Shown piece by piece: positions 1 to 64,000 of a stretch of DNA of 64,000 nt. Made by a program: the position numbers and the translations under genes. Within the stretch, counting starts at the first letter, position 1; the number at the start of each line of letters is the position of its first letter. The stretch comes from Saccharothrix australiensis. GTDB lineage: Bacteria; Actinomycetota; Actinomycetes; Mycobacteriales; Pseudonocardiaceae. The stretch lies in contig NZ_RBXO01000001.1 of the NCBI RefSeq assembly GCF_003634935.1, positions 2,691,501 through 2,755,500 of the forward strand. Direction: 5' to 3'. The notes beneath the pieces were generated by a model that saw only the letters and a program-made list of their open reading frames with translations, was not told the origin of the DNA and did no database searches.

Positions 1-1
1 C

Positions 2-49
2 GAGGTGATGGTGGAACTGGCCGCGAAACGATTGGGGTTCACCGCATGA
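2..49 (+). CDS. C-terminal tail of an upstream gene (partial)
   Basis: Only the last 15 codons are inside the window, ending in TGA at 47-49. The tail (EVMVELAAKRLGFTA) is too short to assign. Its stop overlaps the ATG of the carboxylase gene in an ATGA junction, so the two are probably translationally coupled. Related actinobacterial loci often carry a TetR-family regulator here, but that is family knowledge and nothing visible proves it. Confidence 0.55.
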   Translation, partial: EVMVELAAKRLGFTA

Positions 50-1641
50 CCGTGCTGCGCACCGCGCTGGACACCCGGTCCGCCGAGTACCGCGAGAACC
101 GGGCGGCGCTGCTGGACAAGCTGGCCGAGCTGGACGCCGAGCACGCCAAGGCCCTGGCGGGCGGTGGCCCGCGGGCCGTCGAGCGGCACCGGGGGCGCGG
201 CAAGCTGACCGCGCGCGAGCGGGTCGAGCTGCTGGTCGACCAGGACGGGCCCTTCCTGGAGCTGTCGCCGCTGGCCGCGTGGGGCACGGACTACCCGGTG
301 GGCGCGAGCGTCGTGACCGGCATCGGGGTGGTGGAGGGCGTCGAGTGCGTGGTCGTCGCCAACGACCCGACCGTGCGCGGTGGCGCGAGCAACCCGTGGA
401 CGCTGCGCAAGACGTTCCGGGCCGACGACATCGCGGCTCGGAACCGGCTGCCGCTGATCAGCCTGGTCGAGTCCGGCGGCGCGGACCTGACCGGCCAGAG
501 CGAGGTCTTCATCCCCGGCGGGCGGGCGTTCCGCGACCTCACGCGGCTGTCCGCCGCCGGGATACCCACGATCAGCGCGGTGTTCGGCAACGCCACCGCG
601 GGCGGCGCGTACGTGCCGGGCATGTCCGACCAGGTGATCATGGTCGACCGGCGCGCCAAGGTGTTCCTCGGCGGGCCTCCGCTGGTGCGGATGGCGACCG
701 GGGAGGAGGCCGACGACGAATCCCTCGGCGGCGCGCGGATGCACGGCACCACGTCCGGCCTGGCGGACTTCGTCGCCGCCGACGAGGTCGACGCCCTCCG
801 CCTCACCCGCCGGGCCGTGGCCAGGCTGAACCGGCGCAAGCACGGGCCGCCGCCGAAGGAGCCCGAGCCGCCGCGGCACGACGAGGAGGAGCTGCTCGGC
901 CTGGTGCCGACGGACCCGCGCGTCCCGTTCGACCCGCGCGAGGTCCTCGCGCGGATCGTGGACGGCTCGCGGTTCGACGAGTTCAAGCCCGACTACGGCG
1001 GCAGCCTGGTCACCGGCTGGGCCGACCTGCACGGCTACCCGATCGGCGTCCTGGCCAACGCGCGCGGCGTGCTGTTCAGCGAGGAGGCGCAGAAGGCCGC
1101 GCAGTTCATCCAGCTCGCCAACTCCGCCGACACCCCGCTGCTGTTCCTCCAGAACACCACCGGCTACATGGTCGGCGCGCGGTACGAGCAGGGCGGCATC
1201 ATCAAGCACGGCGCCATGATGATCAACGCCGTGGCGAACAGCGCGGTGCCGCACCTGACCGTCGTCATGGGCGCCTCCTACGGCGCGGGCAACTACGGCA
1301 TGTGCGGCCGGGCCTACGACCCGCGCTTCCTGTTCACCTGGCCGAACGCCAGGTCCGCCGTGATGGGGCCGGCGCAGCTCGCGGGCGTGCTGTCGATCGT
1401 GGCGCGGCAGGCCGCCGCCGCGAAGGGCCGCGAGTACGACGAGGAGCACGACACCGCGCTGCGGCGGGCGGTCGAGGAGCAGGTCGAGCAGCAGTCGCTC
1501 CCGGCGTTCCTGTCCGGGCGGCTCTACGACGACGGCGTGATCGACCCGCGCGACACCCGCACCGTGCTCGGGCTGTGCCTGTCCGCCGTCCACGGCGGAC
1601 CGGTCAAGGGCGCCACCGGCTACGGCGTCTTCCGGATGTGA
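46..1641 (+). CDS. Acyl-CoA carboxylase, carboxyltransferase (beta) subunit
   Basis: A 531-residue carboxyltransferase that moves CO2 from carboxybiotin to an acyl-CoA in the cytosol. It has the two crotonase-like halves of the family. The first half carries GGAYVPGMSDQVIMV and the glycine-rich FLGGPPLVRMATGEE segment; the second carries GYMVGARYEQGGIIKHGAMM and GASYGAGNYGMCGRAYDPRF. Length and motifs fit methylcrotonyl-CoA-type beta subunits better than acetyl- or propionyl-CoA enzymes. It lies directly before the biotin carboxylase/BCCP gene (8-bp gap) and an acyl-CoA dehydrogenase, an arrangement known for leucine or other branched-chain acyl-CoA degradation (accD-accA-fadE loci of mycobacteria). 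Substrate specificity cannot be read from sequence alone. Confidence 0.95.
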   Translation: MTVLRTALDTRSAEYRENRAALLDKLAELDAEHAKALAGGGPRAVERHRGRGKLTARERVELLVDQDGPFLELSPLAAWGTDYPVGASVVTGIGVVEGVECVVVANDPTVRGGASNPWTLRKTFRADDIAARNRLPLISLVESGGADLTGQSEVFIPGGRAFRDLTRLSAAGIPTISAVFGNATAGGAYVPGMSDQVIMVDRRAKVFLGGPPLVRMATGEEADDESLGGARMHGTTSGLADFVAADEVDALRLTRRAVARLNRRKHGPPPKEPEPPRHDEEELLGLVPTDPRVPFDPREVLARIVDGSRFDEFKPDYGGSLVTGWADLHGYPIGVLANARGVLFSEEAQKAAQFIQLANSADTPLLFLQNTTGYMVGARYEQGGIIKHGAMMINAVANSAVPHLTVVMGASYGAGNYGMCGRAYDPRFLFTWPNARSAVMGPAQLAGVLSIVARQAAAAKGREYDEEHDTALRRAVEEQVEQQSLPAFLSGRLYDDGVIDPRDTRTVLGLCLSAVHGGPVKGATGYGVFRM

Positions 1642-1649
1642 GGGCCGCC

Positions 1650-3521
1650 GTGATCGGGAAGCTGTTGATCGCCAACCGGGGCGAGATCGCCCGCCGGATC
1701 ACCCGCACCTGCCGCGACCTCGGCATCAGCCCGGTCGCCGTGTTCTCCGACCCGGACGCCGACGCGCCGCACGTGCGCGAGGCCGACGCGGCGGTGCGCC
1801 TGCCGGGCGCCACGCCCGCCGAGACCTACCTGCGGGTCGACGCGCTGGTGGCCGCCGCGACCGCGGCCGGCGCGGACGCCGTGCACCCCGGCTACGGCTT
1901 CCTGTCGGAGAACGCCGACTTCGCGCGCGCCGTGCTGGACGCCGGGCTCACCTGGGTCGGCCCCGACCCGGAGGCCATCGCGGTGATGGGCTCGAAGGTG
2001 GCGGCGAAGCGGCGGATGGCCGCGGCCGGCGTACCCGTGCTGCCCGACCTGGACCCGGTGTCCGCGACCCGGTTCCCGCTGCTGGTCAAGGCGTCCGCCG
2101 GCGGGGGCGGGCGCGGGATGCGCGTGGTGCGGTCGCGGGACGACCTCGCCGCGCAGGTCGCCGCCGCCCGCCGGGAGGCCGAGTCGGCGTTCGGCGACGG
2201 CACCGTGTTCTGCGAACCGCTGCTGGAGGACGTGCGGCACGTCGAGGTGCAGGTGCTCGCCGACGCGCACGGCACGGTGTGGGCGCTGGGCGAGCGGGAG
2301 TGCTCCGTCCAGCGGCGGCACCAGAAGGTCATCGAGGAGACGCCGAGCCCGGCCGTGCGGCCCGAGGCGCGGCACCGGCTCTTCGACGCCGCCACCAGGG
2401 CGGCGCGGGCCATCGGGTACGTCGGCGCGGGCACCGTCGAGTTCCTGTTCACCGACGACCAGCGCTTCCACTTCCTGGAGGTCAACACCCGGCTCCAGGT
2501 CGAGCACCCGGTCACCGAGGAGGTGTTCGGCGTCGACCTGGTGGCGTGGCAGCTCGCGATCGCCGAGGGCGAGCGGCTGCCCGAGCACCCGCCGGAACCG
2601 CGCGGCCACGCCGTCGAGGCCCGGCTGTGCGCCGAGGACCCCGCGCACGACTGGCGGCCCTCCACCGGCACGCTGCACCGCTTCCGCGTGCCCGACGGCG
2701 TGCGGGTCGACAGCGGCGTGGCGGACGGCAGCGTCGTCGGCGTGCACTACGACCCGCTGCTGGCCAAGGTGATCGCGTGGGCGCCGACGAGGCGGGCCGC
2801 GATCCGCAAGCTGGCGACCGCGTTGGACCGGACGGCCGTCCACGGGTTGGTCACCAACCGGGAACTCCTCGTCCGCGCGTTGCGCCATCCGGCCTTCGCC
2901 GCCGGGGACACCCACACCGGGTTCCTCGACCGGCACGGCCTGCTCGCGCCGCCGGAAGTGGACGTGCGGCCCGCGGCGCTGGCCGGTGCGCTGGCGTTGG
3001 CCGAAATTCGTCGGACGAACCTACCGCTGGGCTGGCGCAATCTTCCGTCACAACCCCAGAAAACAGTGTTCGAATTCGACGGCGAAACGGTGGAAGTCGC
3101 CTACCGGCACACCCGCGGCGGCGTGGTCGCCGATCCCGGCACGCGGGTCGTGTCGACCGCGCGCGACGAAGTGGTGCTGGAGCGCGCCGGCGTCCGCACG
3201 GCGTTCCCCGTCGCGGTGCACGGCGACCTGGTGGTCGTGGCCGGGCTGGCGTTCACGCTGGTGCCGCGCTTCCCGGAGCCGCGCGCCGCGGTCGCCGCGG
3301 GCGCGACCGTCGCCCCGGTGCCCGGCACCGTGGTCCGCGTGTCGGTCGAACCGGGCAGCGTCGTCGAGGCGGGCGCGGAGCTGCTCGTGCTGGAGGCGAT
3401 GAAGATGGAGCACCGGGTGCTCGCCGCGACCGGCGGCACGGTCGTCGAGGTGCTCGTCCGACCGGGGCGGCAGGTCGCCGCGGGCGACGTGCTCGCGGTG
3501 GTGGAGGAGGCCCGGACGTGA
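1650..3521 (+). CDS. Acyl-CoA carboxylase alpha subunit (biotin carboxylase + BCCP)
   Basis: A 623-residue biotin-dependent carboxylase. The N-terminus (IGKLLIANRGEIARRI) is the classic biotin carboxylase start. The ATP-grasp part carries the glycine-rich loop KASAGGGGRGMRVV and the active-site region FLEVNTRLQVEHPVTE. The C-terminus is a biotinyl domain with EAMKMEH, whose lysine takes biotin. It carboxylates biotin using ATP and bicarbonate and serves the beta subunit encoded just upstream. GTG at 1650 is chosen because the family begins at this motif; an in-frame GTG at 1638 would add four residues and overlap the previous stop. The last codon overlaps the next start (GTGA). Confidence 0.95.
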   Translation: MIGKLLIANRGEIARRITRTCRDLGISPVAVFSDPDADAPHVREADAAVRLPGATPAETYLRVDALVAAATAAGADAVHPGYGFLSENADFARAVLDAGLTWVGPDPEAIAVMGSKVAAKRRMAAAGVPVLPDLDPVSATRFPLLVKASAGGGGRGMRVVRSRDDLAAQVAAARREAESAFGDGTVFCEPLLEDVRHVEVQVLADAHGTVWALGERECSVQRRHQKVIEETPSPAVRPEARHRLFDAATRAARAIGYVGAGTVEFLFTDDQRFHFLEVNTRLQVEHPVTEEVFGVDLVAWQLAIAEGERLPEHPPEPRGHAVEARLCAEDPAHDWRPSTGTLHRFRVPDGVRVDSGVADGSVVGVHYDPLLAKVIAWAPTRRAAIRKLATALDRTAVHGLVTNRELLVRALRHPAFAAGDTHTGFLDRHGLLAPPEVDVRPAALAGALALAEIRRTNLPLGWRNLPSQPQKTVFEFDGETVEVAYRHTRGGVVADPGTRVVSTARDEVVLERAGVRTAFPVAVHGDLVVVAGLAFTLVPRFPEPRAAVAAGATVAPVPGTVVRVSVEPGSVVEAGAELLVLEAMKMEHRVLAATGGTVVEVLVRPGRQVAAGDVLAVVEEART

Positions 3522-4678
3522 CCGACTTCGTGGAGAGCGCCGAGCGGCGGGCGCTGCGGGCGGCCGTCGCCGACCTGGCCGCCGGGTACGGGCCGGAGTA
3601 CTTCACGGCCAAGGCGCGGGCCGGGGAGAAGACCGACGAGCTGTGGGCCGACGCCGGCCGCCTCGGCTACCTCGGCGTGGCCGTGCCGGAGGAGTACGGC
3701 GGCGGTGGCGGCGGGATCGGCGACCTCGCGGCGGTGTGCGAGGAGCTGGCCGCCGCGGGGTGCCCCCTGCTGCTGATGGTGGTGTCGCCGGCCATCTGCG
3801 CGACCGTCATCGCCCGGTTCGGCACGGACGCGCAGCGGCGGCGCTGGCTGCCCGGCTTCGCCACCGGCGCGGTGAAGATGGGGTTCGCCATCACCGAGCC
3901 CGACGCCGGCTCGAACGCGCACCGGATCACCACCGCCGTCCGCCGCGACGGCGACGAGTGGGTGCTGTCCGGCGGCAAGCACTACATCTCCGGCGTGGAC
4001 GAGGTGGCGGCCGTGCTCGTCGTGGCCAGGCACGTCGACCGCGTCGGGCGGCGGCTGCTGCCGTCGCTGGTGGTCGTGCCGACCGACGCGCCCGGCTTCG
4101 CCCACCACCACATCCCGATGGAGGTCGTGTCGCCGGAGAAGCAGTTCACCTGCTTCTTCGACGACGTGCGCCTGCCGTCCGACGCGCTGGTGGGCGCCGA
4201 GGACGCCGGGTTGGCCCAGCTGTTCGCCGGGCTCAACCCGGAACGGATCATGGCGGCGTCGCTGGCGACCGGCATGGCCCGCCGCGCCCTCGACCAGGCG
4301 ACCGCCTACGCCCGGAGCCGCACCGTCTGGGACACCCCGATCGGCGCGCACCAGGGCGTGGCGCACCCGCTGGCGCAGTGCGCGATCCAGGTCGAACTCG
4401 CTCGGCTGATGACCCAGAAGGCCGCGGCTCTCTACGACGCTGGAGAAGACCGGGCTGCGGGGGAGGCGGCCAACATGGCCAAGTACGCGGCGGGGGAGGC
4501 GGTCGCGGCGACGGTGGACCAGGCCATCCAGGTGCACGGTGGCAACGGGTTGTCCTCCGAGTACGGACTCGGGGCGCTGCTCGCCGCGTCCAGGTTGTCC
4601 CGGATCGCGCCGGTCAGCCGCGAGATGATCCTCAACTTCGTGGCGCAGCACACGCTGGGGCTGCCGCGCTCCTACTGA
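3518..4678 (+). CDS. Acyl-CoA dehydrogenase
   Basis: A 386-residue flavoprotein of the acyl-CoA dehydrogenase family. Visible family features are the N-terminal helical domain with GVAVPEEYGGGG, the FAD/substrate beta-domain motif MGFAITEPDAGSNAHRI, the FDDVRLP segment, and the C-terminal QVHGGNGLSSEYG motif. The GTG start overlaps the carboxylase stop by four bases, so the three genes form an operon for oxidation and carboxylation of a branched or isoprenoid acyl-CoA. The C-terminal Y-E-G-T segment that carries the catalytic Glu in short/medium-chain enzymes is replaced by an APVSRE sequence. The base must therefore come from another position, as it does in isovaleryl-CoA dehydrogenase, or the chemistry differs. 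The C-terminus LGLPRSY is shared with some mycobacterial FadE proteins. Confidence 0.92.
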   Translation: MTDFVESAERRALRAAVADLAAGYGPEYFTAKARAGEKTDELWADAGRLGYLGVAVPEEYGGGGGGIGDLAAVCEELAAAGCPLLLMVVSPAICATVIARFGTDAQRRRWLPGFATGAVKMGFAITEPDAGSNAHRITTAVRRDGDEWVLSGGKHYISGVDEVAAVLVVARHVDRVGRRLLPSLVVVPTDAPGFAHHHIPMEVVSPEKQFTCFFDDVRLPSDALVGAEDAGLAQLFAGLNPERIMAASLATGMARRALDQATAYARSRTVWDTPIGAHQGVAHPLAQCAIQVELARLMTQKAAALYDAGEDRAAGEAANMAKYAAGEAVAATVDQAIQVHGGNGLSSEYGLGALLAASRLSRIAPVSREMILNFVAQHTLGLPRSY

Positions 4679-4693
4679 TCCGGGCCGACCGGG

Positions 4694-5656
4694 TCAGGCC
4701 CACTGCCAGCGCAGGCCCACCACACCCGGACCGAAGTCCAGGGCGACGGCGTACGCGTAGCCCCAGGTGTCCACGGGGGTCTCGCGCGCGTCGACGGGCT
4801 CGCCGCCGGCCAGGTCGGACGTGAACTGCTCGCAGCGCACCGGCCGGCACCGCGAGTCGTACCGCACTTCCAGCACGTACTCCCGCACCGGGTGCCGGAA
4901 CCGGCGCGAGTAGGTGTTGTCGTAGGTCGGGTGGTGGGGCGCGACGTGGATCAGCTCGTACTCCACCGCGGTGCGCTCACCCCTGCGCAGCGGACGGTCG
5001 AACAGCAGCTCGGCGATCATCAGACCGTTGCGCGGGTCGGCGGAAACCCGCCCCAGTCTGCACGAGCGCAGCGTGCCGATCACCGGCAGCGGGTCGCCCG
5101 GCAGGCGGGTGTCGTAGCCGAGCAGCACCCGGTCCACCCCGGCCCGCTCGGCCCGCAGCACCTGCCGCGACCGCACCCGGCGCGTGCTGCCGTCCATCGC
5201 CAGCTCGACCTGGTCCCGCAGGCTCAGCCGGGTCAGGTCCTGGTCGGTGCTCGTGTCGACGTCGGCGAGCAGCTCGGCCATCGACTCGTAGTCGCCCGCC
5301 GCCGCCCACCCCTCCGGGCCGGTCAGCCGCACCCGCGGCCGCGCCTTGCCGCGCGGGCGCGGCGGGCCGAGCAGCGTGCTCAACCCTCCCTCGCCGACCT
5401 CCAGGATCTCTTCGAGGTGGCCGACTGCGGTCAGTGAGTCGGGCCGTTCCGGACGGCGTCGCCCCGACTGCCAATAGCTCAGCGCGGCGATGCTCACCGC
5501 CACGCCGCGTGACCGCAGCTTGTGCTGGATGCGTTCCAGGCTCAGCCCTTTCGCCCGGATCGCCGATCGCAATGCGTCCGCGAAGGGGTCCGCTCCGGCG
5601 TCGATACGTCGGTGATCGCGTACCCGCGATTCCGGTCCGACGACTGGCGTTGGCAT
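4694..5656 (-). CDS. HTH (XRE-like) domain protein, putative transcriptional regulator
   Basis: A 320-residue protein. Residues about 24-75 form a predicted helix-turn-helix (FADALRSAIRAKGLSLERI, then a recognition helix ending SYWQSGRRRPERPDS). The remaining ~240 residues resemble no domain I can name; they hold many beta-strand stretches (VLLGYDTRLPGDPLPVIGTL; YAYAVALDFGPGVVGLRWQW) and may sense a ligand. It is convergent with the acyl-CoA dehydrogenase gene (15-bp gap) and divergent from the subtilase genes across a ~1-kb intergenic region. A repeated GTACAGCC motif in that region makes autoregulation and control of the proteases possible. That link is inference. Confidence 0.8.
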   Translation of the reverse strand: MPTPVVGPESRVRDHRRIDAGADPFADALRSAIRAKGLSLERIQHKLRSRGVAVSIAALSYWQSGRRRPERPDSLTAVGHLEEILEVGEGGLSTLLGPPRPRGKARPRVRLTGPEGWAAAGDYESMAELLADVDTSTDQDLTRLSLRDQVELAMDGSTRRVRSRQVLRAERAGVDRVLLGYDTRLPGDPLPVIGTLRSCRLGRVSADPRNGLMIAELLFDRPLRRGERTAVEYELIHVAPHHPTYDNTYSRRFRHPVREYVLEVRYDSRCRPVRCEQFTSDLAGGEPVDARETPVDTWGYAYAVALDFGPGVVGLRWQWA

Positions 5657-5716
5657 CTTCGCTCCGTTCTCCCGAGGACAAGGCGAGCGACGTTATCGTG
5701 GGAAATCACTCCGACG

Positions 5717-5724
5717 GTACAGCC
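5717..5724 (+). promoter_or_regulatory. GTACAGCC octamer near the HTH regulator gene
   Basis: A single copy of GTACAGCC lies 61 bp upstream of the start of the minus-strand HTH regulator. The same octamer occurs three times before the divergent subtilase, which suggests a shared operator. No binding data can be claimed. Confidence 0.3.
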
Positions 5725-5830
5725 GATCGGGTTTCCCGACGTGAATTTAACCGAATCGGCGGCCAAAATCCGGTCGGTCGTGGAATGTTTGAATTCTCAT
5801 TAACAGCAGTGGTGTGAAGGACGGCCGGGG

Positions 5831-5859
5831 CAGACGTCCCACCGCCGCTGGGACGTCTG
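5831..5859. other. Perfect inverted repeat (11-bp arms, 7-nt loop)
   Basis: Arms cagacgtccca and tgggacgtctg pair perfectly around a ccgccgc loop. No T-rich tract follows on either strand and no gene ends here, so this is more likely an operator or RNA hairpin than a terminator. It lies about 175 bp upstream of the HTH regulator start. Confidence 0.5.
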
Positions 5860-6477
5860 GTCGCTTCCCGGTACCCGAACCGCCGCATAGCCTCGACAGA
5901 CGTGGGGTGACGTGGGGCACACCCCGCGGTCGCGGTGCCGGTCCCGGTCGCCGACCGGGCGCAGGCCGCTCTCGGGGAAGAACGGACAGCCAGTATGCAC
6001 GGGTTCAGATGGGACGTCGTAGCGGCCGACGGAGTGGTGCGGCCCGACCCGGTCGTACCAGTCGTGCGGGAGGGCGCGGGCACGCTCCGCTCCGGTACCG
6101 GCCCCGCCGTGAACGCGATCGGCCGCCCCGGCACGCCGAACGATTTATCCACGGTGCGTTCGAACTCGCGCCCGCCGCGGTTCGGCGGTGTCCGCGACGG
6201 CTATTTCGCCTCAGCGTTGAAAGGGTTCCCCGGTGGGATGTCCGGGGTGCCGGCGCGCGGATCGCGGTCGACCACGCAGAGCGACGCCCCGCCGGCCGGG
6301 CGGGGGCCGCCGGCTGCCGTCCGCCGTGGTGCGGCCTCGCGGGTCGACCGGCGGCGCGTCCGTCGGGGGACCGGGACACCCCTCACTGCGGCGGCGGGTT
6401 CCACCACTCGGCCGACGCCGCTCCGGTTGCGATCGGTCCCGTGACCAGCGATGGAACGATCGGTGCAGTTGTGACCA

Positions 6478-6545
6478 GTACAGCCGGTACCCGCGCAGGA
6501 TTGGTCGGTACAGCCGTGACCACCACGGCGAAGACCCGTACAGCC
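6478..6545 (+). promoter_or_regulatory. Three GTACAGCC octamers at exact 30-bp spacing
   Basis: GTACAGCC occurs at 6478, 6508 and 6538, i.e. from 165 to 98 bp upstream of the first subtilase start. A weaker relative, GTGCAGTT, sits 15 bp before the first. The regular spacing (about three helical turns) fits an array of protein-binding sites. It could also reflect a decayed low-complexity coding repeat, because the same stretch translates to Thr/Ala/Gly-rich sequence resembling the linker of the neighbouring protease. Confidence 0.35.
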
Positions 6546-6642
6546 ACGACGGGGTCCACCGCGACCCCGGTCCGACGCCGTGGCACCGACGCACGCCGAT
6601 GTGCGCCCACGCCGGAAGTCCCGGCCCGATGAAGGAAAGCCG

Positions 6643-7845
6643 ATGCGCAAGCTCTTACCCGTCTTGGCCGTCTTCATGCTCGCCACCGCGCTCACCGGCG
6701 CGGTCATGACCACCACGCGGGCCCGCGCCGAAGGTGCGGTCCGGTACGCGAACTCGCCGCGCGCGGTGCCCGGCAGTTACCTCGTCAAGCTCAAGGACGG
6801 CGCGGGGTCCGCGCCTCCCGCCGGTCTGGCCGCCTCAGTGGTGCGGACGTATTCCGGGCCGTTCAAGGGCTTCGCGGCGCGGATGGCGGAGCGGGAGGCC
6901 CGCCGGCTCGCCGCCGACCCGGCGGTGGAGTACGTCGAGCAGGACCAGGTCGTGCGGGCCGCCGCCGCCACCGGGACCGCCGCCCCCGGAACCGTCGCCA
7001 CCGGGACCGCCGCCCCCGGAACTGCCGCCACCGGGACGGCCGTGCCGTGGGGCCTGGACCGGATCGACCAGCGGCAACTGCCGCTCGACGGCGCCTACCG
7101 CCACGCGTCGACCGGCGAGGGCGTGACGGTCTACGTGGTCGACACCGGTGTCCGGGTGACGCACCAGGAGTTCGGCGGTCGCGCCTTCCACGCGTGGGAC
7201 GCGGTCGACGGCGACGCCGTGGCGCAGGACGACAACGGGCACGGCACGTACGTCGCGGGCGTCGTCGCCGGCCGGGTCCACGGCGCGGCCGAGGGCGCGC
7301 GGGTCGGCGCGGTGCGGGTGCTCGACGGTCGGGGCAGCGGGACCACCGCCGGCGTCGTCGCGGGCGTCGACTGGGTGACCCGCAACGCGCGCAAGCCCGC
7401 CGTGGCCACCTTCAGCCTCGGCGGCGGGCCGTCGACCGCGCTGGACGACGCGGTGCGCTCGATGATCCGGTCCGGGGTGAGCGCTTCGGTGGCGTCGGGC
7501 AGCAGCGGCAGCGGCACGGTCGACAGCTCGCCCGCGCGCGTCGCCGAGGCCGTCGTGTCCGGCGCGTCGACGCGGACCGACGAGCGCGCGCCGTTCTCCA
7601 ACCACGGCCCCGGCGTCGACCTGTTCGCGCCGGGGATCGACGTCACGGCCGCCTGGCACGCCGACGACACCGCGCTCCGGACGCTGACCGGCACGTCCGC
7701 GCCGTCCGGGTTCACCGGCGGCGTCGCGGCGCGCCTCCTCCAGGCCGACCCGGCGGCGAGCCCGGCGCGGGTGCACGCGGAACTCGCGTCCGAGGCGACC
7801 CCGCTGCCCGGGGGCCGGCTCCTGTACTGGTCGCCCACCAGGTGA
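6643..7845 (+). CDS. Secreted S8 (subtilisin-like) peptidase paralog 1, oxyanion Asn replaced
   Basis: A 400-residue pre-pro-subtilase. It has a signal peptide ([20 protein letters not shown]...), an I9-type propeptide ([12 protein letters not shown] ... VEYVEQDQV), a low-complexity Thr/Gly/Ala/Pro linker, and an S8 catalytic domain of the proteinase K/aqualysin type ([13 protein letters not shown]). Catalytic Asp167 (VVDTGV), His200 (NGHGTYVAG) and Ser352 (LTGTSAPS) are present. At the oxyanion-hole position, where the third paralog has Asn (AAGN), this protein has Ser287 (ASGSS). The residues after the catalytic Ser also diverge ([11 protein letters not shown] rather than [11 protein letters not shown]). 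Activity may therefore be low or absent. ATG 6643 has a good ribosome site (aaggaaag). The next paralog starts 55 bp downstream. Confidence 0.9.
6967..7044 (+). repeat. In-gene tandem repeat, 30-bp unit, about 2.5 copies
   Basis: Two near-identical 30-bp units (6967-6996 and 6997-7026) and a partial third encode the [10 protein letters not shown]-type linker between propeptide and catalytic domain of subtilase 1. The other two paralogs lack it, so it is a copy-specific expansion, probably by slippage. Confidence 0.8.
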
Positions 7846-7850
7846 CCGGG

Positions 7851-7871
7851 GGCGCGCGGGGGTCGCGCGCC
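7851..7871 (+). terminator. Intercistronic GC hairpin between subtilases 1 and 2
   Basis: Arms ggcgcgcg and cgcgcgcc pair perfectly around a 5-nt loop, 5 bp after the stop of subtilase 1 and 29 bp before the next start. There is no U-tract, so it may be a weak terminator, an mRNA stabiliser or an attenuator within a two-gene transcript. Confidence 0.4.
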
Positions 7872-7900
7872 GTTCCTCCCACCCTGCAAAGGAAACACCC

Positions 7901-9028
7901 ATGCGGAAACTGTTGTCAGGTCTCGGCGTGGCCCTCGTGGCCGCGGGGGCCCTCGCCACACCGGCTCGGGCGGAGGGCGTGGTCCGGCACGCGGACTCGG
8001 CGTCGGCGGTGCCCGGCAGCTACCTCGTCAAGCTGGCCGACGCGTCGGCGGCGGCCGACGTGACCGCCGGGCTCGCCGGGTCGGTCGTGCGGACGTACTC
8101 GGGGCCCTTCAAGGGATTCGCGGCGCGGCTGACCGAGCGGGAGGCCCGCCGGCTCGCCGCGGACCCGGCGGTCGAGTACGTCGAGCAGGACCAGGTGCTG
8201 CGGGTCCACTCCACCCAGTCCGACGCCCCGTGGGGCCTGGACCGGATCGACCAGCGGAAGCTGCCGCTGGACACCGAGTACGGCTACCGCTCCACCGGCC
8301 GCGGCACCACCGCGTACGTGCTCGACACCGGTCTCCGGGTGACGCACCAGGAGTTCGGCGGCCGGGCGTGCGACGGGTGGGACGCGGTCGAGGACGACGC
8401 CGTGGCCCAGGACGAGCACGGCCACGGCACGCACGTCGCGGGCCTCATCGCCGGCAAGACCTTCGGCGTGGCCAAGCTGGCGCGGGTCTGCGGCGTGCGG
8501 GTGCTCGACCGCAACGGCAGCGGCACCACGGCCAACGTCGTCGCGGGCCTCGACTGGGTGGCGCGCAACGCCCACAAGCCCGCCGTGGCGAACCTCAGCC
8601 TCGGCGGCGGGGTGTCCACGGCGCTCGACGACGCGGTGCGCGCGCTGATCGCCTCCGGTGTGTCGGCGTCCGTCACGGCGGGCGGCGACAACAACGACGC
8701 CGCCAACCACTCGCCGGCGCGCGTGGTCGAGGCGATCACGTCCGGGTCCTCCACCAAGACCGACACCAAGTCGTCGTTCTCCAACTACGGCAAGGTGGTC
8801 GACGTCTACGCGCCGGGCGTCGACATCAAGTCGGCGTGGCACACCAGCGACACCGCCGTGAACACGCTGAGCGGCACGTCCATGTCGACCGGGTACGTGT
8901 CCGGGGTGGCGTTGCGGTACCTGCACCTCAACCGCAAGGCGACGCCGGCGCAGGTGCAGGACGGGATCGTGCGCGAGGCCACGCCGCTGCCGTGGGGCAA
9001 CCTGCTCTACTGGTCGCCGTCGAGGTGA
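7901..9028 (+). CDS. Secreted S8 (subtilisin-like) peptidase paralog 2, oxyanion Asn replaced
   Basis: A 375-residue pre-pro-subtilase, closely similar to its neighbours and without the linker of paralog 1. A signal peptide ([24 protein letters not shown]) is followed by an I9 propeptide and an S8 domain. The triad is Asp142 (VLDTGL), His175 ([10 protein letters not shown]) and Ser327 (SGTSMST). The oxyanion residue is Gly262 (TAGGDNN) where functional relatives have Asn, and the sequence after Ser ([11 protein letters not shown]) lacks the usual ATPHVAG. Ribosome site aaaggaaac precedes ATG 7901. The last 22 bp overlap the convergent GNAT gene. Paralogs 1 and 2 share this loss, so they may be binding proteins, inhibitors or slow self-processing enzymes. 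Confidence 0.9.
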
Positions 9029-9465
9029 TGCGCCGGGGCGAGGTCGTGCGCCATCACGACCTCGCCCCGCTCGACCTCGCCGGTCTCGACGAACCCGAAC
9101 GCGGCGTACAGGCCGTGCGCGACGGCGTTGCCCGGCACGATCCCCAGCACGAGCCGGGTCCGGCCCTCCGAGCGCGCGACGTCCGCGATCGCCGCCAGCG
9201 CCTTGCGGCCGAGCCCGCGCCCCTGGGCCCTGCGGTCGATCATGAAGCGGACGACGCGGAGGTCGCGCGGGTCCTCCCGGCGCAGCAGCGTGAAACCGAC
9301 GAGGTCGTCACCGGAGTACACGGCGAGCGGCTGCAACCTCGGCCGGTACACCCACGCGTCGGCGATGGAGCGGACGTTGGCCGCGACGAAGTTCCGCTGG
9401 TCCTCGTGGACCTCGAGGTCGATGACGGCGCGGTAGTTGTCCTCGGTGACGGGTTCCAGGCGCAT
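9007..9465 (-). CDS. GNAT family N-acetyltransferase
   Basis: A 152-residue single-domain acetyltransferase using acetyl-CoA on an amine. The acetyl-CoA loop is [13 protein letters not shown] (motif A, Q/RxxGxG/A), followed by the [14 protein letters not shown] segment. The start [19 protein letters not shown] resembles diamine/spermidine-type acetyltransferases, but the substrate is unknown. It sits convergent to subtilase 2, with which it shares 22 bp at the 3' ends, and divergent from subtilase 3. Confidence 0.88.
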
Positions 9466-9687
9466 GTCGGATGCTTCTACCAGGTCTCCCGGAATTCGGG
9501 AAACCGCAGGTCACGAGACTTCTTCACGCTCGGTGATAACTGGCAATCTTTCGTTCTTGGCTTTCCCGTGGTAATGCTGCTTGAGTTGGTGACTGACAGC
9601 GAGGGCAAGGTGGCCCAGCGTCACGCCCGCTCCCTGCGCGCTCACGGCGGGCGGACGTCCGGTCACCGCATCGAGAACGGAATCTGC

Positions 9688-10875
9688 ATGCGACAGTCAC
9701 GACGGGTCCGGTTCCTGGCCGGTGTCGGCGCGACGGCCTTGGCCGCGGCCACGACCACCCTGTTGACCTCCCCCGCTCAGGCCGCCGAGGGCGAGATCCG
9801 CGCCGCCGACGCGGTCGAGAAGGTGCCCAACAGCTTCATCGTGAAGCTGAAGGACGACACGACCACCTCCGCCGCCGCGCTCGCGGGCCGGTACGGGGGC
9901 AAGGTCGACCGCGTGTTCGACAACGCGCTGCGCGGCTTCACCGTCTCCATGCCGGAGTCGGCCGCCAAGCGGCTCGCGGCCAACCCGGCCGTGGAGTACG
10001 TCGAGCAGGACCAGGTGTTCCACGTCCGGACCGACCAGAACAACCCGCCGTCGTGGGGCCTGGACCGGATCGACCAGCGGAACCTGCCGCTCGACAACAA
10101 GTACGCCTACACCTCGACCGGTCAGGGCGTGAACGTCTACATCGTCGACACCGGTGTGCGGGTCAGCCACTCGACGTTCGGCGGCCGGGCCCAGAACGGC
10201 TACGACGCCGTCGACCGCGACAACGTCGCCCAGGACGGGCACGGCCACGGCACGCACGTCGCCGGCACCGTCGCGGGCAGCCAGTACGGCGTGGCCAAGA
10301 ACGCCACGATCCACGCCGTGCGCGTGCTGGACAACAACGGCAGCGGCAGCACGGCCGGTGTCGTCGCGGGCATCGACTGGGTGACGAAGAACCACAAGAA
10401 GCCGGCCGTGGCGAACCTCAGCCTCGGCGGCGGCGCGTCCTCCACGATCGACAACGCCGTGCGGAAGTCCATCGCGGCCGGCGTCACCTACGCCATCGCG
10501 GCGGGCAACAGCAACACCGACGCCCGCAACTCCTCGCCGGCCCGAGTGACCGAGGCGATCACCGTGGGCGCGACCGAGCGCACCGACAAGCGGGCCAACT
10601 ACTCCAACTACGGCTCCGTGCTGGACATCTTCGCGCCCGGCTCCGACATCACGTCGTCCTGGCACACCAGCGACTCGGCGACCAACAGCATCTCCGGCAC
10701 GTCGATGGCGACGCCGCACGTGGCCGGCGCGGCGGCCCGCTACCTACAGAACAACCCCTCGGCGACGCCCGCCCAGGTGGCTTCGTACCTGGTGGGGCAG
10801 GCCACGCCGAGCAAGGTGACCAGCCCAGGCTCGGGCTCTCCGAACCGCTTGCTGTACCTGGCTCCCAGCGCCTGA
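9688..10875 (+). CDS. Secreted S8 (subtilisin-like) serine peptidase paralog 3, full catalytic set
   Basis: A 395-residue pre-pro-subtilase of the proteinase K type. A signal peptide ([27 protein letters not shown]) is followed by an I9 propeptide and a catalytic domain with Asp154 (IVDTGV), His187 ([10 protein letters not shown]), oxyanion Asn274 (IAAGNSN) and Ser339 ([15 protein letters not shown]). All key residues are canonical, unlike the two upstream paralogs. ATG 9688 directly precedes the signal peptide; the ribosome site is weak. A 220-bp divergent region separates it from the GNAT gene, and a strong terminator hairpin follows at 10899-10931, so it is probably transcribed alone. Confidence 0.94.
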
Positions 10876-10898
10876 CACCCCGCTGATCGAGCCGGTCC

Positions 10899-10931
10899 GA
10901 GGCCACCCCCGCCGAACGCGGGGGTGGCCTC
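10899..10931. terminator. Strong GC-rich terminator hairpin after subtilase 3
   Basis: A perfect 14-bp inverted repeat (gaggccacccccgc and its complement) with a 5-nt loop lies 23 bp after the subtilase 3 stop. Actinomycete terminators often lack a long U-tract, and this one fits that type. Confidence 0.8.
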
Positions 10932-11179
10932 CCCGGTTTCACGCCGAAAGCCCGAAGCCGGCGCCTCTCAGCTTTCCCGCCGGAAGTTGTCGGTGGCTCG
11001 TGGGACAATGGAACCGGGGGCCGGAGGCAACACCCGGAGGAAACGCCGGAACCGGGGTCGGACAGCGGTTGGGGTCGAGGTGAAGACTCGCCGATCCCGG
11101 CATTCCGCACTCGGCGATCCCCCCTTGCTTCCTGGTGCCCCAGCGCCCCGCGCGCTCCGCAGGGCGCTCCGCCGTGCGC

Positions 11180-11385
11180 GCGGCACAGACGTCGGGCCTC
11201 GTGCTCTCCCGTACGGCCTGCCCGCAGGGCAACCGCGCTTGTTTGGCCAGGTCAAGCACGCTTTTCGCTTGACCTGGCCAAACAAGGGTGGTGGTCTTCG
11301 ACAGGTCGTGCGGGAGAGCACGACGCCCTTCCCTCCCCCGGTGGCCTGCCCAGCGGCGAGCGCTTCTTTCGGCTGAGATCCGCAC
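11180..11385. repeat. Nested palindromic element, copy A1
   Basis: Outer 13-bp perfect arms (tcgtgctctcccg, 11199-11211; complement 11311-11323) enclose sub-terminal segments and an inner perfect palindrome. The inner arms are 19 bp (11238-11256 and 11268-11286) with an 11-nt loop. A conserved flank (cctgcccagcggcgagcgc, 11345-11363) follows on the right. The same architecture recurs, inverted, in copy A2. Copies B and C (46.8 and 44.3 kb) share flank and ends. The element lies in the convergent space between subtilase 3 and the cyclophilin gene and has no coding potential of its own. Confidence 0.85.
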
Positions 11386-11439
11386 GGAAGTTCTTCGATT
11401 TGTGCGGGTGCCTTCAGCGCGGAAGTCAATCGGTCCTGA

Positions 11440-11725
11440 GCGTCAAAGCCAAAAGCGACGCTCGCCGCTGGGCAGACCTCCGGGGAGGAAAAACAAAAAC
11501 AAGGGCGTCGTGTTCTCCCCGCATGGCCTGTCAAAGACCACCACAGTCGGTCAGGGGGCGCAAGCGGTGAAGCGTGCTTGCGCCCCCTGACCGACTGTGG
11601 TTGCCCTGCGGGCAGGCCATACGGGGAGAACACGAGACCAGAGGTCTGCGCGGGCGTGAGCAAGGGGCGGGGTCTGCGCCGCGTGGGCAAGGGTGGGGGT
11701 CTGTGCGGGGTGTCCGAGGCGGTGG
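11440..11725. repeat. Nested palindromic element, copy A2 (inverted relative to A1)
   Basis: Outer 23-bp arms (11508-11530 and 11613-11635, one mismatch that still allows a G-U pair in RNA) enclose an inner perfect palindrome with 24-bp arms (11541-11564 and 11577-11600) and a 12-nt loop. The conserved flank (gctcgccgctgggcag) is on the left, about 11460-11475, so A1 and A2 face each other with flanks in the middle. A G-rich tail with imperfect repeats (gtctgcgc / gtctgtgc, about 11640-11725) continues the similarity seen in copy B. The inner palindrome is unrelated in sequence to that of A1. Confidence 0.85.
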
Positions 11726-11726
11726 G

Positions 11727-12404
11727 TCACTTCTCCTCGACCTTGGTGAACTTGAGGTCCAAGCGGGGCAGGCCGTCGGTCGGGCCCAGGCCGGATTCCG
11801 GGCGGACGCCCTCGGCAGCGACCTTGTCGATCACGTCCAGGCCGCGGGTCACCTCGCCGATCACCGGGAAGTTCGGCGGGAAGGCGCTGTCCCGGTAGAC
11901 GATGAAGAACTGGCTGCCGTTGGTGCCCGGTGTGCCCCGGTTCGCCATCCCGATCACGCCGCGCGTGTAGTCCGCCTCCGCGGCCTCCGGGTCGTCGTAC
12001 TTGTACCCCGGCCCACCGACTCCGGTGCCGGTCGGGTCGCCGCACTGGATCAGCCAGATGCCCTCCGTCACCAACCGGTGGCAGGAGTGGCCCTCGTAGA
12101 AGCGCTGCTCCACGAGGTGCCGGAAGTTGTGCACGGAACAAGGCGCGGACGCCGCGTCGAGGGTGAGTTCGAGGTCGCCCCGGGTGGTCTTCACCGTGAG
12201 TGCGGTCCTGCCCTCCGCCGGCACGCCGTCGTCACTCGGAGCGGTGACGCGCGTGGTCGTCGTGGCTTCCGGGTCCCTGGTGTACTCGCAGTGCGTGGTC
12301 GGCACCGGCGGCAGGGGGCCCGCCACGGGCCTGCCCGGAACGGGCTGCGCGCAGCCGCTGGTCAGCAGGACCACCACCGCGGTCGATAACAGGCGTCTGG
12401 CCAC
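11727..12404 (-). CDS. Cyclophilin-type peptidyl-prolyl isomerase, lipoprotein
   Basis: A 225-residue exported isomerase. The N-terminus is a lipoprotein signal with lipobox LTSGC (MARRLLSTAVVVLLTSGCAQPVPG), then a ~45-residue linker and a cyclophilin domain (SVHNFRHLVEQRFYEGHSCHRL; GVIGMANRGTPGTNGSQFFI). It should catalyse cis-trans isomerisation of prolyl bonds in proteins folding outside the membrane. The gene is divergent from aspS, an arrangement I recall from other actinomycetes. The stop is only 2 bp from the end of the A2 repeat tail, so that repeat probably acts as the 3' end of the transcript. Confidence 0.93.
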   Translation of the reverse strand: MARRLLSTAVVVLLTSGCAQPVPGRPVAGPLPPVPTTHCEYTRDPEATTTTRVTAPSDDGVPAEGRTALTVKTTRGDLELTLDAASAPCSVHNFRHLVEQRFYEGHSCHRLVTEGIWLIQCGDPTGTGVGGPGYKYDDPEAAEADYTRGVIGMANRGTPGTNGSQFFIVYRDSAFPPNFPVIGEVTRGLDVIDKVAAEGVRPESGLGPTDGLPRLDLKFTKVEEK

Positions 12405-12487
12405 GCGGTGATCCTAGGCGCGGCGGCGGCCCCCGAAGCGGTTTCTCGGAAACCTGGTGGCGTCTTCCTCCGGGTCGTTGGCTAGCC

Positions 12488-12516
12488 TTGACGCCCAGTC
12501 GCTGTTCCGCTAGCAC
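12488..12516 (+). promoter_or_regulatory. Probable housekeeping promoter of aspS
   Basis: TTGACG at 12488-12493 and TAGCAC at 12511-12516 are separated by 17 bp, a good match to actinobacterial sigma-70 (HrdB/SigA) promoters. The implied start near 12523 gives a ~38-nt leader with the ribosome site gaggag at 12545-12550. Confidence 0.65.
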
Positions 12517-12560
12517 GACGTCGGCCCAGCCGACCACGAACCCCGAGGAGAGCAGTACCC

Positions 12561-14333
12561 GTGATGCGCACGCACGAGGCCGGGACGCTCCGCGCCGAGC
12601 ACGCCGGGCAGTCCGTCACCCTGACCGGGTGGGTGGCCCGCAGGCGCGATCACGGCGGCGTGATCTTCATCGACTTCCGGGACGCCTCGGGTGTCGCGCA
12701 GGTCGTCTTCCGCGAAGGCGAGATGGCCGAGCGCGCCCACCGGCTGCGCGCCGAATTCGTGGTGAAGGTCGTCGGTGACGTCACCCGCCGGCCGGAGGGC
12801 AGCGAGAACCCCGACCTGCCGACCGGCGAGATCGAGGTCTACGCCTCCGAGCTGGAGGTGCTCAACGAGGCCGCGCCGCTGCCGTTCCAGCTCGACGAGC
12901 ACCTGGAGGTCGGCGAGGAGGCCCGGCTCAAGCACCGCTACCTGGACCTGCGCCGCAGCGGCCCGGCCAAGGCGATGCGGCTGCGCAGCGAGGCGAACCG
13001 GATCGCCCGCGAGGTGCTGCACGCCGAGGACTTCGTCGAGGTCGAGACGCCCACGCTGACCCGCTCGACGCCGGAGGGCGCGCGCGACTTCCTGGTGCCC
13101 GCCCGGTTGCGGCCGGGTTCCTGGTACGCGCTGCCGCAGTCGCCGCAGCTGTTCAAGCAGCTGCTGATGGTCGGCGGGCTGGAGCGGTACTACCAGATCG
13201 CCCGCTGCTACCGGGACGAGGACTTCCGCGCCGACCGGCAGCCCGAGTTCACCCAGCTCGACATCGAGATGAGCTTCGTTGAGCAGGACGACGTGATCGC
13301 GCTCGGCGAGAAGATCATCACCGCGCTGTGGAAGGACCTCGCCGGCCACGAGATCGCGCGGCCGTTCCGCCGCATCTCCTACGCCGAGGCGATGGCCAAG
13401 TACGGCTCCGACAAGCCCGACCTGCGGTTCGACCTGGAGCTGACCGAGCTGACCGAGTACTTCAAGGACACGCCGTTCCGCGTGTTCCAGGCCCCGTACG
13501 TGGGCGCGGTGGTCATGCCCGGTGGCGCGAGCCAGCCCCGCCGCACGCTCGACGCCTGGCAGGAGTGGGCCAAGCAGCGCGGCTCGAAGGGCCTGGCCTA
13601 CGTCCTGGTCAACGAGGACGGCACGCTCGGCGGCCCGGTCGCCAAGAACCTGTCCGACGCCGAGCGCGACGGCCTCGCCAAGGCCGTGGGCGCGAACCCC
13701 GGCGACTGCGTGTTCTTCGGCGCGGGCGACCCGGACGCCGCGCGGGCGCTGCTGGGCGCGGCGCGCGTGGAGATCGCGCACCGCATCGGGCTCATCGAAG
13801 AGGGCTCCTGGTCGTTCGTGTGGGTCGTGGACTTCCCGATGTTCGAGGCCACCGACAAGCTCGGTGACAACGACGTCGCGGTCGGCGGCGGCAAGTGGAC
13901 GGCGCTGCACCACGCGTTCACCTCGCCCACCCCGGAGTGGATCGACCGGTTCGAGGAGGACCCCGGCAACGCCACGGCGTACGCCTACGACATCGTCTGC
14001 AACGGCAACGAGATCGGCGGCGGCTCGATCCGTATCCACCGCGCCGACGTGCAGCAGCGGGCGTTCGACGTGATGGGCATCGGCGCGGAGGAGGCGCAGG
14101 AGAAGTTCGGCTTCCTGCTCGACGCCTTCAAGTACGGCGCGCCGCCGCACGGCGGCATCGCGTTCGGCTGGGACCGGATCACCATGCTGCTGGCGGGAGC
14201 GGACTCGATCCGCGAGGTCATCGCGTTCCCGAAGAGCGGCGGCGGTTACGACCCGCTGACGGCCGCGCCCGCCCCGATCACCGCGCGGCAGCGCAAGGAG
14301 GCCGGGGTCGACGCGAAGCCGCAGCAGGCGTAA
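12561..14333 (+). CDS. aspS: Aspartyl-tRNA synthetase
   Basis: A 590-residue class II synthetase that charges tRNA-Asp, and possibly tRNA-Asn, in the cytosol. It has an N-terminal OB-fold anticodon domain ([21 protein letters not shown]), motif 2 region [20 protein letters not shown], the bacterial GAD insertion (about residues 300-410) and motif 3 [10 protein letters not shown] near the C-terminus. Size and domain order are normal for bacteria. GTG 12561 is followed by ATG 12564; ribosome site gaggag fits either. The codon-use pattern and promoter mark it as a housekeeping gene. Confidence 0.98.
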
Positions 14334-14363
14334 GGCGGGCGGGGGTACGGGGGATCGGGCACC

Positions 14364-15314
14364 GTGGTGGCCATGCTGCACCTGCGCGCCGTGTGCCCGG
14401 TCGACCGCACCGAGCAGGTGCTGGCCGCGCTCAAGGAGCACCCCGGCGTGGCGCACGTCGTGCTGTTGCGGGGCGCGGCCCTCGACCCGGCCGGTGACGT
14501 GGTCGAGGCCGACCTCGCCCGCGAGGCCACCGACGAGGTGGTGGAGGCGCTGTGCGAGCTGGGCATCGACCACAGCGGCGGCGTCACGCTGGAGCAGGTC
14601 GACACGGCGCTGTCCGACGCGGCGGACCGGGCGGAGGAGGCCGCGCCCGGCGAGGCGGCGGACGCCGTGGTGTGGGAGGAGCTGATCGCCCGCACCGGCG
14701 AGGAGTCGCGGCTCAACGCCACGTTCCTGGCGTTCCTCACCATCGCGTGCCTGCTGGCGGCGGTGGGCGTGGTGACGGACTCGCCGGTCACCATCGTCGG
14801 CGCGATGGTCGTCGGGCCCGAGTTCGGCCCGCTGGCGGCGATCGCGGTGGGGCTGGTGCTGCGGCGCCGTGACCTGGTGCGGCGCGCGGGCCTGGCGCTG
14901 GCCGCCGGGTTCCCGCTGGCGATGCTGATCACGTTCGCCGGCGCGGTCCTCGGCTCCTACACCGGGCTGTTCGACCGGGACGTGGTGCTGGCCGCCCACC
15001 AGGTGGACTTCGTGTTCCAGGTGGGACCGTTCTCGCTGATCGTGGCCCTGCTGGCGGGTGCGGCGGGGATGCTGTCGATGACGTCGGCGAAGTCGGCGGC
15101 GCTGGTCGGCGTGTTCATCTCGGTGACGACCGTGCCGGCGGCCGGGTTCGCGGCGATCGCGGCCGTGCTCGGCGAGTGGGCGATCTGCGGCCGGTCGGTG
15201 CTCCAGCTGGTGGTGAACCTGGCGGGGATCGTCGTGGCCGCCGCGCTGGTGCTGGCGTTGCGCAACCGCCGCCGCCGCGGCCGTGACCTGGGGCGACCGC
15301 TGTCCCGCGGCTGA
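14364..15314 (+). CDS. DUF389 family membrane protein
   Basis: A 316-residue protein. Residues 1-105 are soluble (MLHLRAVCPVDRTEQVLAAL...), then about six or seven hydrophobic helices form the DUF389 domain, which starts near LNATFLAFLTIACLLAAVGV and contains the conserved PVTIVGAMVVGPEFGPLAAIAVGL stretch in two parts. The function is not established; family members are conserved in actinobacteria and cyanobacteria. GTG 14364 has a ggggga ribosome site 9 bp upstream; ATG 14373 is the alternative and starts at the conserved MLHLR. It follows aspS by 30 bp but looks like an independent function. Confidence 0.9.
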   Translation: MVAMLHLRAVCPVDRTEQVLAALKEHPGVAHVVLLRGAALDPAGDVVEADLAREATDEVVEALCELGIDHSGGVTLEQVDTALSDAADRAEEAAPGEAADAVVWEELIARTGEESRLNATFLAFLTIACLLAAVGVVTDSPVTIVGAMVVGPEFGPLAAIAVGLVLRRRDLVRRAGLALAAGFPLAMLITFAGAVLGSYTGLFDRDVVLAAHQVDFVFQVGPFSLIVALLAGAAGMLSMTSAKSAALVGVFISVTTVPAAGFAAIAAVLGEWAICGRSVLQLVVNLAGIVVAAALVLALRNRRRRGRDLGRPLSRG

Positions 15315-15473
15315 CCACCGCCGCCGCTCCCGCCCGGTGGGACGGGTGTGCCACGCGGACGACTTGGTTGCAGTATCGACAAATGGTGGTCGAACCATGC
15401 ATATGAGCACTACCGTCACGGTGCCCGGACGGGTTCTGTCAGGTCGGTGGCCACCGGGGTAGGGTCGGAGGGG

Positions 15474-16673
15474 ATGAGCGTGGAGATCACCGCCGGCCCG
15501 GTGGACATCGACGACGACGCCGATTCCGAGGTGCGCGCGGCGGTGGTCGCCGCCGAATCCGTGCTGAGCGGGCGGTTCGGCGCGGCGGTGCGGTTGGCCG
15601 ACCCCGAGCGGCTCGGTGGCGCGGGCCGCTCCGTGGTCGTGCGGGTGCGGGTGGCGTCGACGCCGTTCTCGCTGCCCCGCACGCTGGTGGTGAAGCGCTA
15701 CCCGTCGGCGGTGGCCGACCGCGACCCGTTCGCGCACGAGGCCGTGTCGCACCAGCTCCTCACGGCGCTGCCCGGCGAGGACCGGCTGACGCCCGAGCTG
15801 GTCGCCCAGGACGGCGGGCAGCGGCTGGTGGTGCTGGAGGACCTCGGCAAGGCGCCGCGCCTGGCGGAGAAGCTGCTCGGCCCGGACGCGCGGGCCGCCG
15901 AGCGCGGCCTGCTGTCGTGGGCGCACGCGATGGGCAGGCTGCACGCCACCACGGCGGGCCGCGACGCCGACTTCGACGCGCTGATGCGGCGGCAGGGCGG
16001 CCAGTGCTGCGCCGACCCGATCGCGGTGGACGTGCACGCGGCGCTGGCCGGGCTGCCCGCGCTGCTCGCCGGGTCGTTGCGGGTCGGGACGCCGCCCGCG
16101 GTGCTGGAGTTCGCCGCGCGCGCGGTGCGCGGGTTCGGCACGTCCCGGCGGCGCGCGTTCAGCCCGTCCACGTCCTGCCCGGACAACCACCTGGTGACCA
16201 GCAAGGGCGTCCGGTTCCTCGACTTCGAGGGCGGCTGCGTGCGCGACGTCGTGTTCGACGCGGCGTGCCTGCGGGTGCCGTTCCCGTCGTGCTGGTGCCC
16301 CTACGGGCTGCCCGCGGGCATGTCCGAGGCGATGGTGGCGGCGTGGCGGGCCGAGGTCGGCTCGGTGTGGCCGGACCTGGACGACGACGCGGTGTTCCTG
16401 CCCCGGCTGCTGGAGGCCCAGTTCCTGTGGGTGTGGCTGTCGACGTGGCGCGGGCTGCCGGGCCTGGACCTGGCGCTGCCGTCGGGGCACCGGCCGCTGG
16501 ACTCGCCGCCGCGCGGCACCGTGCTCGCGTCGCGGTGGGTGCGGCTGCGGTCGGACGCGGTGGCGCTGGGCGAGAAGCACGTCGCGGCGCACGCCGAGGC
16601 GATGATCTCCGCCCTGATCACCCGGTACGGCCCGGAGACGCTGGAACTGCCGCTGTACCCGGCATTCCGGTAG
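15474..16673 (+). CDS. Kinase-fold (aminoglycoside phosphotransferase-like) protein lacking the catalytic Asp
   Basis: A 399-residue soluble protein with APH/choline-kinase layout. The N-lobe has TLVVKRYPS (likely ATP-binding Lys) and RLVVLEDLGKAP; the C-lobe has the Brenner-like region RAFSPSTSCPDNHLV and FLDFEGG. In active kinases the loop is HxDxxxxN. Here the His and Asp positions are Pro and Thr while the Asn remains, and the metal-binding Asp survives in LDFE. The protein is therefore probably a pseudokinase or has unusual catalysis. ATG 15474 is preceded by ggagggg. The SGNH hydrolase gene starts 21 bp downstream. I cannot name the substrate. Confidence 0.72.
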   Translation: MSVEITAGPVDIDDDADSEVRAAVVAAESVLSGRFGAAVRLADPERLGGAGRSVVVRVRVASTPFSLPRTLVVKRYPSAVADRDPFAHEAVSHQLLTALPGEDRLTPELVAQDGGQRLVVLEDLGKAPRLAEKLLGPDARAAERGLLSWAHAMGRLHATTAGRDADFDALMRRQGGQCCADPIAVDVHAALAGLPALLAGSLRVGTPPAVLEFAARAVRGFGTSRRRAFSPSTSCPDNHLVTSKGVRFLDFEGGCVRDVVFDAACLRVPFPSCWCPYGLPAGMSEAMVAAWRAEVGSVWPDLDDDAVFLPRLLEAQFLWVWLSTWRGLPGLDLALPSGHRPLDSPPRGTVLASRWVRLRSDAVALGEKHVAAHAEAMISALITRYGPETLELPLYPAFR

Positions 16674-16694
16674 CGTTCCGCCGTCCGTTCCCGC

Positions 16695-17543
16695 GTGGAC
16701 ACGTCGCTGCGCGATCGTCGACGCGTGGCCAAAGCGGTGCGCAGCCTGGTGGTCCTGGGTGATTCGACGGCGGTCGGGGTCGGCGACCCGGTCCGCGGCG
16801 GGTGGCGGGGTGTCGGTCCGCTGCTCGCGGCGTCCTTTCCGGAGGCGCGCTACCTGAACCCCTCGTTCACCGGCGCGCGGGTCGCGTCGGTGCGGCACGA
16901 GCAGCTGCCGGCCGCGCTGCGGGCGCGCCCCGACGCGGCGGTGCTGCTGGTGGGCATGAACGACGCGCTGCGGTCGGACTTCGACGCCGTCCGGCTGCAC
17001 GAGGACATGGACGCGGTCGTCGGCGCGCTGGTGTCGGCGGGCGCGTCGGTGGTGACGGTGCGGTTCCACGACCACAGCCGGGTGTTCCGGCTGCCCGGAC
17101 CGCTGCGCCGGGCGCTGTCCGCGCGGGTCTCCGAGCTGAACGAGGTCGTCGACGCGGTGGTGCGGCGGCACGGCGTCGGGTGCGTCGACCTGGACCTGGT
17201 GGACGGCGCGTACGCGGTGGAGACGTGGGCGGTGGACCGGCTGCACCCGTCGGAGCTGGGGCACCGGAAGCTGGCGCGGGCGTTCGCGCGCCGCCTCGCG
17301 GAGCAGGGCTGCGAGGTCGGCCCGCCGGTCGGCCTGGAGTGCACCGGCGGCATCCGGGTCACGCCGCTGCACCACGCGGCGTGGCTGGTGTTCAAGGGCG
17401 TCCCGTGGCTGTGGCGGCGCGGCCGGGACCTCGTGCCGCACGCGGCGGCCGTCCTGTGGCGGTCGTGGTTCGGCGAGGCGGGGCGCGGGGCGGCGGCCGA
17501 CGTGCGCGGCCACCGCCCCGCCGAGGCGGAACGCGCTAGCTGA
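16695..17543 (+). CDS. SGNH/GDSL-type hydrolase
   Basis: A 282-residue esterase/lipase-fold protein. Block I is VVLGDSTAVGVG (catalytic Ser), block III is LLVGMNDALRSD (oxyanion Asn) and block V is DRLHPS (catalytic Asp and His). It probably removes acyl or acetyl groups from a sugar or lipid. The N-terminus is short and basic with no clear signal peptide; the ~70-residue C-terminal extension includes a hydrophobic/aromatic segment (HHAAWLVFKGVPWLWRRGRD) that could sit on a membrane. It overlaps the convergent glycosyltransferase gene by 8 bp. Confidence 0.88.
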   Translation: MDTSLRDRRRVAKAVRSLVVLGDSTAVGVGDPVRGGWRGVGPLLAASFPEARYLNPSFTGARVASVRHEQLPAALRARPDAAVLLVGMNDALRSDFDAVRLHEDMDAVVGALVSAGASVVTVRFHDHSRVFRLPGPLRRALSARVSELNEVVDAVVRRHGVGCVDLDLVDGAYAVETWAVDRLHPSELGHRKLARAFARRLAEQGCEVGPPVGLECTGGIRVTPLHHAAWLVFKGVPWLWRRGRDLVPHAAAVLWRSWFGEAGRGAAADVRGHRPAEAERAS

Positions 17544-19350
17544 GCCGGTAGACGGTCGTGCCGTCGACCGTCGTGGCCGCGTAGTTGTCCGCGACCCAGT
17601 CGGCGATGTCGTTGGAGCGATTGCCGCCCGGACCGACCTGCGGGCCGACCACGAAGTAGCCGACCCGGCCGTCCCGCACGTACCGCTGGAACTCCTCCAG
17701 CGTGGGCGCGGGGTCGCCGCCGCTCCAGCCGCCGATGCCGATGACCGCCTTGCCGCTGGCCAGCGACAGCGTCGACGCGGCCTGCGCGCTGACCGTCGCG
17801 GCGGCCCACGTGCCGGTGGTGGCCCGGAGCAGGTCCACCACCTCCCGCGGGGTGTGCTCCGGCCCGCCCGCCACGACCGCGCCGTCACCGCTGCCCTGGT
17901 CGGCCGTGTCCGCGGCGGGACCGGACAGGGGGATGGAGCCGCCGTGCGCGGTGCCTGCCGTCGCCACCCCGAACGCCGCGGACGACGCCAGGGCCGTGCC
18001 GACGGCCAGCACGGCGGTCCGCTTCGCGCCGAGCGCGATCGCGGTGGCGACCACCACGGTCAGCGCCGCCACGACCCACCGCAGCGCGGGCAGCCAGTCC
18101 GGGTACCGCACGAGCAGCGCGCAGCCCCAGAACCCGGCGGCGGCGACCAGCACGGCCAGCGCCACGCGCACCGGCGCGTGCGCCCGTCCCCGCCACATCT
18201 CCCGACCGGCGATGGCCACGATCGCCGCCACGCCCGGCGCGACGGCCACCGTGTAGTACGGGTGCGTGATGCCGCTCATGAGGCTGAAGACGACGCCGTT
18301 CACCACCACCCACAGGCCCCACATCAGCAGCGCGGCGCGCGTGCGGTCGGTGCGCGGCGCTCGGCGCGTGAACCACAGCCCCGCGCCCAGCCCGACCAGC
18401 GCGGCGGGCAGCAGCCACGAGATCTCCGCGCCCATGCTCGCGCCGAACAGCCGCCCGATGCCCGCGTCGCCGCCGAACGCGATGTTGCCGTTGCCGTCCC
18501 CGGCCGCCACGCCGCCGCGGCCACCGCCGAACAGCCGGCCCAACCCGTTGTAGCCCACGGCCAACTGCCACAGCGAGTCGCTGCCCGAACCACCGATGTA
18601 GGGCCGCGAGCCCGCCGGCCACAGCTCCACCAGCGCGATGAACCACCCGGCGGACGCGACCACGGCGACGCCCGCGCCCAGCAGGTGCAGCACCCGCTTC
18701 CCGAGCGTCGTCGGCGCGGCCACCAGGTAGGCCACCGCGAACGCGGGCAGCACCTGGAACGCCTGGCCCATCTTCGCCAGGAACGCGAACCCGACCGCCA
18801 CACCGGCCAGCGCCAACCAGCGCCACGACGCGCGCTCCAGCGCGCGCACCGTGCAGTACGCGCCCGCGACCATCAGCAGCACCAGCAGCGCGTCCGGCAG
18901 GTTGAACCGGAACACCAGCACCGCCACCGGGGTCAGGGCCAGCGCCGTGCCCGCCAGCAGCCCGGCTACCGCGCCGGACGTCCGCTTCACCGTCGCGTAC
19001 AGCAGCCACACGGCCAGCACGCCCTCGATCGCCTGCGGCGCGAGGGCGGTCCAGCTGGAGAACCCGAGGACGCGGGCGAACAACCCGCTCACCCACAGCG
19101 CGGCGGGCGGCTTGTCGACCGTGATCACGCCACCCGCGTCCAGCCCGCCGAACAGCCACGCCGTCCAGCTCTGCGCGCCGGCCTGGGTCGCGGCGGCGTA
19201 GTAGCTGTTGCCCCAGCCCGAGTCGGTGATGTTCCACAGGTACAGCGCCGCGGTGCCGACCAGCAGCACGACCAGCGCCGGGGTCGTCCGACCGCGCGTG
19301 GCGCGCGGTGCGGGTGGTGCGGGCGGCGACGCCGCGAGGGTGGCGGTCAT
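17536..19350 (-). CDS. ArnT-like GT-C glycosyltransferase (paralog 2)
   Basis: A 604-residue polytopic membrane protein. The first extracytoplasmic loop (ITDSGWGNSYYAAATQAGAQ) carries the acidic residue expected for polyprenol-phosphate-sugar-dependent GT-C enzymes, followed by VITVDKPPAALWV and about ten more helices. The C-terminal ~120 residues are soluble and outside (TTVDGTTVYRLS at the end). It should move a sugar from a lipid-phosphate donor to an outer acceptor. ATG 19350 overlaps the upstream stop (ATGA), so it is translationally coupled to the GT2-GtrA gene that could make the donor. A paralog (20597-22372) lies upstream in the same operon. Confidence 0.88.
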   Translation of the reverse strand: MTATLAASPPAPPAPRATRGRTTPALVVLLVGTAALYLWNITDSGWGNSYYAAATQAGAQSWTAWLFGGLDAGGVITVDKPPAALWVSGLFARVLGFSSWTALAPQAIEGVLAVWLLYATVKRTSGAVAGLLAGTALALTPVAVLVFRFNLPDALLVLLMVAGAYCTVRALERASWRWLALAGVAVGFAFLAKMGQAFQVLPAFAVAYLVAAPTTLGKRVLHLLGAGVAVVASAGWFIALVELWPAGSRPYIGGSGSDSLWQLAVGYNGLGRLFGGGRGGVAAGDGNGNIAFGGDAGIGRLFGASMGAEISWLLPAALVGLGAGLWFTRRAPRTDRTRAALLMWGLWVVVNGVVFSLMSGITHPYYTVAVAPGVAAIVAIAGREMWRGRAHAPVRVALAVLVAAAGFWGCALLVRYPDWLPALRWVVAALTVVVATAIALGAKRTAVLAVGTALASSAAFGVATAGTAHGGSIPLSGPAADTADQGSGDGAVVAGGPEHTPREVVDLLRATTGTWAAATVSAQAASTLSLASGKAVIGIGGWSGGDPAPTLEEFQRYVRDGRVGYFVVGPQVGPGGNRSNDIADWVADNYAATTVDGTTVYRLS

Positions 19351-20600
19351 GGCGTGGGCTCCAGGGGACGGTTGCGGAAGACCCAGTTGCGCAGCAACAG
19401 GAACCGCAGGACGGTGGCGAACAGGTTCGCGCCCACGACGACGGCGAGCTCCGCCGGTCCGCCGGGCGCGGAGAAGTGGTGCAGCAGGGCGAGCGAGCCG
19501 CTGGTGAGGCCCAGGCACAGGCCGAACACGAGCAGCCCCTCGAACTGGTGGCGGCCCGCGCCGCGCCTGCCCCGCACGCCGAAGGTGAAGCGGCGGTTCG
19601 CGGCGGTGTTAACGATCGCGGTCGCCGACAGCGCCACCAGGTTCGCGCCCTGCGCGCCGAGGCCGCCGCGCAGCAGCACGAACAGCAGCAGGTAGGCCGG
19701 CGTCGAGGCGACGCCGACGGCGGCGAACCGGACCAGGTGGCGCAGCAGCCCGCGCGGCACGCCGGGCGTCGCGGGCTCCAGCGGACGCCTGCCGAGCTGC
19801 GCGCGCAGCTCGGCGACCGGGATGCGGCCGGTGAGCAGGCCGCGCGCGACCCGCGCCACGCCCTTGAGGTCGGCGACGGCCGTGGCCACGACGTCGACCC
19901 GGCTGTCCGGGTCGTCCACCCAGTCCACCGGCACCTCGTGGATCCGCGCGCCCGCCCGCTCGGCGAGCACCAGCAGCTCGGTGTCGAAGAACCAGCCGGT
20001 GTCCTCCACGTGCGGCAGCAGCCGGCGGGCGACGTCCGCCCGGATCGCCTTGAACCCGCACTGGGCGTCGGAGAACCGGGTGGCGAGCGCGCCGCGCAGG
20101 ATCAGGTTGTAGCAGCGGGAGATGAACTCCCGCTTCGGCCCGCGCACCACCCGCGCGCCGCGCGCCAGGCGGCTGCCGATCGCGATGTCGGAGTGGCCGG
20201 ACAGCAGCGGCGCGACCAGGGGCGCGAGCGCGGCGAGGTCGGTGGACAGGTCGACGTCCATGTAGGCCAGCACGGGCGCGTCGGAGGCCGACCACGCGGC
20301 GGACAGCGCCCGGCCGCGGCCCTTCTGCGCCAGGTGGAGCGCGACCACGTCGTCGAACTCGCGCGCCAGCGCGTCGGCGACCTCCCGCGTGCCGTCCGTG
20401 CTGGCGTTGTCCGCGATGGTGATGCGGAACCGGTAGGGGAAGGTCCGGGTCAGGTCGGCGTGCAGCGCGCGCACGCACGGCGCCAGGTCGCGTTCCTCGT
20501 TGTGCACGGGGACCACCACGTCGAGCACGGGGGTCGTCGTGAGCGTCGCGAGTGTCATGTCGTCAGCCTCGGCGGCGTCGCTGGGTTCGCGGTGTGTCAT
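19347..20600 (-). CDS. GT2 polyprenyl-phosphate glycosyltransferase with C-terminal GtrA domain
   Basis: A 417-residue two-domain protein. The N-terminal GT2 domain (VVVPVHNEERDLAPCVRAL; YMDVDLSTD as DxD site; CGFKAIRADVARRLL) is of the dolichol-phosphate mannosyltransferase type. The C-terminal ~130 residues form a four-helix GtrA domain (LVRFAAVGVASTPAYLLLF ... NWVFRNR). It probably makes a polyprenyl-phosphate sugar and helps flip it for the two flanking GT-C enzymes. ATG 20600 overlaps the upstream stop by four bases; an internal ATG at 20558 is the other possible start. Confidence 0.9.
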   Translation of the reverse strand: MTHREPSDAAEADDMTLATLTTTPVLDVVVPVHNEERDLAPCVRALHADLTRTFPYRFRITIADNASTDGTREVADALAREFDDVVALHLAQKGRGRALSAAWSASDAPVLAYMDVDLSTDLAALAPLVAPLLSGHSDIAIGSRLARGARVVRGPKREFISRCYNLILRGALATRFSDAQCGFKAIRADVARRLLPHVEDTGWFFDTELLVLAERAGARIHEVPVDWVDDPDSRVDVVATAVADLKGVARVARGLLTGRIPVAELRAQLGRRPLEPATPGVPRGLLRHLVRFAAVGVASTPAYLLLFVLLRGGLGAQGANLVALSATAIVNTAANRRFTFGVRGRRGAGRHQFEGLLVFGLCLGLTSGSLALLHHFSAPGGPAELAVVVGANLFATVLRFLLLRNWVFRNRPLEPTP

Positions 20601-22372
20601 CGCTGTGCGCCCGCTGTGAGGTCGTAGACGGCGACGTCGTCCACGGTGGCGGCGGTGAAGTGGTCCGCGACCCACTCGGCGATCCGCTCGGACGCGTCGC
20701 TGCCGGACTCGGCGGGGATGCCCGCGCCGCCGAGGAAGTAGCGGATCTGTCCACTTCGGACCAGCTCCTGGAACCGCTCCGGCGTGGGCGCGGGGTCGGT
20801 GCCGTTGAAGCCGCCCACGGCCATCACCGGCACCCCGCTGTCCAACTGGTAGCCCGCCGCGTTGTTCGACCCGACCGTCGCGGCGGCCCACCGGGACCCG
20901 GCGCCGCGCAGCAGCGCGACCAGCGCCGGGCCGGGCTTCGGCGCGCTGAGCAGGCCGCCGCCGTTGGGCCCTCCGCCCGGACCGATGACCACCACGCCGC
21001 CGCCGCCGCCGGGCAGGCCGCGGTCCGGCCCGGCGCTGGGTATCGCGCCCGAGTGCGGTGACGAGGCCGTGGCGACCGAGTACGCGCCCGGCCCGAGCAG
21101 CGTGGCCGCCACGGCGACGGGCACCACGACGGCCGGCGGCGCGACCGCGGACAGGAACAGCCCCACCGCGGCCGGCAGCCCCAGGAACAGCACGACCGCG
21201 GCGAGCCCGGCCGACCAGCCCAGCAGCAGCAGGTAGCACTGGAGGGCCGTGACGGCGAGCGCGCCCGAGAGCGCCGCGCCCGCCACGGGTTCCCGCCGCC
21301 GCTGCCACAGCGCCGTCGCGCCGATGCCGGTGATCGCGCCGATCGCCGGCGCGAGGGCCACCGTGTAGTAGGGGTGGATGATCCCGTTCATGAAGCTGAA
21401 CACCGCCGCGGTGACCACCAGCCACCCGCCCCACAGCGCCAGCCCCGTCCGCCCCCGCCGGTCCGCCGCCCAGCACCCGGCGACCAGCAGCACCGCGGCG
21501 GTCGGCAGCAGCCACGCGATGTGGCCGCCCATCTCCGGGCCGAGCAGCCGGCTCCAGCCGGTCGTGCCCCAGCCGCCGCCACCGCCGACGCTGCCGACCT
21601 CCTCGCCGGTGAGCCGGCCCAAGCCGTTGTAGCCCAACGCGAGTTCGAGCACGCTGTCGCGCTGCGACCCGCCGATGTGGGGCCGGGAGCCGGACGGCGT
21701 CAGCTCCACCGCCAGCACCCACCAGCCACCCGCGACGACCACCGCGCCCAGCGCCCCGGCGAGGTGCCACAGCTTCCGCGTCATCGCGGCGGGCGCGGCC
21801 ACCAGGTACACCAGGCCGAACGCGGGCAGCACCAGGAACGCCTGGAGCATCTTGGTCAGGAACGCGAACCCGACCGCGGCGCCGGCGAGCGCCAACCACC
21901 GCCAGGACGCCCGCTCGGTGGACCGCACCACGCAGTACGCGCCCGCGACCAGCAGCAGCACCAGCAACGCGTCGGGGTTGTTGAACCGGAACATCAGCAC
22001 GGCCGCCGGGGTCAGCGCCAGCACCGCGCCCGCGATCAGCCCGGCGGCCTCGCCCGCCGTGCGCTTCACCGCGGCGTGCAGCAGGCCCACGCTCGCCACG
22101 CCCATCAGCGCCTGCGGTACCAGGATGCTCCAGGGGTTGACGCCGAACAGGCGGGCCGACAGGCCCATCACCCAGGTGGCGGCCGGCGTCTTGTCGACCG
22201 TGATCGAGCCGGCCGGGTCGGTCGCGCCGAAGAACCACGCCGACCAGCTCCGCGCGCCGGCCTGGGCGGCGGCGGAGTAGTAGGCGTTGGCCCACCCGGA
22301 ATCGCCCAGGCGCCACAGGTACAGCACGGCGGAACCGGCCAGCAACAGCAACAGGGGTAGTCGCGCTCGCAT
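20597..22372 (-). CDS. ArnT-like GT-C glycosyltransferase (paralog 1)
   Basis: A 591-residue polytopic membrane protein, paralogous to the product of 17536-19350 (shared FGATDPAGSITVDKTPAATW, FRFNNPDALLVLLLVAGAYC, HPYYTVALAP). The N-terminus is hydrophobic (RLPLLLLLAGSAVLYLWRLG) and the first loop carries DSGWANAYYSAAAQ. Much Gly/Pro-rich sequence links to a soluble C-terminal domain. It is first in the three-gene glycosyltransferase operon. TTGTG/CTGTG sites at 11-bp spacing lie 35-61 bp upstream, so the response regulator encoded upstream may control it. Confidence 0.88.
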   Translation of the reverse strand: MRARLPLLLLLAGSAVLYLWRLGDSGWANAYYSAAAQAGARSWSAWFFGATDPAGSITVDKTPAATWVMGLSARLFGVNPWSILVPQALMGVASVGLLHAAVKRTAGEAAGLIAGAVLALTPAAVLMFRFNNPDALLVLLLVAGAYCVVRSTERASWRWLALAGAAVGFAFLTKMLQAFLVLPAFGLVYLVAAPAAMTRKLWHLAGALGAVVVAGGWWVLAVELTPSGSRPHIGGSQRDSVLELALGYNGLGRLTGEEVGSVGGGGGWGTTGWSRLLGPEMGGHIAWLLPTAAVLLVAGCWAADRRGRTGLALWGGWLVVTAAVFSFMNGIIHPYYTVALAPAIGAITGIGATALWQRRREPVAGAALSGALAVTALQCYLLLLGWSAGLAAVVLFLGLPAAVGLFLSAVAPPAVVVPVAVAATLLGPGAYSVATASSPHSGAIPSAGPDRGLPGGGGGVVVIGPGGGPNGGGLLSAPKPGPALVALLRGAGSRWAAATVGSNNAAGYQLDSGVPVMAVGGFNGTDPAPTPERFQELVRSGQIRYFLGGAGIPAESGSDASERIAEWVADHFTAATVDDVAVYDLTAGAQR

Positions 22373-22406
22373 GGCCCCGAGCGTGGCGGCGCGTGCTGGG
22401 TGCTCC

Positions 22407-22433
22407 TTGTGCCCACGCTGTGAGCGGCCTGTG
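22407..22433 (-). promoter_or_regulatory. Three pentamers at 11-bp spacing upstream of the GT-C operon
   Basis: TTGTG (22407), CTGTG (22418) and CTGTG (22429) are spaced exactly 11 bp, the periodicity typical of OmpR/PhoB-family regulator boxes. The same pentamer recurs with 11-bp phasing in front of the response regulator gene. Confidence 0.5.
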
Positions 22434-22536
22434 CGGCGGGTTGTCCGCACACGACGGGCACGACGGGCACGACGGGCCGAGCGGCGCGGTCGCTTTCGTC
22501 GCGGCTGCCGTCCTCCGGTGGGGTCGTGGGCCGGAG

Positions 22537-23976
22537 TCAGCCCGGCAGCCGCACGGTGAACGTCGTGCCGCCCGGCCGGCTGTCGACCGACACGCCGCCG
22601 TCGTGCGCCGCCACGACCGCCGCGACGATGGACAGGCCGAGCCCCGTGCTGCCGGCGGCCCGCGACCGGGACGTGTCGCCGCGCGCGAACCGCTCGAACA
22701 CCTCGGGCTGGAGCTCGGCGGGGATGCCCGGCCCGTCGTCGGTGACGGTCAGCGCGACGCCGTCGGGGCACCTCCGCAGCGCCGTGGTCACCGTCGTGCC
22801 CGGTGGCGTGTGGGTGCGGGCGTTGGACAACAGGTTCGCCAGCACCTGCTGCAACTTGTGCTCGTCGCCGCGCACCGCCACCGGCACCGGCGGCAGCTCC
22901 AGCCGCCAGTCGTGGTCCGGTCCGGCGATGCGGGCGTCGCTCACCCCGTCCACGACCACGCGGGACAGGTCGACCTCGTCGCGCGCCAGCGGGCGGCCCG
23001 CGTCCAGCCGGGCCAGCAGCAGCAGGTCCTCCACCAGCGAGGTCATCCGCACCGCCTCCGACTCGACCCGGCGCATGGCGTGGCCGATGCGCGGCGGCAC
23101 CTCGTCGGTGGTGCGGCGGGTCAGCTCGGCGTAGCCGCGGATGGCGGCCAGCGGGGTGCGCAGCTCGTGGCCGGCGTCGGCCACGAACTGCCGCACCCGC
23201 GTCTCGCTGGCGTAGCGGGCCTTGAGGGCGTCGCCCACGTGGTCGAGCATCCGGTTGAGCGCCTGCCCGACCTGCCCCACCTCGGTGTCGGGGTCGGCGT
23301 CCCGCGCGGGCACCCGCTCGGCGAGCGCCACCTCGCCCCGGTGCAGCGGCAGTTCCGCCACCCGGCCCGCCGTGGCGGCCACCCGCTCCAGCGGCCGCAG
23401 GGTCCGCCCGATGATGACCGCGCCCGCGAGGCTCACCGCCACCAGCCCGGCCAGCGCCACCCCGCCGACGATGAGCCCGGCCTGCCACACGACGCCGTCC
23501 ACGTCGGCCATCGGCAGCCCCGTGACGACCACCGTGCCGTCCAGCGCCCGCACGGCGATCACGCGGTAGTCGCGCAGCTGCTCGCTCAGGTGCACGGTGT
23601 GCGGCCGGGCGTCGGACGGCACGGACGACAGCGCGGCCAGCTCCGCCACCGGCAGGTTCTCGGGGTCGTCGCCGCCGGGCCGCAGCCGGGCCGCGTCGAT
23701 GCTGTCCGGGCGGATGTACGCGACCAGCGTGCCGGGCCGGAACCCCGGCCGGTCCAGCGGGCTGGGCGGCGGCAGGCCGGGCATCGGCGGCACGCCGCGC
23801 TCGACCCGCGCGGCGGACTCGTACAGCTGCTGGTCGAGCCGTTCGACCAGGAAGTCCCGCAGGGCCACGACGCTGATGACGCCGATGCCCGCGCACACGA
23901 CCGCGATCAGCACCACCTGCTCGACGACCAGGCGGGTGCGCAGGGACCAGCGCTCAGGGCGCAGGCTTGAGGACAT
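22537..23976 (-). CDS. Two-component sensor histidine kinase
   Basis: A 479-residue membrane sensor kinase. TM1 (VVEQVVLIAVVCAGIGVISVV), an extracytoplasmic sensor of ~120 residues, TM2 (AGLIVGGVALAGLVAVSLAG), a HAMP linker (GRTLRPLERVAATAGRV), the HisKA H-box AGHELRTPLA and the ATPase domain with N-box NLLSNA, DDGPGIP and GSTGLGLSIV follow in order. It should autophosphorylate and pass phosphate to the regulator encoded just upstream (23-bp overlap). Its other neighbour is the glycosyltransferase operon, suggesting an envelope-stress or cell-surface signal. Confidence 0.95.
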   Translation of the reverse strand: MSSSLRPERWSLRTRLVVEQVVLIAVVCAGIGVISVVALRDFLVERLDQQLYESAARVERGVPPMPGLPPPSPLDRPGFRPGTLVAYIRPDSIDAARLRPGGDDPENLPVAELAALSSVPSDARPHTVHLSEQLRDYRVIAVRALDGTVVVTGLPMADVDGVVWQAGLIVGGVALAGLVAVSLAGAVIIGRTLRPLERVAATAGRVAELPLHRGEVALAERVPARDADPDTEVGQVGQALNRMLDHVGDALKARYASETRVRQFVADAGHELRTPLAAIRGYAELTRRTTDEVPPRIGHAMRRVESEAVRMTSLVEDLLLLARLDAGRPLARDEVDLSRVVVDGVSDARIAGPDHDWRLELPPVPVAVRGDEHKLQQVLANLLSNARTHTPPGTTVTTALRRCPDGVALTVTDDGPGIPAELQPEVFERFARGDTSRSRAAGSTGLGLSIVAAVVAAHDGGVSVDSRPGGTTFTVRLPG

Positions 23977-24682
23977 AGCCCGCGCCCCGCATCGTGTGGA
24001 TCATCGGCGCGCGGCCCGCGTCGATCTTCTTGCGCAGGTAGGAGATGTAGAGCTCCACGATGTTGGCCTGGCCGCCGAAGTCGTAGCTCCACACGCGGTC
24101 CAGGATCCGGGCCTTGCTCAGCACCCGCCTGGGGTTGCGCATCAGGAACCGCAGCAGCTCGAACTCGGTGGCCGTCAGCTCGACCGCCGTGCCGCCGCGC
24201 CGCACCTCGCGGGTCTCCTCGTCCAGCACGAGGTCGCCGACCACCAGCTCGGTGCCTGCGGACGCCTCGGTGACCCCGGTGCGGCGCAGCAGGCCCCGCA
24301 GCCGCAGCACCACCTCCTCAAGGCTGAACGGCTTGGTCACGTAGTCGTCGCCACCGGCGGTCAGCCCGGCGATGCGGTCCTCGACGGCGTCCTTCGCGGT
24401 GAGGAACAGCACGGGCAGCGCGGGCGCGTCGGCCCGCAGCCGCCGCAGCACCTCCAACCCGTCGAAGTCGGGCAGCATCACGTCGAGCACCACGACGTCG
24501 GGCCGGAACTCCCGCGCGACCCGCACCGCCGACGCGCCGTCGAGCGCGGTGCGGACCTCCCACTTCTCCATCCGCAGGGCCATCGACATCAACTCGGCCA
24601 GCGTGGACTCGTCGTCCACCACGAGGACCCGGACCGGGCTCCCGTCCGGACGACGGAGTTCAGGGGACTTCACCGCGCGCAT
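23954..24682 (-). CDS. OmpR/PhoB-family response regulator
   Basis: A 242-residue regulator. The receiver domain has the acidic pair Asp23/Asp24, phospho-acceptor Asp67 (VVVLDVMLPDFDG), the conserved Thr (LFLTAKD) and Lys (YVTKPFS). The C-terminal winged-helix domain has ELTATEFELLRFLMRNP and YISYLRKKID with RGAGYVLKP at the end. ATG 24682 is the first start giving a normal receiver N-terminus. It overlaps the kinase gene. CTGTG boxes at 11-bp spacing just upstream suggest autoregulation and control of the divergent gene. Confidence 0.95.
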   Translation of the reverse strand: MRAVKSPELRRPDGSPVRVLVVDDESTLAELMSMALRMEKWEVRTALDGASAVRVAREFRPDVVVLDVMLPDFDGLEVLRRLRADAPALPVLFLTAKDAVEDRIAGLTAGGDDYVTKPFSLEEVVLRLRGLLRRTGVTEASAGTELVVGDLVLDEETREVRRGGTAVELTATEFELLRFLMRNPRRVLSKARILDRVWSYDFGGQANIVELYISYLRKKIDAGRAPMIHTMRGAGYVLKPAP

Positions 24683-24715
24683 ACCGGCATCATCGGGCGC
24701 GCCCTTGAGGCCGAC

Positions 24716-24840
24716 CTGTGCGCATCCTGTGCGTCGGCTGTGAAACGCACACCGCGCCGCACAGCCCGCGCACAGCCCGTGCCGCACAGCCCGCGCCGTA
24801 CGCACAGCCCGCGCCCAACGACCGCACAGCCCACGCACAG
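24716..24840. promoter_or_regulatory. Array of CTGTG/CACAG boxes, mostly at 11-bp spacing
   Basis: CTGTG occurs at 24716, 24727 and 24738 (steps of 11). On the opposite strand CACAG occurs at 24760 and 24771 (11), then 24785, 24803, 24825 and 24836 (steps 14, 18, 22, 11). The array fills the divergent region between the response regulator and the anchored small protein. Spacing and position fit binding sites of the adjacent OmpR-type regulator, including autoregulation. Confidence 0.6.
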
Positions 24841-24863
24841 GGTCCGCCGACACCGTGGTCGGC

Positions 24864-25451
24864 ATGACTACCGAAACCGAGAACCCGACCTGGGGCGAGC
24901 CGCCGCCGGAGGCCGCCGAACCCGGACCGCGCCGGTCCGGCCGGAGAACCCTCGCGGCGGTCGCGGTCGCCGTGGGCATCGCCGCCGTGGGCGGAGGGGT
25001 CATCTACGCGGCGAGCAACTCCGACGCGGCCCGGCTGGGCGGTCCGCGCGGCAACGTGGTGGGCGGTCCCGGCCTGGTGGTCGCCGGCGGCGGCCCGTTC
25101 GGCGACAAGCCGCACGGCGAGTTCCAGAACGGGGAGGTGACCGAGGTCTCCGACACCTCGCTCACAGTCAAGAGCACCGACGGCTTCACCCGGACCTACC
25201 GGCTCACCGACGACACGGCGGTCAACGGCGCGCAGGGCGCGAGCGGTCTCGCGCAGGGCGACGACGTCATGGTGCTGTCCACCGACGGGAGCACCGCCGA
25301 CACCGTCGTGGAGGCCAACGCCCGTGGCGGGCCGGGCAACCGGCAGCAGCCGGGTCGGGGCGACGGCCGGCCGCAGCCCGGTCAGGGCGACGGTCGGGAT
25401 CAGCCGGGCACCGGACAAGGCGACCAACAGGGGCAACCACCCACCCGCTAG
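24864..25451 (+). CDS. Membrane-anchored small protein, DUF5666-like beta domain
   Basis: A 195-residue protein with one N-terminal transmembrane segment (RTLAAVAVAVGIAAVGGGVIYAA in two parts), a compact ~60-residue beta-rich domain outside (FQNGEVTEVSDTSLTVKSTD ... GLAQGDDVMVLS) and a Gly/Gln/Pro-rich low-complexity tail. The domain resembles DUF5666-type OB folds. It is divergent from the response regulator across the CTGTG/CACAG array, so it may be a regulon member. ATG 24864 is preferred over GTG 24855. The function is unknown. Confidence 0.72.
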   Translation: MTTETENPTWGEPPPEAAEPGPRRSGRRTLAAVAVAVGIAAVGGGVIYAASNSDAARLGGPRGNVVGGPGLVVAGGGPFGDKPHGEFQNGEVTEVSDTSLTVKSTDGFTRTYRLTDDTAVNGAQGASGLAQGDDVMVLSTDGSTADTVVEANARGGPGNRQQPGRGDGRPQPGQGDGRDQPGTGQGDQQGQPPTR

Positions 25452-25471
25452 AAGCGGTAGAACTGTCCGGT

Positions 25472-26203
25472 ATGAAGCGACTGGCGCTCTCGGCACTCGT
25501 GGCGGCGTGCGCGCTGCTCGGGACGATGCCACCGGCGTACGCCCACACCGAACTCGTGGCAGGCGACCCGGCGGACGGTGCGAGCCTGACCGGGCCGCCG
25601 ACCACGCTGACGCTGACGTTCACCGACCCGGTGCCCGCCGAGAGCGCCATCGTCACGGTGACCGCACCGGACGGGACGCGGTGGCGGACCGGCGAGATCA
25701 CCGCGTCCGGCGCCACCCTCACCGTGCCGGTCGCCCCGGACGCGGCACCGCCCGGCCGGTACGCGCTGGCCTGGCAGGTCGTCGGGCTGGACGGGCACTA
25801 CGTCGACGGCGCGACGACCTTCACCCTCACGGGGCCCACCGCCGTGCCGCCGACACCCGCGCTCGCGCCCGGCACGCCCACGACCGCGCCGGAGGGCACG
25901 TCCACCCCGCCGACCGCGCCAGCCTCCGCAGCGCCCACCTCCGCAGCGCCCACCTCCGCCGCGTCCACCGCGACCACCACCGGCCCGGAGCTGTCGACGT
26001 TCTCCGGGTTCGCCACGGCGGCGCCGACGACCGGCGGGACCGGCGGCGGCAGCGGGCCGTCGGCGTGGGTGTGGATCACCAGCGCGCTGCTGCTGCTCGT
26101 GGCGGGCGTGGTGGTCGCCGTGCTGCTCAAGCGCCGCCGCCCGGACGGCACGCCACCGGGCGGAACGCCGCCGAACGGGACGCCGCCGAACGGGACCGGC
26201 TGA
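25472..26203 (+). CDS. CopC domain secreted protein with C-terminal membrane anchor
   Basis: A 243-residue protein with a signal peptide (MKRLALSALVAACALLGTMPPAYA), a CopC-type copper-binding domain starting at the mature N-terminal His (AHTELVAGDPADGASL) and containing WQVVGLDGHYVDGATTF, a Pro/Thr/Ala-rich linker with short repeats (APTSAAPTSAA) and a C-terminal transmembrane helix followed by a basic tail. The mature His1 and the DGH motif fit the Cu(II) site of CopC. It probably binds copper outside the membrane. No CopD is adjacent. It begins 20 bp after the previous gene. Confidence 0.9.
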   Translation: MKRLALSALVAACALLGTMPPAYAHTELVAGDPADGASLTGPPTTLTLTFTDPVPAESAIVTVTAPDGTRWRTGEITASGATLTVPVAPDAAPPGRYALAWQVVGLDGHYVDGATTFTLTGPTAVPPTPALAPGTPTTAPEGTSTPPTAPASAAPTSAAPTSAASTATTTGPELSTFSGFATAAPTTGGTGGGSGPSAWVWITSALLLLVAGVVVAVLLKRRRPDGTPPGGTPPNGTPPNGTG

Positions 26204-26259
26204 CGCGGGCGGCACGACCGCCCCACCGGCACCGGCGGCGTCCCCACTACCGTGGGCGC

Positions 26260-26847
26260 ATGACCGCCGGACCGGACAGGCAGCCGACCCGCGACACCGA
26301 GCAGGCGCCGGCGACCGGTCGTGCCGGCGGTGATCGCGCGACCCTGCCCGACGTGCTCGCGCCGGACCTGGACGTGCTGTTCTGCGGCATCAACCCCGGC
26401 CTGCTCTCCGCCGCCAAGGGGCAGCACTTCGCCCGGCCGGGCAACCGCTTCTGGCCCGCGCTGCACCTGTCCGGCTTCACGCCGCGCCTGCTGACGCCCG
26501 CCGAGCAGGACGAGCTGCCCCGGTACGGCCTGGGCATCACGAACCTGGTCGCCCGCCCCACCGCGAAGGCCGACGAGCTGACGGCCGAGGAGTTGCGGGC
26601 CGGTGGCGCGCGGCTGACCGCGCTCGCGGCGAGCCACCGGCCCAGGGTGGTGGCGGTCGTCGGGATCACGGCCTACCGCACGGCGTTCGACCGCCGCGCC
26701 GCGCGGGTCGGACCGCAGCCCGAGGCGATCGCCGACTCGCGCCTGTGGGTGCTGCCCAACCCCAGCGGGTTGAACGCCCACTACCGGCTGGCGGACCTCG
26801 CCGCGGTGTTCGGTGAACTGCGGTCGGCGGTCGAGCGGTCCTCGTAG
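26260..26847 (+). CDS. Mismatch-specific uracil/thymine DNA glycosylase (MUG/TDG family)
   Basis: A 195-residue base-excision repair enzyme. The MUG motif with the catalytic Asn is FCGINPGLLSAA, followed by HFARPGNRFWPAL; the second motif is LPNPSGLNAHY. It should remove uracil, ethenocytosine or thymine from mismatches with guanine. The first ~28 residues are a charged extension not typical of the core domain. ATG 26260 is the only start that gives a sensible N-terminus. Confidence 0.95.
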   Translation: MTAGPDRQPTRDTEQAPATGRAGGDRATLPDVLAPDLDVLFCGINPGLLSAAKGQHFARPGNRFWPALHLSGFTPRLLTPAEQDELPRYGLGITNLVARPTAKADELTAEELRAGGARLTALAASHRPRVVAVVGITAYRTAFDRRAARVGPQPEAIADSRLWVLPNPSGLNAHYRLADLAAVFGELRSAVERSS

Positions 26848-26940
26848 GACCGGTCCGCCGCCGCGACCCGGCGGCATCCGGGTGAACCCGATCCGGGTGC
26901 GCGCGCGGCCCGCCGCCCGGTGGTGCGGGATGATGGGGCG

Positions 26941-27162
26941 ATGCGCATCCGCGAGGTGGAGATCTCCGACGACATGATCCGGCTCGGCCAGTTCCTCAAG
27001 CTGGCCGGCCTGGCGGAGAACGGCGCGCACGCCCGCGAACTCGTCGAGGACGGCGAGGTCACCGTCAACGGGCGGGTCGAGGAGCGGCGCGGTGCGCAGC
27101 TGCACGACGGCGACGTGATCGCGGTCGGCGCGGAGAAGGCCAGGCTCGTCGCGAACCGGTAG
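26941..27162 (+). CDS. S4 domain RNA-binding protein
   Basis: A 73-residue protein made almost only of an S4 domain (IRLGQFLKLAGLAENGAHARELVEDGEVTVNG in parts, then GDVIAVG). Similar single-domain proteins (YbcJ/RqcP type) bind rRNA or tRNA, some in ribosome quality control. ATG 26941 begins right before the domain. A hairpin at 27165-27188 probably ends the transcript. Confidence 0.9.
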   Translation: MRIREVEISDDMIRLGQFLKLAGLAENGAHARELVEDGEVTVNGRVEERRGAQLHDGDVIAVGAEKARLVANR

Positions 27163-27164
27163 GG

Positions 27165-27188
27165 GCGGCGTGTCGTCGGTCACGCCGC
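27165..27188 (+). terminator. Hairpin terminator after the S4 protein gene
   Basis: Arms gcggcgtg and cacgccgc pair perfectly around an 8-nt loop, starting 3 bp after the stop codon. Confidence 0.55.
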
Positions 27189-27849
27189 GTGTGCTCGGCG
27201 TCCCCCGGGCGGGCGCGTCCGAGCGCACCACCGCCGTCCGCCGCCGGGTGCACGCCGCGCTCGTCCGATCACCGAAATGGCGGCCGGCGGGCCGCCCCGG
27301 TCACGGGGTGAAGTGGGTCACCGCCGTTCCGGTCCGGTGCCGGGCCCATTTGCGGCGACGTGGCCCCGGCCGCCCGGAACGTTACGCCGAATAGCTTATT
27401 CCATCCCGTGAATGGGTGATCCCGGCGGACCGGGTCGGCACTTCGAGGGGTACCTGGGGTGCTTTTCCGCGAGCCCTTCCACAACGGACCGGAAACGGGT
27501 GTAACGGACGCCGTCCCAGATTCGATTGATCTGCCCGCTCGTGCGTGCGACCACCCATGTGGCACCGCGGGGCGGAAACGACGGGCGCTCGCCAGGATTT
27601 ATCGCGTTCCGCCGTTTCGGTGACAGCCCGGCGCTCGGCGGCTCCCTCGGGGTGAGCGGCGCGGGACCGCGGGAATCGTCGCCCCGACCCCTTGTTCACT
27701 GTGTGTGTAACGCCCCGGCCCGGCGGGACGAATGACGGTTTGCGCGTCGGGAAAACACCGACCGCACAATTGCCGAACCACACGCGGGTCCGTCGGGGAT
27801 GCCCTGCGATGTTGCACGTCCGAACCGGCCCAACCGGGGGAGCACAGCG
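27189..27849. other. Intergenic region before the surface-glycan cluster
   Basis: About 660 bp with no supported gene. Short open frames have poor codon bias and no ribosome sites. The stretch is markedly less GC-rich than its surroundings (around 27370-27520 and 27670-27790), as expected for a long promoter and 5' leader region. It ends with the strong ribosome site gggggag before the sugar transferase. I see no clear promoter consensus. Confidence 0.5.
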
Positions 27850-29331
27850 ATGAGCGAGCAGGTCCGGCCCACGCGACGCAGAGCGGTCGCGGGGGTGACG
27901 ACGGCCGACCGCACGACCCACCCCACGGTGGGCAGTTGGGAACCCGCCTACCGGTACGGCGTCATCGCCGCCGACGTCGTCTCCACCGTGCTCGTCGTGG
28001 TCCTCGGCGGCGCGGTGCTCTCGGCCAACCACCTCTCCTACGGCCCGTTGCCCCTGTTCGCCCTGGAAGCGGTCACGGTCGTCATCGTCCTCGGCTCGCT
28101 GTGCCTGAACCGGGCGTGGAGCACGACGGTGCTCGGCCAGGGCGCGGAGGAGTTCCGCCGCCTGGGTCGCGGCCTGTTCGGGTCGGTCGTCGCGCTGGGC
28201 CTGGGCGCGCTGGCCGCCGGGATGCCGGGCGCGCGGCTGTGGGTGTTCGCGGTGGGCCCGGCGATCGCGCTGGTGGCGTTCCCCGTCCGGTACGCGCTGC
28301 GCCGCCCGCTGCACCGGGCGCGCGGCGAGGGCAAGTGCCTGTTGCCGGTGCTCGCGGCGGGCAACGTCGTCACCGTCAAGGACCTGATCGACCGCACCCG
28401 CCGCGCGCCGCACCTCGGGTGGCGCGTCGACGCGCTGTGCACCGTGGACGGTCGGGCGGACGTCGGCGTCGAGCTGGACGGCATACCCGTGGTGGGCCGG
28501 TTCGGCGAGCTGGCCGAGCAGGTGCGCCGCGGCGGCTACCGGATCGTGGCCGTCACGCCGGACGCCTACTGGACGCCCCGGCGGCTCCAGCAGCTCGCGT
28601 GGGACCTGGAGGGCACCGGCGCGGAGATGGTCGTCGCCGCCGCCCTGATGGACTTCGCCGGTCCGCGCCTGCACGTCACCGGCGTGCTGGGGATGCCGCT
28701 GCTGCGGGTCACCGAGCCGTCGTTCACCGGGTTCCGCCGGGTGGTCAAGACCCTGGTGGACAAGGTCGGCTCGCTGGTGCTGATCGGGCTGCTCGCGCCG
28801 GTGCTGCTGGCGTGCGCGGTGGCGATCACCATCGACACCAGGGGACCGGTGCTCTACAAGCAGCGGCGCGTCGGCAAGGGCGGCAAGCCGTTCACGATCG
28901 TCAAGTTCCGCACGATGGTGACCAACGCCGACGCGCTGCGCGCCCGGTTGGAGAAGGTCAACGAGGGCGCGGGCGTGCTGTTCAAGATGCGGCGCGACCC
29001 CAGGGTCACCGCCGTCGGCCGCGTGCTGCGCCGCTACTCGCTGGACGAGCTGCCGCAGCTGTTCAACGTGGTCGCCGGGTCCATGTCACTGGTCGGGCCG
29101 CGGCCGCCGCTGCCGGAGGAGAGCGCGCGGTACGCGCCGGACGTGCGGCGGCGGCTGCTGGTCAAGCCGGGGATCACCGGGCTGTGGCAGGTGTCCGGCC
29201 GCAGCGACCTGTCGTGGGAGGAGTCCGTCCGGCTGGACCTGCGCTACGTCGAGGACTGGTCGCTGGCGCTGGACGCGCTGATCCTCTGGAAGACCTTCCG
29301 GGCCGTCTTCGGCGGCCAGGGGGCGTACTGA
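27850..29331 (+). CDS. Polyprenyl-phosphate sugar-1-phosphate transferase (initiating glycosyltransferase)
   Basis: A 493-residue membrane enzyme of the WbaP/EpsL-like type that starts repeat-unit synthesis by putting a sugar-1-phosphate on undecaprenyl phosphate. Four N-terminal helices (about residues 30-140) are followed by a cytoplasmic Rossmann-like part, a fifth hydrophobic helix (VLIGLLAPVLLACAVAITID) and the catalytic bacterial sugar transferase domain (YKQRRVGKGGKPFTIVKFRT, LDELPQLFNVV, GPRPPLPEE, KPGITGLWQVSGRSD). ATG 27850 has ribosome site gggggag. It is the first gene of a plus-strand sugar-nucleotide operon, and its stop overlaps a possible ATG of the next gene. Confidence 0.95.
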   Translation: MSEQVRPTRRRAVAGVTTADRTTHPTVGSWEPAYRYGVIAADVVSTVLVVVLGGAVLSANHLSYGPLPLFALEAVTVVIVLGSLCLNRAWSTTVLGQGAEEFRRLGRGLFGSVVALGLGALAAGMPGARLWVFAVGPAIALVAFPVRYALRRPLHRARGEGKCLLPVLAAGNVVTVKDLIDRTRRAPHLGWRVDALCTVDGRADVGVELDGIPVVGRFGELAEQVRRGGYRIVAVTPDAYWTPRRLQQLAWDLEGTGAEMVVAAALMDFAGPRLHVTGVLGMPLLRVTEPSFTGFRRVVKTLVDKVGSLVLIGLLAPVLLACAVAITIDTRGPVLYKQRRVGKGGKPFTIVKFRTMVTNADALRARLEKVNEGAGVLFKMRRDPRVTAVGRVLRRYSLDELPQLFNVVAGSMSLVGPRPPLPEESARYAPDVRRRLLVKPGITGLWQVSGRSDLSWEESVRLDLRYVEDWSLALDALILWKTFRAVFGGQGAY

Positions 29332-29381
29332 TGACCCGCCTACGCACGTCTCCCAGCGGGGGCGGCGGCAAGGAGATGGAG

Positions 29382-30443
29382 ATGGACCAGCCGATCGGCA
29401 TCGCCGTCGTCGGCGCCGGCTACTGGGGGCCGAACCTGGTGCGCAACGCACAGGCGACGCCCGGCCTGAAGCTGCGCTACCTGTGCGACCTGGACGTCGA
29501 GCGCGCCCGCCGGGTGCTCGGCGACTACTCGACCGTGCGGGTCTCCGGCTCGCTGGACGACGTGCTCGCCGACCCGGCCGTGGACGCGGTCGCGATCGCC
29601 ACGCCCGCCGCCACGCACCTGCCGGTGGCGATGGCCGCGCTGCGCGCCGGGAAGCACGTGCTGGTGGAGAAACCGCTCGCGGCGGGGTACACCGAGGGGC
29701 TGGAGCTGGTGCGGGAAGCGGAGTCGCGCGGCCTGACGCTCATGCTCGACCACACGTTCGTCTACACGCCGACCGTGCGGCACCTGCGCGAGCTGGTGCG
29801 CGGCGGCGAGATCGGCACCGTGCAGTACCTGGACTCGGTGCGGGTCAACCTCGGGCTCGTGCAGCCGGACGTGGACGTGCTGTGGGACCTCGCGCCGCAC
29901 GACCTGTCGATCTTCGACGCCATCCTGCCCGACGGGGTGCGCGTGGTGCGCGTGTCGGCGCACGGCTCGGACCCGATCGGCGCGGGTCGCGCGTGCATCG
30001 GGCACCTGACGCTGGAGCTGTCCGACGGCGTGCTGGCCCACGTGCACGTGAACTGGCTGTCGCCGACCAAGATCCGCACCATGATCGTGGGCGGCTCGCG
30101 CCGCACCGTGGTGTGGGACGACCTGAACGTGGTCCAGCGCGTCTCGGTGCACGACCGGGGCGCGGACGTCATCGAGGGCGACGAGGCGCGCACGCAGGCG
30201 ATCATCTCCTACCGCCGCGGCGACACCGTCGCGCCCGCGCTGCCCGAGCGCGAGGCGCTGCGCGGCGTCATGGCGGAGTTCGCGGCCTCGATCACCGAGA
30301 AGCGCCCACCGCTGACCGACGGCTGGTCGGGACTGCGGGTGCTGGCCATCCTGGAAGCGGCGTCGGCGAGCCTGGCCGCCGGCGGCGAGTTCGTGACAGT
30401 GCGGGACGTACGTCCGGCCGAGTGGGAAGAGGCGGTTGCGTGA
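29382..30443 (+). CDS. Gfo/Idh/MocA family sugar-nucleotide oxidoreductase
   Basis: A 353-residue NAD(P)-dependent dehydrogenase. The Rossmann motif is IAVVGAGYWGPNLVRNA, the EKPLA motif (HVLVEKPLAAGYTEG) marks the family, and the C-terminal alpha/beta domain (WDLAPHDLSIFDAIL) supplies the catalytic His region. Close relatives (WlbA/WbpB type) oxidise UDP-GlcNAc-uronate at C3 before transamination. ATG 29382 is preferred because aaggag lies 6 bp upstream; an ATG at 29331 overlapping the previous stop would add 17 residues. It works with the DegT aminotransferases and the LbetaH acetyltransferase of the cluster if a 3-amino sugar is made. Confidence 0.9.
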   Translation: MDQPIGIAVVGAGYWGPNLVRNAQATPGLKLRYLCDLDVERARRVLGDYSTVRVSGSLDDVLADPAVDAVAIATPAATHLPVAMAALRAGKHVLVEKPLAAGYTEGLELVREAESRGLTLMLDHTFVYTPTVRHLRELVRGGEIGTVQYLDSVRVNLGLVQPDVDVLWDLAPHDLSIFDAILPDGVRVVRVSAHGSDPIGAGRACIGHLTLELSDGVLAHVHVNWLSPTKIRTMIVGGSRRTVVWDDLNVVQRVSVHDRGADVIEGDEARTQAIISYRRGDTVAPALPEREALRGVMAEFAASITEKRPPLTDGWSGLRVLAILEAASASLAAGGEFVTVRDVRPAEWEEAVA

Positions 30444-30546
30444 TAGGGCTTGCGAGCAGGCCGACGGACGTGGCGGGGCGCGGGTTCGCCCCGTCGGGCG
30501 CGGGCGGAGCGGTCGCATGACCGGGGTGGCGGCCCGGAAGCAGGGC

Positions 30547-31119
30547 ATGGACATGACGGTCACGCCGACCGGCATCGAGGGCGTGTTCGTCATCCAACCG
30601 GAGTGGTTCGAGGACGAGCGTGGCTTTTTCTTCGAGTCCTACAGCAAGCGCCGCTGGGAGCAGCACGGCCTGCACCTGGACTTCGTGCAGGACAACCACT
30701 CCCGCTCGCAGCGCGGTGTGCTGCGCGGCTTCCACTTCCAGAACGGCCTCGCGCCGCAGCACCGCCTGGTGCGCTGCACGGTCGGCGCGATCTGGGACGT
30801 GGTGGTCGACCTCCGCGTCGGCTCGCCCACGTTCGGCAAGTGGTTCGGCATCGAGCTGTCGGCGACCAACCGGACGCAACTGCTGATGGGCCCGGAGTTC
30901 GCGCACGGCTTCGCGGTGCTGTCCGACGTCGCCGAGGTGCAGTACAAGACGACCGGCTTCCACAACCCGGCGGCCGAGGGGCTGCTGGCGTGGGACGACC
31001 CGGACGTGGCCGTGCCGTGGCCGATCGAGAACCCGACGCTGTCCGCGAAGGACAGCGGCAACCCCAGCCTGGCGGCGTACCTGGCCGACCCCGCGTTCCA
31101 CTACGGAGAATCAGCGTGA
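30547..31119 (+). CDS. dTDP-4-dehydrorhamnose 3,5-epimerase-like protein
   Basis: A 190-residue RmlC-type cupin. Visible features are FVIQPEWFEDERGFFFESYS, QDNHSRSQRGVLRGFHFQ (catalytic His region), VVVDLRVGSPTFGKW and MGPEFAHGFAVLSDVAEVQYK. It epimerises a 4-keto-6-deoxy nucleotide sugar, but no RmlA/B/D partners are in the window, so the exact sugar is open. Starts at 30517, 30547 and 30553 are possible; 30547 is chosen for ribosome site ggaag at 30536-30540. The stop overlaps the GTG of the epimerase gene. Confidence 0.92.
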   Translation: MDMTVTPTGIEGVFVIQPEWFEDERGFFFESYSKRRWEQHGLHLDFVQDNHSRSQRGVLRGFHFQNGLAPQHRLVRCTVGAIWDVVVDLRVGSPTFGKWFGIELSATNRTQLLMGPEFAHGFAVLSDVAEVQYKTTGFHNPAAEGLLAWDDPDVAVPWPIENPTLSAKDSGNPSLAAYLADPAFHYGESA

Positions 31120-32117
31120 ACCTGCGTGACGCACGTGTCCTGATCACCGGCGGTGCGGGCCTCATCGGCTCGACCATCGCCGACCACCTGCTCGACGAGG
31201 GCGTCGCCGAGATCGTCGTGCTGGACAACCTGGTGCGCGGCCGGCTGGAGAACCTCGCCGGCCCGCTGGCCGCCGGCGCGGTGCGGTTCGTGGAGGGCGA
31301 CCTGCGCGACGTCGACACCGTCCGGTCCGTTGTGGACGGTGTGGACCTGGTGTTCCACCAGGCTGCCATCCGGATCACGCAGTGCGCCGAGGAGCCGCGG
31401 CTGGCGCACGACGTGCTGGCCACCGGCACCTTCAACGTGCTGGAAGCCGCCGTGCGGGCGAACGTGACGAAGGTCGTGGCCGCCTCCTCCGCCTCGGTGT
31501 ACGGCCTGGCCGAGGTGTTCCCGACCGAGGAGGGCCACCACACGTACGGCAACCGCACGCTCTACGGCGCGGCCAAGGTCTACAACGAGGGCCTGCTGCG
31601 CAGCTTCCACGAGATGTACGGCCTGGACTACGTCGGCCTGCGCTACTTCAACGTGTACGGCCCGCGCATGGACGTCTTCGGCGTCTACACCGAGGTCCTG
31701 GTGCGCTGGATGGAGCGCATCGCCGCGGGCACCCCGCCGCTGATCCTCGGCGACGGCAGCCAGACGATGGACTTCGTCCACATCTCCGACATCGCCCGCG
31801 CCAACGTGCTGGCGGCCAAGAGCGACGCCACCGACGAGGTGTTCAACGTCGCCTCCGGCGTCGAGACCAGCCTCGCCCAGCTCGCCGACGCGCTGCTGGA
31901 CGTCATGGGGCGCGCGGACCTCCGGCCCGAGCACGGCCCGGAGCGCAAGGTCAACGCGGTGCCCCGCCGCCTGGCGAGCACCGCCGCCGCCCGCGAGAAG
32001 CTCGGCTTCGAGGCGCGGGTGGCGCTCCACGACGGACTGGCGGACCTCGTGACGTGGTGGCGCGCCGAGACCGCAGCCGAGACCGCCGACCAGAAGCTCC
32101 AGGGAGCCGCCGGATGA
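31116..32117 (+). CDS. NAD-dependent nucleotide-sugar epimerase/dehydratase (SDR)
   Basis: A 333-residue extended short-chain dehydrogenase. The NAD-binding motif is LITGGAGLIGS, the catalytic Ser is in ASSASVYG, and the Tyr/Lys pair is in LYGAAKVYNE. NVYGPRMDVFGVYTEVLVRW fits UDP-glucose/GlcNAc 4-epimerase relatives. It makes a sugar nucleotide for the glycan cluster; the direction (epimerase or dehydratase) cannot be fixed from sequence. GTG 31116 overlaps the previous stop, with ribosome site ggaga, and its own stop overlaps the next ATG. Confidence 0.92.
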   Translation: MNLRDARVLITGGAGLIGSTIADHLLDEGVAEIVVLDNLVRGRLENLAGPLAAGAVRFVEGDLRDVDTVRSVVDGVDLVFHQAAIRITQCAEEPRLAHDVLATGTFNVLEAAVRANVTKVVAASSASVYGLAEVFPTEEGHHTYGNRTLYGAAKVYNEGLLRSFHEMYGLDYVGLRYFNVYGPRMDVFGVYTEVLVRWMERIAAGTPPLILGDGSQTMDFVHISDIARANVLAAKSDATDEVFNVASGVETSLAQLADALLDVMGRADLRPEHGPERKVNAVPRRLASTAAAREKLGFEARVALHDGLADLVTWWRAETAAETADQKLQGAAG

Positions 32118-33229
32118 TCCCCATCACCCGCCTGTACGTCGGCCGGGAGGAGGCCGACGCCGCCGCCGAGGCGGTCCTGTCCGGGTGGCTGTCGGTCGGC
32201 CCGCGCGCGGCGAAGTTCGAGCAGCTGGTGGCCGAGCAGGTCGGCGCGGCGCACGCGGTGGCCGTGAACAGCGCGACCACCGGGCTGCACCTGGCGCTCG
32301 CGGCGCTGGGCGTCGGCGCGGGCGACGAGGTGATCTGCCCGTCGTTCACGTTCATCGCGACGCCGAACTCGATCCGCTACACCGGGGCCACCCCGGTGTT
32401 CGCCGACATCGACGAGCGCACCTACAACATCGACCCCGCGCACGTCGAACGGCTGATCACACCGCGCACCAAGGCGATCATGCCCGCGTCGCAGATCGGG
32501 CTGCCCGCCGACCTGCACGCCCTCAAGGACATCGCGCGCAGGCACGGCCTGCACCTGGTCGAGGACGCCGCGCCCGCTTACGGCGCGACCATCGACGGCG
32601 TCCGGCTCGGCGCGATCAGCGACATCACGGTGTTCTCCTTCGACGCGCGCAAGATCCTCACCACCGGCGAGGGCGGCGTCGTCACCACCGACGATGCCGA
32701 GGTGGCCGCCAAGCTGAAGGCGTTGCGGGCGCACGCCGCCTCGGTCTCCACGCTGGCGCGGCACACCTCGACGGCGGTGATCGCGGAGAGCTACGACGAG
32801 GTCGGCTTCAACTACAAGATGACCGACATCCAGGCCGCGGTCGGCGTGGTGCAGCTCGGCAAGCTGGACCACGTGGTGAAGACCCGCCGCGCGCTGGCCG
32901 CCCGGTACGACGAGCTGCTGGCGGGCAACGAGTCGGTGATCACGCCGCACGAGCCGGCCGGGTTCGGGCACGTGTACCAGTCGTACCTGGTGCGGCTGAA
33001 GGGCCACGCCCGGATCGACGTGATGAACGCGATGGCGCTGCGGGGCGTCGCGACCAGGCGGATCACCGCGTGCCACCTGGAACCGGTGTACCACGCGGGG
33101 GAGGCCACCCCGTCGCTGCCGGTGACCGAGCGGGTGGCGGCCGACCACATCCTCCTGCCGCACTTCGTGGGGCTGACCGACGAGGAGCAGGACGAGGTCG
33201 TCGCGGCGCTCGCCGCCGCCACCGCCTAG
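32114..33229 (+). CDS. DegT/DnrJ/EryC1/StrS sugar aminotransferase (copy 1)
   Basis: A 371-residue PLP-dependent aminotransferase acting on keto sugars bound to a nucleotide. The N-terminus (ITRLYVGREEADAAAEAVLSG), substrate loop SATTGLHLALAALGVGAGDEV, cofactor Asp in LVEDAAPAYGA and PLP lysine in SFDARKILTTGEGG are in the family order. It shares the operon with the NAD epimerase (ATGA overlap). A second DegT protein at 38978 has different specificity residues, so two amino groups or two sugars may be made. A terminator hairpin follows. Confidence 0.94.
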   Translation: MIPITRLYVGREEADAAAEAVLSGWLSVGPRAAKFEQLVAEQVGAAHAVAVNSATTGLHLALAALGVGAGDEVICPSFTFIATPNSIRYTGATPVFADIDERTYNIDPAHVERLITPRTKAIMPASQIGLPADLHALKDIARRHGLHLVEDAAPAYGATIDGVRLGAISDITVFSFDARKILTTGEGGVVTTDDAEVAAKLKALRAHAASVSTLARHTSTAVIAESYDEVGFNYKMTDIQAAVGVVQLGKLDHVVKTRRALAARYDELLAGNESVITPHEPAGFGHVYQSYLVRLKGHARIDVMNAMALRGVATRRITACHLEPVYHAGEATPSLPVTERVAADHILLPHFVGLTDEEQDEVVAALAAATA

Positions 33230-33242
33230 CGGGCGGCACGCG

Positions 33243-33279
33243 GACCCGGTGGCCGGTGGGGAATCCCGGCCACCGGGTC
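33243..33279 (+). terminator. Strong terminator hairpin after the first sugar-nucleotide operon
   Basis: Arms of 14 bp (gacccggtggccgg and complement) with a 9-nt loop begin 14 bp after the aminotransferase stop. They should isolate the upstream operon from the secreted-protein gene. Confidence 0.8.
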
Positions 33280-33384
33280 TCGTCGTTCGCGTCCACGGCG
33301 GACCCGTCGCGGCGGCGCGGATCGTCGGTCCCGTCCCGGATCGCGCCCTCCGCCGGGTCGTCACCCAATCGAGATCCCCGCTGT

Positions 33385-33404
33385 CGTAACGGATTCACAT
33401 TACG
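33385..33404. promoter_or_regulatory. Small inverted repeat CGTAA-N10-TTACG upstream of the large secreted protein
   Basis: In an AT-richer patch about 85-100 bp before the start of the 1604-residue protein gene, CGTAA and TTACG form a 5-bp inverted repeat. It could be an operator or part of a promoter. The support is weak. Confidence 0.25.
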
Positions 33405-33487
33405 CATCGACTTCCGGAGCGACGAGGTCGCGTCGCGGGGAATGGCGACGACGGGTCGCGGAGCACGTTCGAGGAGATGAGTGGCCG

Positions 33488-36400
33488 ATGGCGTCGCCGA
33501 TGAGACGTCTTGTGAGAACCCTGTGCGCCGCGCTGGTGGTCGCCGGCGGCGTCGCGCCGCTGGTGGTCCTCACCGCGCCGGTCGCGAACGCCGCGCCGTG
33601 CGACGCACCGGTGGTCAACAAGGTGCTGTGCGAGAACTCCAAGCCGGGCACGCCGGACTGGCAGGTGCCCTCGCGCGACGACTCGATCCTGGGCTACACC
33701 ACGGACATCAGCACCACTCCCGGCGGCCAGGTCGCGTTCAAGATGCTGACCAACGCCCCGTCCTACACGATCGACATCTTCCGGCTCGGCTGGTACGGCG
33801 GCGTCGGCGCGCGCCAGGTCGGCTCCGTGTCCCGCACCACGCCGCAGAACCAGCCGCCGTGCCTGCGCGATTCCCCGAGCGCCCTCATCGACTGCGGCAA
33901 CTGGGCCGTGTCGGTCACCTGGAACGTGCCGGCGGACGCCGTCTCGGGCATCTACTACGCCCGCGTGACCCGCAACGACAACGGCCTGCGCAACGAGATC
34001 GTGTTCGTCGTGCGCGACGACACGAGCAGGTCGCAGGTCCTCTTCCAGACCTCCGACTCGACGTGGGTCGCCTACAACCGCTACGGCGGCAACTCGCTGT
34101 ACTTCGGCGACGGCCCCGGTCAGGGCGGCCAGGCGTACAAGGTGAGCTACAACCGCCCGTACACCGGCGGCGACGGCGACGAGAACTTCATCTTCAACGC
34201 CGAGTACCCGATGCTCCGGTTCCTGGAGCGCAACGGCTACGACCTGAGCTACACCACCGACGTCGACACCGCCCGGCGCGGCCACCTCATCAAGAACCAC
34301 CGCGTGTTCATGGCCGTCGGCCACGACGAGTACTGGTCCAACGAGCAGCGCGCGAACGTGGAGGCCGCCCGTGACGCGGGCGTGCACCTGGCGTTCCTGA
34401 CCGGCAACGAGATCTTCTGGAAGACCCGCTGGGAGAAGAGCATCGACACCTCCCGGACCGACTGGCGGACCGTCGCCAGCTACAAGGAGACCAAGGGCAC
34501 CCAGAACGACGGCCTGGACGACTGGACCGGCACCTGGCGCGACCCGCGCCACAGCCCGCCGCAGGACGGCGGCCGACCGGAGAACGCGTTGCTGGGCAAC
34601 ATCTTCATGGTCAACGGCCGCCGCGACGACGCCCTCCAGGTACCGGCCGCGTACGGGAAGATGCGGTTGTGGCGGCACACGAGCTTGCAGAACATGGCCG
34701 CCGGCACCAGCTACACGTTCCAGCCCGGCACGCTCGGCTACGAGTGGAACACGGTGGAGGACAACGGCTACCAGCCCGCGGGTGTCGGCCAGTTCTCCCG
34801 CACCACCGTCGCCATGCCCGAGGGTCCGTACGTGCTCCAGAACCACGGTGACGAGTACGCGCCGGGCACCAAGACGCACGCGATCACCTACTACAAGCAC
34901 TCGTCGGGGTCACTGGTGTTCGGCGCGGGCACGGTGCAGTGGGCGTGGGGCGTCGACGACGAGCACGCGTTCCTCACCAACACGCCGACCTCCGACATCC
35001 GGATGCAGCAGGCGACGGTGAACTTCCTGGCCGACATGGGCGTCCAGGCCACCACGCTGATGCCCGGCCTGGTCCGGGCCACGGCGTCGGGCGACACCAC
35101 GCCGCCGACCGTGACCTACACCAGCGTCCCGCCGCTGTCCAAGGTCGGCCAGCCCTACACGTTCGCGGGCACCGTCACCGACGCGGGCCAGGTGACTGGT
35201 GTCGAGGTGTCCACCGACGGCGGCGTGCGCTGGCACCCCGCCGAGTGGCAGGCCGGTCGGACCGCCTGGAGCTACACCTACACGCCGCCCGCGTCCGGCC
35301 CGGCCCAGCTGCGGGTCCGCGCCGTGGACGACTCGCTGAACCTGTCCACGCCGGTCACCGCGTCGCCCGGCGTCGGCGCGCGCACCTGCCCGTGCGGCTT
35401 GTGGACGGACAACGACGCCCCGAAGACGCCGGACATCCTGGACGGCTCCGCGCTGGAACTCGGCGTGAAGTGGCGCGCCAACACCGACGGCTACGTCCGC
35501 GGCGTGAAGTTCTACAAGGGACCCGGCAACACCGGCACGCACACCGGCACCCTGTGGAACCGCGACGGGCAGCGGTTGGCCACCGGCACGTTCGTCAACG
35601 AGACGGCGTCGGGCTGGCAGACCCTGCTGTTCCCGGTGCCCGTCGCGGTGTCGGCCGACACCACCTACATCGCGTCGTACCTGTCGCCCACCGGGCACTT
35701 CTCGGTCGACACCGAGTACTTCAGCCGCAGCTCCCGCTACCTGGAGCCGTTGACCGGCCTGCAAACCGGCGTGGACGGGCCGAACGGCGTGTTCCGCTCG
35801 GGGCCTGGCTTCCCGGACCGCACCTCGCAGGACAGCAACTACTGGGTCGACGTGCTGTGGGCGCCCGACCCCGGACCGGACACCCGCGCGCCGGAGCTGA
35901 CGGGCACCAACCCGTTGGCGGGCGCGTCCAGCGTGGGGCTCGACCCGACGCTGAGCGCGTCCTACGACGAGGCCGTGAACCCGGCGACCGCGCAGGTGAC
36001 GCTGACCGGTCCGGGCGGTCCCGTCGCCGGCACCACCTCCGTGACCGGCAACGGGAAGACCGTCCAGTTCACGCCGGGCGCCGCGCTCACCACCGGCGCC
36101 ACCTACACGGCGACGGTGAAGGCCAAGGACGCGGCGGGCAACGAGACACCGACCCACACCTGGTCGTTCACCACCGGCTCGAACCGCCCGGCGACGTGCC
36201 CGTGCACGGTCTGGGACGACTTCGCGACGCCCACCACGCCGAGCGCGGACGACGCCACCCCGGTCGAGGTGGGCACGAAGGTCCGCTTCAACGGCAAGGG
36301 CGAGGTGCTCGGCGTCCGGTTCTACAAGGGCGCGGGCAACACCGGCACCCACAAGGGTTCCCTGTGGTCGTCCAGCGGCCTGCTGCTGGGCACCGGCACG

Positions 36401-38302
36401 TTCACCGGCGAGACGTCGAGCGGGTGGCAGACGCTGACCTTCGCCTCTCCCGTGGTCGTGCAGGCGAACACCACCTACGTCGTGTCGTACTACGCGCCCA
36501 ACGGCCACTACGCCGTGACACCGGGCTACTTCTCCGGCCAGGGCGCGAGCTACGGCGCGATGCGCGCGCTGGCCAACGGGACCGACGGCCCGAACGGCGT
36601 CTACCGCTACGGCGCGGGCGGCGGGTTCCCGCAGTCCTCGTTCAACGGCGCCAACTACTGGGTCGACGCGATCTACAAGAACGGCCTCAACGGCGACACC
36701 ACGCCACCGACGCTCGACTCCCGCGCACCGGGACCGGACGCGACCAACGTGGGGCTGAACTCCTCGCTGTCGCTGGGGTTCTCCGAGGCGATGGACCCGG
36801 CGTCGACGCAGATCTGGCTGTCCGACCCCGGCGGGGCCCGGCTGCACGGCACGGTCGCCATCTCCGGTGACCAGAAGACCGTGACGTGGAAGCCGGACGG
36901 CCCGCTCAAGCCCAACACCCGCTACACGGCGAGCGTGCTGCTGGCCGACGTCAACGGCAACGCGATGGCGTCCACCGCCACGTGGTCGTTCACCACGTCC
37001 ACCAACGCGTCCTGCCCGTGCTCGCTGTTCAGCACGGCCACCGTGCCGACGGTGACCTCGGCCGACGACAGCGGGGCCTACGAGCTGGGCGTGCGGTTCA
37101 GCCCGACGCGCAGCGGCCGGATCACCGGTGTCCGCTTCTACAAGGGCGAGGGCAACACCGGCACGCACACCGGCTCGCTGTGGTCCTCGGCGGGCGTCCG
37201 CCTGGCGACCGGCACGTTCACCGGCGAGACGGCGCAGGGCTGGCAGACGCTGACCTTCGACACCCCGGTCACGGTGTCGCCCGGCCTGATGTACACGGCG
37301 TCGTACTTCGCGCCCAACGGGCACTACTCGATCGACAGCGGCTACTTCCAGGCCACCGGCGTCGACGCGCCGCCGCTCACCGCGCCGCGCACCGGCGAGG
37401 GCAACCCCAACGGGGTGTTCCAGACCGGCGGCGGGTTCCCGACGACGTCCCACCAGGGCAACAACTACTGGGTCGACGTCCTCTACACGCCCAACAGCGA
37501 CACCACGCCGCCGGTCAGCTCCGGCCACACGCCGCTGACCGACGCGGTCGACGTGTCGCGCACGACGCAGGTGACCGCGAGCTTCGACGAGCCGATCGAC
37601 CTGACCAACACGCAGTTCACGGTCAGCGACCCCGGCGGCGCGACGCTCGCCGGCACCCTGACCCGGTCGGCGGACGAGCAGACGGTGGTCTGGACGCCCA
37701 CGCGCCCGCTGGCCGCCGCGACGCGCTACACCGTCGCCGTGCGGGCGGCCGACACCGGCGGCAACATCATGGCCTCGCCGCTGACGTGGTCGTTCACCGC
37801 CGAGACCACGCAACTCTGCCCGTGCTCGCTGTTCAGCGCGGGCACCATGCCCACCGTGGCCGCGGCGGACGACGGCGGCTCCTACGAACTGGGCGTGCGG
37901 TTCACGCCGACCGCCGACGGTCGCGTCACCGGCGTGAAGTTCCACAAGGGGACCGGCAACACCGGCACCCACACCGGCACGGTCTGGTCGGCCGACGGGG
38001 TCGCCCTCAAGACCGGCACGTTCACCGGCGAATCGGCGAGCGGCTGGCAGACCCTGACGTTCGACACGCCGCTGGAGGTGACAGCCGGCACGGCCTACGT
38101 CGCCTCGTACACCGCGCCGAACGGCCACTACTCGGTGAACCACGGCTACTTCGCGGGCTACACCGCGACGTCGCCGCCGCTCACCGCGCCCGCCACCGCG
38201 GAAGGCGCGCCGAACGGCCTCTACCGGGTCGGCTCCGGTTTCCCGACGGACAGCTTCCAGGGCAACCACTACTGGGTCGACGTCGTCTTCGAGACCGGCT
38301 GA
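33488..38302 (+). CDS. Giant secreted multidomain protein: DMFase-beta-like domain plus four DUF4082/Ig modules
   Basis: A 1604-residue exported protein. A signal peptide (RLVRTLCAALVVAGGVAPLVV) precedes a ~500-residue region like the large-subunit domain of N,N-dimethylformamidase (HDEYWSNEQRANVEAARDAG; GNEIFWKTRW), then an Ig-like segment. Four near-identical modules begin at Cys634, Cys904, Cys1176 and Cys1444, each with a CPC motif, a DUF4082 domain (GVKFYKGPGNTGTHTGTLW; ASGWQTL; NYWVDV) and, between modules, a Big_5-type Ig domain (LDPTLSASYDEAVNPATAQV). Such modules usually bind carbohydrate or cell wall. ATG 33488 follows gaggag 11 bp upstream. The enzymatic role of the N-terminal domain is not established. 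Its place among polysaccharide genes suggests a surface or matrix function. Confidence 0.88.
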   Translation: MASPMRRLVRTLCAALVVAGGVAPLVVLTAPVANAAPCDAPVVNKVLCENSKPGTPDWQVPSRDDSILGYTTDISTTPGGQVAFKMLTNAPSYTIDIFRLGWYGGVGARQVGSVSRTTPQNQPPCLRDSPSALIDCGNWAVSVTWNVPADAVSGIYYARVTRNDNGLRNEIVFVVRDDTSRSQVLFQTSDSTWVAYNRYGGNSLYFGDGPGQGGQAYKVSYNRPYTGGDGDENFIFNAEYPMLRFLERNGYDLSYTTDVDTARRGHLIKNHRVFMAVGHDEYWSNEQRANVEAARDAGVHLAFLTGNEIFWKTRWEKSIDTSRTDWRTVASYKETKGTQNDGLDDWTGTWRDPRHSPPQDGGRPENALLGNIFMVNGRRDDALQVPAAYGKMRLWRHTSLQNMAAGTSYTFQPGTLGYEWNTVEDNGYQPAGVGQFSRTTVAMPEGPYVLQNHGDEYAPGTKTHAITYYKHSSGSLVFGAGTVQWAWGVDDEHAFLTNTPTSDIRMQQATVNFLADMGVQATTLMPGLVRATASGDTTPPTVTYTSVPPLSKVGQPYTFAGTVTDAGQVTGVEVSTDGGVRWHPAEWQAGRTAWSYTYTPPASGPAQLRVRAVDDSLNLSTPVTASPGVGARTCPCGLWTDNDAPKTPDILDGSALELGVKWRANTDGYVRGVKFYKGPGNTGTHTGTLWNRDGQRLATGTFVNETASGWQTLLFPVPVAVSADTTYIASYLSPTGHFSVDTEYFSRSSRYLEPLTGLQTGVDGPNGVFRSGPGFPDRTSQDSNYWVDVLWAPDPGPDTRAPELTGTNPLAGASSVGLDPTLSASYDEAVNPATAQVTLTGPGGPVAGTTSVTGNGKTVQFTPGAALTTGATYTATVKAKDAAGNETPTHTWSFTTGSNRPATCPCTVWDDFATPTTPSADDATPVEVGTKVRFNGKGEVLGVRFYKGAGNTGTHKGSLWSSSGLLLGTGTFTGETSSGWQTLTFASPVVVQANTTYVVSYYAPNGHYAVTPGYFSGQGASYGAMRALANGTDGPNGVYRYGAGGGFPQSSFNGANYWVDAIYKNGLNGDTTPPTLDSRAPGPDATNVGLNSSLSLGFSEAMDPASTQIWLSDPGGARLHGTVAISGDQKTVTWKPDGPLKPNTRYTASVLLADVNGNAMASTATWSFTTSTNASCPCSLFSTATVPTVTSADDSGAYELGVRFSPTRSGRITGVRFYKGEGNTGTHTGSLWSSAGVRLATGTFTGETAQGWQTLTFDTPVTVSPGLMYTASYFAPNGHYSIDSGYFQATGVDAPPLTAPRTGEGNPNGVFQTGGGFPTTSHQGNNYWVDVLYTPNSDTTPPVSSGHTPLTDAVDVSRTTQVTASFDEPIDLTNTQFTVSDPGGATLAGTLTRSADEQTVVWTPTRPLAAATRYTVAVRAADTGGNIMASPLTWSFTAETTQLCPCSLFSAGTMPTVAAADDGGSYELGVRFTPTADGRVTGVKFHKGTGNTGTHTGTVWSADGVALKTGTFTGESASGWQTLTFDTPLEVTAGTAYVASYTAPNGHYSVNHGYFAGYTATSPPLTAPATAEGAPNGLYRVGSGFPTDSFQGNHYWVDVVFETG
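35384..38302 (+). repeat. Fourfold internal repeat, about 810-bp period
   Basis: The coding sequence for the C-terminal part of the giant secreted protein repeats four times (CPC codons at about 35387, 36197, 37013 and 37817). Sequence identity is high at the FYKG-GNTGTH and GTFTGE segments. It looks like recent in-gene duplication and could vary in copy number between strains. Confidence 0.85.
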
Positions 38303-38327
38303 CCGGCTCCGACGCGAGGGGACACCG

Positions 38328-38981
38328 ATGACACCACGGCCGCTGCTGCTGGTCGGCGGGGGAGGGCTGGCCCGCGAGGTGCTGGCCGCCGTCCGCCTCC
38401 GGCCGGAGGAGTGGGCCCCCGTGGGCGCGCTCGACGACGACCCGGCCCGGCACGGCGCGGACCTCGACGGCCTGCCCGTGCTCGGCGGGTCGGAGCTGGT
38501 GCACGGGATGCCCGACGCCGCCGTGCTGGTGTGCGTCGCGAGCGCGCGGCGGCCGGCGGGGCGGATGGCCGTCGTGCGGCGGCTCGACCTGCCGGAGGAC
38601 CGGTGGGCGCGGGTGGTGCACCCCGCGGCCTCCGTGCCGCCGGGCGCGGTCGTGGGGCCGGGGACGGTGCTGCTGGCGGGTGTGGTGGTGACGACGCCGC
38701 TGCGCCTGGGCGCGCACGTCGTCGCCATGCCGCACGTGCTCGTCACCCACGACGACGAGGTGGGCGACGGCGTGACGTTCGCCGGCCGCGCGTCGCTGGG
38801 CGGCGCGGTGCGCGTGGGTGAGTGCGCCTACCTCGGGCAGGGCGCGTCGGTCCGGGAAGGCGTGTCGATCGGCGCGGGTGCGGTCGTGGGCATGGGCTCG
38901 GTGGTGCTCACGGACGTGCCCGCGGGTGAGGTCTGGGCGGGAGTGCCCGCCCGGCGGCTGCGAGAGGGGAACGGTTCGTGA
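38328..38981 (+). CDS. NeuD-like sugar O/N-acyltransferase (left-handed beta-helix)
   Basis: A 217-residue acyltransferase with an N-terminal PglD/NeuD-type Rossmann-like domain (LLLVGGGGLAREVLAAVRL) and a C-terminal hexapeptide left-handed beta-helix (VVGPGTVLLAGVVVTTPLRL; GAYVGMGSVVLTDVPAGEVW-like end). The catalytic His candidate lies in MPHVLVTHDDEVGDG. It should transfer an acetyl group from acetyl-CoA to an amino or hydroxyl group of a nucleotide sugar. Its stop overlaps the next gene's GTG, so it is coupled to the aminotransferase. Confidence 0.9.
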   Translation: MTPRPLLLVGGGGLAREVLAAVRLRPEEWAPVGALDDDPARHGADLDGLPVLGGSELVHGMPDAAVLVCVASARRPAGRMAVVRRLDLPEDRWARVVHPAASVPPGAVVGPGTVLLAGVVVTTPLRLGAHVVAMPHVLVTHDDEVGDGVTFAGRASLGGAVRVGECAYLGQGASVREGVSIGAGAVVGMGSVVLTDVPAGEVWAGVPARRLREGNGS

Positions 38982-40072
38982 TCGACATCCCGCTGGTGGA
39001 CCTGCGTGCCCAGCACGAGCAGGTCGCCGACGAGGTCGCCGACGGGTGGGCTCGGGTGCTCAAGACCACGGCGTTCATCGGCGGCAGGCAGGTCGCCGAG
39101 TTCGAGGCGGAGTTCGCGGCCTACCAGGAGGTGCCGCACTGCGTGGGCGTCGGCAACGGCACCGACGCCATCGAGCTGGCGTTGCGGGCCTTGGAGGTCG
39201 GGCCCGGCGACGAGTGCGTGCTGCCCGCGAACACGTTCATCGCCACCGCGGAGGCCGTGGCGCGCACCGGAGCGACACCCGTGCTGGTGGACTGCGTCGC
39301 CGACACCGGGCTCATCGACGTCGACCTGGTGCCGGGCGCGCTGACCGAGCGGACCAAGGCGATCCTGCCGGTGCACCTGTACGGGCAGGCGGCCCCGGTC
39401 GAGCGGTTGACCGGGTTCGGCGTGCCCGTCGTGGAGGACGCGGCGCAGGCGCAGGGCGCGCGGCGGCACGGCGTGGCCGTCGGCGGCCTGGGCGACCTCG
39501 CGGCGACCAGCTTCTACCCCGGCAAGAACCTCGGCGCGTACGGCGACGGCGGCGCGGTGCTGACCCGCTCCGACGAGCTGGCCGCCACCGTGCGGCTGCT
39601 GCGCGAGCACGGCTCGCCCCGCAAGTACGAGCACACCGTGCTGGGCTTCAACAGCCGGCTGGACACCCTCCAGGCCGTGGTGCTGTCGGCGAAGCTGCGC
39701 CGGCTGGAGGGGTGGAACGCGGGGCGGCGCGCGGCGGCCGAGCGGTACTCCGCGCTGCTGGCCGACGTGCCCGAGGTGACGCTGCCCGTGGTGCTGGAGG
39801 GCAACCTGCCGGTGTGGCACCTGTACGTGGTGCGGGTGCCCGACCGCGACCGCGTGCTGGCCGCCCTGCACGCGGCCGGCGTCGGCGCGGGCATCCACTA
39901 CCCGACGCCCGTGCACCTGACCGGCGCGTTCGACTCGCTGGGCCACGCGCGCGGCGACTTCCCGGTCAGCGAGGAGATCGCGGGGGAGATCCTGTCGCTG
40001 CCGCTGTTCCCGGAGATCACGGCCGGCGCGCAGGAGCGGGTCGTCGCGGCGCTGGTGGAGGCCGTGCGATGA
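38978..40072 (+). CDS. DegT/DnrJ/EryC1/StrS sugar aminotransferase (copy 2)
   Basis: A 364-residue PLP enzyme beginning IDIPLVDLRAQHEQVADEV, the typical start of WlbC/WbpE/FdtB-like 3-aminotransferases. NGTDAIELALRALEVGPGDE, VVEDAAQAQGA and the PLP lysine in SFYPGKNLGAYGDGGA are all present. It should aminate the 3-keto sugar supplied by the Gfo/Idh/MocA protein. It lies between two acyltransferases with 4-base overlaps on both sides (GTGA and ATGA), a compact three-gene unit. Confidence 0.95.
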   Translation: MIDIPLVDLRAQHEQVADEVADGWARVLKTTAFIGGRQVAEFEAEFAAYQEVPHCVGVGNGTDAIELALRALEVGPGDECVLPANTFIATAEAVARTGATPVLVDCVADTGLIDVDLVPGALTERTKAILPVHLYGQAAPVERLTGFGVPVVEDAAQAQGARRHGVAVGGLGDLAATSFYPGKNLGAYGDGGAVLTRSDELAATVRLLREHGSPRKYEHTVLGFNSRLDTLQAVVLSAKLRRLEGWNAGRRAAAERYSALLADVPEVTLPVVLEGNLPVWHLYVVRVPDRDRVLAALHAAGVGAGIHYPTPVHLTGAFDSLGHARGDFPVSEEIAGEILSLPLFPEITAGAQERVVAALVEAVR

Positions 40073-40632
40073 GCGGCGTGTTCGTCCACCCCAGGGGTTT
40101 GTGCGAGAGCGACGACGTCGGCGACGGCACGCGCGTGTGGGCGTTCGCGCACGTGCTGCCGGGTGCGCGCGTCGGGCGCGACTGCAACATCTGCGACCAC
40201 GCGTTCGTGGAGGGCTCGGCGGTGCTGGGCGACCGGGTGACGGTCAAGAACGGCACCCTGGTGTTCGACGGCGTGGTGTGCGAGGACGAGGTCTTCCTCG
40301 GGCCGAACGTGCTGTTCACCAACGACCTGCGGCCCCGAGCGGCGATCCGGCGCACCGGTGACGCCCTGCTGTCCACTGTGGTCAGACGCGGCGCGTCGCT
40401 GGGCGCGGGCACGGTCGTGGTGTGCGGGGTGGAGATCGGCGAGCACGCCTTCGCCGCCGCCGGGTCCGTCGTGACCAGGGACGTGCCCGCGCACGCCTTC
40501 GTCGCCGGCAACCCCGCCCGGCACAAGGGTTGGGTGTGCTCGTGCGGCCAGCGGCTCGACGCCGGGCTGGTGTGCCCCGACTGCGGCAACCGCCACGCCG
40601 AGGGCGACAAGGGCCTCGTCCTGCTCGGCTAA
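40069..40632 (+). CDS. WbpD/FdtC-like N-acetyltransferase with C-terminal zinc ribbon
   Basis: A 187-residue left-handed beta-helix acetyltransferase (VHPRGLCESDDVGDGTRVWAF; CNICDHAFVEGSAVLGDRV; FVAGNPARHKGWV). Relatives acetylate the 3-amino group of UDP- or dTDP-3-amino sugars, which fits the aminotransferase next to it. The last ~30 residues add a Cys4 cluster (CSCGQRL ... CPDCGNRH), a likely zinc ribbon found in only part of the family. It overlaps the stop of the convergent polymerase gene. Confidence 0.92.
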   Translation: MSGVFVHPRGLCESDDVGDGTRVWAFAHVLPGARVGRDCNICDHAFVEGSAVLGDRVTVKNGTLVFDGVVCEDEVFLGPNVLFTNDLRPRAAIRRTGDALLSTVVRRGASLGAGTVVVCGVEIGEHAFAAAGSVVTRDVPAHAFVAGNPARHKGWVCSCGQRLDAGLVCPDCGNRHAEGDKGLVLLG

Positions 40633-41978
40633 CGCGTCCCGGACGGGGTCCGCTCGGCGGACCCCGCCTCCGCCTTGGCGATCCGCAGCATCGCGCCGGC
40701 CAGGCCGATCATGGTGAACACCAGGCCGGTGGCCACGCCGAAGCCCAGCAGGTCGAACGTGATCGCCCCGATGCCGCCCGCCAGCACGGCGGACAGCACG
40801 CACGCCGCCAGGCCGCGCAGGTGCTCGTCCCGGCTGATCATCCGCACGCGGACCACCGCGAAACCCGCCGCCAGGAACATGCCGATCAGCGCGAACAGGC
40901 CGAGGTAGCCGTTCTCGATCAGGGTCAGCAGGAACTGGTTGTCCAGGATCGTGTACTTCGCCGGCAGGAACGTCCCGAAACCCCGGCCCAGCAACGGGTT
41001 CAGGTCGATCTGCTCGGCCGCCGCCGCGTAGTCCGCGGTGCGCGCCTTCACGCTCGGGTCGTCCTCGATGTTGGCGAACATCCCGCGCAGCGTGCCGAAC
41101 AGGCCCGGCACCACCAGGCTCGCGCCGAGGAAGAACCCGCCGCCGACGACCAGCGCGGTGATCTTCCGCCGCCGCGGCAGCGTGATCAGCATGACCACGC
41201 CGGCCACCGCCAGGACCACCAGCGCCGTGCGGGACAACGAGGTCATCGCGCCCAGGCCGCACAGCCCCAGGCACACCAGCCACCGGACGTGCGGCGTGCC
41301 CTCGTCGCGCGCCTTGAAGACGTAGTGCGCGCCCAGCGGCACGGCCACCGCGCACACCAGGCCGTACTCGATGGGGTGGTTGGTGGTGCCGGTGGGGCGG
41401 CGGAAGACCGACCGCGACTCGAACACCGCGTAGCCGTTCTCCTGCGTGCGCAGACCGGGGACGCTCACGTACCCGGCGAGGTCGACGCCCGTGCCGAACT
41501 GCACCAGGCCGATGAACGCGATGGCCGCGGCGCACCCGAGGACCAGCTTCAACACCTTGTCCAGGCGTTCCCTGGTGCGCACCGCGTCGCAGACGAAGAC
41601 GGCGACGCTGATCGTCGCGACGATCCGGACGATGCTGGAGTCGGCCACGGTCAGCTCGTCCACCGGCAGCCAGCGCCGGGTGGCGACGCCGTAGGTCGCC
41701 AGGTGCGCGGCCAGGTACAGGGCCACGGCGGTGCGCACGACGTTGAGGCCCTTGCCCATGCCCAGCGTGTCGACCATCTGCGCGGACAACCACAGCACGC
41801 CCAGCAGCAGGGCCAGCACCAGCGCGGGCGGCAGCGTCATGGGCACGAACGACAGCACCAGCCGGGCCGGGATGATCAGCAGCGCCAGGAGGTAGGCGCA
41901 GACCAGCGTCGCGCCGTCGGCCTTCCGCCGCACGCGCTGGAACCGCTCGGTCAAGGCCGTTCTTCGCTGGTCGGCCAC
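40629..41978 (-). CDS. O-antigen polymerase/ligase-like (Wzy-type) membrane protein
   Basis: A 449-residue polytopic protein with about twelve predicted helices and a large extracytoplasmic loop around residues 290-350 carrying GRGFGTFLPAKYTILDNQFL, the Wzy_C-type signature. It probably polymerises lipid-linked repeat units or ligates the glycan outside the membrane. The gene lies behind the Wzz-like gene with a 28-bp overlap, so polymerase and chain-length protein are co-expressed. It is convergent with the acetyltransferase gene (4-bp overlap). Confidence 0.88.
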   Translation of the reverse strand: MADQRRTALTERFQRVRRKADGATLVCAYLLALLIIPARLVLSFVPMTLPPALVLALLLGVLWLSAQMVDTLGMGKGLNVVRTAVALYLAAHLATYGVATRRWLPVDELTVADSSIVRIVATISVAVFVCDAVRTRERLDKVLKLVLGCAAAIAFIGLVQFGTGVDLAGYVSVPGLRTQENGYAVFESRSVFRRPTGTTNHPIEYGLVCAVAVPLGAHYVFKARDEGTPHVRWLVCLGLCGLGAMTSLSRTALVVLAVAGVVMLITLPRRRKITALVVGGGFFLGASLVVPGLFGTLRGMFANIEDDPSVKARTADYAAAAEQIDLNPLLGRGFGTFLPAKYTILDNQFLLTLIENGYLGLFALIGMFLAAGFAVVRVRMISRDEHLRGLAACVLSAVLAGGIGAITFDLLGFGVATGLVFTMIGLAGAMLRIAKAEAGSAERTPSGTR

Positions 41979-43048
41979 CCGGCTCGTGGGGCGGGCGGTG
42001 GCACGGCGATCTTCACCGTCCGCTCGCTCGCGGTCGGCTGGGCCTTGGGCAGGGCGCCGGGTTGGGCGTTCGGCCGCGCCCCCGTTTGCGCCCCCGGTTG
42101 CGCGCCGGCCTGCGGGTGCGGCGGCGCGGGTCGGGCCACCGGCAGCCCGCCCGGCGGCGTCGGCGGCTTGGCCGCGCTCGGCGGCGGCACCTGCACCGTG
42201 CGCTCGGCGGCCGTCGGCTGCGGGCGGCGCACCGGCGGGGCCGTCGACCGGCGCGGCGCGCCGTCGGCCTGCCCGCGGGCCTGGTGGTTGGTCGGCGGCG
42301 GGTTCGGCGTCTTCGGCGCGGGGCGGTCGTCGTCCTGCGGCGCCGCGTCGCGCGGCGCGGCGTCCTCGTCCGGGTCGGCGTCGTCCCCGGTCGTGCCCGC
42401 GGCCCGCTCCCGGCGACGGCGCAGGTGGTTGGCCACGCTGTCCGAGCCGAACGTCGCCGCCGTCGTCAGCAGCATGAGCAGCACGAACGCCGCGCCCGCG
42501 TACCGGACCTTGCCGCCGATCTGCGCCTCGGCCTCGGTCGGGTTCACGATCACCTGCGAGGTGATGAACGTCGACTCGGGCGCCTTCAGCTTGCGCTGCT
42601 GGTCCTCCAGCTCCTTGGCGGCGAACTCCATCACCGTCGTGACCATCTTCTCGGCCTGCTCGGGCGTCTCGCTGTCACCCGTGACGAACAGGAACGGGCC
42701 GTTCTGCCCGCCGCCGGTCGCCGTGAAGCTCGTCGGCGAGTCCTTGGCGATGCCCAGCTGCTCGCGGGTCTTCGGGTCGGCCAGGATCTGCGACAGGATC
42801 TGCGAGGTCGTCGCCAGGCTGCCGTCGAACGCCAGCAGCGGGTTGATCTTCACCGCTTCCTCGGGCGTGACCTTCTGCGAGAACGTGCCGCCCGCCGCGG
42901 GCGTGGTCAGCACCATCACGCCCGAGGATTGGTAGCGGGTCGGGATCGACAGGAAGACGCCGGCGGCCACCGCGACCGCGACCACCGCGGACGGCACGGC
43001 GACGTACCACCGCCTCCGCAGCGTCCGCACGGCACCCCAGAAATCCAT
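41951..43048 (-). CDS. Wzz-like chain-length/polysaccharide co-polymerase with Pro-rich C-terminal tail
   Basis: A 365-residue protein. An N-terminal cytoplasmic stub and TM1 (WYVAVPSAVVAVAVAAGVFL) lead into a ~130-residue extracytoplasmic Wzz domain (YQSSGVMVLTTPAAGG), then TM2 (VRYAGAAFVLLMLLTTAATF) and a ~160-residue Pro/Ala/Asp-rich cytoplasmic tail. No Walker motifs or tyrosine kinase domain are present. The tail holds two similar segments (TAAERTVQVPPP and TASERTVKIAVPPP) that could be phosphothreonine sites. It should set polymer length with the Wzy protein encoded downstream. Confidence 0.85.
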   Translation of the reverse strand: MDFWGAVRTLRRRWYVAVPSAVVAVAVAAGVFLSIPTRYQSSGVMVLTTPAAGGTFSQKVTPEEAVKINPLLAFDGSLATTSQILSQILADPKTREQLGIAKDSPTSFTATGGGQNGPFLFVTGDSETPEQAEKMVTTVMEFAAKELEDQQRKLKAPESTFITSQVIVNPTEAEAQIGGKVRYAGAAFVLLMLLTTAATFGSDSVANHLRRRRERAAGTTGDDADPDEDAAPRDAAPQDDDRPAPKTPNPPPTNHQARGQADGAPRRSTAPPVRRPQPTAAERTVQVPPPSAAKPPTPPGGLPVARPAPPHPQAGAQPGAQTGARPNAQPGALPKAQPTASERTVKIAVPPPAPRAGWPTSEERP

Positions 43049-43141
43049 CCGCTCCCCGATCCCCGTTTACCCTCGGTGCGTGACCACGAGGTGTTGTTAC
43101 TCTGAAATCGGCCGACTCGCGCCTTGTCGTTACAGGTGGTG

Positions 43142-44101
43142 ATGGATTTGGGTGCGCGTCGCATCGTGCTCGCCGTCAGCGCCATCGTACTGGTCGCCGC
43201 GGCCGGCGCGGTGTACGTGGCGGGGGTCGCGCAGGACCGGCCGGCGGCCCCGGCCGCCGCCGTGGACGCCGACCTGATGTTCGTGGAACTGGCGGACGGC
43301 CGGGGCCGGGTCGAACAGGTCGCGCTGGCCCGGCCGGAGACCCGCGGCGGCACGGACCTGGCGTGCCAGCGGGTGTACCGGGCCGGCGGCACGACCGTGT
43401 GCCTGCGCCTGGCCGGACCGGGCCCGAGCTACGCGGCCGAGGTGTCGCGCGACGGTGCGGTGGTCCGCACCGTCCCGCTGCCCGGCGTGCCGAGCCGGGC
43501 GAAGGTGTCGGCCTCCGGGCAGGTCGTGTCGTGGACGTCGTTCGTGACGGGCGACTCGTACTCGGTGCCCGGCGGGTTCTCCACGCGCACCGGCTACCTC
43601 GACCTGCGCAGCGGTGAGGCCCTGGAGTCGTTGGAGGGCTTCACCGCCGAGGTCGAGGGGAACCTCCACACGGCACAGGACGTGAACTACTGGGGCCTCA
43701 CGGTGGGCGCGGACGACCGGACGTTCTACGCGACCCTCGCCTCGGGCGGGTTCACGTGGCTGGTGAAGGGCGACCTGGTGGACCGGCGCGTGACGTCGCT
43801 GCGCCGCGACGCCGAATGCCCGTCCCTGTCACCGGACGGCACGAAGATCGCCTACAAGAAGCGCATCGGCCGGCTCGGCCCGTGGGACCTGGCGGTGCTG
43901 GACCTGAAGACGGGCGAGGAGCGGCGGCTGCCCGGCACGGCGGGCGTCGACGACCAGGCCACGTGGCTGGACGACGACCGCCTGGCCTTCGCGGCCGTGC
44001 CCAAGGGCGCCAAGCTGGCGGCCGTGCACGTGGTGCCCGCCGACGGCTCGACCCCCGCGCGACTCCTCGTCCCGGACGCCACCTCCCCGTCACCCCTCTG
44101 A
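43142..44101 (+). CDS. Membrane-anchored TolB-like beta-propeller protein
   Basis: A 319-residue protein with an N-terminal signal anchor (RRIVLAVSAIVLVAAAGAVYVAG in two parts) and a periplasm-like exterior domain of WD40/TolB-type repeats (SLSPDGTKIAYKKRIGRLG; GEERRLPGTAGVDDQATWLDDDRLAF). Such propellers bind proteins or glycans; no catalytic motif is visible. It is divergent from the Wzz gene across 93 bp. ATG 43142 is chosen for the signal anchor; upstream GTG (43136, 43139) and TTG (43124) codons are in frame. Confidence 0.78.
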   Translation: MDLGARRIVLAVSAIVLVAAAGAVYVAGVAQDRPAAPAAAVDADLMFVELADGRGRVEQVALARPETRGGTDLACQRVYRAGGTTVCLRLAGPGPSYAAEVSRDGAVVRTVPLPGVPSRAKVSASGQVVSWTSFVTGDSYSVPGGFSTRTGYLDLRSGEALESLEGFTAEVEGNLHTAQDVNYWGLTVGADDRTFYATLASGGFTWLVKGDLVDRRVTSLRRDAECPSLSPDGTKIAYKKRIGRLGPWDLAVLDLKTGEERRLPGTAGVDDQATWLDDDRLAFAAVPKGAKLAAVHVVPADGSTPARLLVPDATSPSPL

Positions 44102-44231
44102 CCCCGGCGCACGACCCGGCCGGCACTCGACTGGAACACCTCCGAGCCGCACGCGAACTGCGGGGGTCCGCCATCCGGACCGCGAACTCCACCCACCGCG
44201 GGTCCGGGCTGAAGCCGCCCACCCGAATCCC

Positions 44232-44325
44232 GGCCTGGTCGCGCAGGTCGCCGGGGAAGGCGAGGCCCTTCGCTTTTCCGCCCCCGGCGGCCTGCCCAGC
44301 GGCGAGCGCATTTTTCGTCTTCGAC
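44232..44325. repeat. Palindromic element, copy C (degenerate)
   Basis: The conserved flank cctgcccagcggcgagcgc (44291-44309) and the adjoining cgaggccctt (44261-44270) match copy A1 in orientation, but the terminal hairpin arms are decayed (only cctggtcgcgcagg remains recognisable). It fills the convergent space between the TolB-like gene and the helicase-like gene. The rest of 44102-44378 shows nothing else. Confidence 0.75.
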
Positions 44326-44378
44326 CACGCGCCGCACCGACCCCATTCGCCTCTCACCCCTCACCGATCCGCGCGCGA

Positions 44379-46580
44379 CTACACCAGATCCCCAGCCCCG
44401 ACCGAAGCCCCGACCTCCGGCTCCACCAGTCCGCTCAACACTCGCGGCAGCCGATCCGAGTACAGGACCCCCAACCGCTGCGTCGCTCGGGTCAACGCGA
44501 CATAAAGCTCCGCCGCACCGCGCGGCCCCTCGGCGAGGATGCGTTCCGGCTCCACCACCAGCACGGCGTCGTACTCCAGCCCCTTCGTCTCCGACGCCGT
44601 CACCGCCCCCGGCACCCCCGGAGGCCCGATCACGACGCTGGTGCCCTCGCGACCCGCCTCGTCCCGGACGAACTCCTCGACGGCGGCGGGCAGTTCGTCC
44701 CCGCCGACCTGCCTCGCCCACGGCCGCACACCGCACGCGCGGACCGATTCCGGTGGCCGGACGTCAGGCGCGAACTCGGCGAGCACCCCGGCGGCGACGC
44801 TCATGATCTCCGCCGGCGTGCGGTAGTTCACCGTCAGCGACCGGTAGACCCAGCGGCCGGGCGCGTACCGGTCCAGCACCGCGCCCCACGACGTCGCGCC
44901 CGCGGCCGACCGGCGCTGGGCGAGGTCGCCGACCACCGTGAAGGACTTGCCGGGACAGCGCCGCATCAGCACCCGCCAGTCCATTTCGGACAGTTCCTGC
45001 GCCTCGTCGACCACGACGTGGCGGTAGGTCCAGTCGCGGTCCGCCGCGGCACGCTCGACCAGCTCGCGGGTGTCGCGCTCCACGAAGCGGTCCGCCAGGT
45101 CCTCGGCGTCGAGCAGGTCCGTGGCGAACAGGTGATCCTCGTCGTCCATCATGTCCTGCCGCCCGACGAGGCTGTTCAGCACGCCCTCGGCGTACTCGGC
45201 CTCCGCCTTCCGCCGCCGCTCGGCGGCCCGGTCGTCCGCCTTGTCCCGGCCGAGCAGGTCGACCAGCTCGTCCAGCAGCGGCACGTCCGACACCGTCCAG
45301 GCGGCGCCGTCCGCACGCGCCAGCGCCGGGTCGCCGCCCGCCGCCCGCAACCGCTCGGGTGACTCGTACAGCGCGGACAGCAGCGCTTCCGGCGTCAGGA
45401 CCGGCCACAGCTCGTCCAGCACGGCGGTGAACCCGTCGTCCTCCGCCAGCTCCTTGACCAGGTCCGCCCGCATGCGTTCCCACGCGTCGCGGTCGTCCCT
45501 GGTCAGCCAGCCGCGACCGATGCGGCCGATCGCCCGCTCGGTGAGCGCCCACGTGAGGACCTCGCTGAACACCGCGCGGGCCTCGTTGTGCGGCAGCCCG
45601 CTCGCGCGCGCCTCCTGCCTGGCCCACTCGGCGGTCTCGGCGTCGATCCGACCCGTGACGCCGCCCAGCTCGATCGGCACCGGGCGCTCCGGCAGCCGCT
45701 GCCGGTCGGCGACCGCCGCCGCCAGCACGTCGAGGATCTTCAGCGAACCCTTGAGGCGCGCCACCTCCGGCGCGTCCTCGGCGGTGACGCGCAGGCCGGG
45801 CACGAGGCTCCCGGTGGTCGTGAACACCACGTCGGACTCGCCCAGCGACGGCAGCACGCGGCCGATGTGGTTCAGGAACGCCGGGTTGGGCCCCACCACG
45901 AGCACGCCGTGGCGCTCCATCCGCTCCCGCTGGGTGTACAGCAGGTAGGCGACGCGGTGCAGCGCCACCACGGTCTTCCCGGTGCCGGGGCCGCCCTCGA
46001 TCACCAGCACGCCGGGGTGCTCGTGCCGGATGATCTCGTCCTGCTCGGCCTGGATCGTCGCCACGATGTCGCGCATGCCCTCGCCGCGCGGCGCGTTCAC
46101 CGCCGCGAGCAGCGCCGCGTCACCGCGCTCGTCGCCGCTCGGCCGGCCGAGCACCTCGTCGGTGAAGTCGACCACCCGGCGCCCGCGGGTGTGGAACTGG
46201 CGGCGGCGGCGCATGTTCTCCGGGTTCGCGGCGGTGGCGACGTAGAACGGGCGCGCCGCCGGCGCACGCCAGTCGAGCAGCACCGGCTCGTACTCGTTCC
46301 GGTCGTCGAAGAGTCCGATGCGGCCGATGTACGAGCGCTCGCCCGACACGCTGTCCAACCGGCCGAAGCAGAGCCCGTTGTCCACCATGTCCAGGCGCTT
46401 GACCTCCTTGGCCAGCGCGCGCACCTCGTCGTCCCGCTCCAGGGCCGTGCCGCCGTTGCCCCGCAACGCCGCTTCGTACTCGCCCTTCACCCGTGCGCGC
46501 TCGGCGTCGAGCCGCGCGTAGAGCCCGGCGATGTAACCGCGCTCGGACCGCAATTCCTCTTCGTACCCCTGGGTTGACAC
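44379..46580 (-). CDS. helR: HelD/HelR-type UvrD-like ATPase (RNA polymerase-associated)
   Basis: A 733-residue superfamily 1 motor-like ATPase. Walker A is GGPGTGKTVVALHR, Walker B region is HVVVDEAQELSEMDW, motif III VVGDLAQRRS, motif IV VNYRTPAEIM and motif VI LYVALTRATQRLGVLYS. The N-terminal ~190 residues (ELRSERGYIAGLYARLDAER coiled coil; SYIGRIGLFDD) match HelD, which enters RNA polymerase channels and recycles stalled polymerase. The actinobacterial HelR subgroup protects RNA polymerase from rifamycins. GTG 46580 gives the right N-terminus; gagggg lies 3 bp upstream, closer than usual. A 19-bp inverted repeat lies about 85-100 bp upstream. Confidence 0.85.
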   Translation of the reverse strand: MSTQGYEEELRSERGYIAGLYARLDAERARVKGEYEAALRGNGGTALERDDEVRALAKEVKRLDMVDNGLCFGRLDSVSGERSYIGRIGLFDDRNEYEPVLLDWRAPAARPFYVATAANPENMRRRRQFHTRGRRVVDFTDEVLGRPSGDERGDAALLAAVNAPRGEGMRDIVATIQAEQDEIIRHEHPGVLVIEGGPGTGKTVVALHRVAYLLYTQRERMERHGVLVVGPNPAFLNHIGRVLPSLGESDVVFTTTGSLVPGLRVTAEDAPEVARLKGSLKILDVLAAAVADRQRLPERPVPIELGGVTGRIDAETAEWARQEARASGLPHNEARAVFSEVLTWALTERAIGRIGRGWLTRDDRDAWERMRADLVKELAEDDGFTAVLDELWPVLTPEALLSALYESPERLRAAGGDPALARADGAAWTVSDVPLLDELVDLLGRDKADDRAAERRRKAEAEYAEGVLNSLVGRQDMMDDEDHLFATDLLDAEDLADRFVERDTRELVERAAADRDWTYRHVVVDEAQELSEMDWRVLMRRCPGKSFTVVGDLAQRRSAAGATSWGAVLDRYAPGRWVYRSLTVNYRTPAEIMSVAAGVLAEFAPDVRPPESVRACGVRPWARQVGGDELPAAVEEFVRDEAGREGTSVVIGPPGVPGAVTASETKGLEYDAVLVVEPERILAEGPRGAAELYVALTRATQRLGVLYSDRLPRVLSGLVEPEVGASVGAGDLV

Positions 46581-46663
46581 ATGCCCCTCACAGCGGCTAG
46601 CCTGGTTCTAGGTTCGGCGGGTATTCCGATTTTTGTCGGAGTGCACGCCGATTTTTTATTGTC

Positions 46664-46682
46664 CACCGCTTGTCAAGCGGTG
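46664..46682 (-). promoter_or_regulatory. 19-bp inverted repeat with TTGACA, upstream of the HelR-like gene
   Basis: caccgctt-gtc-aagcggtg is a perfect inverted repeat (8-bp arms). On the minus strand it contains TTGACA (46676 to 46671) and is followed by an AT-rich stretch, so it may overlap a -35 box. A rifamycin-associated element of similar length is known upstream of helR and rifamycin-inactivating genes; I do not recall its consensus well enough to claim a match. Confidence 0.5.
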
Positions 46683-46689
46683 CGGTGGG

Positions 46690-46880
46690 GCTCGGTGTCA
46701 AAGCGCAAAAGCGGGCGCTCGCCGCTGGGCAGGCCGCCAAGGAGTGGGAAGGGCGTCGTGTTCTCCCCGTATGGCCTGGTCGCAGGGCAGGCCATACGGG
46801 GAGAACACGAGGCGGGGCTGCTGTGCTGCGCGAGCAAGGGTCTGGGTCTGTGCGGCGCGGAAAGGGCTCGTCGTGGAGCG
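46690..46880. repeat. Palindromic element, copy B (simple hairpin, no inner palindrome)
   Basis: A perfect 23-bp inverted repeat (46756-46778 and 46788-46810, starting tcgtgttctccccgtatggc) with a 9-nt loop. It has the family flank gcgctcgccgctgggcagg (46715-46733) on the left and the G-rich gtctgtgcgg tail on the right. Compared with A1 and A2 it lacks the inner palindrome. It lies between the 3' end of a glycosyltransferase gene and the promoter of the HelR-like gene. The rest of 46581-46924 holds only the promoter region described. Confidence 0.85.
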
Positions 46881-46924
46881 GCTCGCCGAGGTCCGGCCGG
46901 GGTGGGAACCGTTACGCTGCCCGC

Positions 46925-48142
46925 CTAGGCGGAGAGTTCGCGCCTGAGGACCTTCTCCAGTTCGTGGCCGGCCGCGTCCCACGAGCGGCCGGCGACGCTG
47001 CTGGAGGCGGTCTGGGCCACGGTGGCGAAGTCGGGGGTGGTGACCGCGTCGGACAGCGCCCGTGCCAGGTCGTGGGGTGTGGCGCGGGCGTAGCGCACGT
47101 GGTCGTTGTCCAGCACGACGCGGTTGTGCGGGGCGTCGTTGACCACGGGCAGGCAGCCGGCGGCCAGCATCTCGTGCGGCACCAGGGACACGTTGGTCAT
47201 GGACAGCGTGAGGCCCGCGTAGCAGCGGTTGTAGATGTCGTTGAGCTGGTCGGGCGAGACCAGGCCGTGGTCCACGTGGCGCGGGCCCAGGGAGCCGATC
47301 TTCTCGCCGTACGTGTGGATCGTGATCTCCGGGTGGCGCTCGGCGAACAGCTCCAGGGCCAGCAGGCCGATCTCGATGGCCCGGCGGGGCGCGAGCCGCC
47401 GCGCGTAGAACACGACGCCGTCGCGCCGCGTGTTCTCCTTGAGGTGGTACCGGTCGGTGTCGCAGCCGAAGTCGAACCAGTCGGCGGGCATGTCGAGGTC
47501 GGCGCGCAGCTTCTCCGCCAGGAAGCGGCCCGCCGTGAAGCCGTGGAAGCCCATCCGGTAGGTGTTCTCCGCCAGCGCGGACAGGTCGCCGACCGGGTAG
47601 AACCACGGCTCGTAGTCCTGCACGAGGTAGAACCGCTTGCCCGCGCACGGGTCGTTGAACGCCGGGTACGCCGTCATCCACGCGGAGGCGAACACGGCGT
47701 GCGCGTCGGCCATGCCGTCGGTCACGTCGCGGACCGGGCCACGGAAACCGGGGTAGGCCGAGCGGATCACGGGCTCGTGGTCCACCGCTCGGCTGCCGTA
47801 CACGTCGTACAGGTACAGGCGGCACGTGTGGCCCAACGACTCCAGGTGCTGGATGAGCCGGAACATCGTGGTGTGGCCGCCGGAACCGGGCGCGGGCGGC
47901 GTGCTCACCCAGTTGACCGCCAGCGCGCCGTCGGCCGGGATCGGCGGCACCACGACGGGGCGCGGCCTGCCGAGGTCGGCCGCCCGGACGTCGTCGAGCC
48001 GCACCGGGAACACCTCGGAGTCGACGCCAAGGCGCTTGGCCGCCGTGCGCAGCGCGCGTGCGCCGAGTTGCCGCACGCCCTGGTCGCGGACGATCCGCGT
48101 CACCTGGTGCGCGCGTCGCTGGAACACCTGGACTGGCCTCAC
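46925..48142 (-). CDS. GT4-like glycosyltransferase (WsaF/rhamnosyltransferase type)
   Basis: A 405-residue GT-B glycosyltransferase. The start of the N-terminal domain (NWVSTPPAPGSGGHTTMFRLIQHLESLGH in parts) and the YLVQDYEPWFYPVG segment are typical of the WsaF-like rhamnosyltransferase group. The donor domain has GVVFYARRLAPRRA and LSMTNVSLVPHEMLAAGCLPVV with the conserved Glu. It adds a sugar, perhaps rhamnose, to the surface glycan. Its 5' end adjoins the flippase gene (1-bp gap). Confidence 0.85.
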   Translation of the reverse strand: MRPVQVFQRRAHQVTRIVRDQGVRQLGARALRTAAKRLGVDSEVFPVRLDDVRAADLGRPRPVVVPPIPADGALAVNWVSTPPAPGSGGHTTMFRLIQHLESLGHTCRLYLYDVYGSRAVDHEPVIRSAYPGFRGPVRDVTDGMADAHAVFASAWMTAYPAFNDPCAGKRFYLVQDYEPWFYPVGDLSALAENTYRMGFHGFTAGRFLAEKLRADLDMPADWFDFGCDTDRYHLKENTRRDGVVFYARRLAPRRAIEIGLLALELFAERHPEITIHTYGEKIGSLGPRHVDHGLVSPDQLNDIYNRCYAGLTLSMTNVSLVPHEMLAAGCLPVVNDAPHNRVVLDNDHVRYARATPHDLARALSDAVTTPDFATVAQTASSSVAGRSWDAAGHELEKVLRRELSA

Positions 48143-48143
48143 G

Positions 48144-49565
48144 CTAACCCCTTCGCAGCAGTCCCAGCGCCTCGTGGCGCAGGGGGAAGACGACGGCGGC
48201 GTACGCCAGCAGCGCCAGTGGCGCGCCGACGACCAGGCGCCACAACGCGTCCGGGACGAACCACTGGACCGACTCGGCCACCACGACCATGACCGCGCCG
48301 CCGAGCACCGGCCGCGCGACGGCCGCGCCCAGCGCCCGCGCCCGCAGCCCGTAGGGCCGGAACGCGACGAGGTAGGCGGGCGCGATGAACAGCAGCACCA
48401 CGACGCCCTGCGCCAGCGCCACGCCCCGGATGCCGTCCAGGTGCGCGCCCAGCGCCAGCAACGGCACCAGCGCCGCGAGCCAGACGAGGTGGATGACCAG
48501 GATGGCCCGCGACCGCCCGGCGCTGGCCAGGTAGTCGTAGCCCAGCTCCAGCGCCACCCGCATCGCGCCCAGCAGCACCAGGGCCGCCAGCGCGGCGGCG
48601 GCCGGCGCCCAGCGCTCGCCGTAGACGGTGCGCACCAGCGGGTCGGCCAGCGCCGCCAGCAGCACGCAGGCGGGCACGGTGAACAGGGCCAACAACCCCA
48701 GCGCCCGCGCGAACGTGCGCTGGAACAGCGCCGGGTCGTCGCGGACCTTCGAGAACGCCGCCAGCGACACGCTGCGCACGGGCTGGGAGAACGCGCCCAC
48801 CGGCCAGTTCGCGAGGTTCGTCGCCAGCAGGTAGTACCCGAGCGGCACCGTGCCGAGCACGCTGCCCACGATGATGCCGTCCACGTTCAGCACGCCGAAC
48901 ACCAGCAGCGACGCGCCGGCGAGCGGCAGCCCGAAGGCGAGGACCTCCTTGGCCCGCGCACGGTCGAACCCCGGCCGGTACCGCTCCTCGGTGAACCAGA
49001 ACATGACGACGGCGGCGGTCAGGTTGGTCGCGATCCGCGACCACGCGAGGCTCCACGCGCCGAACCCCAGCAGCGCCAGCACGACCACCACCGCCGTGCC
49101 GACGACGAACGCCGACGTGTCGGCCGCGAATTTGTGGTCCTGCCGGAACTCCCGCTGGAGCAGCGCGCCCGGCACGGCCGACGCGCCCGCGATGACCAGC
49201 GCCACCGACATGAGCTGGATGACGCCGGTGGCCTGCGGGGTGTCCATCGCCCGCGCGAACCACGGCGCGCCCGCCACGCACAGGCCGCACAGCAGGCAGC
49301 CGGACAGGATGGACAGCGTGGTGACGGTCGGCGCGAGCGCCGCGACCGGCTCGTCGGTGCGCACCAGCGCGACGCTCACGCCCATCTCGCTGACGCTCAG
49401 CACGATGTTGAGCACGACCAGCGCGACGGCGAAGACGCCGAACTGCTCGGGCGCGATGAGCCGCGCCAGCAGGATGCCGACGCCGACCTGGGAGACCCGT
49501 TGCAGCAGGCTGTTGATCGCGCTCCAGCGGATCGCCGAGGTGACCTTGCCCTCCAGGGTGGTCAC
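48144..49565 (-). CDS. Wzx-like oligosaccharide flippase (MOP superfamily)
   Basis: A 473-residue protein with about fourteen predicted helices starting after a short amphipathic N-terminus (AIRWSAINSLLQRVSQVGVGILLARLIAPEQFGVFA in parts), the classic start of polysaccharide flippases. GTVPLGYYLLATNLANWPVG and KVRDDPALFQRTFARALGLLAL are further family segments. It should flip lipid-linked repeat units across the membrane. GTG 49565 overlaps the GT2 stop (GTGA), so the two are coupled. Together with Wzy and Wzz it completes a Wzx/Wzy-type export set. Confidence 0.9.
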   Translation of the reverse strand: MTTLEGKVTSAIRWSAINSLLQRVSQVGVGILLARLIAPEQFGVFAVALVVLNIVLSVSEMGVSVALVRTDEPVAALAPTVTTLSILSGCLLCGLCVAGAPWFARAMDTPQATGVIQLMSVALVIAGASAVPGALLQREFRQDHKFAADTSAFVVGTAVVVVLALLGFGAWSLAWSRIATNLTAAVVMFWFTEERYRPGFDRARAKEVLAFGLPLAGASLLVFGVLNVDGIIVGSVLGTVPLGYYLLATNLANWPVGAFSQPVRSVSLAAFSKVRDDPALFQRTFARALGLLALFTVPACVLLAALADPLVRTVYGERWAPAAAALAALVLLGAMRVALELGYDYLASAGRSRAILVIHLVWLAALVPLLALGAHLDGIRGVALAQGVVVLLFIAPAYLVAFRPYGLRARALGAAVARPVLGGAVMVVVAESVQWFVPDALWRLVVGAPLALLAYAAVVFPLRHEALGLLRRG

Positions 49566-50629
49566 TGCCCGCGCCACTTCCAGACCTGCTTGGACAGCAG
49601 CCCCCGGCCGCGCTTGACCAGGTGCGCGCCGACGAACACCTGCGTGCGGCTGCACAGCGCGGGTCCCAGCGCCTTGCGCCGCCGCAGCGCCCGGTACTCG
49701 GGCAGCCGGTCGGCGTGCGGGTAGACGTCGCGGGCGAAGGCGACGAGCTCGTCGGCGGGGATCTCGTCCAGCTTGTCCCGGTCGTACGCGCGCACGGCGC
49801 GCCACAGGGCGTCCTTCGCGATGGACCGGTTCGCCAGGTTCTTGAGGCGGGGCGGCAGGTCCGGGTGCTCGGTGAAGAACCGGTCGAACACGGCCCGCCG
49901 CTGCTCCAGGTCCGCGAACACCGACGAGAACTGCGTGCGGAACATGCTCTGCTGGTGCACGCGGTAGTACGCGGCGGGTTTGCCGCGCACGTAGCCGATG
50001 TCGGACACCGCCGCGATGCGCATCCACATCTCCAGGTCGCCCGCGTGCGGCAGGTCGGGCCGGTAGCCGCCGACCCGCTGCTGGACCGACGTGCGCACCA
50101 CGGCCTCGGGCGAGGACAGCACGTTCTGCCCGGTGCGGCAGCGGTTCTCGATCCAGTCCACACCGGACCAGACGGTGCGCCCGGCCGGAGGAGCGATGAT
50201 CCTGGGCAGGACCGGCTCGTCGTCGCCCGCCGGCCCGTCGGTGTAGTAGACCACCCGCCCGTACACCATGCCTACGTTCGGGTTCGCCTCGAACACCGCG
50301 GCGGCGCGGGCGAGCGCGCCCGGCGCCAGCAGGTCGTCGGCGGACAGCAGGACCGTGTAGTCGGCCTTGGCCCACTCCAGCAGGCCCTCGTTGTAGGTGG
50401 CGATGTGGCCCCGGTTGACCTCGTGACGGCGGCCCTCGACACGCGGGTCGCGGGTCAGCTCCGCCACCACCTCGGGCGTGTCGTCGGTCGAGGTGTCGTC
50501 GATGACGAGGACTCGGACGTCCACGCCGGGCTGGTCGAGCACGCTGCGCACGCAGGCCCGGAGGAACCGCGCGTAGTTGTAGCAGGGTACGACGACGTCG
50601 ACCGTGGGTCGTGTCGGAGCTTCAGTCAC
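49562..50629 (-). CDS. GT2 family glycosyltransferase
   Basis: A 355-residue inverting GT-A enzyme. The N-terminus is VDVVVPCYNYARFLRACVRS, the nucleotide loop is VLVIDDTSTDDTPEVV, the metal-binding motif is LLSADDLLAPGAL, and the acceptor region is GDLEMWMRIA (ED-like motif). It builds the repeat unit on the cytoplasmic side. It is the first gene of a minus-strand operon with the flippase and the GT4 enzyme, divergent from the DUF3118 glycosyltransferase across 137 bp. Confidence 0.92.
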   Translation of the reverse strand: MTEAPTRPTVDVVVPCYNYARFLRACVRSVLDQPGVDVRVLVIDDTSTDDTPEVVAELTRDPRVEGRRHEVNRGHIATYNEGLLEWAKADYTVLLSADDLLAPGALARAAAVFEANPNVGMVYGRVVYYTDGPAGDDEPVLPRIIAPPAGRTVWSGVDWIENRCRTGQNVLSSPEAVVRTSVQQRVGGYRPDLPHAGDLEMWMRIAAVSDIGYVRGKPAAYYRVHQQSMFRTQFSSVFADLEQRRAVFDRFFTEHPDLPPRLKNLANRSIAKDALWRAVRAYDRDKLDEIPADELVAFARDVYPHADRLPEYRALRRRKALGPALCSRTQVFVGAHLVKRGRGLLSKQVWKWRGQ

Positions 50630-50766
50630 GCCCTACACATCGGTGGCGGCGACGGATCGTTAACCGCCCGCGCACGATCGGTCGCCCGGCGGTCCGGACC
50701 GTGATCACCGCCCGGATAACGGCCGGCCCCCGATCCCGATGTACCGGGCAACGGGAAGGGGTCGTG

Positions 50767-51624
50767 ATGGACCACGTCATTCTGACGCGCTTCAACCTGC
50801 CGTCCGTCGGTGCCGAGAGCATCGTGCGGGCGCGGGAGGGGTGGTTGACCGAGCGCGTCGGGCTGTTCGAGCGGTACTGCCTGCCCTCCGTGCGCGCGCA
50901 GACGTCCACGAACTTCCGGTGGCTCATCTACTTCGACCCCGAGAGCCCGCGGTGGCTCAAGGACCGCATCCGCGCGCACGGCGACGCGTACACGCCGGTG
51001 TTCCGCGAGCGGGTCGACCGCGCCCAGCTGCTCGCGGACATCGGGCGGCTCTTCCCGACCAGGGGCGACGGGCTGATCACGACCAACCTCGACAACGACG
51101 ACGGCCTGGCCGCGGACTTCGTCGCCCGCCTCCAGGCCGTGCCGGCCGGTCCCCGCACCGCCGTGTACCTGGCGAACGGCCTGGTCAAGAGCCCCGGCGG
51201 GGTGTTCGCGCACCACGACCCGGACAACGCGTTCGCGTCCGTGCGCGAGAGCTGGGACGAGCCGATCACGTGCTGGGCGGACTGGCACAACCGGCTGCAC
51301 CGGCACGCCGCGGTGCTGTCGCTGGGTGGCGCGCCGGGCTGGCTCCAGGTCGTGCACGGCGGCAACGTGAGCAACCGCACCCGCGGCAGGCTGGTGTCGC
51401 CCGCGCCCTACCGCGCGCTGTTCGGCGACGCGCTGGACGACGTGCCCGAGCCGGACGGCCGCGTGCTGGCCAGGGACCGGTTCGTGGGCCACCCCCTGCG
51501 GGTCGCGCGCGACGGCGCGCGGCACGTGGCCAAGGCGGCGGCGATGCGGCTGTTCGGACCGGACGGGTTCGAGAAGGCCAAGCGGGTCCTGGCGGCGCGC
51601 GGCCGGGTCGGCTCGGCCCGGTGA
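50767..51624 (+). CDS. Putative rhamnosyltransferase (DUF3118-type)
   Basis: A 285-residue protein beginning MDHVILTRFNLPSVGAES, with QTSTNFRWLIYFDPESPRWL and TTNLDNDDGLAADFV. The latter contains the D-N-D-D cluster typical of this putative rhamnosyltransferase family, in which nucleotide-sugar metal binding is likely. ATG 50767 has ribosome site ggaagggg. It is coupled to the lipoprotein gene downstream by a GTGA overlap, so the two probably act on the same glycan. Confidence 0.85.
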   Translation: MDHVILTRFNLPSVGAESIVRAREGWLTERVGLFERYCLPSVRAQTSTNFRWLIYFDPESPRWLKDRIRAHGDAYTPVFRERVDRAQLLADIGRLFPTRGDGLITTNLDNDDGLAADFVARLQAVPAGPRTAVYLANGLVKSPGGVFAHHDPDNAFASVRESWDEPITCWADWHNRLHRHAAVLSLGGAPGWLQVVHGGNVSNRTRGRLVSPAPYRALFGDALDDVPEPDGRVLARDRFVGHPLRVARDGARHVAKAAAMRLFGPDGFEKAKRVLAARGRVGSAR

Positions 51625-52910
51625 CCGGGCGCGTCGGACCGGCCCTGGCCGCGGTGCTCGTCGCCGCGGCGTGCACCGCCTCGCCCGCGCCGGACCCGGT
51701 GCCGCCGACGTCGCCCCCGCCGCCCTCGCCCCCGGTCGGGTACTACGCGAAGTGGGCGAACGGGCCGAACCCCACCGGCGACCCGCGGCTCTTCCCGATC
51801 AACGTGTGGATGCAGGACCCGTCCTCGGTCGAGAACGGCGACAAGCTCGGCCGGGCGTACCGCGGGATCGGCGTCGACTTCGGCATCGGGCTCTGGGAGG
51901 ACGAGTGGTGGTACCTCCGCAAGGAGGGCCTGCTGGAGACCGACTGGCGCGCCTACCCCGACCCGAAGCGCGTCGACGAGGTGCTCGCCGACACCGCGCA
52001 CGCGCGCAACTACGTCGGCTACCTGATCGCCGACGAGCCGGACATGAACAAGGTCTACGGCGACGTGTTCCACCCCGACATGCAGCCGTCCGCGATCCTG
52101 GCCAAGGCGGACGAGGTCCGCGCCAAGGACCCGTCGCGACCGACGTACCTGAACTTCGGCGTGTGGATGGGCACGCCCGGCGGCGGCGTCGGCTACGGCC
52201 ACGTGGAGAAGACCTACGAGGAGGACATGCGGACCTACTGCGCGGCGGCGGACATCGCCTCGGCCGACTACTACGGGTGGACGCACCCCGACCGCGGCGA
52301 GCGGGTCGGCGCGTTCAGCTACGGCGAGGTCATCGACACCATGCGCCGGTGGTGCGGGCCGGACAAGCCGCTGTACGGGTTCGTCGAGACCGGGCACCCG
52401 CACACGCACGGCGAGACCATCACGCCCGACCAGCTCGAAGCCGCCGTGTGGAACACCATCCTGCACGGCGCGACGGGCATCAACTACTTCGCGCACAGCT
52501 TCTACACCGAGGGCAGGGGCGAGTACTCCAGCGTGCTCACCCGCCCGGAGATCACCGCGCGGGTCAAGGCGGTGAACGCGCGGCTCAAGTCGCTCGCCCC
52601 CGTGCTCAACGCGGCCAACCTGAGCGGGGCGCCCGCCGTGAGCGACACCGGCGTCCCGGTGTCCGTGCTCCACAAGGAGGCCGAGGGCGCCAGGTGGGTG
52701 ATCGCCCAGACCGACGGCGACACCGCGCGCCCGCGCAGCGGCCCGGCCCGCGTGACGATCACCGTGCCGGTGCGGTCGGGCACGGCGACCGTGGTCGGCG
52801 AGGACCGGACGGTGCCCATCGAGGACGGCCGGATCGTCGACGACTTCGGGCCGTACCAGGTGCACGTCTACCGGTTCCAGCCGACGGACGCCGGCGCGCC
52901 GGTCGGGTGA
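51621..52910 (+). CDS. Lipoprotein with TIM-barrel (glycoside hydrolase-like) domain
   Basis: A 429-residue exported lipoprotein. The signal LAAVLVAAACTASPAP has a lipobox-like AAAC, followed by a Pro/Ser linker. The domain has a (beta/alpha)8 look: YYAKWANGPNPTG, PINVWMQDPSSVE, GVDFGIGLWEDEWWYL, VGYLIADEPDMNKVYG (acidic pair at strand 4), ADIASADYYGWTH, LYGFVETGHPH (Glu near strand 7) and GATGINYFAHSF. A small beta domain ends the protein. It may cut or bind the surface polysaccharide outside the cell. I cannot assign a GH family. Confidence 0.75.
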   Translation: MTGRVGPALAAVLVAAACTASPAPDPVPPTSPPPPSPPVGYYAKWANGPNPTGDPRLFPINVWMQDPSSVENGDKLGRAYRGIGVDFGIGLWEDEWWYLRKEGLLETDWRAYPDPKRVDEVLADTAHARNYVGYLIADEPDMNKVYGDVFHPDMQPSAILAKADEVRAKDPSRPTYLNFGVWMGTPGGGVGYGHVEKTYEEDMRTYCAAADIASADYYGWTHPDRGERVGAFSYGEVIDTMRRWCGPDKPLYGFVETGHPHTHGETITPDQLEAAVWNTILHGATGINYFAHSFYTEGRGEYSSVLTRPEITARVKAVNARLKSLAPVLNAANLSGAPAVSDTGVPVSVLHKEAEGARWVIAQTDGDTARPRSGPARVTITVPVRSGTATVVGEDRTVPIEDGRIVDDFGPYQVHVYRFQPTDAGAPVG

Positions 52911-52938
52911 ACCTCCGCTGTGGACGGTCGGCCGCCGC

Positions 52939-53778
52939 CTACGGGCACGGGTCGAGCCGGTACGGGTCCGGCTTGTGGCTCGCCAGGTCGAGGTCCTCGC
53001 CGAAGTTCGTGCGGAAGAACTGGTCCCACGCGCCGTCGGTGATGAAGGACCTGATGCCGTCGGTGATCTGCTCGCACAGCGCCCGGTCGCCCTTGGGCAG
53101 GCCGACGCCGTAGCGCTCCTGCGCGCCGAAGGTCAGGTCGAGCACCTTCAGCCCCGGCGTCTGCCGGGCGAACCCGCGCAGGATGATCTGGTCGGTGGAC
53201 GCCGCGTCGACGTCGCCGCGCAGCAGCCGGTCGATGCACTGCCGGGTGCCGTCCTCGCTGGTCGTGGTCACGCGGCCCTTGAGCGAACCGCTCGTGAGCT
53301 GGTTGTAGGACGTGCTGCCCGCCTGGCTGCACACCGTCTTCCCGGCCAGGTCGTCGATCGTCCTGATCCGGTCGTCGCCCTCGCGCACCAGCACGCCCTG
53401 CTGGCTGATCAGGTACGGCCCCGCGAACCCGATCTTGCCGCGCCGCTCGTCGGTGATGGAGAACGTGTGCACCACCAGCTGGACGCGGCCCAGCGCGATC
53501 TCGTTGACCCGGTTCGCGATCAGCACGTCCACCTCGACGGGGGTGAACTTCGGCTCGGTGTTGTTGCCCAGCCAGCGGTACAGGTCGACGTCGAAGCCCT
53601 GCCGCTCGTGCGAGTCGGGGTCGAGCACGGCCAGGCCGGGGATGTCGGTGCCCACGCCGACGGTCACCGCCCGCACGAGCTGGGTGTGCCCGGTGGACTT
53701 CGACGCGGACGTGTCCGGGACCGTGCACGAGGTGAGCACGAGCGCCGCGGCGAGCGCGGCGGTCACCCGACTGGTCAT
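52939..53778 (-). CDS. Amino-acid-type solute-binding lipoprotein (SBP_bac_3), orphan
   Basis: A 279-residue lipoprotein (lipobox LTSC in ALAAALVLTSCTVPD) with the type 3 periplasmic-binding fold: VGVGTDIPGLAVLD, RQGFDVDLYRWLG, VVHTFSITDERRGKIGFAGPY, TVCSQAGSTSYNQL and DRLLRGDVDAASTDQIIL. It should bind an amino acid such as glutamate or a related ligand. No permease or ATPase gene is adjacent. Its partner is the membrane protein gene 12 bp upstream, so it may serve as a sensor. It is convergent with the TIM-barrel lipoprotein (28-bp gap). Confidence 0.9.
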   Translation of the reverse strand: MTSRVTAALAAALVLTSCTVPDTSASKSTGHTQLVRAVTVGVGTDIPGLAVLDPDSHERQGFDVDLYRWLGNNTEPKFTPVEVDVLIANRVNEIALGRVQLVVHTFSITDERRGKIGFAGPYLISQQGVLVREGDDRIRTIDDLAGKTVCSQAGSTSYNQLTSGSLKGRVTTTSEDGTRQCIDRLLRGDVDAASTDQIILRGFARQTPGLKVLDLTFGAQERYGVGLPKGDRALCEQITDGIRSFITDGAWDQFFRTNFGEDLDLASHKPDPYRLDPCP

Positions 53779-53790
53779 CGCTGGTTCCCC

Positions 53791-54471
53791 TCAGTTGTAG
53801 AGAACGGCTTCCGCGAGGCTCAGGTCCACGGCGCAGGCCCGGTCCGGCATCGACAGCGTGATGAGCACCCGCGCCTCGCGGGTGGTGCCCCCGAGGTCCA
53901 GCCGGACCTCCCGACCGGACAGCTGCTCCTCCAGCGGCGGGTCCTTCCGCCCGTCGCGCACCAGCGTGATCACCAGCCGGGCTGACCCGACGCAGTCGCC
54001 GACCGACTCGTGGTTGACCAGGGTCGGCCGGAAGAACAGGTAGCGCCGTTCCGGCGGCTTGCCCGGCACGGCGAAGCCGGCCTGCTCGCCGTCGGCCATC
54101 CGGTCGCCGTTGGCGACCTCCACCAGGTCCGTGACCGGCACGTCGGGCTTCACCACCACCAGCCAGAAGCCCAACCCGCCCAGCGCGCCGATCACCGCGC
54201 CCGCCGCGGCCAGCGCCCAGCGCGGCCACCGCCTGCGCGGCCCGGTGGGCCTCGGCTCCGCGGCCCGGCTGACCGCCGAGTGCTGGAGGCCGAGCACCGT
54301 CACGACCAGCGAGGCCGTGCCGACCAGCACCGACACCGCGTCCGCGATGCCCTGGCCCTTGCTGCCCAGCAGCAGCAACCAGACCACGAAGGCCGACACG
54401 CCGAGCAGCAACGGCACCGCCCACAGCAGTTGGACGACCCACCACGGACGCTTCAAAGGCGGCTCCGGCAT
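53791..54471 (-). CDS. Membrane protein of unknown function
   Basis: A 226-residue protein with three probable helices (WVVQLLWAVPLLLGVSAFVV; AVSVLVGTASLVVTVLGL; WALAAAGAVIGALGGLGFWL) and a ~100-residue extracytoplasmic domain with two Cys (VGDCVGSARL; PDRACAVDL) that could form a disulfide. I do not recognise a family. It is the first gene of a two-gene unit with the solute-binding lipoprotein, suggesting a shared sensing role. Confidence 0.75.
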   Translation of the reverse strand: MPEPPLKRPWWVVQLLWAVPLLLGVSAFVVWLLLLGSKGQGIADAVSVLVGTASLVVTVLGLQHSAVSRAAEPRPTGPRRRWPRWALAAAGAVIGALGGLGFWLVVVKPDVPVTDLVEVANGDRMADGEQAGFAVPGKPPERRYLFFRPTLVNHESVGDCVGSARLVITLVRDGRKDPPLEEQLSGREVRLDLGGTTREARVLITLSMPDRACAVDLSLAEAVLYN

Positions 54472-54517
54472 CGCTTCGTCGAGAGGCGCCCACGATATCG
54501 GTTCAGGGGCACCCTTA

Positions 54518-55717
54518 TCAGGTGATTCGCCAAGCCAGCACGACGGTGACCGCCAGCGCCGCGATCGCGGTGTGCACCGCCACGCCGAACGAGGCGAACT
54601 GGAGGAGGAAGCCGAATCCGACCGAGGACACCAATCGGGTGAGGGCTTGACCCGTTTGGACGACGGAGATGCCCGACGCGCGCAAGGACTCGGGGACCTG
54701 GGTGCTCACGCGGGCGGGCAGCACCCCGTCCGTGGCGGCGTAGAACAGGCCGTGCAGCAGCAGCGCCGCGCCGACGCCGAAGTAGCCGGTGCCCGGCACG
54801 AGCAGCAGGGCGTACACGGCGAGCAGCAGCACGTGCCCGGCGAGGAACACCCGCCAGCGGCCCACCCGGTCCGCGAGCCTGCCGAGCGGCGCGGCGGCGA
54901 CCAGGAAGACCAGCGCGGTGCCCAGCGGCATCAGCGGCAGGGCGGCCTGCGGCACGTCGGTCGCCTTCTGCACCAGGATGAACACGAACGCGTCGGACAG
55001 CGTCGCGAGCCCCAGCACGGCCGCGGCGACGGTCACCCTGCGGTAGCCCGCGTCCTTCAGCAGCGCCAGGCCCGCCCGGACCGACGGCCGCGGACCGCCG
55101 CGCGGCTCGCCCGGCCGCTCCCGCACGAACGCGACCAGCACGATCAGGCCGATCACCGCGAAGCAGGCGCTGACCACGAACACCGGGCCGGCCACGATCC
55201 CGAGCTGGGCCAGCAGCAGGAACGTCACCAGCGGGCCGAGCAGCGCGCCCACCGTGTCCATGCCGCGGTGCAGCCCGAACGCCGCGCCGAGCCGGTCCGG
55301 CGGCGTGGCCAGGGAGATCAGCGCGTCCCGCGGCGCGGTGCGCAGGCCCTTCCCCGCGCGGTCGGCGGCCAGCGCCGCGCCGATGCCGAACGCGTTCGCG
55401 CCGACCAGCGGGAACACCAGCTTGGTCGCCGCCGACAGCCCGTAGCCGACGGCGGCGACGGCCTTGTGCCGGCGCGTGCGGTCGGACAGGTGGCCCCCGA
55501 CGAGCCGCAGCACCGCCGTCGCACCCGTGTAGAGCCCGTCCAGCACGCCGAACTGCGCGTAGCCGAGCTGGAGCGTGAAGAGCAGGTAGACGGGCATGAA
55601 CGCGGTGATCATCTCGGCCGACACGTCGGTCAGCAGGCTCACCGTGCCCAACGCGACCACGGTGCCGGGCACCTTGCCCTTGACCCGCTCGGCCGGTCGG
55701 ACGGAGGCGACGTACAT
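54518..55717 (-). CDS. Major facilitator superfamily transporter
   Basis: A 399-residue protein with twelve predicted helices. LTDVSAEMITAFMPVYLLFTL opens the domain, the motif A-like loop is GGHLSDRTRRHKA and the second-half counterpart is GRLADRVGRWRV. LRTAPRDALISLATPPDRLGAAFGLHRGMD (in parts) is typical of the actinobacterial YfkF/EmrD-like exporters often found beside natural-product or glycan genes. The substrate is unknown. It is divergent from the WecG-like gene across a region containing a near-perfect inverted repeat. Confidence 0.9.
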   Translation of the reverse strand: MYVASVRPAERVKGKVPGTVVALGTVSLLTDVSAEMITAFMPVYLLFTLQLGYAQFGVLDGLYTGATAVLRLVGGHLSDRTRRHKAVAAVGYGLSAATKLVFPLVGANAFGIGAALAADRAGKGLRTAPRDALISLATPPDRLGAAFGLHRGMDTVGALLGPLVTFLLLAQLGIVAGPVFVVSACFAVIGLIVLVAFVRERPGEPRGGPRPSVRAGLALLKDAGYRRVTVAAAVLGLATLSDAFVFILVQKATDVPQAALPLMPLGTALVFLVAAAPLGRLADRVGRWRVFLAGHVLLLAVYALLLVPGTGYFGVGAALLLHGLFYAATDGVLPARVSTQVPESLRASGISVVQTGQALTRLVSSVGFGFLLQFASFGVAVHTAIAALAVTVVLAWRIT

Positions 55718-55741
55718 GACCTCGATATCGGTGGCCCGGTG

Positions 55742-55787
55742 CCCCTGTTACCGCGTCGTCGATCACGTCGGCGCGGCGGTAACGGGG
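55742..55787. promoter_or_regulatory. Inverted repeat with GTTACCGC/GCGGTAAC arms between MFS and WecG-like genes
   Basis: Left arm cccctgttaccgc (55742-55754) and right arm gcggtaacgggg (55776-55787) pair with a single bulged base across a 21-nt centre. The position between two divergent starts suits an operator shared by both genes. The region is AT-richer than the genes. Confidence 0.4.
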
Positions 55788-55813
55788 ACCCGCCCGCGCC
55801 CGATGACGCGGAT

Positions 55814-56593
55814 ATGCCGCAGATCCCGCAGCCCCGCGTCCGCGTGGGCGCCGTCGACGTGTGGTCCGTCCGCGAGTCCGGCGTCGCCGAGCACGTCGCG
55901 CGGTCCTGGCGGCGGGGCGAGGGCGGCGCGATCGTCACCGCGAACGTGGACATCGTCCGCGCGGCGACCCGCGCGCCCGAGCTGGCCGCCCTGGTGGCCG
56001 AGTCCGACCTGGTCGTCGCGGACGGGATGCCCGTGGTGTGGGCCGGCCGCCTGGCCGGTGTGCCGGTGCCCGAGCGGGTCACCGGCGCGTCCCTGGTGTT
56101 CACGCTGTCCGGGGCCGCCGCGCGGGAGGACCGCGCCGTCTACCTGCTGGGCGGCGACACCGGCGTCCCGGAGAAGGCCGCCGGTGTGCTGCGGGCGCGG
56201 TTCCCCGGTCTGAGGGTGGCGGGCACCGACTCGCCGCCGTACGGGTTCGACACCGACCCGGAGGCGACCGCGCGGACCGTGGCGAAGGTCGTGGCGGCCG
56301 AACCGGACCTCGTGCTGGTCGGCCTCGGCTTCCCCAAGCAGGAGCGCCTGATCCGGCTGCTGCGCGCCGAACTGCCGCGCGCGTGGTTCCTCGGCTGCGG
56401 CGCGGGCATCCCGATGGCGGCGGGCGAGTTCCGCCGCGCGTCGGGCGTGGTGCAGCGGATGGGCGCGGAGTGGCTGCACCGCCTCGCGCTCGAACCGCGC
56501 CGCCTGGCCCGGCGCTACCTGCGCGACGACCTGCCGTTCGCGTTCCGCCTGCTGTCCGAAGCCCTCCGCCTCCGCCTCAGCCGGGAGAAGTGA
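55814..56593 (+). CDS. WecG/TagA/CpsF family glycosyltransferase
   Basis: A 259-residue enzyme with the family signatures VTANVDIVRAAT (TxNxD), VVADGMPVVWAGRLAG, RAVYLLGGDTGVPEKAA, PDLVLVGLGFPKQERLI and CGAGIPMAAGEFRRA. It adds the second sugar (such as ManNAc or its uronate) to a lipid-linked sugar. That makes it a likely early step after the priming transferase. ATG 55814 is the best start though its ribosome site is weak. It is followed 1 bp later by the GT2-GT4 fusion gene. Confidence 0.93.
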   Translation: MPQIPQPRVRVGAVDVWSVRESGVAEHVARSWRRGEGGAIVTANVDIVRAATRAPELAALVAESDLVVADGMPVVWAGRLAGVPVPERVTGASLVFTLSGAAAREDRAVYLLGGDTGVPEKAAGVLRARFPGLRVAGTDSPPYGFDTDPEATARTVAKVVAAEPDLVLVGLGFPKQERLIRLLRAELPRAWFLGCGAGIPMAAGEFRRASGVVQRMGAEWLHRLALEPRRLARRYLRDDLPFAFRLLSEALRLRLSREK

Positions 56594-56594
56594 C

Positions 56595-58646
56595 GTGCCG
56601 CTCGCCGTGGTCGTGGTGACCTACCGGAGTGCCGACGTGGTGGCGGCGTGCCTGGAGTCCGTCGCCGCCGCCCTGGAGCCCGTTCCGGACGGTCGGGTGA
56701 TCGTCGTGGACAACGCGTCCACCGACGACACCCTCGACGTCGTGGCGCGGGTCGCGCCCGACGCCCTGGTGGTGGCGCGACCGACGAACGACGGGTTCGC
56801 GGCCGGCGTCAACGCGGGCTTCGCCGCCGCGCCGGACTGCGACGTCCTCGTGCTCAACCCGGACGTGCGGCTCGCGCCGGACGCGATCACGCTGCTGCGC
56901 GCCGCGCTGGCCCGACCCGGCACGGGCATCGTCGCGCCCCGGCTCGCCGATGCCGACGGCAGCCCGCAGCTGTCCCTGCGCCGCGCGCCGAACCCGTTGC
57001 GCGCCCTGGGCGAGGCGCTGCTGGGCGGCACCCGCGCGGGCCGCTTCGCCGCGCTGGGCGAGCTGGTGGTGTCCCGGCGGCACTACGACGCGCCCGGCGC
57101 GGCGGACTGGGTGACCGGCGCCGCGTGGCTGGTGTCGCGCGAGTGCCGCGCGGCGACGGGGACGTTGGAGGAGCGCTACTTCCTGTACTCGGAGGAGACC
57201 GAGTACATGCTGCGCGCCGGCGAGCGCGGGTTCGGCGTCCGCTACGAGCCGCGCGCCCGCGCCGTCCACCTGGGCGGCGAGCAGTCGACGTCGCCGGTGC
57301 TGTGGTCGATGGCGACCACGAACCGGGTGCGGCTGGTGCGCGAGCGCCGCGGCCGACCGGCCGCGTTCGCGATGTGGTGCGCGGTGCTGCTCAACGAACT
57401 GCTCCGCGCGCCGCGAGCGCCCAAGCACCGCACGGCGGTCGTGGACCTGCTGCGGTGGCGGCGCTGGCCGGCCCGGCCCGGCGGCGCGCCCGGCTGGATC
57501 TGCTTCTCCGCCCAGGACTGGTGGTACCACAACCGGGCGCACTCGGACTTCCAGCTGATGAGGTCGGTCGCCGGACACCGGAAGGTGCTGGTGGTCAACA
57601 GCATCGGGATGAGGATGCCGACGCCCGGCAACAGCACGCACGTCGCCCGGCGCGTCCTGCGCAAGCTGCGCAGCGTCGCCAAGTTCGTGCGCCGTCCCGC
57701 GCCGGGTTTCCACGTCATGTCGCCGCTGCCGCTGCCGTTCTACGGATCGCCGTTGCTGCGCAAGGTGAACGCCGTCCTGGTGCGCGCCCAGGTGCGGCTG
57801 GTCGCGGCGGCGCTCGGGCTGCGCACCCCCGTCATCATGGTCACCATCCCGACCGCCTGGGACGTGGTGGCCCCGATGCGCAGGCACAGCCTGGTGTTCA
57901 ACCGCTCGGACCGGCACTCCGACTTCCCGGAGGCCGACCGCGCCGCGATCCGGGCCCTGGAGCACCGGCTGCTGGAGCACTCCGACCACGTCGTGTACGT
58001 CAGCCACGCGCTGATGGCCGAGGAGCGGGGCCGGACCGGCGACCGCGCCCACTTCCTGGACCACGGCGTCGACCTCGACCACTTCACCGCGCGCCCCGAG
58101 TCCGAATGGCCGCGCGAGGTCCGCGCGGTCGACGGTCCGCGCATCGGCTTCTTCGGCGCGCTGGACGACTTCGTGGTCGACTTCGACCTGCTGGAACGCC
58201 TGGCCGCCGAGCTGCCGGACGCGTCGCTCGTGCTGGTCGGTGACGCCACCCACCCGATGGAGCGGTTCGACAAGTACCCGAACGTCCACTGGTTCGGCTT
58301 CCGGCCCTACGAGGCGATCCCGGCGTGGGGCTCGGCGTTCGACGTGGCGATCATGCCGTGGCAGGACAACGACTGGATCCGGCACTCCAACCCGATCAAG
58401 CTCAAGGAGTACCTGGCGCTCGGGCTGCCCGTGGTGAGCACCGACTTCGCCGAGCTGGCCGCGTACCGCGACCGGGTGCGGGTGGCGCGGGGGCACGCGG
58501 AGTTCGTGGCGGCGGTGCGGCAAGCGCTCGCCGAGGGCGGCCCGCGGCCGGCGGAGGACCTGCGCGCGTCGGTCGCACCGTACTCGTGGCACTCGCGGGC
58601 GGCCGAGCTGGTGGCGCGGGCCGAGGCGCGTCGACCCCGGCGGTGA
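56595..58646 (+). CDS. Two-domain glycosyltransferase fusion (GT2 + GT4-like)
   Basis: A 683-residue protein. Residues 1-270 form a GT2 rhamnosyltransferase-like domain (LAVVVVTYRSADVVAACLES; VDNASTDDTLDVV; LNPDVRLAPDAI; YFLYSEETEYMLRAGERGFG). Residues about 330-683 form a GT-B domain (HRKVLVVNSIGMRMPTPGNS; DHVVYVSHALMAEERG; GFFGALDDFVVDFDLLERLA; MPWQDNDWIRHSNPIKLKEY). One polypeptide could thus add two sugars in sequence. GTG 56595 follows the WecG stop directly. The joining segment (270-330) contains hydrophobic/aromatic residues that may touch the membrane. Confidence 0.92.
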   Translation: MPLAVVVVTYRSADVVAACLESVAAALEPVPDGRVIVVDNASTDDTLDVVARVAPDALVVARPTNDGFAAGVNAGFAAAPDCDVLVLNPDVRLAPDAITLLRAALARPGTGIVAPRLADADGSPQLSLRRAPNPLRALGEALLGGTRAGRFAALGELVVSRRHYDAPGAADWVTGAAWLVSRECRAATGTLEERYFLYSEETEYMLRAGERGFGVRYEPRARAVHLGGEQSTSPVLWSMATTNRVRLVRERRGRPAAFAMWCAVLLNELLRAPRAPKHRTAVVDLLRWRRWPARPGGAPGWICFSAQDWWYHNRAHSDFQLMRSVAGHRKVLVVNSIGMRMPTPGNSTHVARRVLRKLRSVAKFVRRPAPGFHVMSPLPLPFYGSPLLRKVNAVLVRAQVRLVAAALGLRTPVIMVTIPTAWDVVAPMRRHSLVFNRSDRHSDFPEADRAAIRALEHRLLEHSDHVVYVSHALMAEERGRTGDRAHFLDHGVDLDHFTARPESEWPREVRAVDGPRIGFFGALDDFVVDFDLLERLAAELPDASLVLVGDATHPMERFDKYPNVHWFGFRPYEAIPAWGSAFDVAIMPWQDNDWIRHSNPIKLKEYLALGLPVVSTDFAELAAYRDRVRVARGHAEFVAAVRQALAEGGPRPAEDLRASVAPYSWHSRAAELVARAEARRPRR

Positions 58647-58804
58647 CGCGGTCCGCGCGGTGCGGCGGCGCGGTGGTGTGGCGGCACGGCGTGGTGTAAT
58701 GCGGTGCCGTGGTGCGGCGCGGGGCTGTGATGGGCGGCACTCGACATCGGTGTGGTGGGTAGAACTACTCGACTTGGCCGACCGGGGACGCCGGCGCAAC
58801 TAAT
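58647..58804. other. Low-complexity GTGGTGCGGCG-rich intergenic stretch
   Basis: The first ~90 bp consist of imperfect repeats of gcggtg/ggtgtggcg/gtgcggcgcgg with no gene. The remaining ~70 bp (from about 58735) are AT-richer and probably contain the kinase promoter. No clear consensus boxes are visible. Confidence 0.4.
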
Positions 58805-60379
58805 GTGGGTGCCGTGCAGCCACTGCCTCCGAACGCCCCTCCGCGGATCGGCGACTACACGCTGCTCGCCGCCCTGGGCCGAGGGGCGATGGGTTCCGTC
58901 TACCTGGCCCGGTCGCGCGGCGGGCGGCCGGTCGCCGTCAAGGTGGCCCGCGCCGAGCTGGCGGACGACCCGCAGTTCCGGGAGCGGTTCCGGCGCGAGG
59001 TCGAGATGGCGCGGTCGGTCGGCGGGTTCTGGACGGCCACCGTCGTCGGCGCCGACCCGGACGCCGACCGGCCCTGGATGGCCACCGAGTACGTGGTGGG
59101 CCCGACCCTCCAGCAGGCCGTCCACGACTTCGGCCCGCTGCCCGAGCGCGCCGTGCGGCGGCTCGCCGCCGGGCTGGCCGAGGCGCTGGTCGCGATCCAC
59201 GGCGCGGGCCTGGTGCACCGCGACCTGAAGCCGTCCAACGTCCTGCTGGCCAACGACGGGCCCCGCGTCATCGACTTCGGCGTCGCGCGCGCCCTGGAGC
59301 ACTCGGCGCTGACCGAGGCCGGGATCGTGTTCGGCACACCCGGCTACCTGTCGCCCGAGCAGGTCGTCGGGTCGGCGATCACCCCGCAGAGCGACGTCTT
59401 CGCGCTCGGCTCCGTGCTGGTGTACGCGGCGACCGGGGCGGGCCCGTTCGGCGAGGGCGCGACGTCCGCGCTGGTCTACCGGGTCGTGCACCAGGAGCCC
59501 GACCTGGCACGGGTGCCGCCGGGCCTGGTGCCGCTGATCGTGCCGTGCCTGGTCCGCGAACCCGCGCACCGGCCGACGCCCGCCCGGCTGCTGGAGCTGA
59601 TCGGACCGCCGTCCAGCGAGCCGTCCTGGCTGCCCGCGCAGGTCCGGACGCTGGTCGAGCAGCGGCACACCGAGCTGCGCGAACTGCCCGCCAAGCCGCC
59701 GACCAGGGTGCTCGCCGACGAGCGCAAGCCGGCGACCCGCCTGCTGGTGGAGGACCCGCCGCCCGCGCCGTCGTTCGCCGCGTCGGCCGCACCCGCGACG
59801 CGGGGCGCGGCGTCCGCGCCGGTCCCGCCGGCGAGCGGTCCGGTCCGGCCCCGCACGCCGCCGCTGACGAAGAGCGGCGCGCGGTTCAAGACGTCCCGCC
59901 TGGTCGGGCTGGGGTGGGCGGCGGCGCACTCGGTCGCCGCGTTCGTCTCCGTCGCGATCGTGGACCCGTCGGCCGGCGCGCCGCAGGGGGTGCGCGCGGC
60001 GGCGTTCGTCGCGTGCGCGGTGTTCGCGCTGGTCGCTGTGCGGCTGCTGGTCGGCGCGCTGCGCACGCCGCTGGCGATCGACATCGGGCCGGACGGGATC
60101 ACGGTGTCCGGCGGCGAGGAGAAGCGGCGGCTGCCCTGGTACGCGATCTCGCGGGTCAAGGTGGAGGGCCCGAACTCGCGGCCGTGGGTCGTGGTGTGGC
60201 TGGTGGGCGCGGCGCAGCCGCCGAAGACGCTGGGGCGCGGCAGCTTCCAGAGCCACAAGGGCGGGCTGCGGGTCTACCCGATCTCGCACGAGCGGTACCG
60301 CAAGCGCCGGGAGCGGGACGTGGCCGAACTGCGGTCGGCGCTGGCCTGGTACGGCCCCACGGCCTACGACCCGCGCTGA
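58805..60379 (+). CDS. Serine/threonine protein kinase with C-terminal transmembrane pair and PH-like domain
   Basis: A 524-residue Hanks-type kinase. ATP loop LGRGAMGSVYLA, Lys in VAVKVA, catalytic loop LVHRDLKPSNVLL, metal motif VIDFGVAR and GTPGYLSPEQ are all present, so it should be active. A Pro/Ala linker (about residues 290-355) leads to two hydrophobic helices (VGLGWAAAHSVAAFVSVAIV; AAFVACAVFALVAVRLLVGA) and a ~90-residue beta-rich PH-like end (IDIGPDGITVSGGEEKRRLP). PASTA repeats are absent, unlike PknB. GTG 58805 or 58814 may be the start. Confidence 0.92.
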   Translation: MGAVQPLPPNAPPRIGDYTLLAALGRGAMGSVYLARSRGGRPVAVKVARAELADDPQFRERFRREVEMARSVGGFWTATVVGADPDADRPWMATEYVVGPTLQQAVHDFGPLPERAVRRLAAGLAEALVAIHGAGLVHRDLKPSNVLLANDGPRVIDFGVARALEHSALTEAGIVFGTPGYLSPEQVVGSAITPQSDVFALGSVLVYAATGAGPFGEGATSALVYRVVHQEPDLARVPPGLVPLIVPCLVREPAHRPTPARLLELIGPPSSEPSWLPAQVRTLVEQRHTELRELPAKPPTRVLADERKPATRLLVEDPPPAPSFAASAAPATRGAASAPVPPASGPVRPRTPPLTKSGARFKTSRLVGLGWAAAHSVAAFVSVAIVDPSAGAPQGVRAAAFVACAVFALVAVRLLVGALRTPLAIDIGPDGITVSGGEEKRRLPWYAISRVKVEGPNSRPWVVVWLVGAAQPPKTLGRGSFQSHKGGLRVYPISHERYRKRRERDVAELRSALAWYGPTAYDPR

Positions 60380-60431
60380 AGCGGCGGTCCGGGTGGCACC
60401 CGCGGGCCGCACGCCCGGCGTCGCGCCCACG

Positions 60432-60479
60432 GCCGTCGGGGCTCGGCGACCGCTCTGCCGTCGGGGTTCAGCGACCGCT
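60432..60479. repeat. Two 23-bp near-identical direct repeats at the enoyl-CoA hydratase 3' end
   Basis: gccgtcggggctcggcgacc... (60432-60454) and gccgtcggggttcagcgacc... (60457-60479) differ at two positions and are spaced 25 bp. The second copy includes the last codons of the minus-strand hydratase gene, so the first looks like a duplicated gene tail. Confidence 0.6.
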
Positions 60480-61253
60480 GAACGCCGCCCGGCCCGGCCC
60501 GTCCGCCAGGAACGACCGCACGCCGCCCTGGAGGTCCTCGGTGTCGAACAGGTCGGCCGCGATGGACGTCACGTGCTCGCTCGCCTCCGCGACACCGCCG
60601 CGCTCGTAGTGCGCGAGCACCTGCTTGGTCGCGGCGTGCGCCAGCGTCGGCCCGGCGGCCAGCCCCTGCGCGAACCGCAGCGCCGCGTCGTCGAACCCCT
60701 CGTCGGGCAGCACGCGGTTGACCACGTGCCACCGCTCCAGCGTGGCGGCGTCGTACTGGTCGCCGGTCATCACCAGCTCCTTGGCCCGCCCCACGCCCGC
60801 GCGGGCCGCCAGCCGCTGCGTGCCGCCCATCGTCGGGGTCAACCCGATGACCTGCTCCACCAGGCCGAACCGCGCGCTCGCGGCGGCCAGCAGCAGGTCG
60901 CACGCGACCGCGACCTCGAACGCCCACGTCAGGCACAGCCCGTGCGCGGCGAACACGGTGGGGAACGGCAGCGCCGCCACCCGTTCGGGCAGGTCGAGCA
61001 TCTGGTCGAACAACGCCTTCGCCTGCGCGCGGGTCCGCTGCGCGGCGAACAGGTTCACGTCCACGCCGCCGCTGACGACCCGGCCCTCGGCCCGCACCAG
61101 CAGCGCCCGCGCCGGCCGGTCCTCCAGGTCGCCGATCGCGGCGTCCAGCAGGTCCTGGAGCTCGACGGTGTAGAGGTTCAACGGGGGAGCGTCGACGGTG
61201 AGCACGGCCAGACCGGCCGCGTCCCGCTCGACCCGGACCTGTTGCGCTGCCAC
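60468..61253 (-). CDS. Enoyl-CoA hydratase/isomerase family protein
   Basis: A 261-residue crotonase-fold enzyme. Oxyanion and active-site segments are VSGGVDVNLFA, AHGLCLTWAFEVAVACDLL (first Glu position kept) and FGLVEQVIGLTPTMGGTQRL (second Glu kept), so water addition is chemically possible. It may serve beta-oxidation or a related acyl-CoA step. GTG 61253 gives a normal N-terminus (AAQQVRVERDAAGLAVLTVD); the upstream in-frame codons are composition-poor. It is divergent from the GNAT gene. Confidence 0.88.
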   Translation of the reverse strand: MAAQQVRVERDAAGLAVLTVDAPPLNLYTVELQDLLDAAIGDLEDRPARALLVRAEGRVVSGGVDVNLFAAQRTRAQAKALFDQMLDLPERVAALPFPTVFAAHGLCLTWAFEVAVACDLLLAAASARFGLVEQVIGLTPTMGGTQRLAARAGVGRAKELVMTGDQYDAATLERWHVVNRVLPDEGFDDAALRFAQGLAAGPTLAHAATKQVLAHYERGGVAEASEHVTSIAADLFDTEDLQGGVRSFLADGPGRAAFSGR

Positions 61254-61329
61254 GGCCGTGGACTTTACACGCGTCCGGAATGGTGAAAACCAGGTGTCCG
61301 AATGGCGCAATCGAGGTGAAAATCAGGCG

Positions 61330-61797
61330 GTGACCACCTGGACCGTGCGCGCGGTCGACCCCGAGGGCACCGAGGCGCAGACCCTGATCCGCACCTACCT
61401 GGCGGACATCATCGAGCGGTACTACGGCCGCCCGGCGACCGCCGACGAGGTGGCCGGTGCGATCGCCGACGACCCTACCGACGACCTCTCCGCGTTTTTC
61501 GTAGGAAGCGTCGACGGCCGGCCGCTGGGCTGCGCCGGCTTCCGCATGGTGACCGGGGAAACCGCCGAACTGAAACGGCTGTTCGTCCATTCGGCCGCGC
61601 GTGGCCTCGGTGGGGGAGCAGCCCTGCTGGCCGCCGTCGAGGAGGCCGCCGTCTCGATTGGCGCCACGACCGTCCGCCTGGACACGCGCGCTGACCTGGT
61701 GGAAGCCCGCCGGCTGTACGCGCGGCACGGTTACCGTGAGGTAGCACCGTTCAACTGCGACCGCTATGCGGACCACTGGTTCCAGAAGCGGCTATAG
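61330..61797 (+). CDS. GNAT family N-acetyltransferase
   Basis: A 155-residue acetyltransferase with the acetyl-CoA loop HSAARGLGGGAALLAAVEE, preceded by AELKRLFVH and followed by RLDTRADLVEARRLYARHGY and the end of motif B (YADHWFQKRL). The substrate is unknown. GTG 61330 has a moderate ribosome site (gaggtg, 11 bp upstream); the in-frame GTG 61294 is the alternative. Confidence 0.88.
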   Translation: MTTWTVRAVDPEGTEAQTLIRTYLADIIERYYGRPATADEVAGAIADDPTDDLSAFFVGSVDGRPLGCAGFRMVTGETAELKRLFVHSAARGLGGGAALLAAVEEAAVSIGATTVRLDTRADLVEARRLYARHGYREVAPFNCDRYADHWFQKRL

Positions 61798-61824
61798 CTG
61801 CCATCAGGTTTCGACATCCCCCGT

Positions 61825-61838
61825 GTGAGGTGTCTCAC
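61825..61838. promoter_or_regulatory. Operator-like inverted repeat GTGAG-N4-CTCAC
   Basis: GTGAGGTGTCTCAC is a perfect 5-bp-arm inverted repeat directly abutting the TTGACA box of the YCII-LuxR gene promoter. It is well placed for repression or autoregulation. Confidence 0.5.
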
Positions 61839-61869
61839 TTGACAGTGAATAACGGCCCCAGTTGAGTAT
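61839..61869 (+). promoter_or_regulatory. Probable sigma-70-type promoter of the YCII-LuxR gene
   Basis: TTGACA (61839-61844) is followed after 17-19 bp by TTGAGTAT, in which GAGTAT (61864-61869) is the best -10. The perfect -35 supports vegetative sigma factor use. Transcription would start near 61876, favouring ATG 61897 as the start codon. Confidence 0.5.
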
Positions 61870-61896
61870 GTGGCGAAAGTCGGCCGCGGATATGAA

Positions 61897-62448
61897 ATGG
61901 GGATCAGTCCAGTGGCTTTCGCCGTCGAGTTGACATTTCGTGATGCGCGACAGGTTCGGAGATCCATTCATCTGGCACATCGCGAATACTGGCGTCCGCT
62001 CGCCGAACAGGGCGTGCTGGTCGGCACCGGACCGTGGGCCGATGGCTCCGGTGTGCTGCTGATCTGCCAGGTGCCTGACGAGGCCGCGGCGCGCGACCTG
62101 GTGCGGGGCGACCCGTACGTCCGGTCGCAGTCCGTCGCCGAGGTCCGCATCCGGCAGTGGCACGTGCTGCTGGGTGTGCCGGAGGGTGAGCGGGTGCCGG
62201 GCATGGTCCGGCCGCGGGACGGGCAGAGCGCCGAGGCCGCGCGGTCGCGCGAGCCGTTGACGCCGCACGAGCACCGGATCGCGCTGATGATGCTGGAGGG
62301 CATGACCAACCGCCAGATCGCCGAGCACTTCTCGGTGTCGACGCGGGCGGTCGAACTCCACATCACCCGGATCTACCGGAAGCTCGACATCGGCCGGCGC
62401 GCGCAGCTCGCCGCGGCGATGCCGTGGGGTCAGCGCTCGTACCTCTAG
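61897..62448 (+). CDS. Fusion regulator: YCII-like domain + LuxR-type HTH
   Basis: A 183-residue protein. Residues 1-95 look like a YCII domain (FAVELTFRDARQVRRSIHLAHREYWRPLAEQG in parts, with the family His followed by WRPLAEQGVLVGTGPWADGSG). Residues about 125-183 are a LuxR/GerE HTH (LTPHEHRIALMMLEGMTNRQIAEHF; TRAVELHITRIYRKLDI). YCII proteins are small ligand-binding or peroxidase-like enzymes, so this is probably a one-component sensor regulator. GTG 61870 would add nine residues but lies at the probable -10 box. A terminator-like hairpin follows the gene. Confidence 0.85.
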   Translation: MGISPVAFAVELTFRDARQVRRSIHLAHREYWRPLAEQGVLVGTGPWADGSGVLLICQVPDEAAARDLVRGDPYVRSQSVAEVRIRQWHVLLGVPEGERVPGMVRPRDGQSAEAARSREPLTPHEHRIALMMLEGMTNRQIAEHFSVSTRAVELHITRIYRKLDIGRRAQLAAAMPWGQRSYL

Positions 62449-62455
62449 GGCGGGT

Positions 62456-62483
62456 GCCGGGCGCTCCGCGAGGCGCGCCCGGC
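62456..62483 (+). terminator. Hairpin terminator after the YCII-LuxR gene
   Basis: Arms gccgggcgc and gcgcccggc (9 bp) around a 10-nt loop lie 8 bp after the stop codon. Confidence 0.5.
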
Positions 62484-62552
62484 GCCCCATCCCGCGCCAA
62501 GTGCACCCGAGCGGGCGGTTTCCGCCGGTCAGGACGCGGGAACCCGCAGCTC

Positions 62553-62996
62553 ATGGTCGAAGTGAGCCTGCGGGTGTCCGCACCGCTGGAACAGGTGTTC
62601 GGCGTGCTGGCCGACGGCTGGTCGTACGCGAGCTGGGTGGTCGGCGCGGCGCACATCCGCGAGGTGGACGCCGACTGGCCCGCGCCAGGGGCCCGCATCC
62701 ACCACAGCATCGGCCCGTGGCCGCTCCAGGTGAAGGACATCACGACGGTGCGCGCCGTCGTGGCCGGCCGGATGCTGGAGCTGGACGCGCGGATGTGGCC
62801 GCTCGGCGCGGCGCACATCCGGTTCGACCTGATCGAGGCGGGCGGCGCGACCACCGTGCGGATGCGCGAGGAGGTCGAGAAGGGGCCGCTGTCGCTGCTG
62901 CCCGCACCCGTCCAGGCGCTGGCGCTGACGCCGCGCAACCGGGAGTCGCTGCGCCGGTTCGCGGACCTCGCGGAGCGGCGGCAGGCCACCCGCTAG
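62553..62996 (+). CDS. SRPBCC (polyketide cyclase-like) family protein
   Basis: A 147-residue START-like helix-grip protein: VEVSLRVSAPLEQVFGVLAD, SYASWVVGAAHIREVDADWP, GARIHHSIGPWPLQVKDIT and a long C-terminal helix (ALTPRNRESLRRFADLAERR). Such proteins bind hydrophobic ligands; no catalytic role can be assigned. It converges on the FAD oxidoreductase gene across ~197 bp of repeated gtgccgc-type sequence without genes. The same pair (SRPBCC + phytoene-desaturase-like) is common in actinobacteria, by recollection. Confidence 0.88.
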   Translation: MVEVSLRVSAPLEQVFGVLADGWSYASWVVGAAHIREVDADWPAPGARIHHSIGPWPLQVKDITTVRAVVAGRMLELDARMWPLGAAHIRFDLIEAGGATTVRMREEVEKGPLSLLPAPVQALALTPRNRESLRRFADLAERRQATR

Positions 62997-63193
62997 GTCA
63001 CGCGGCCCGGAACCGCTCCGCGTGCCGCGCTTCCGACCGCCGCCGCACGCGTGCCGCCCTTCGACGTCCGCCGGGCGTGCCGCATGCCGACGCTCGGCTT
63101 GGCGCGCCGTCTTGCGGCGCTTCGTCAGCCGTCCCGCCCGCGGCGGTGCCAGGGGTGGACCGCGCTTCGTCGGGAGTGCCGCCTGCGGCGGTC

Positions 63194-64000
63194 TCAGCGG
63201 TAGACCGCCCGGTGCAGGCCGCGCATGAGGAGGCGGTAGCCGTCGCCCGCGAGCCCGTTGCGCGCCAACGCCGCCCGCGCCGCGTTCGCGCCCGCCGCCC
63301 CGTGCACCCCGCCGCCGGGGTGCGCCGACGCGCCGGCGAGGAACAGCCGGTCCACCGGCGTGTCCGACCGGCCCAGCCCCGGCACCGGCCGGAACACCAG
63401 CTGCTGGTGGATCGCCGCCGTGCCCGCGTTGATCGAGCCGCCGACCAGGCTCGCGTTGCGCGCCTCCAGGTCGGCCGGACCGTGGATCGCCCGCGCCAGC
63501 ACGAGGTCCCGGAAGCCCGGCGCGTGCTGCTCGATCAGCTGCTCCACCCGGTCCGCCCGCCGGCGCAGCCGGTCCGGGCTCCAGCTCTCGCCGCGCGGCA
63601 CGTGCGTGTAGCCCCACGCGGACTCCGTGCCGGCCGGTGACCGCGTCGGGTCGGCCGTGGTCATCTGCCCGAGGATCACGAACGGCGTGCGCGGCAGGCG
63701 GCCGGTGGCGATCTCGGTGCTGCCGACCGACAACCCGTTGAGGTCGCCGCCGAGGTGCACGGTGCCCGCGCCCTTCGCCTCCGCCGCCGCCCACGGGATC
63801 GGGCCGGACAGCGCCCAGTCCACCTTCACCGTCGCGTCGTCCCACTCGAAGCGGCGCAGGTCGTCCAGCAGCCGCGCGGGCAGGTGCTCCGCACCGACCA
63901 GGCCGAGGTAGAGGTTCGGCGCGGGCACGTCGGCCAGCACCGCCTTCCGGGCGCGCACCAGGCCGCCGGACGCGTCCCGCACGCCCAGCGCACGCCCTTG
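63194..64000 (-). CDS. FAD-dependent phytoene desaturase-like oxidoreductase (3' part, runs off window)
   Basis: The last ~268 residues of a flavoprotein amine-oxidase/phytoene-dehydrogenase-like enzyme. The frame stays open to the window edge, so the 5' end with the FAD-binding GxGxxG motif is missing. Visible are KVDWALSGPIPWAAAEAKGA, GTVHLGGDLNG, TPFVILGQMTTADPTRSPAG and the C-terminal FAD/dimer motif LFLAGASAHPGGGVHGAAGANAA (in parts). It probably oxidises or isomerises an isoprenoid or other lipid. It is convergent with the SRPBCC gene. Confidence 0.88.
   Translation of the reverse strand, partial: QGRALGVRDASGGLVRARKAVLADVPAPNLYLGLVGAEHLPARLLDDLRRFEWDDATVKVDWALSGPIPWAAAEAKGAGTVHLGGDLNGLSVGSTEIATGRLPRTPFVILGQMTTADPTRSPAGTESAWGYTHVPRGESWSPDRLRRRADRVEQLIEQHAPGFRDLVLARAIHGPADLEARNASLVGGSINAGTAAIHQQLVFRPVPGLGRSDTPVDRLFLAGASAHPGGGVHGAAGANAARAALARNGLAGDGYRLLMRGLHRAVYR

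Follow-up and report, generated by a model that had tools for sequence, protein, structure and literature searches.

A dispersed family of paired cloverleaf palindromes in Saccharothrix and its possible role as a bidirectional transcript-end module

Several described systems bear a partial resemblance to the repeats reported here. The telomeres of Streptomyces contain palindromes with GCA-loop hairpins, and uptake-sequence repeats are said to occur as inverted pairs that double as terminators. According to the available excerpts of one account, REP, BIME and REPIN sequences are found chiefly downstream of genes, where the flanking open reading frames run in one direction or converge, and their G-T pairing is read as a sign of transcription (PMC3733652). 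REPINs are described, in the accessible part of a further source, as inverted doublets with a linker that spread within a genome (PMC3116915), and the available text of another paper presents pairs of uptake sequences as terminators (PMC1852404). Stem-loop families were surveyed across 40 genomes in 2008, and the available sections of that paper name Mycobacterium and Corynebacterium, and neither Streptomyces nor Saccharothrix (PMC2267715); the word Saccharothrix likewise does not occur in the main text of the RepRanger survey (PMC12306157). Literature searches on palindromic or stem-loop repeats between the genes of Saccharothrix, Actinobacteria, Pseudonocardia or Amycolatopsis, judged by titles and the first lines of abstracts and with most subscription papers outside their scope, brought up no description of the family that we present in the following.

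The starting point is a 64,000-nucleotide stretch of the Saccharothrix australiensis genome, hereafter the window, in which an initial annotation had described two large nested palindromes, A1 and A2, as separate copies of a repeat. Both palindromes are real and lie where they had been placed. The outer arms span 11194-11220/11302-11328 in A1 (27 nt, 89%) and 11508-11530/11613-11635 in A2 (23 nt, 96%). The inner arms, first given as 19 and 24 bp with loops of 11 and 12 nt, proved to be slightly different, with 26 nt each and loops of 9 nt in A1 (11232-11257/11267-11292, 92%) and 10 nt in A2 (11540-11565/11576-11601, 100%). Together with a middle, third palindrome (11336-11374/11447-11485), they constitute a single composite of about 450 bp, of which A1 and A2 are the two inverted units rather than independent copies or insertions.

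This composite lies between a gene for an S8 subtilase-family protease (9574-10875, plus strand), upstream of unit 1, and a convergent gene for a cyclophilin-type peptidyl-prolyl isomerase (11727-12377, minus strand), upstream of unit 2. Unit 1 (A1; 11195-11327, plus strand) reads as an outer stem, a mini-hairpin GCCC-GCA-GGGC, a central stem-loop and a second mini-hairpin GTC-TTC-GAC. It is followed by a tail at 11340-11369 on the same strand, in which the conserved motif GGTGGCCTGCCCAGCGGCGAGCGC precedes the T-rich stretch TTCTTT and which forms the left half of the middle palindrome. Unit 2 (A2; 11505-11638, minus strand) reads from right to left and has its tail at 11449-11481, with GGAGGTCTGCCCAGCGGCGAGC and then, further downstream on that strand, GTCGCTTTTGG; this tail is the right half of the middle palindrome. 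On the outer flank of unit 2, the similarity among copies persists over 11639-11653, the end being approximate. A covariance model, whose own sequences include both units, matches unit 1 with an E-value of 4.3e-32 (11196-11326) and unit 2 with 4e-39, and a chance origin of the two palindromes is excluded. Reading the middle palindrome as a third type of cloverleaf was rejected, given its weak model match (E 5.7e-4); it is better read as two tail motifs face to face. A scan of positions 11000-11800 against Rfam yielded no match at the gathering score, and 17 weak ones at E<=5, 13 of them to microRNA models.

Each unit of the family has the anatomy of a four-way-junction cloverleaf of about 134 nt, with a 22-bp outer stem, two mini-hairpins and a 26-bp central stem that is closed by a conserved loop. 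In the palindromes of the window, the bases at the junction between the outer and inner stems appear asymmetric, and the copies of relatives revealed them to be the two mini-hairpins; therefore, the palindrome is a cloverleaf. The first mini-hairpin has a C(GNA)G loop and occurs as GCCC-GCA-GGGC with the variants GGGC-GCA-GCCC, GCC-GGA-GGC and GCGC-GCA-GCG, while the second, GTC-TTT-GAC, has the variant GCC-TCC-GGC. In an alignment of 59 units from nine genomes, 43 of them from S. australiensis, 99.1% of the 3220 cells in 55 pairs are paired. Two-sided changes occur in 35 of these 55 pairs, compared with 21.7 in shuffles, and the covariation score is 0.422 as opposed to 0.137 in shuffled alignments and at most 0.085 with partners slid. 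The mini-hairpins covary as well: two pairs of the first show two-sided changes, in 9 and 11 units, respectively, as does one pair of the second in 9. As read from the alignment, the first mini-hairpin lacks its last C in seven units, all seven of which have an extra C before CAGG, and both of these C's are present in four others. For six single units from S. australiensis and three relatives, RNAfold prefers a long bulged hairpin over the four-way form, whereas four of eight more distant copies (L300-L303) fold directly into the cloverleaf. The conserved apical loop, ACGCTTYACC/ACGCTTTTC, gives a direction to 220 of the 253 units; the remaining 33 are omitted from the strand, tail, gene-side and motif counts below.

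The initial annotation had anticipated more than four copies in the genome, and this is borne out. A search of the whole S. australiensis genome (7.86 Mb, three contigs) with A1, A2 and the middle palindrome places the A2 unit at no fewer than 16 other sites with at least 95% identity, eight of them at 98-99%. With up to 134 candidates scored, the covariance model yields 128 matches, counted on both strands, as a palindrome can match the model on either. A search with an asymmetric signature found 50 palindromes in the first 36 segments, and in the S. australiensis DNA examined, we called 58 units in 37 clusters. On contig C1, no copy was found between 2.74 and 5.09 Mb among the best 40 candidates per search or the exact matches, apart from weak matches to the motif alone, while copies are spread across the rest of the chromosome. 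Since dnaA is located at 0.33 Mb, this gap of 2.35 Mb lies roughly opposite to it.

The family is centered on the genus. Among the matches listed in a pattern scan, 118 of 120 carry Saccharothrix in their titles; a single match in Streptomyces sp. NTH33 (L167) lies within what we read as protein-coding sequence and was discarded as a unit. The model matches 22 of 25 Saccharothrix genomes at E<=0.001, nine strongly, with match counts that are lower bounds for G006, G011 and G016, and 13 only at about 2e-11 to 9e-17; three are without a match. One of the carriers, G023, has 96 matches. In a sample of 80 genomes of the family Pseudonocardiaceae, with up to 42 candidates scored, the threshold of E<=1e-6 is reached by 15, of which 12 belong to genera other than Saccharothrix. 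Two genomes of this sample have many copies (G050 with 35, G127 with 13) and five a single match; the single weak matches may be chance hairpins. By eye, seven of eight distant examples carry the tail motif. In another genus of the family (G026), which the model did not report in this search, 26 bases identical to the tail motif lie beside what resembles a related, diverged cloverleaf (L101, about 1490-1720).

The units are typically arranged in pairs, usually just past the ends of genes. Ninety-eight of 159 clusters consist of two units, and all 81 adjacent pairs in which both units could be oriented are tail to tail. With genes called by a trained codon model made in this analysis rather than taken from a curated annotation, 211 of the 220 oriented units have an upstream gene, which is co-oriented in 159 cases, and these units start at a median of 96 nt (interquartile range 67-128) from its stop codon. 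The other 52 lie at a median of 242 nt from the start of a gene. In the window, unit 2 fits this pattern, with the stop of the cyclophilin gene about 89 nt away; the protease stop codon lies about 320 nt before unit 1, beyond the usual 67-128 nt. Genes were called on both sides of 139 of the 159 clusters, 68 of which are flanked by convergent, 63 by tandem and only eight by divergent genes. By contrast, in the S. australiensis stretches examined, divergent regions account for 25,393 of the 76,816 bases of element-free intergenic DNA, almost twice the 13,508 bases between convergent genes. At several composites of this species, degenerate tandem repeats with a period of about 26 bp (GGTCTGTGCTGCGCGGTGC...) run outward past the right-hand unit.

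Sequence comparison of the copies gives the same order from the outside inward: cloverleaf, spacer, conserved motif and T-tract. The motif, GGNGGYCTGCC...GGCGA... or GGCCTCNNGGCC, follows 212 of the 220 oriented units: 56 of 57 in S. australiensis, 108 of 112 in S. algeriensis, all 36 in S. tamanrassetensis, 10 of 13 in RH59 and both units from two other genomes. The pattern had been widened after initial misses, which raised the S. australiensis count from 50 to 56 of 57; with the same widened pattern, a control on the outer side of the units returned 1 of 218 and 0 of 218 in the two reading directions. At least five T per 12 nt occur in 91% of 141 distinct tails, compared with 1.6% of background 12-mers. 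The cloverleaf ends tens of bases before this tract. The short hairpin directly beside it is no more stable than shuffled sequences in S. australiensis and S. tamanrassetensis (mean z -0.06 and -0.15), less stable in RH59 (M1; +1.35) and more stable in S. algeriensis (-2.06 and -1.23), so that the element does not look like a textbook intrinsic terminator in S. australiensis. One S. tamanrassetensis element is accompanied, as judged by eye, by a GC-rich hairpin of the ordinary kind.

The stems themselves carry a strand bias. On the unit's own strand, 9492 cells are Watson-Crick pairs and the others comprise 288 G.U, 19 A.C and 189 further mismatches; stems with less than 75% Watson-Crick pairs were skipped in this count, and the 189 result in part from gap-free pairing. 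Cell counts include inherited changes many times over; with each change counted once per genome and sequence context, there are 60 G.U and 19 A.C. A pair has its units on opposite strands, and so the single strand that folds is, in each unit, the one entering from outside. G.T pairs are tolerated in single-stranded DNA, too, and the asymmetry alone is no proof of RNA.

Given these observations, we consider it probable that the unit is a structured RNA module at the 3' end of transcripts, that the pairs constitute bidirectional transcript-end modules and that the unit has been copied around the chromosome. The transcript of the upstream gene would run into the unit, and the nascent RNA would fold into the cloverleaf. 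The 3' end of the messenger would then be formed at the T-tract, or be protected there from 3' exonucleases; on the basis of sequence, termination and 3'-end protection would both fit. A tail-to-tail pair could thereby serve both of two convergent genes and limit read-through, and the units may spread as discrete pieces and be overwritten by gene conversion or re-insertion, in S. australiensis without a Y1/RAYT transposase. The suggestion of a modular structured RNA or terminator, which had been offered as a second possibility for A1 and A2, is thus strengthened by the excess of G.U over A.C, the placement after co-oriented genes and the conserved T-tract. Speaking against such an RNA module are the hairpin at the T-tract, which in S. 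australiensis does not exceed shuffled sequence in stability, the distance of the cloverleaf from this tract, the preference of RNAfold for a long bulged hairpin in the six single units, the 189 further mismatches, the 52 of 211 units that do not follow a co-oriented gene, the large distance between unit 1 of the window and its gene, and the fact that a transcript running through a pair contains one unit in sense and the other in antisense. A broader version of the idea, which we hold only tentatively, is that the cloverleaf RNA is the recognized 3'-end signal of hundreds of Saccharothrix messages, mobile, arranged in bidirectional pairs and continuously homogenized by a dedicated machinery other than RAYT, with a long history in the Pseudonocardiaceae.

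Alternatively, the family could be a non-autonomous mobile element, similar to REPINs or MITEs, for which spreading is the only function; the fold would then be that of a single-stranded DNA intermediate or an enzyme target, and the position after genes would merely reflect harmless insertion. The high identity of the dispersed A2 copies is in line with this, as is the arrangement in inverted doublets with a linker, which the accessible text on REPINs describes for these elements as well (PMC3116915). Similarity among copies fades about 20-30 nt beyond the outer stem. Where the flanks of S. australiensis sites could be matched to those of other species, with filled and shared sites read from block coordinates, we found 10 shared pairings at eight S. 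australiensis sites. Fourteen elements of other species lie at 13 places without a called unit in S. australiensis, five of which were checked in the sequence, and one S. australiensis pair is absent from S. algeriensis, as seen in the sequence itself. No target duplication could be recognized at these sites, the intergenic flanks being too diverged to show one, which may speak against a mobile element. One more locus (L148, about 5290-5710) carries a pair of units in S. algeriensis, in whose place S. australiensis has a distinct tandem array with repeats of about 150 bp, as judged by eye.

The shared sites also provide information on the fate of older copies. In 17 of 17 comparisons, which involve 15 S. 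australiensis units and nine of the ten shared pairings (L258, from Saccharothrix sp. ALI-22-I, was omitted), the best paralogue is more similar (0.88-1.00) than the orthologue (0.70-0.90), the narrowest case being 0.908 versus 0.900; the paralogue is the best of 57 and the orthologue one of one or two, which somewhat favors the paralogues. A non-orthologous unit of the other species is likewise closer than the orthologue in 15 of the 17, with one tie and one exception. Hence, orthologous identity has been lost among the copies at old sites, which either overwrite each other or are replaced. The spread of the units is shown as a pattern, not as a process.

A REP-type transposase, the obvious mobilizer of such repeats and one which the initial annotation had proposed to look for, is missing in S. 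australiensis: PF01797 (Y1/RAYT), the sole transposase family searched, has no match there or in the carriers G006, G009, G010, G011 and G016, all with many copies. It is present in five of the 25 Saccharothrix genomes (G013, G015, G018, G019 and G023), of which G023 has many copies of the unit, whereas G018 and G019 have few; among 14 named genomes used as controls, it was found in 5. The Y1 genes of G023, G018 and G019 could be taken in favor of a mobile element, and their absence from S. australiensis and five carriers against it. Moreover, harmless insertion predicts neither the short and narrow distance from the stop codon on the coding strand nor the conserved T-tract. We regard spreading as the sole function as rather unlikely.

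A function at the DNA level appears improbable. Extruded cruciforms or four-way junctions might act as landmarks that guide supercoiling, nucleoid proteins or the organization of the chromosome, and the long, near-perfect palindromes, their placement between convergent genes, where torsional stress meets, and the gap in the copies found in S. australiensis, roughly opposite dnaA, would be compatible with that. C(GNA)G loops also have special stability in DNA. However, a double-stranded cruciform predicts equal numbers of G.T and A.C on each strand, in contrast to the 288 and 19 observed, and the one-sided T-tract would be unexpected.

The main idea put forward for A1 and A2 was that a constant palindromic frame accepts interchangeable palindromic inserts as its core. 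The description behind it, a dispersed family with a constant frame, variable cores and core-less copies, is supported by our analysis. In the mobile palindrome that was proposed to accept inserts, the mobility is backed by dispersal to filled and empty orthologous sites, while the inserts or swapped cores find no support, the cores differing by compensatory steps in an alignable stem. The inner palindromes of A1 and A2, which had appeared completely different, can be aligned in every column; their base and tip are constant, and the loop (ACGCTT..C) is conserved. More generally, the cores differ among units yet align in register, their CCAC/GTGG base, CAAGC/GCTTG tip and loop being nearly constant. 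In S. australiensis, one outer arm occurs with eight cores in 27 copies and another with eight in 20 copies. Cores common to both outer-arm classes are rare, with one of 25 in S. australiensis and none of 28 in S. tamanrassetensis; the corresponding 0 of 33 in S. algeriensis has no test value, as that species has a single unit of the second arm class. Cores that occur with more than one outer-arm 11-mer number 3 of 33 in S. algeriensis and 2 of 28 in S. tamanrassetensis, and the arms in question are mostly one base apart. In sets of variants like ..CCAGAGG.., ..CCGGAGG.. (with a G.U pair) and ..CCGAAGG.., the stem seems to have drifted by compensatory change, with G.U pairs as intermediate steps. 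Thus, core exchange is possible without being the main source of variety, and what look like exchangeable cores are for the most part versions of a single stem that drifts through compensatory change. Although the two arms with many cores, the one core shared between arm classes and the cores with several 11-mers speak for interchangeable inserts, the conserved length, base, tip and loop of the alignable cores, the compensatory steps, the rarity of sharing across classes, the single-base differences between arms elsewhere and the lack of any visible mechanism make them very improbable.

Two further copies in the window, B and C, had been described as an outer palindrome without a core and as a decayed copy, and both descriptions hold. 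B consists of the outer stem alone (46753-46813, minus strand; model E 5.9e-12), with its tail motif at 46714-46738 and a T-rich stretch next to it on the minus strand. C is a core-less remnant at about 44238-44316 (plus strand), with the tail motif at 44286-44309 and a T-tract at 44311-44315; it is absent from the model matches at E<=10, whereas the middle motif matches it with an E-value of 8.8e-9, and the remnant is legible in the sequence. B and C read best as products of deletion or decay. Between them lies a gene for a UvrD-like helicase according to Pfam (44379-46580), which we take to be HelD-like. The notion that this gene was inserted as cargo into a pair of units was dropped as unneeded, because C follows a plus-strand gene ending at 44101 and B a minus-strand gene ending at 46925, each thus lying after a gene of its own. 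The coordinates of the three genes near B and C derive from gene calls by GC bias, whose translations were then scanned with Pfam; one of them has only a borderline match to PD40. A complete pair on the S. algeriensis contig L263 was considered as a counterpart at the place of C and dismissed, because the two matching blocks have opposite orientations. On this contig, regions corresponding to 40669-43928 and 54518-58636 of the window, which are about 10.6 kb apart there, adjoin with a changed relative orientation, and the pair of units (4278-4679) lies between them, so that the junction of the rearrangement coincides with an element.

If our reading is right, these units offer a system in which to ask directly whether a dispersed repeat pays its way by forming or protecting the ends of messages, by what means repeats spread without RAYT and how long-standing copies come to be overwritten in concerted evolution. 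Should a role at transcript ends be demonstrated, they would also provide defined bidirectional insulator parts for the engineering of actinomycetes.

In comparison with known systems, the units are, like those of Streptomyces telomeres, actinomycete palindromes that carry C(GCA)G mini-hairpins, but they are interspersed along the chromosome beside genes rather than telomeric. With uptake sequences, they share the occurrence of a repeated sequence in inverted pairs, the Saccharothrix unit being far larger and structured. As in MITEs, their ends are discrete, fading over 20-30 nt, and orthologous sites are found filled and empty. They are akin to Rho-independent and bidirectional terminators in that a structured RNA would be followed by a U-tract downstream of genes, the T-tract lying downstream of the structure on the coding strand, and in that tail-to-tail pairs would serve both directions; unlike in such terminators, however, the hairpin at the tract appears weak in S. 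australiensis, a large cloverleaf with a conserved apical loop precedes it, and the whole is a homogenized, dispersed repeat. They are also like the REP, BIME and REPIN sequences of the GTAG- and CGTC-tagged families, which, as far as the available texts on them go, are likewise dispersed extragenic palindromes that occur as inverted doublets (81 of 81 in our case), lie preferentially between unidirectional or convergent genes and show G-T pairing. Those palindromes measure 20-40 bp, whereas the Saccharothrix unit is a cloverleaf of about 134 nt with a T-tract tail, in S. australiensis without a Y1/RAYT gene. The family is accordingly REPIN-like, but not a REPIN. If our reading is true, it would represent an actinomycete counterpart of REP and REPIN sequences, independently evolved, much larger and built around a four-way-junction RNA.
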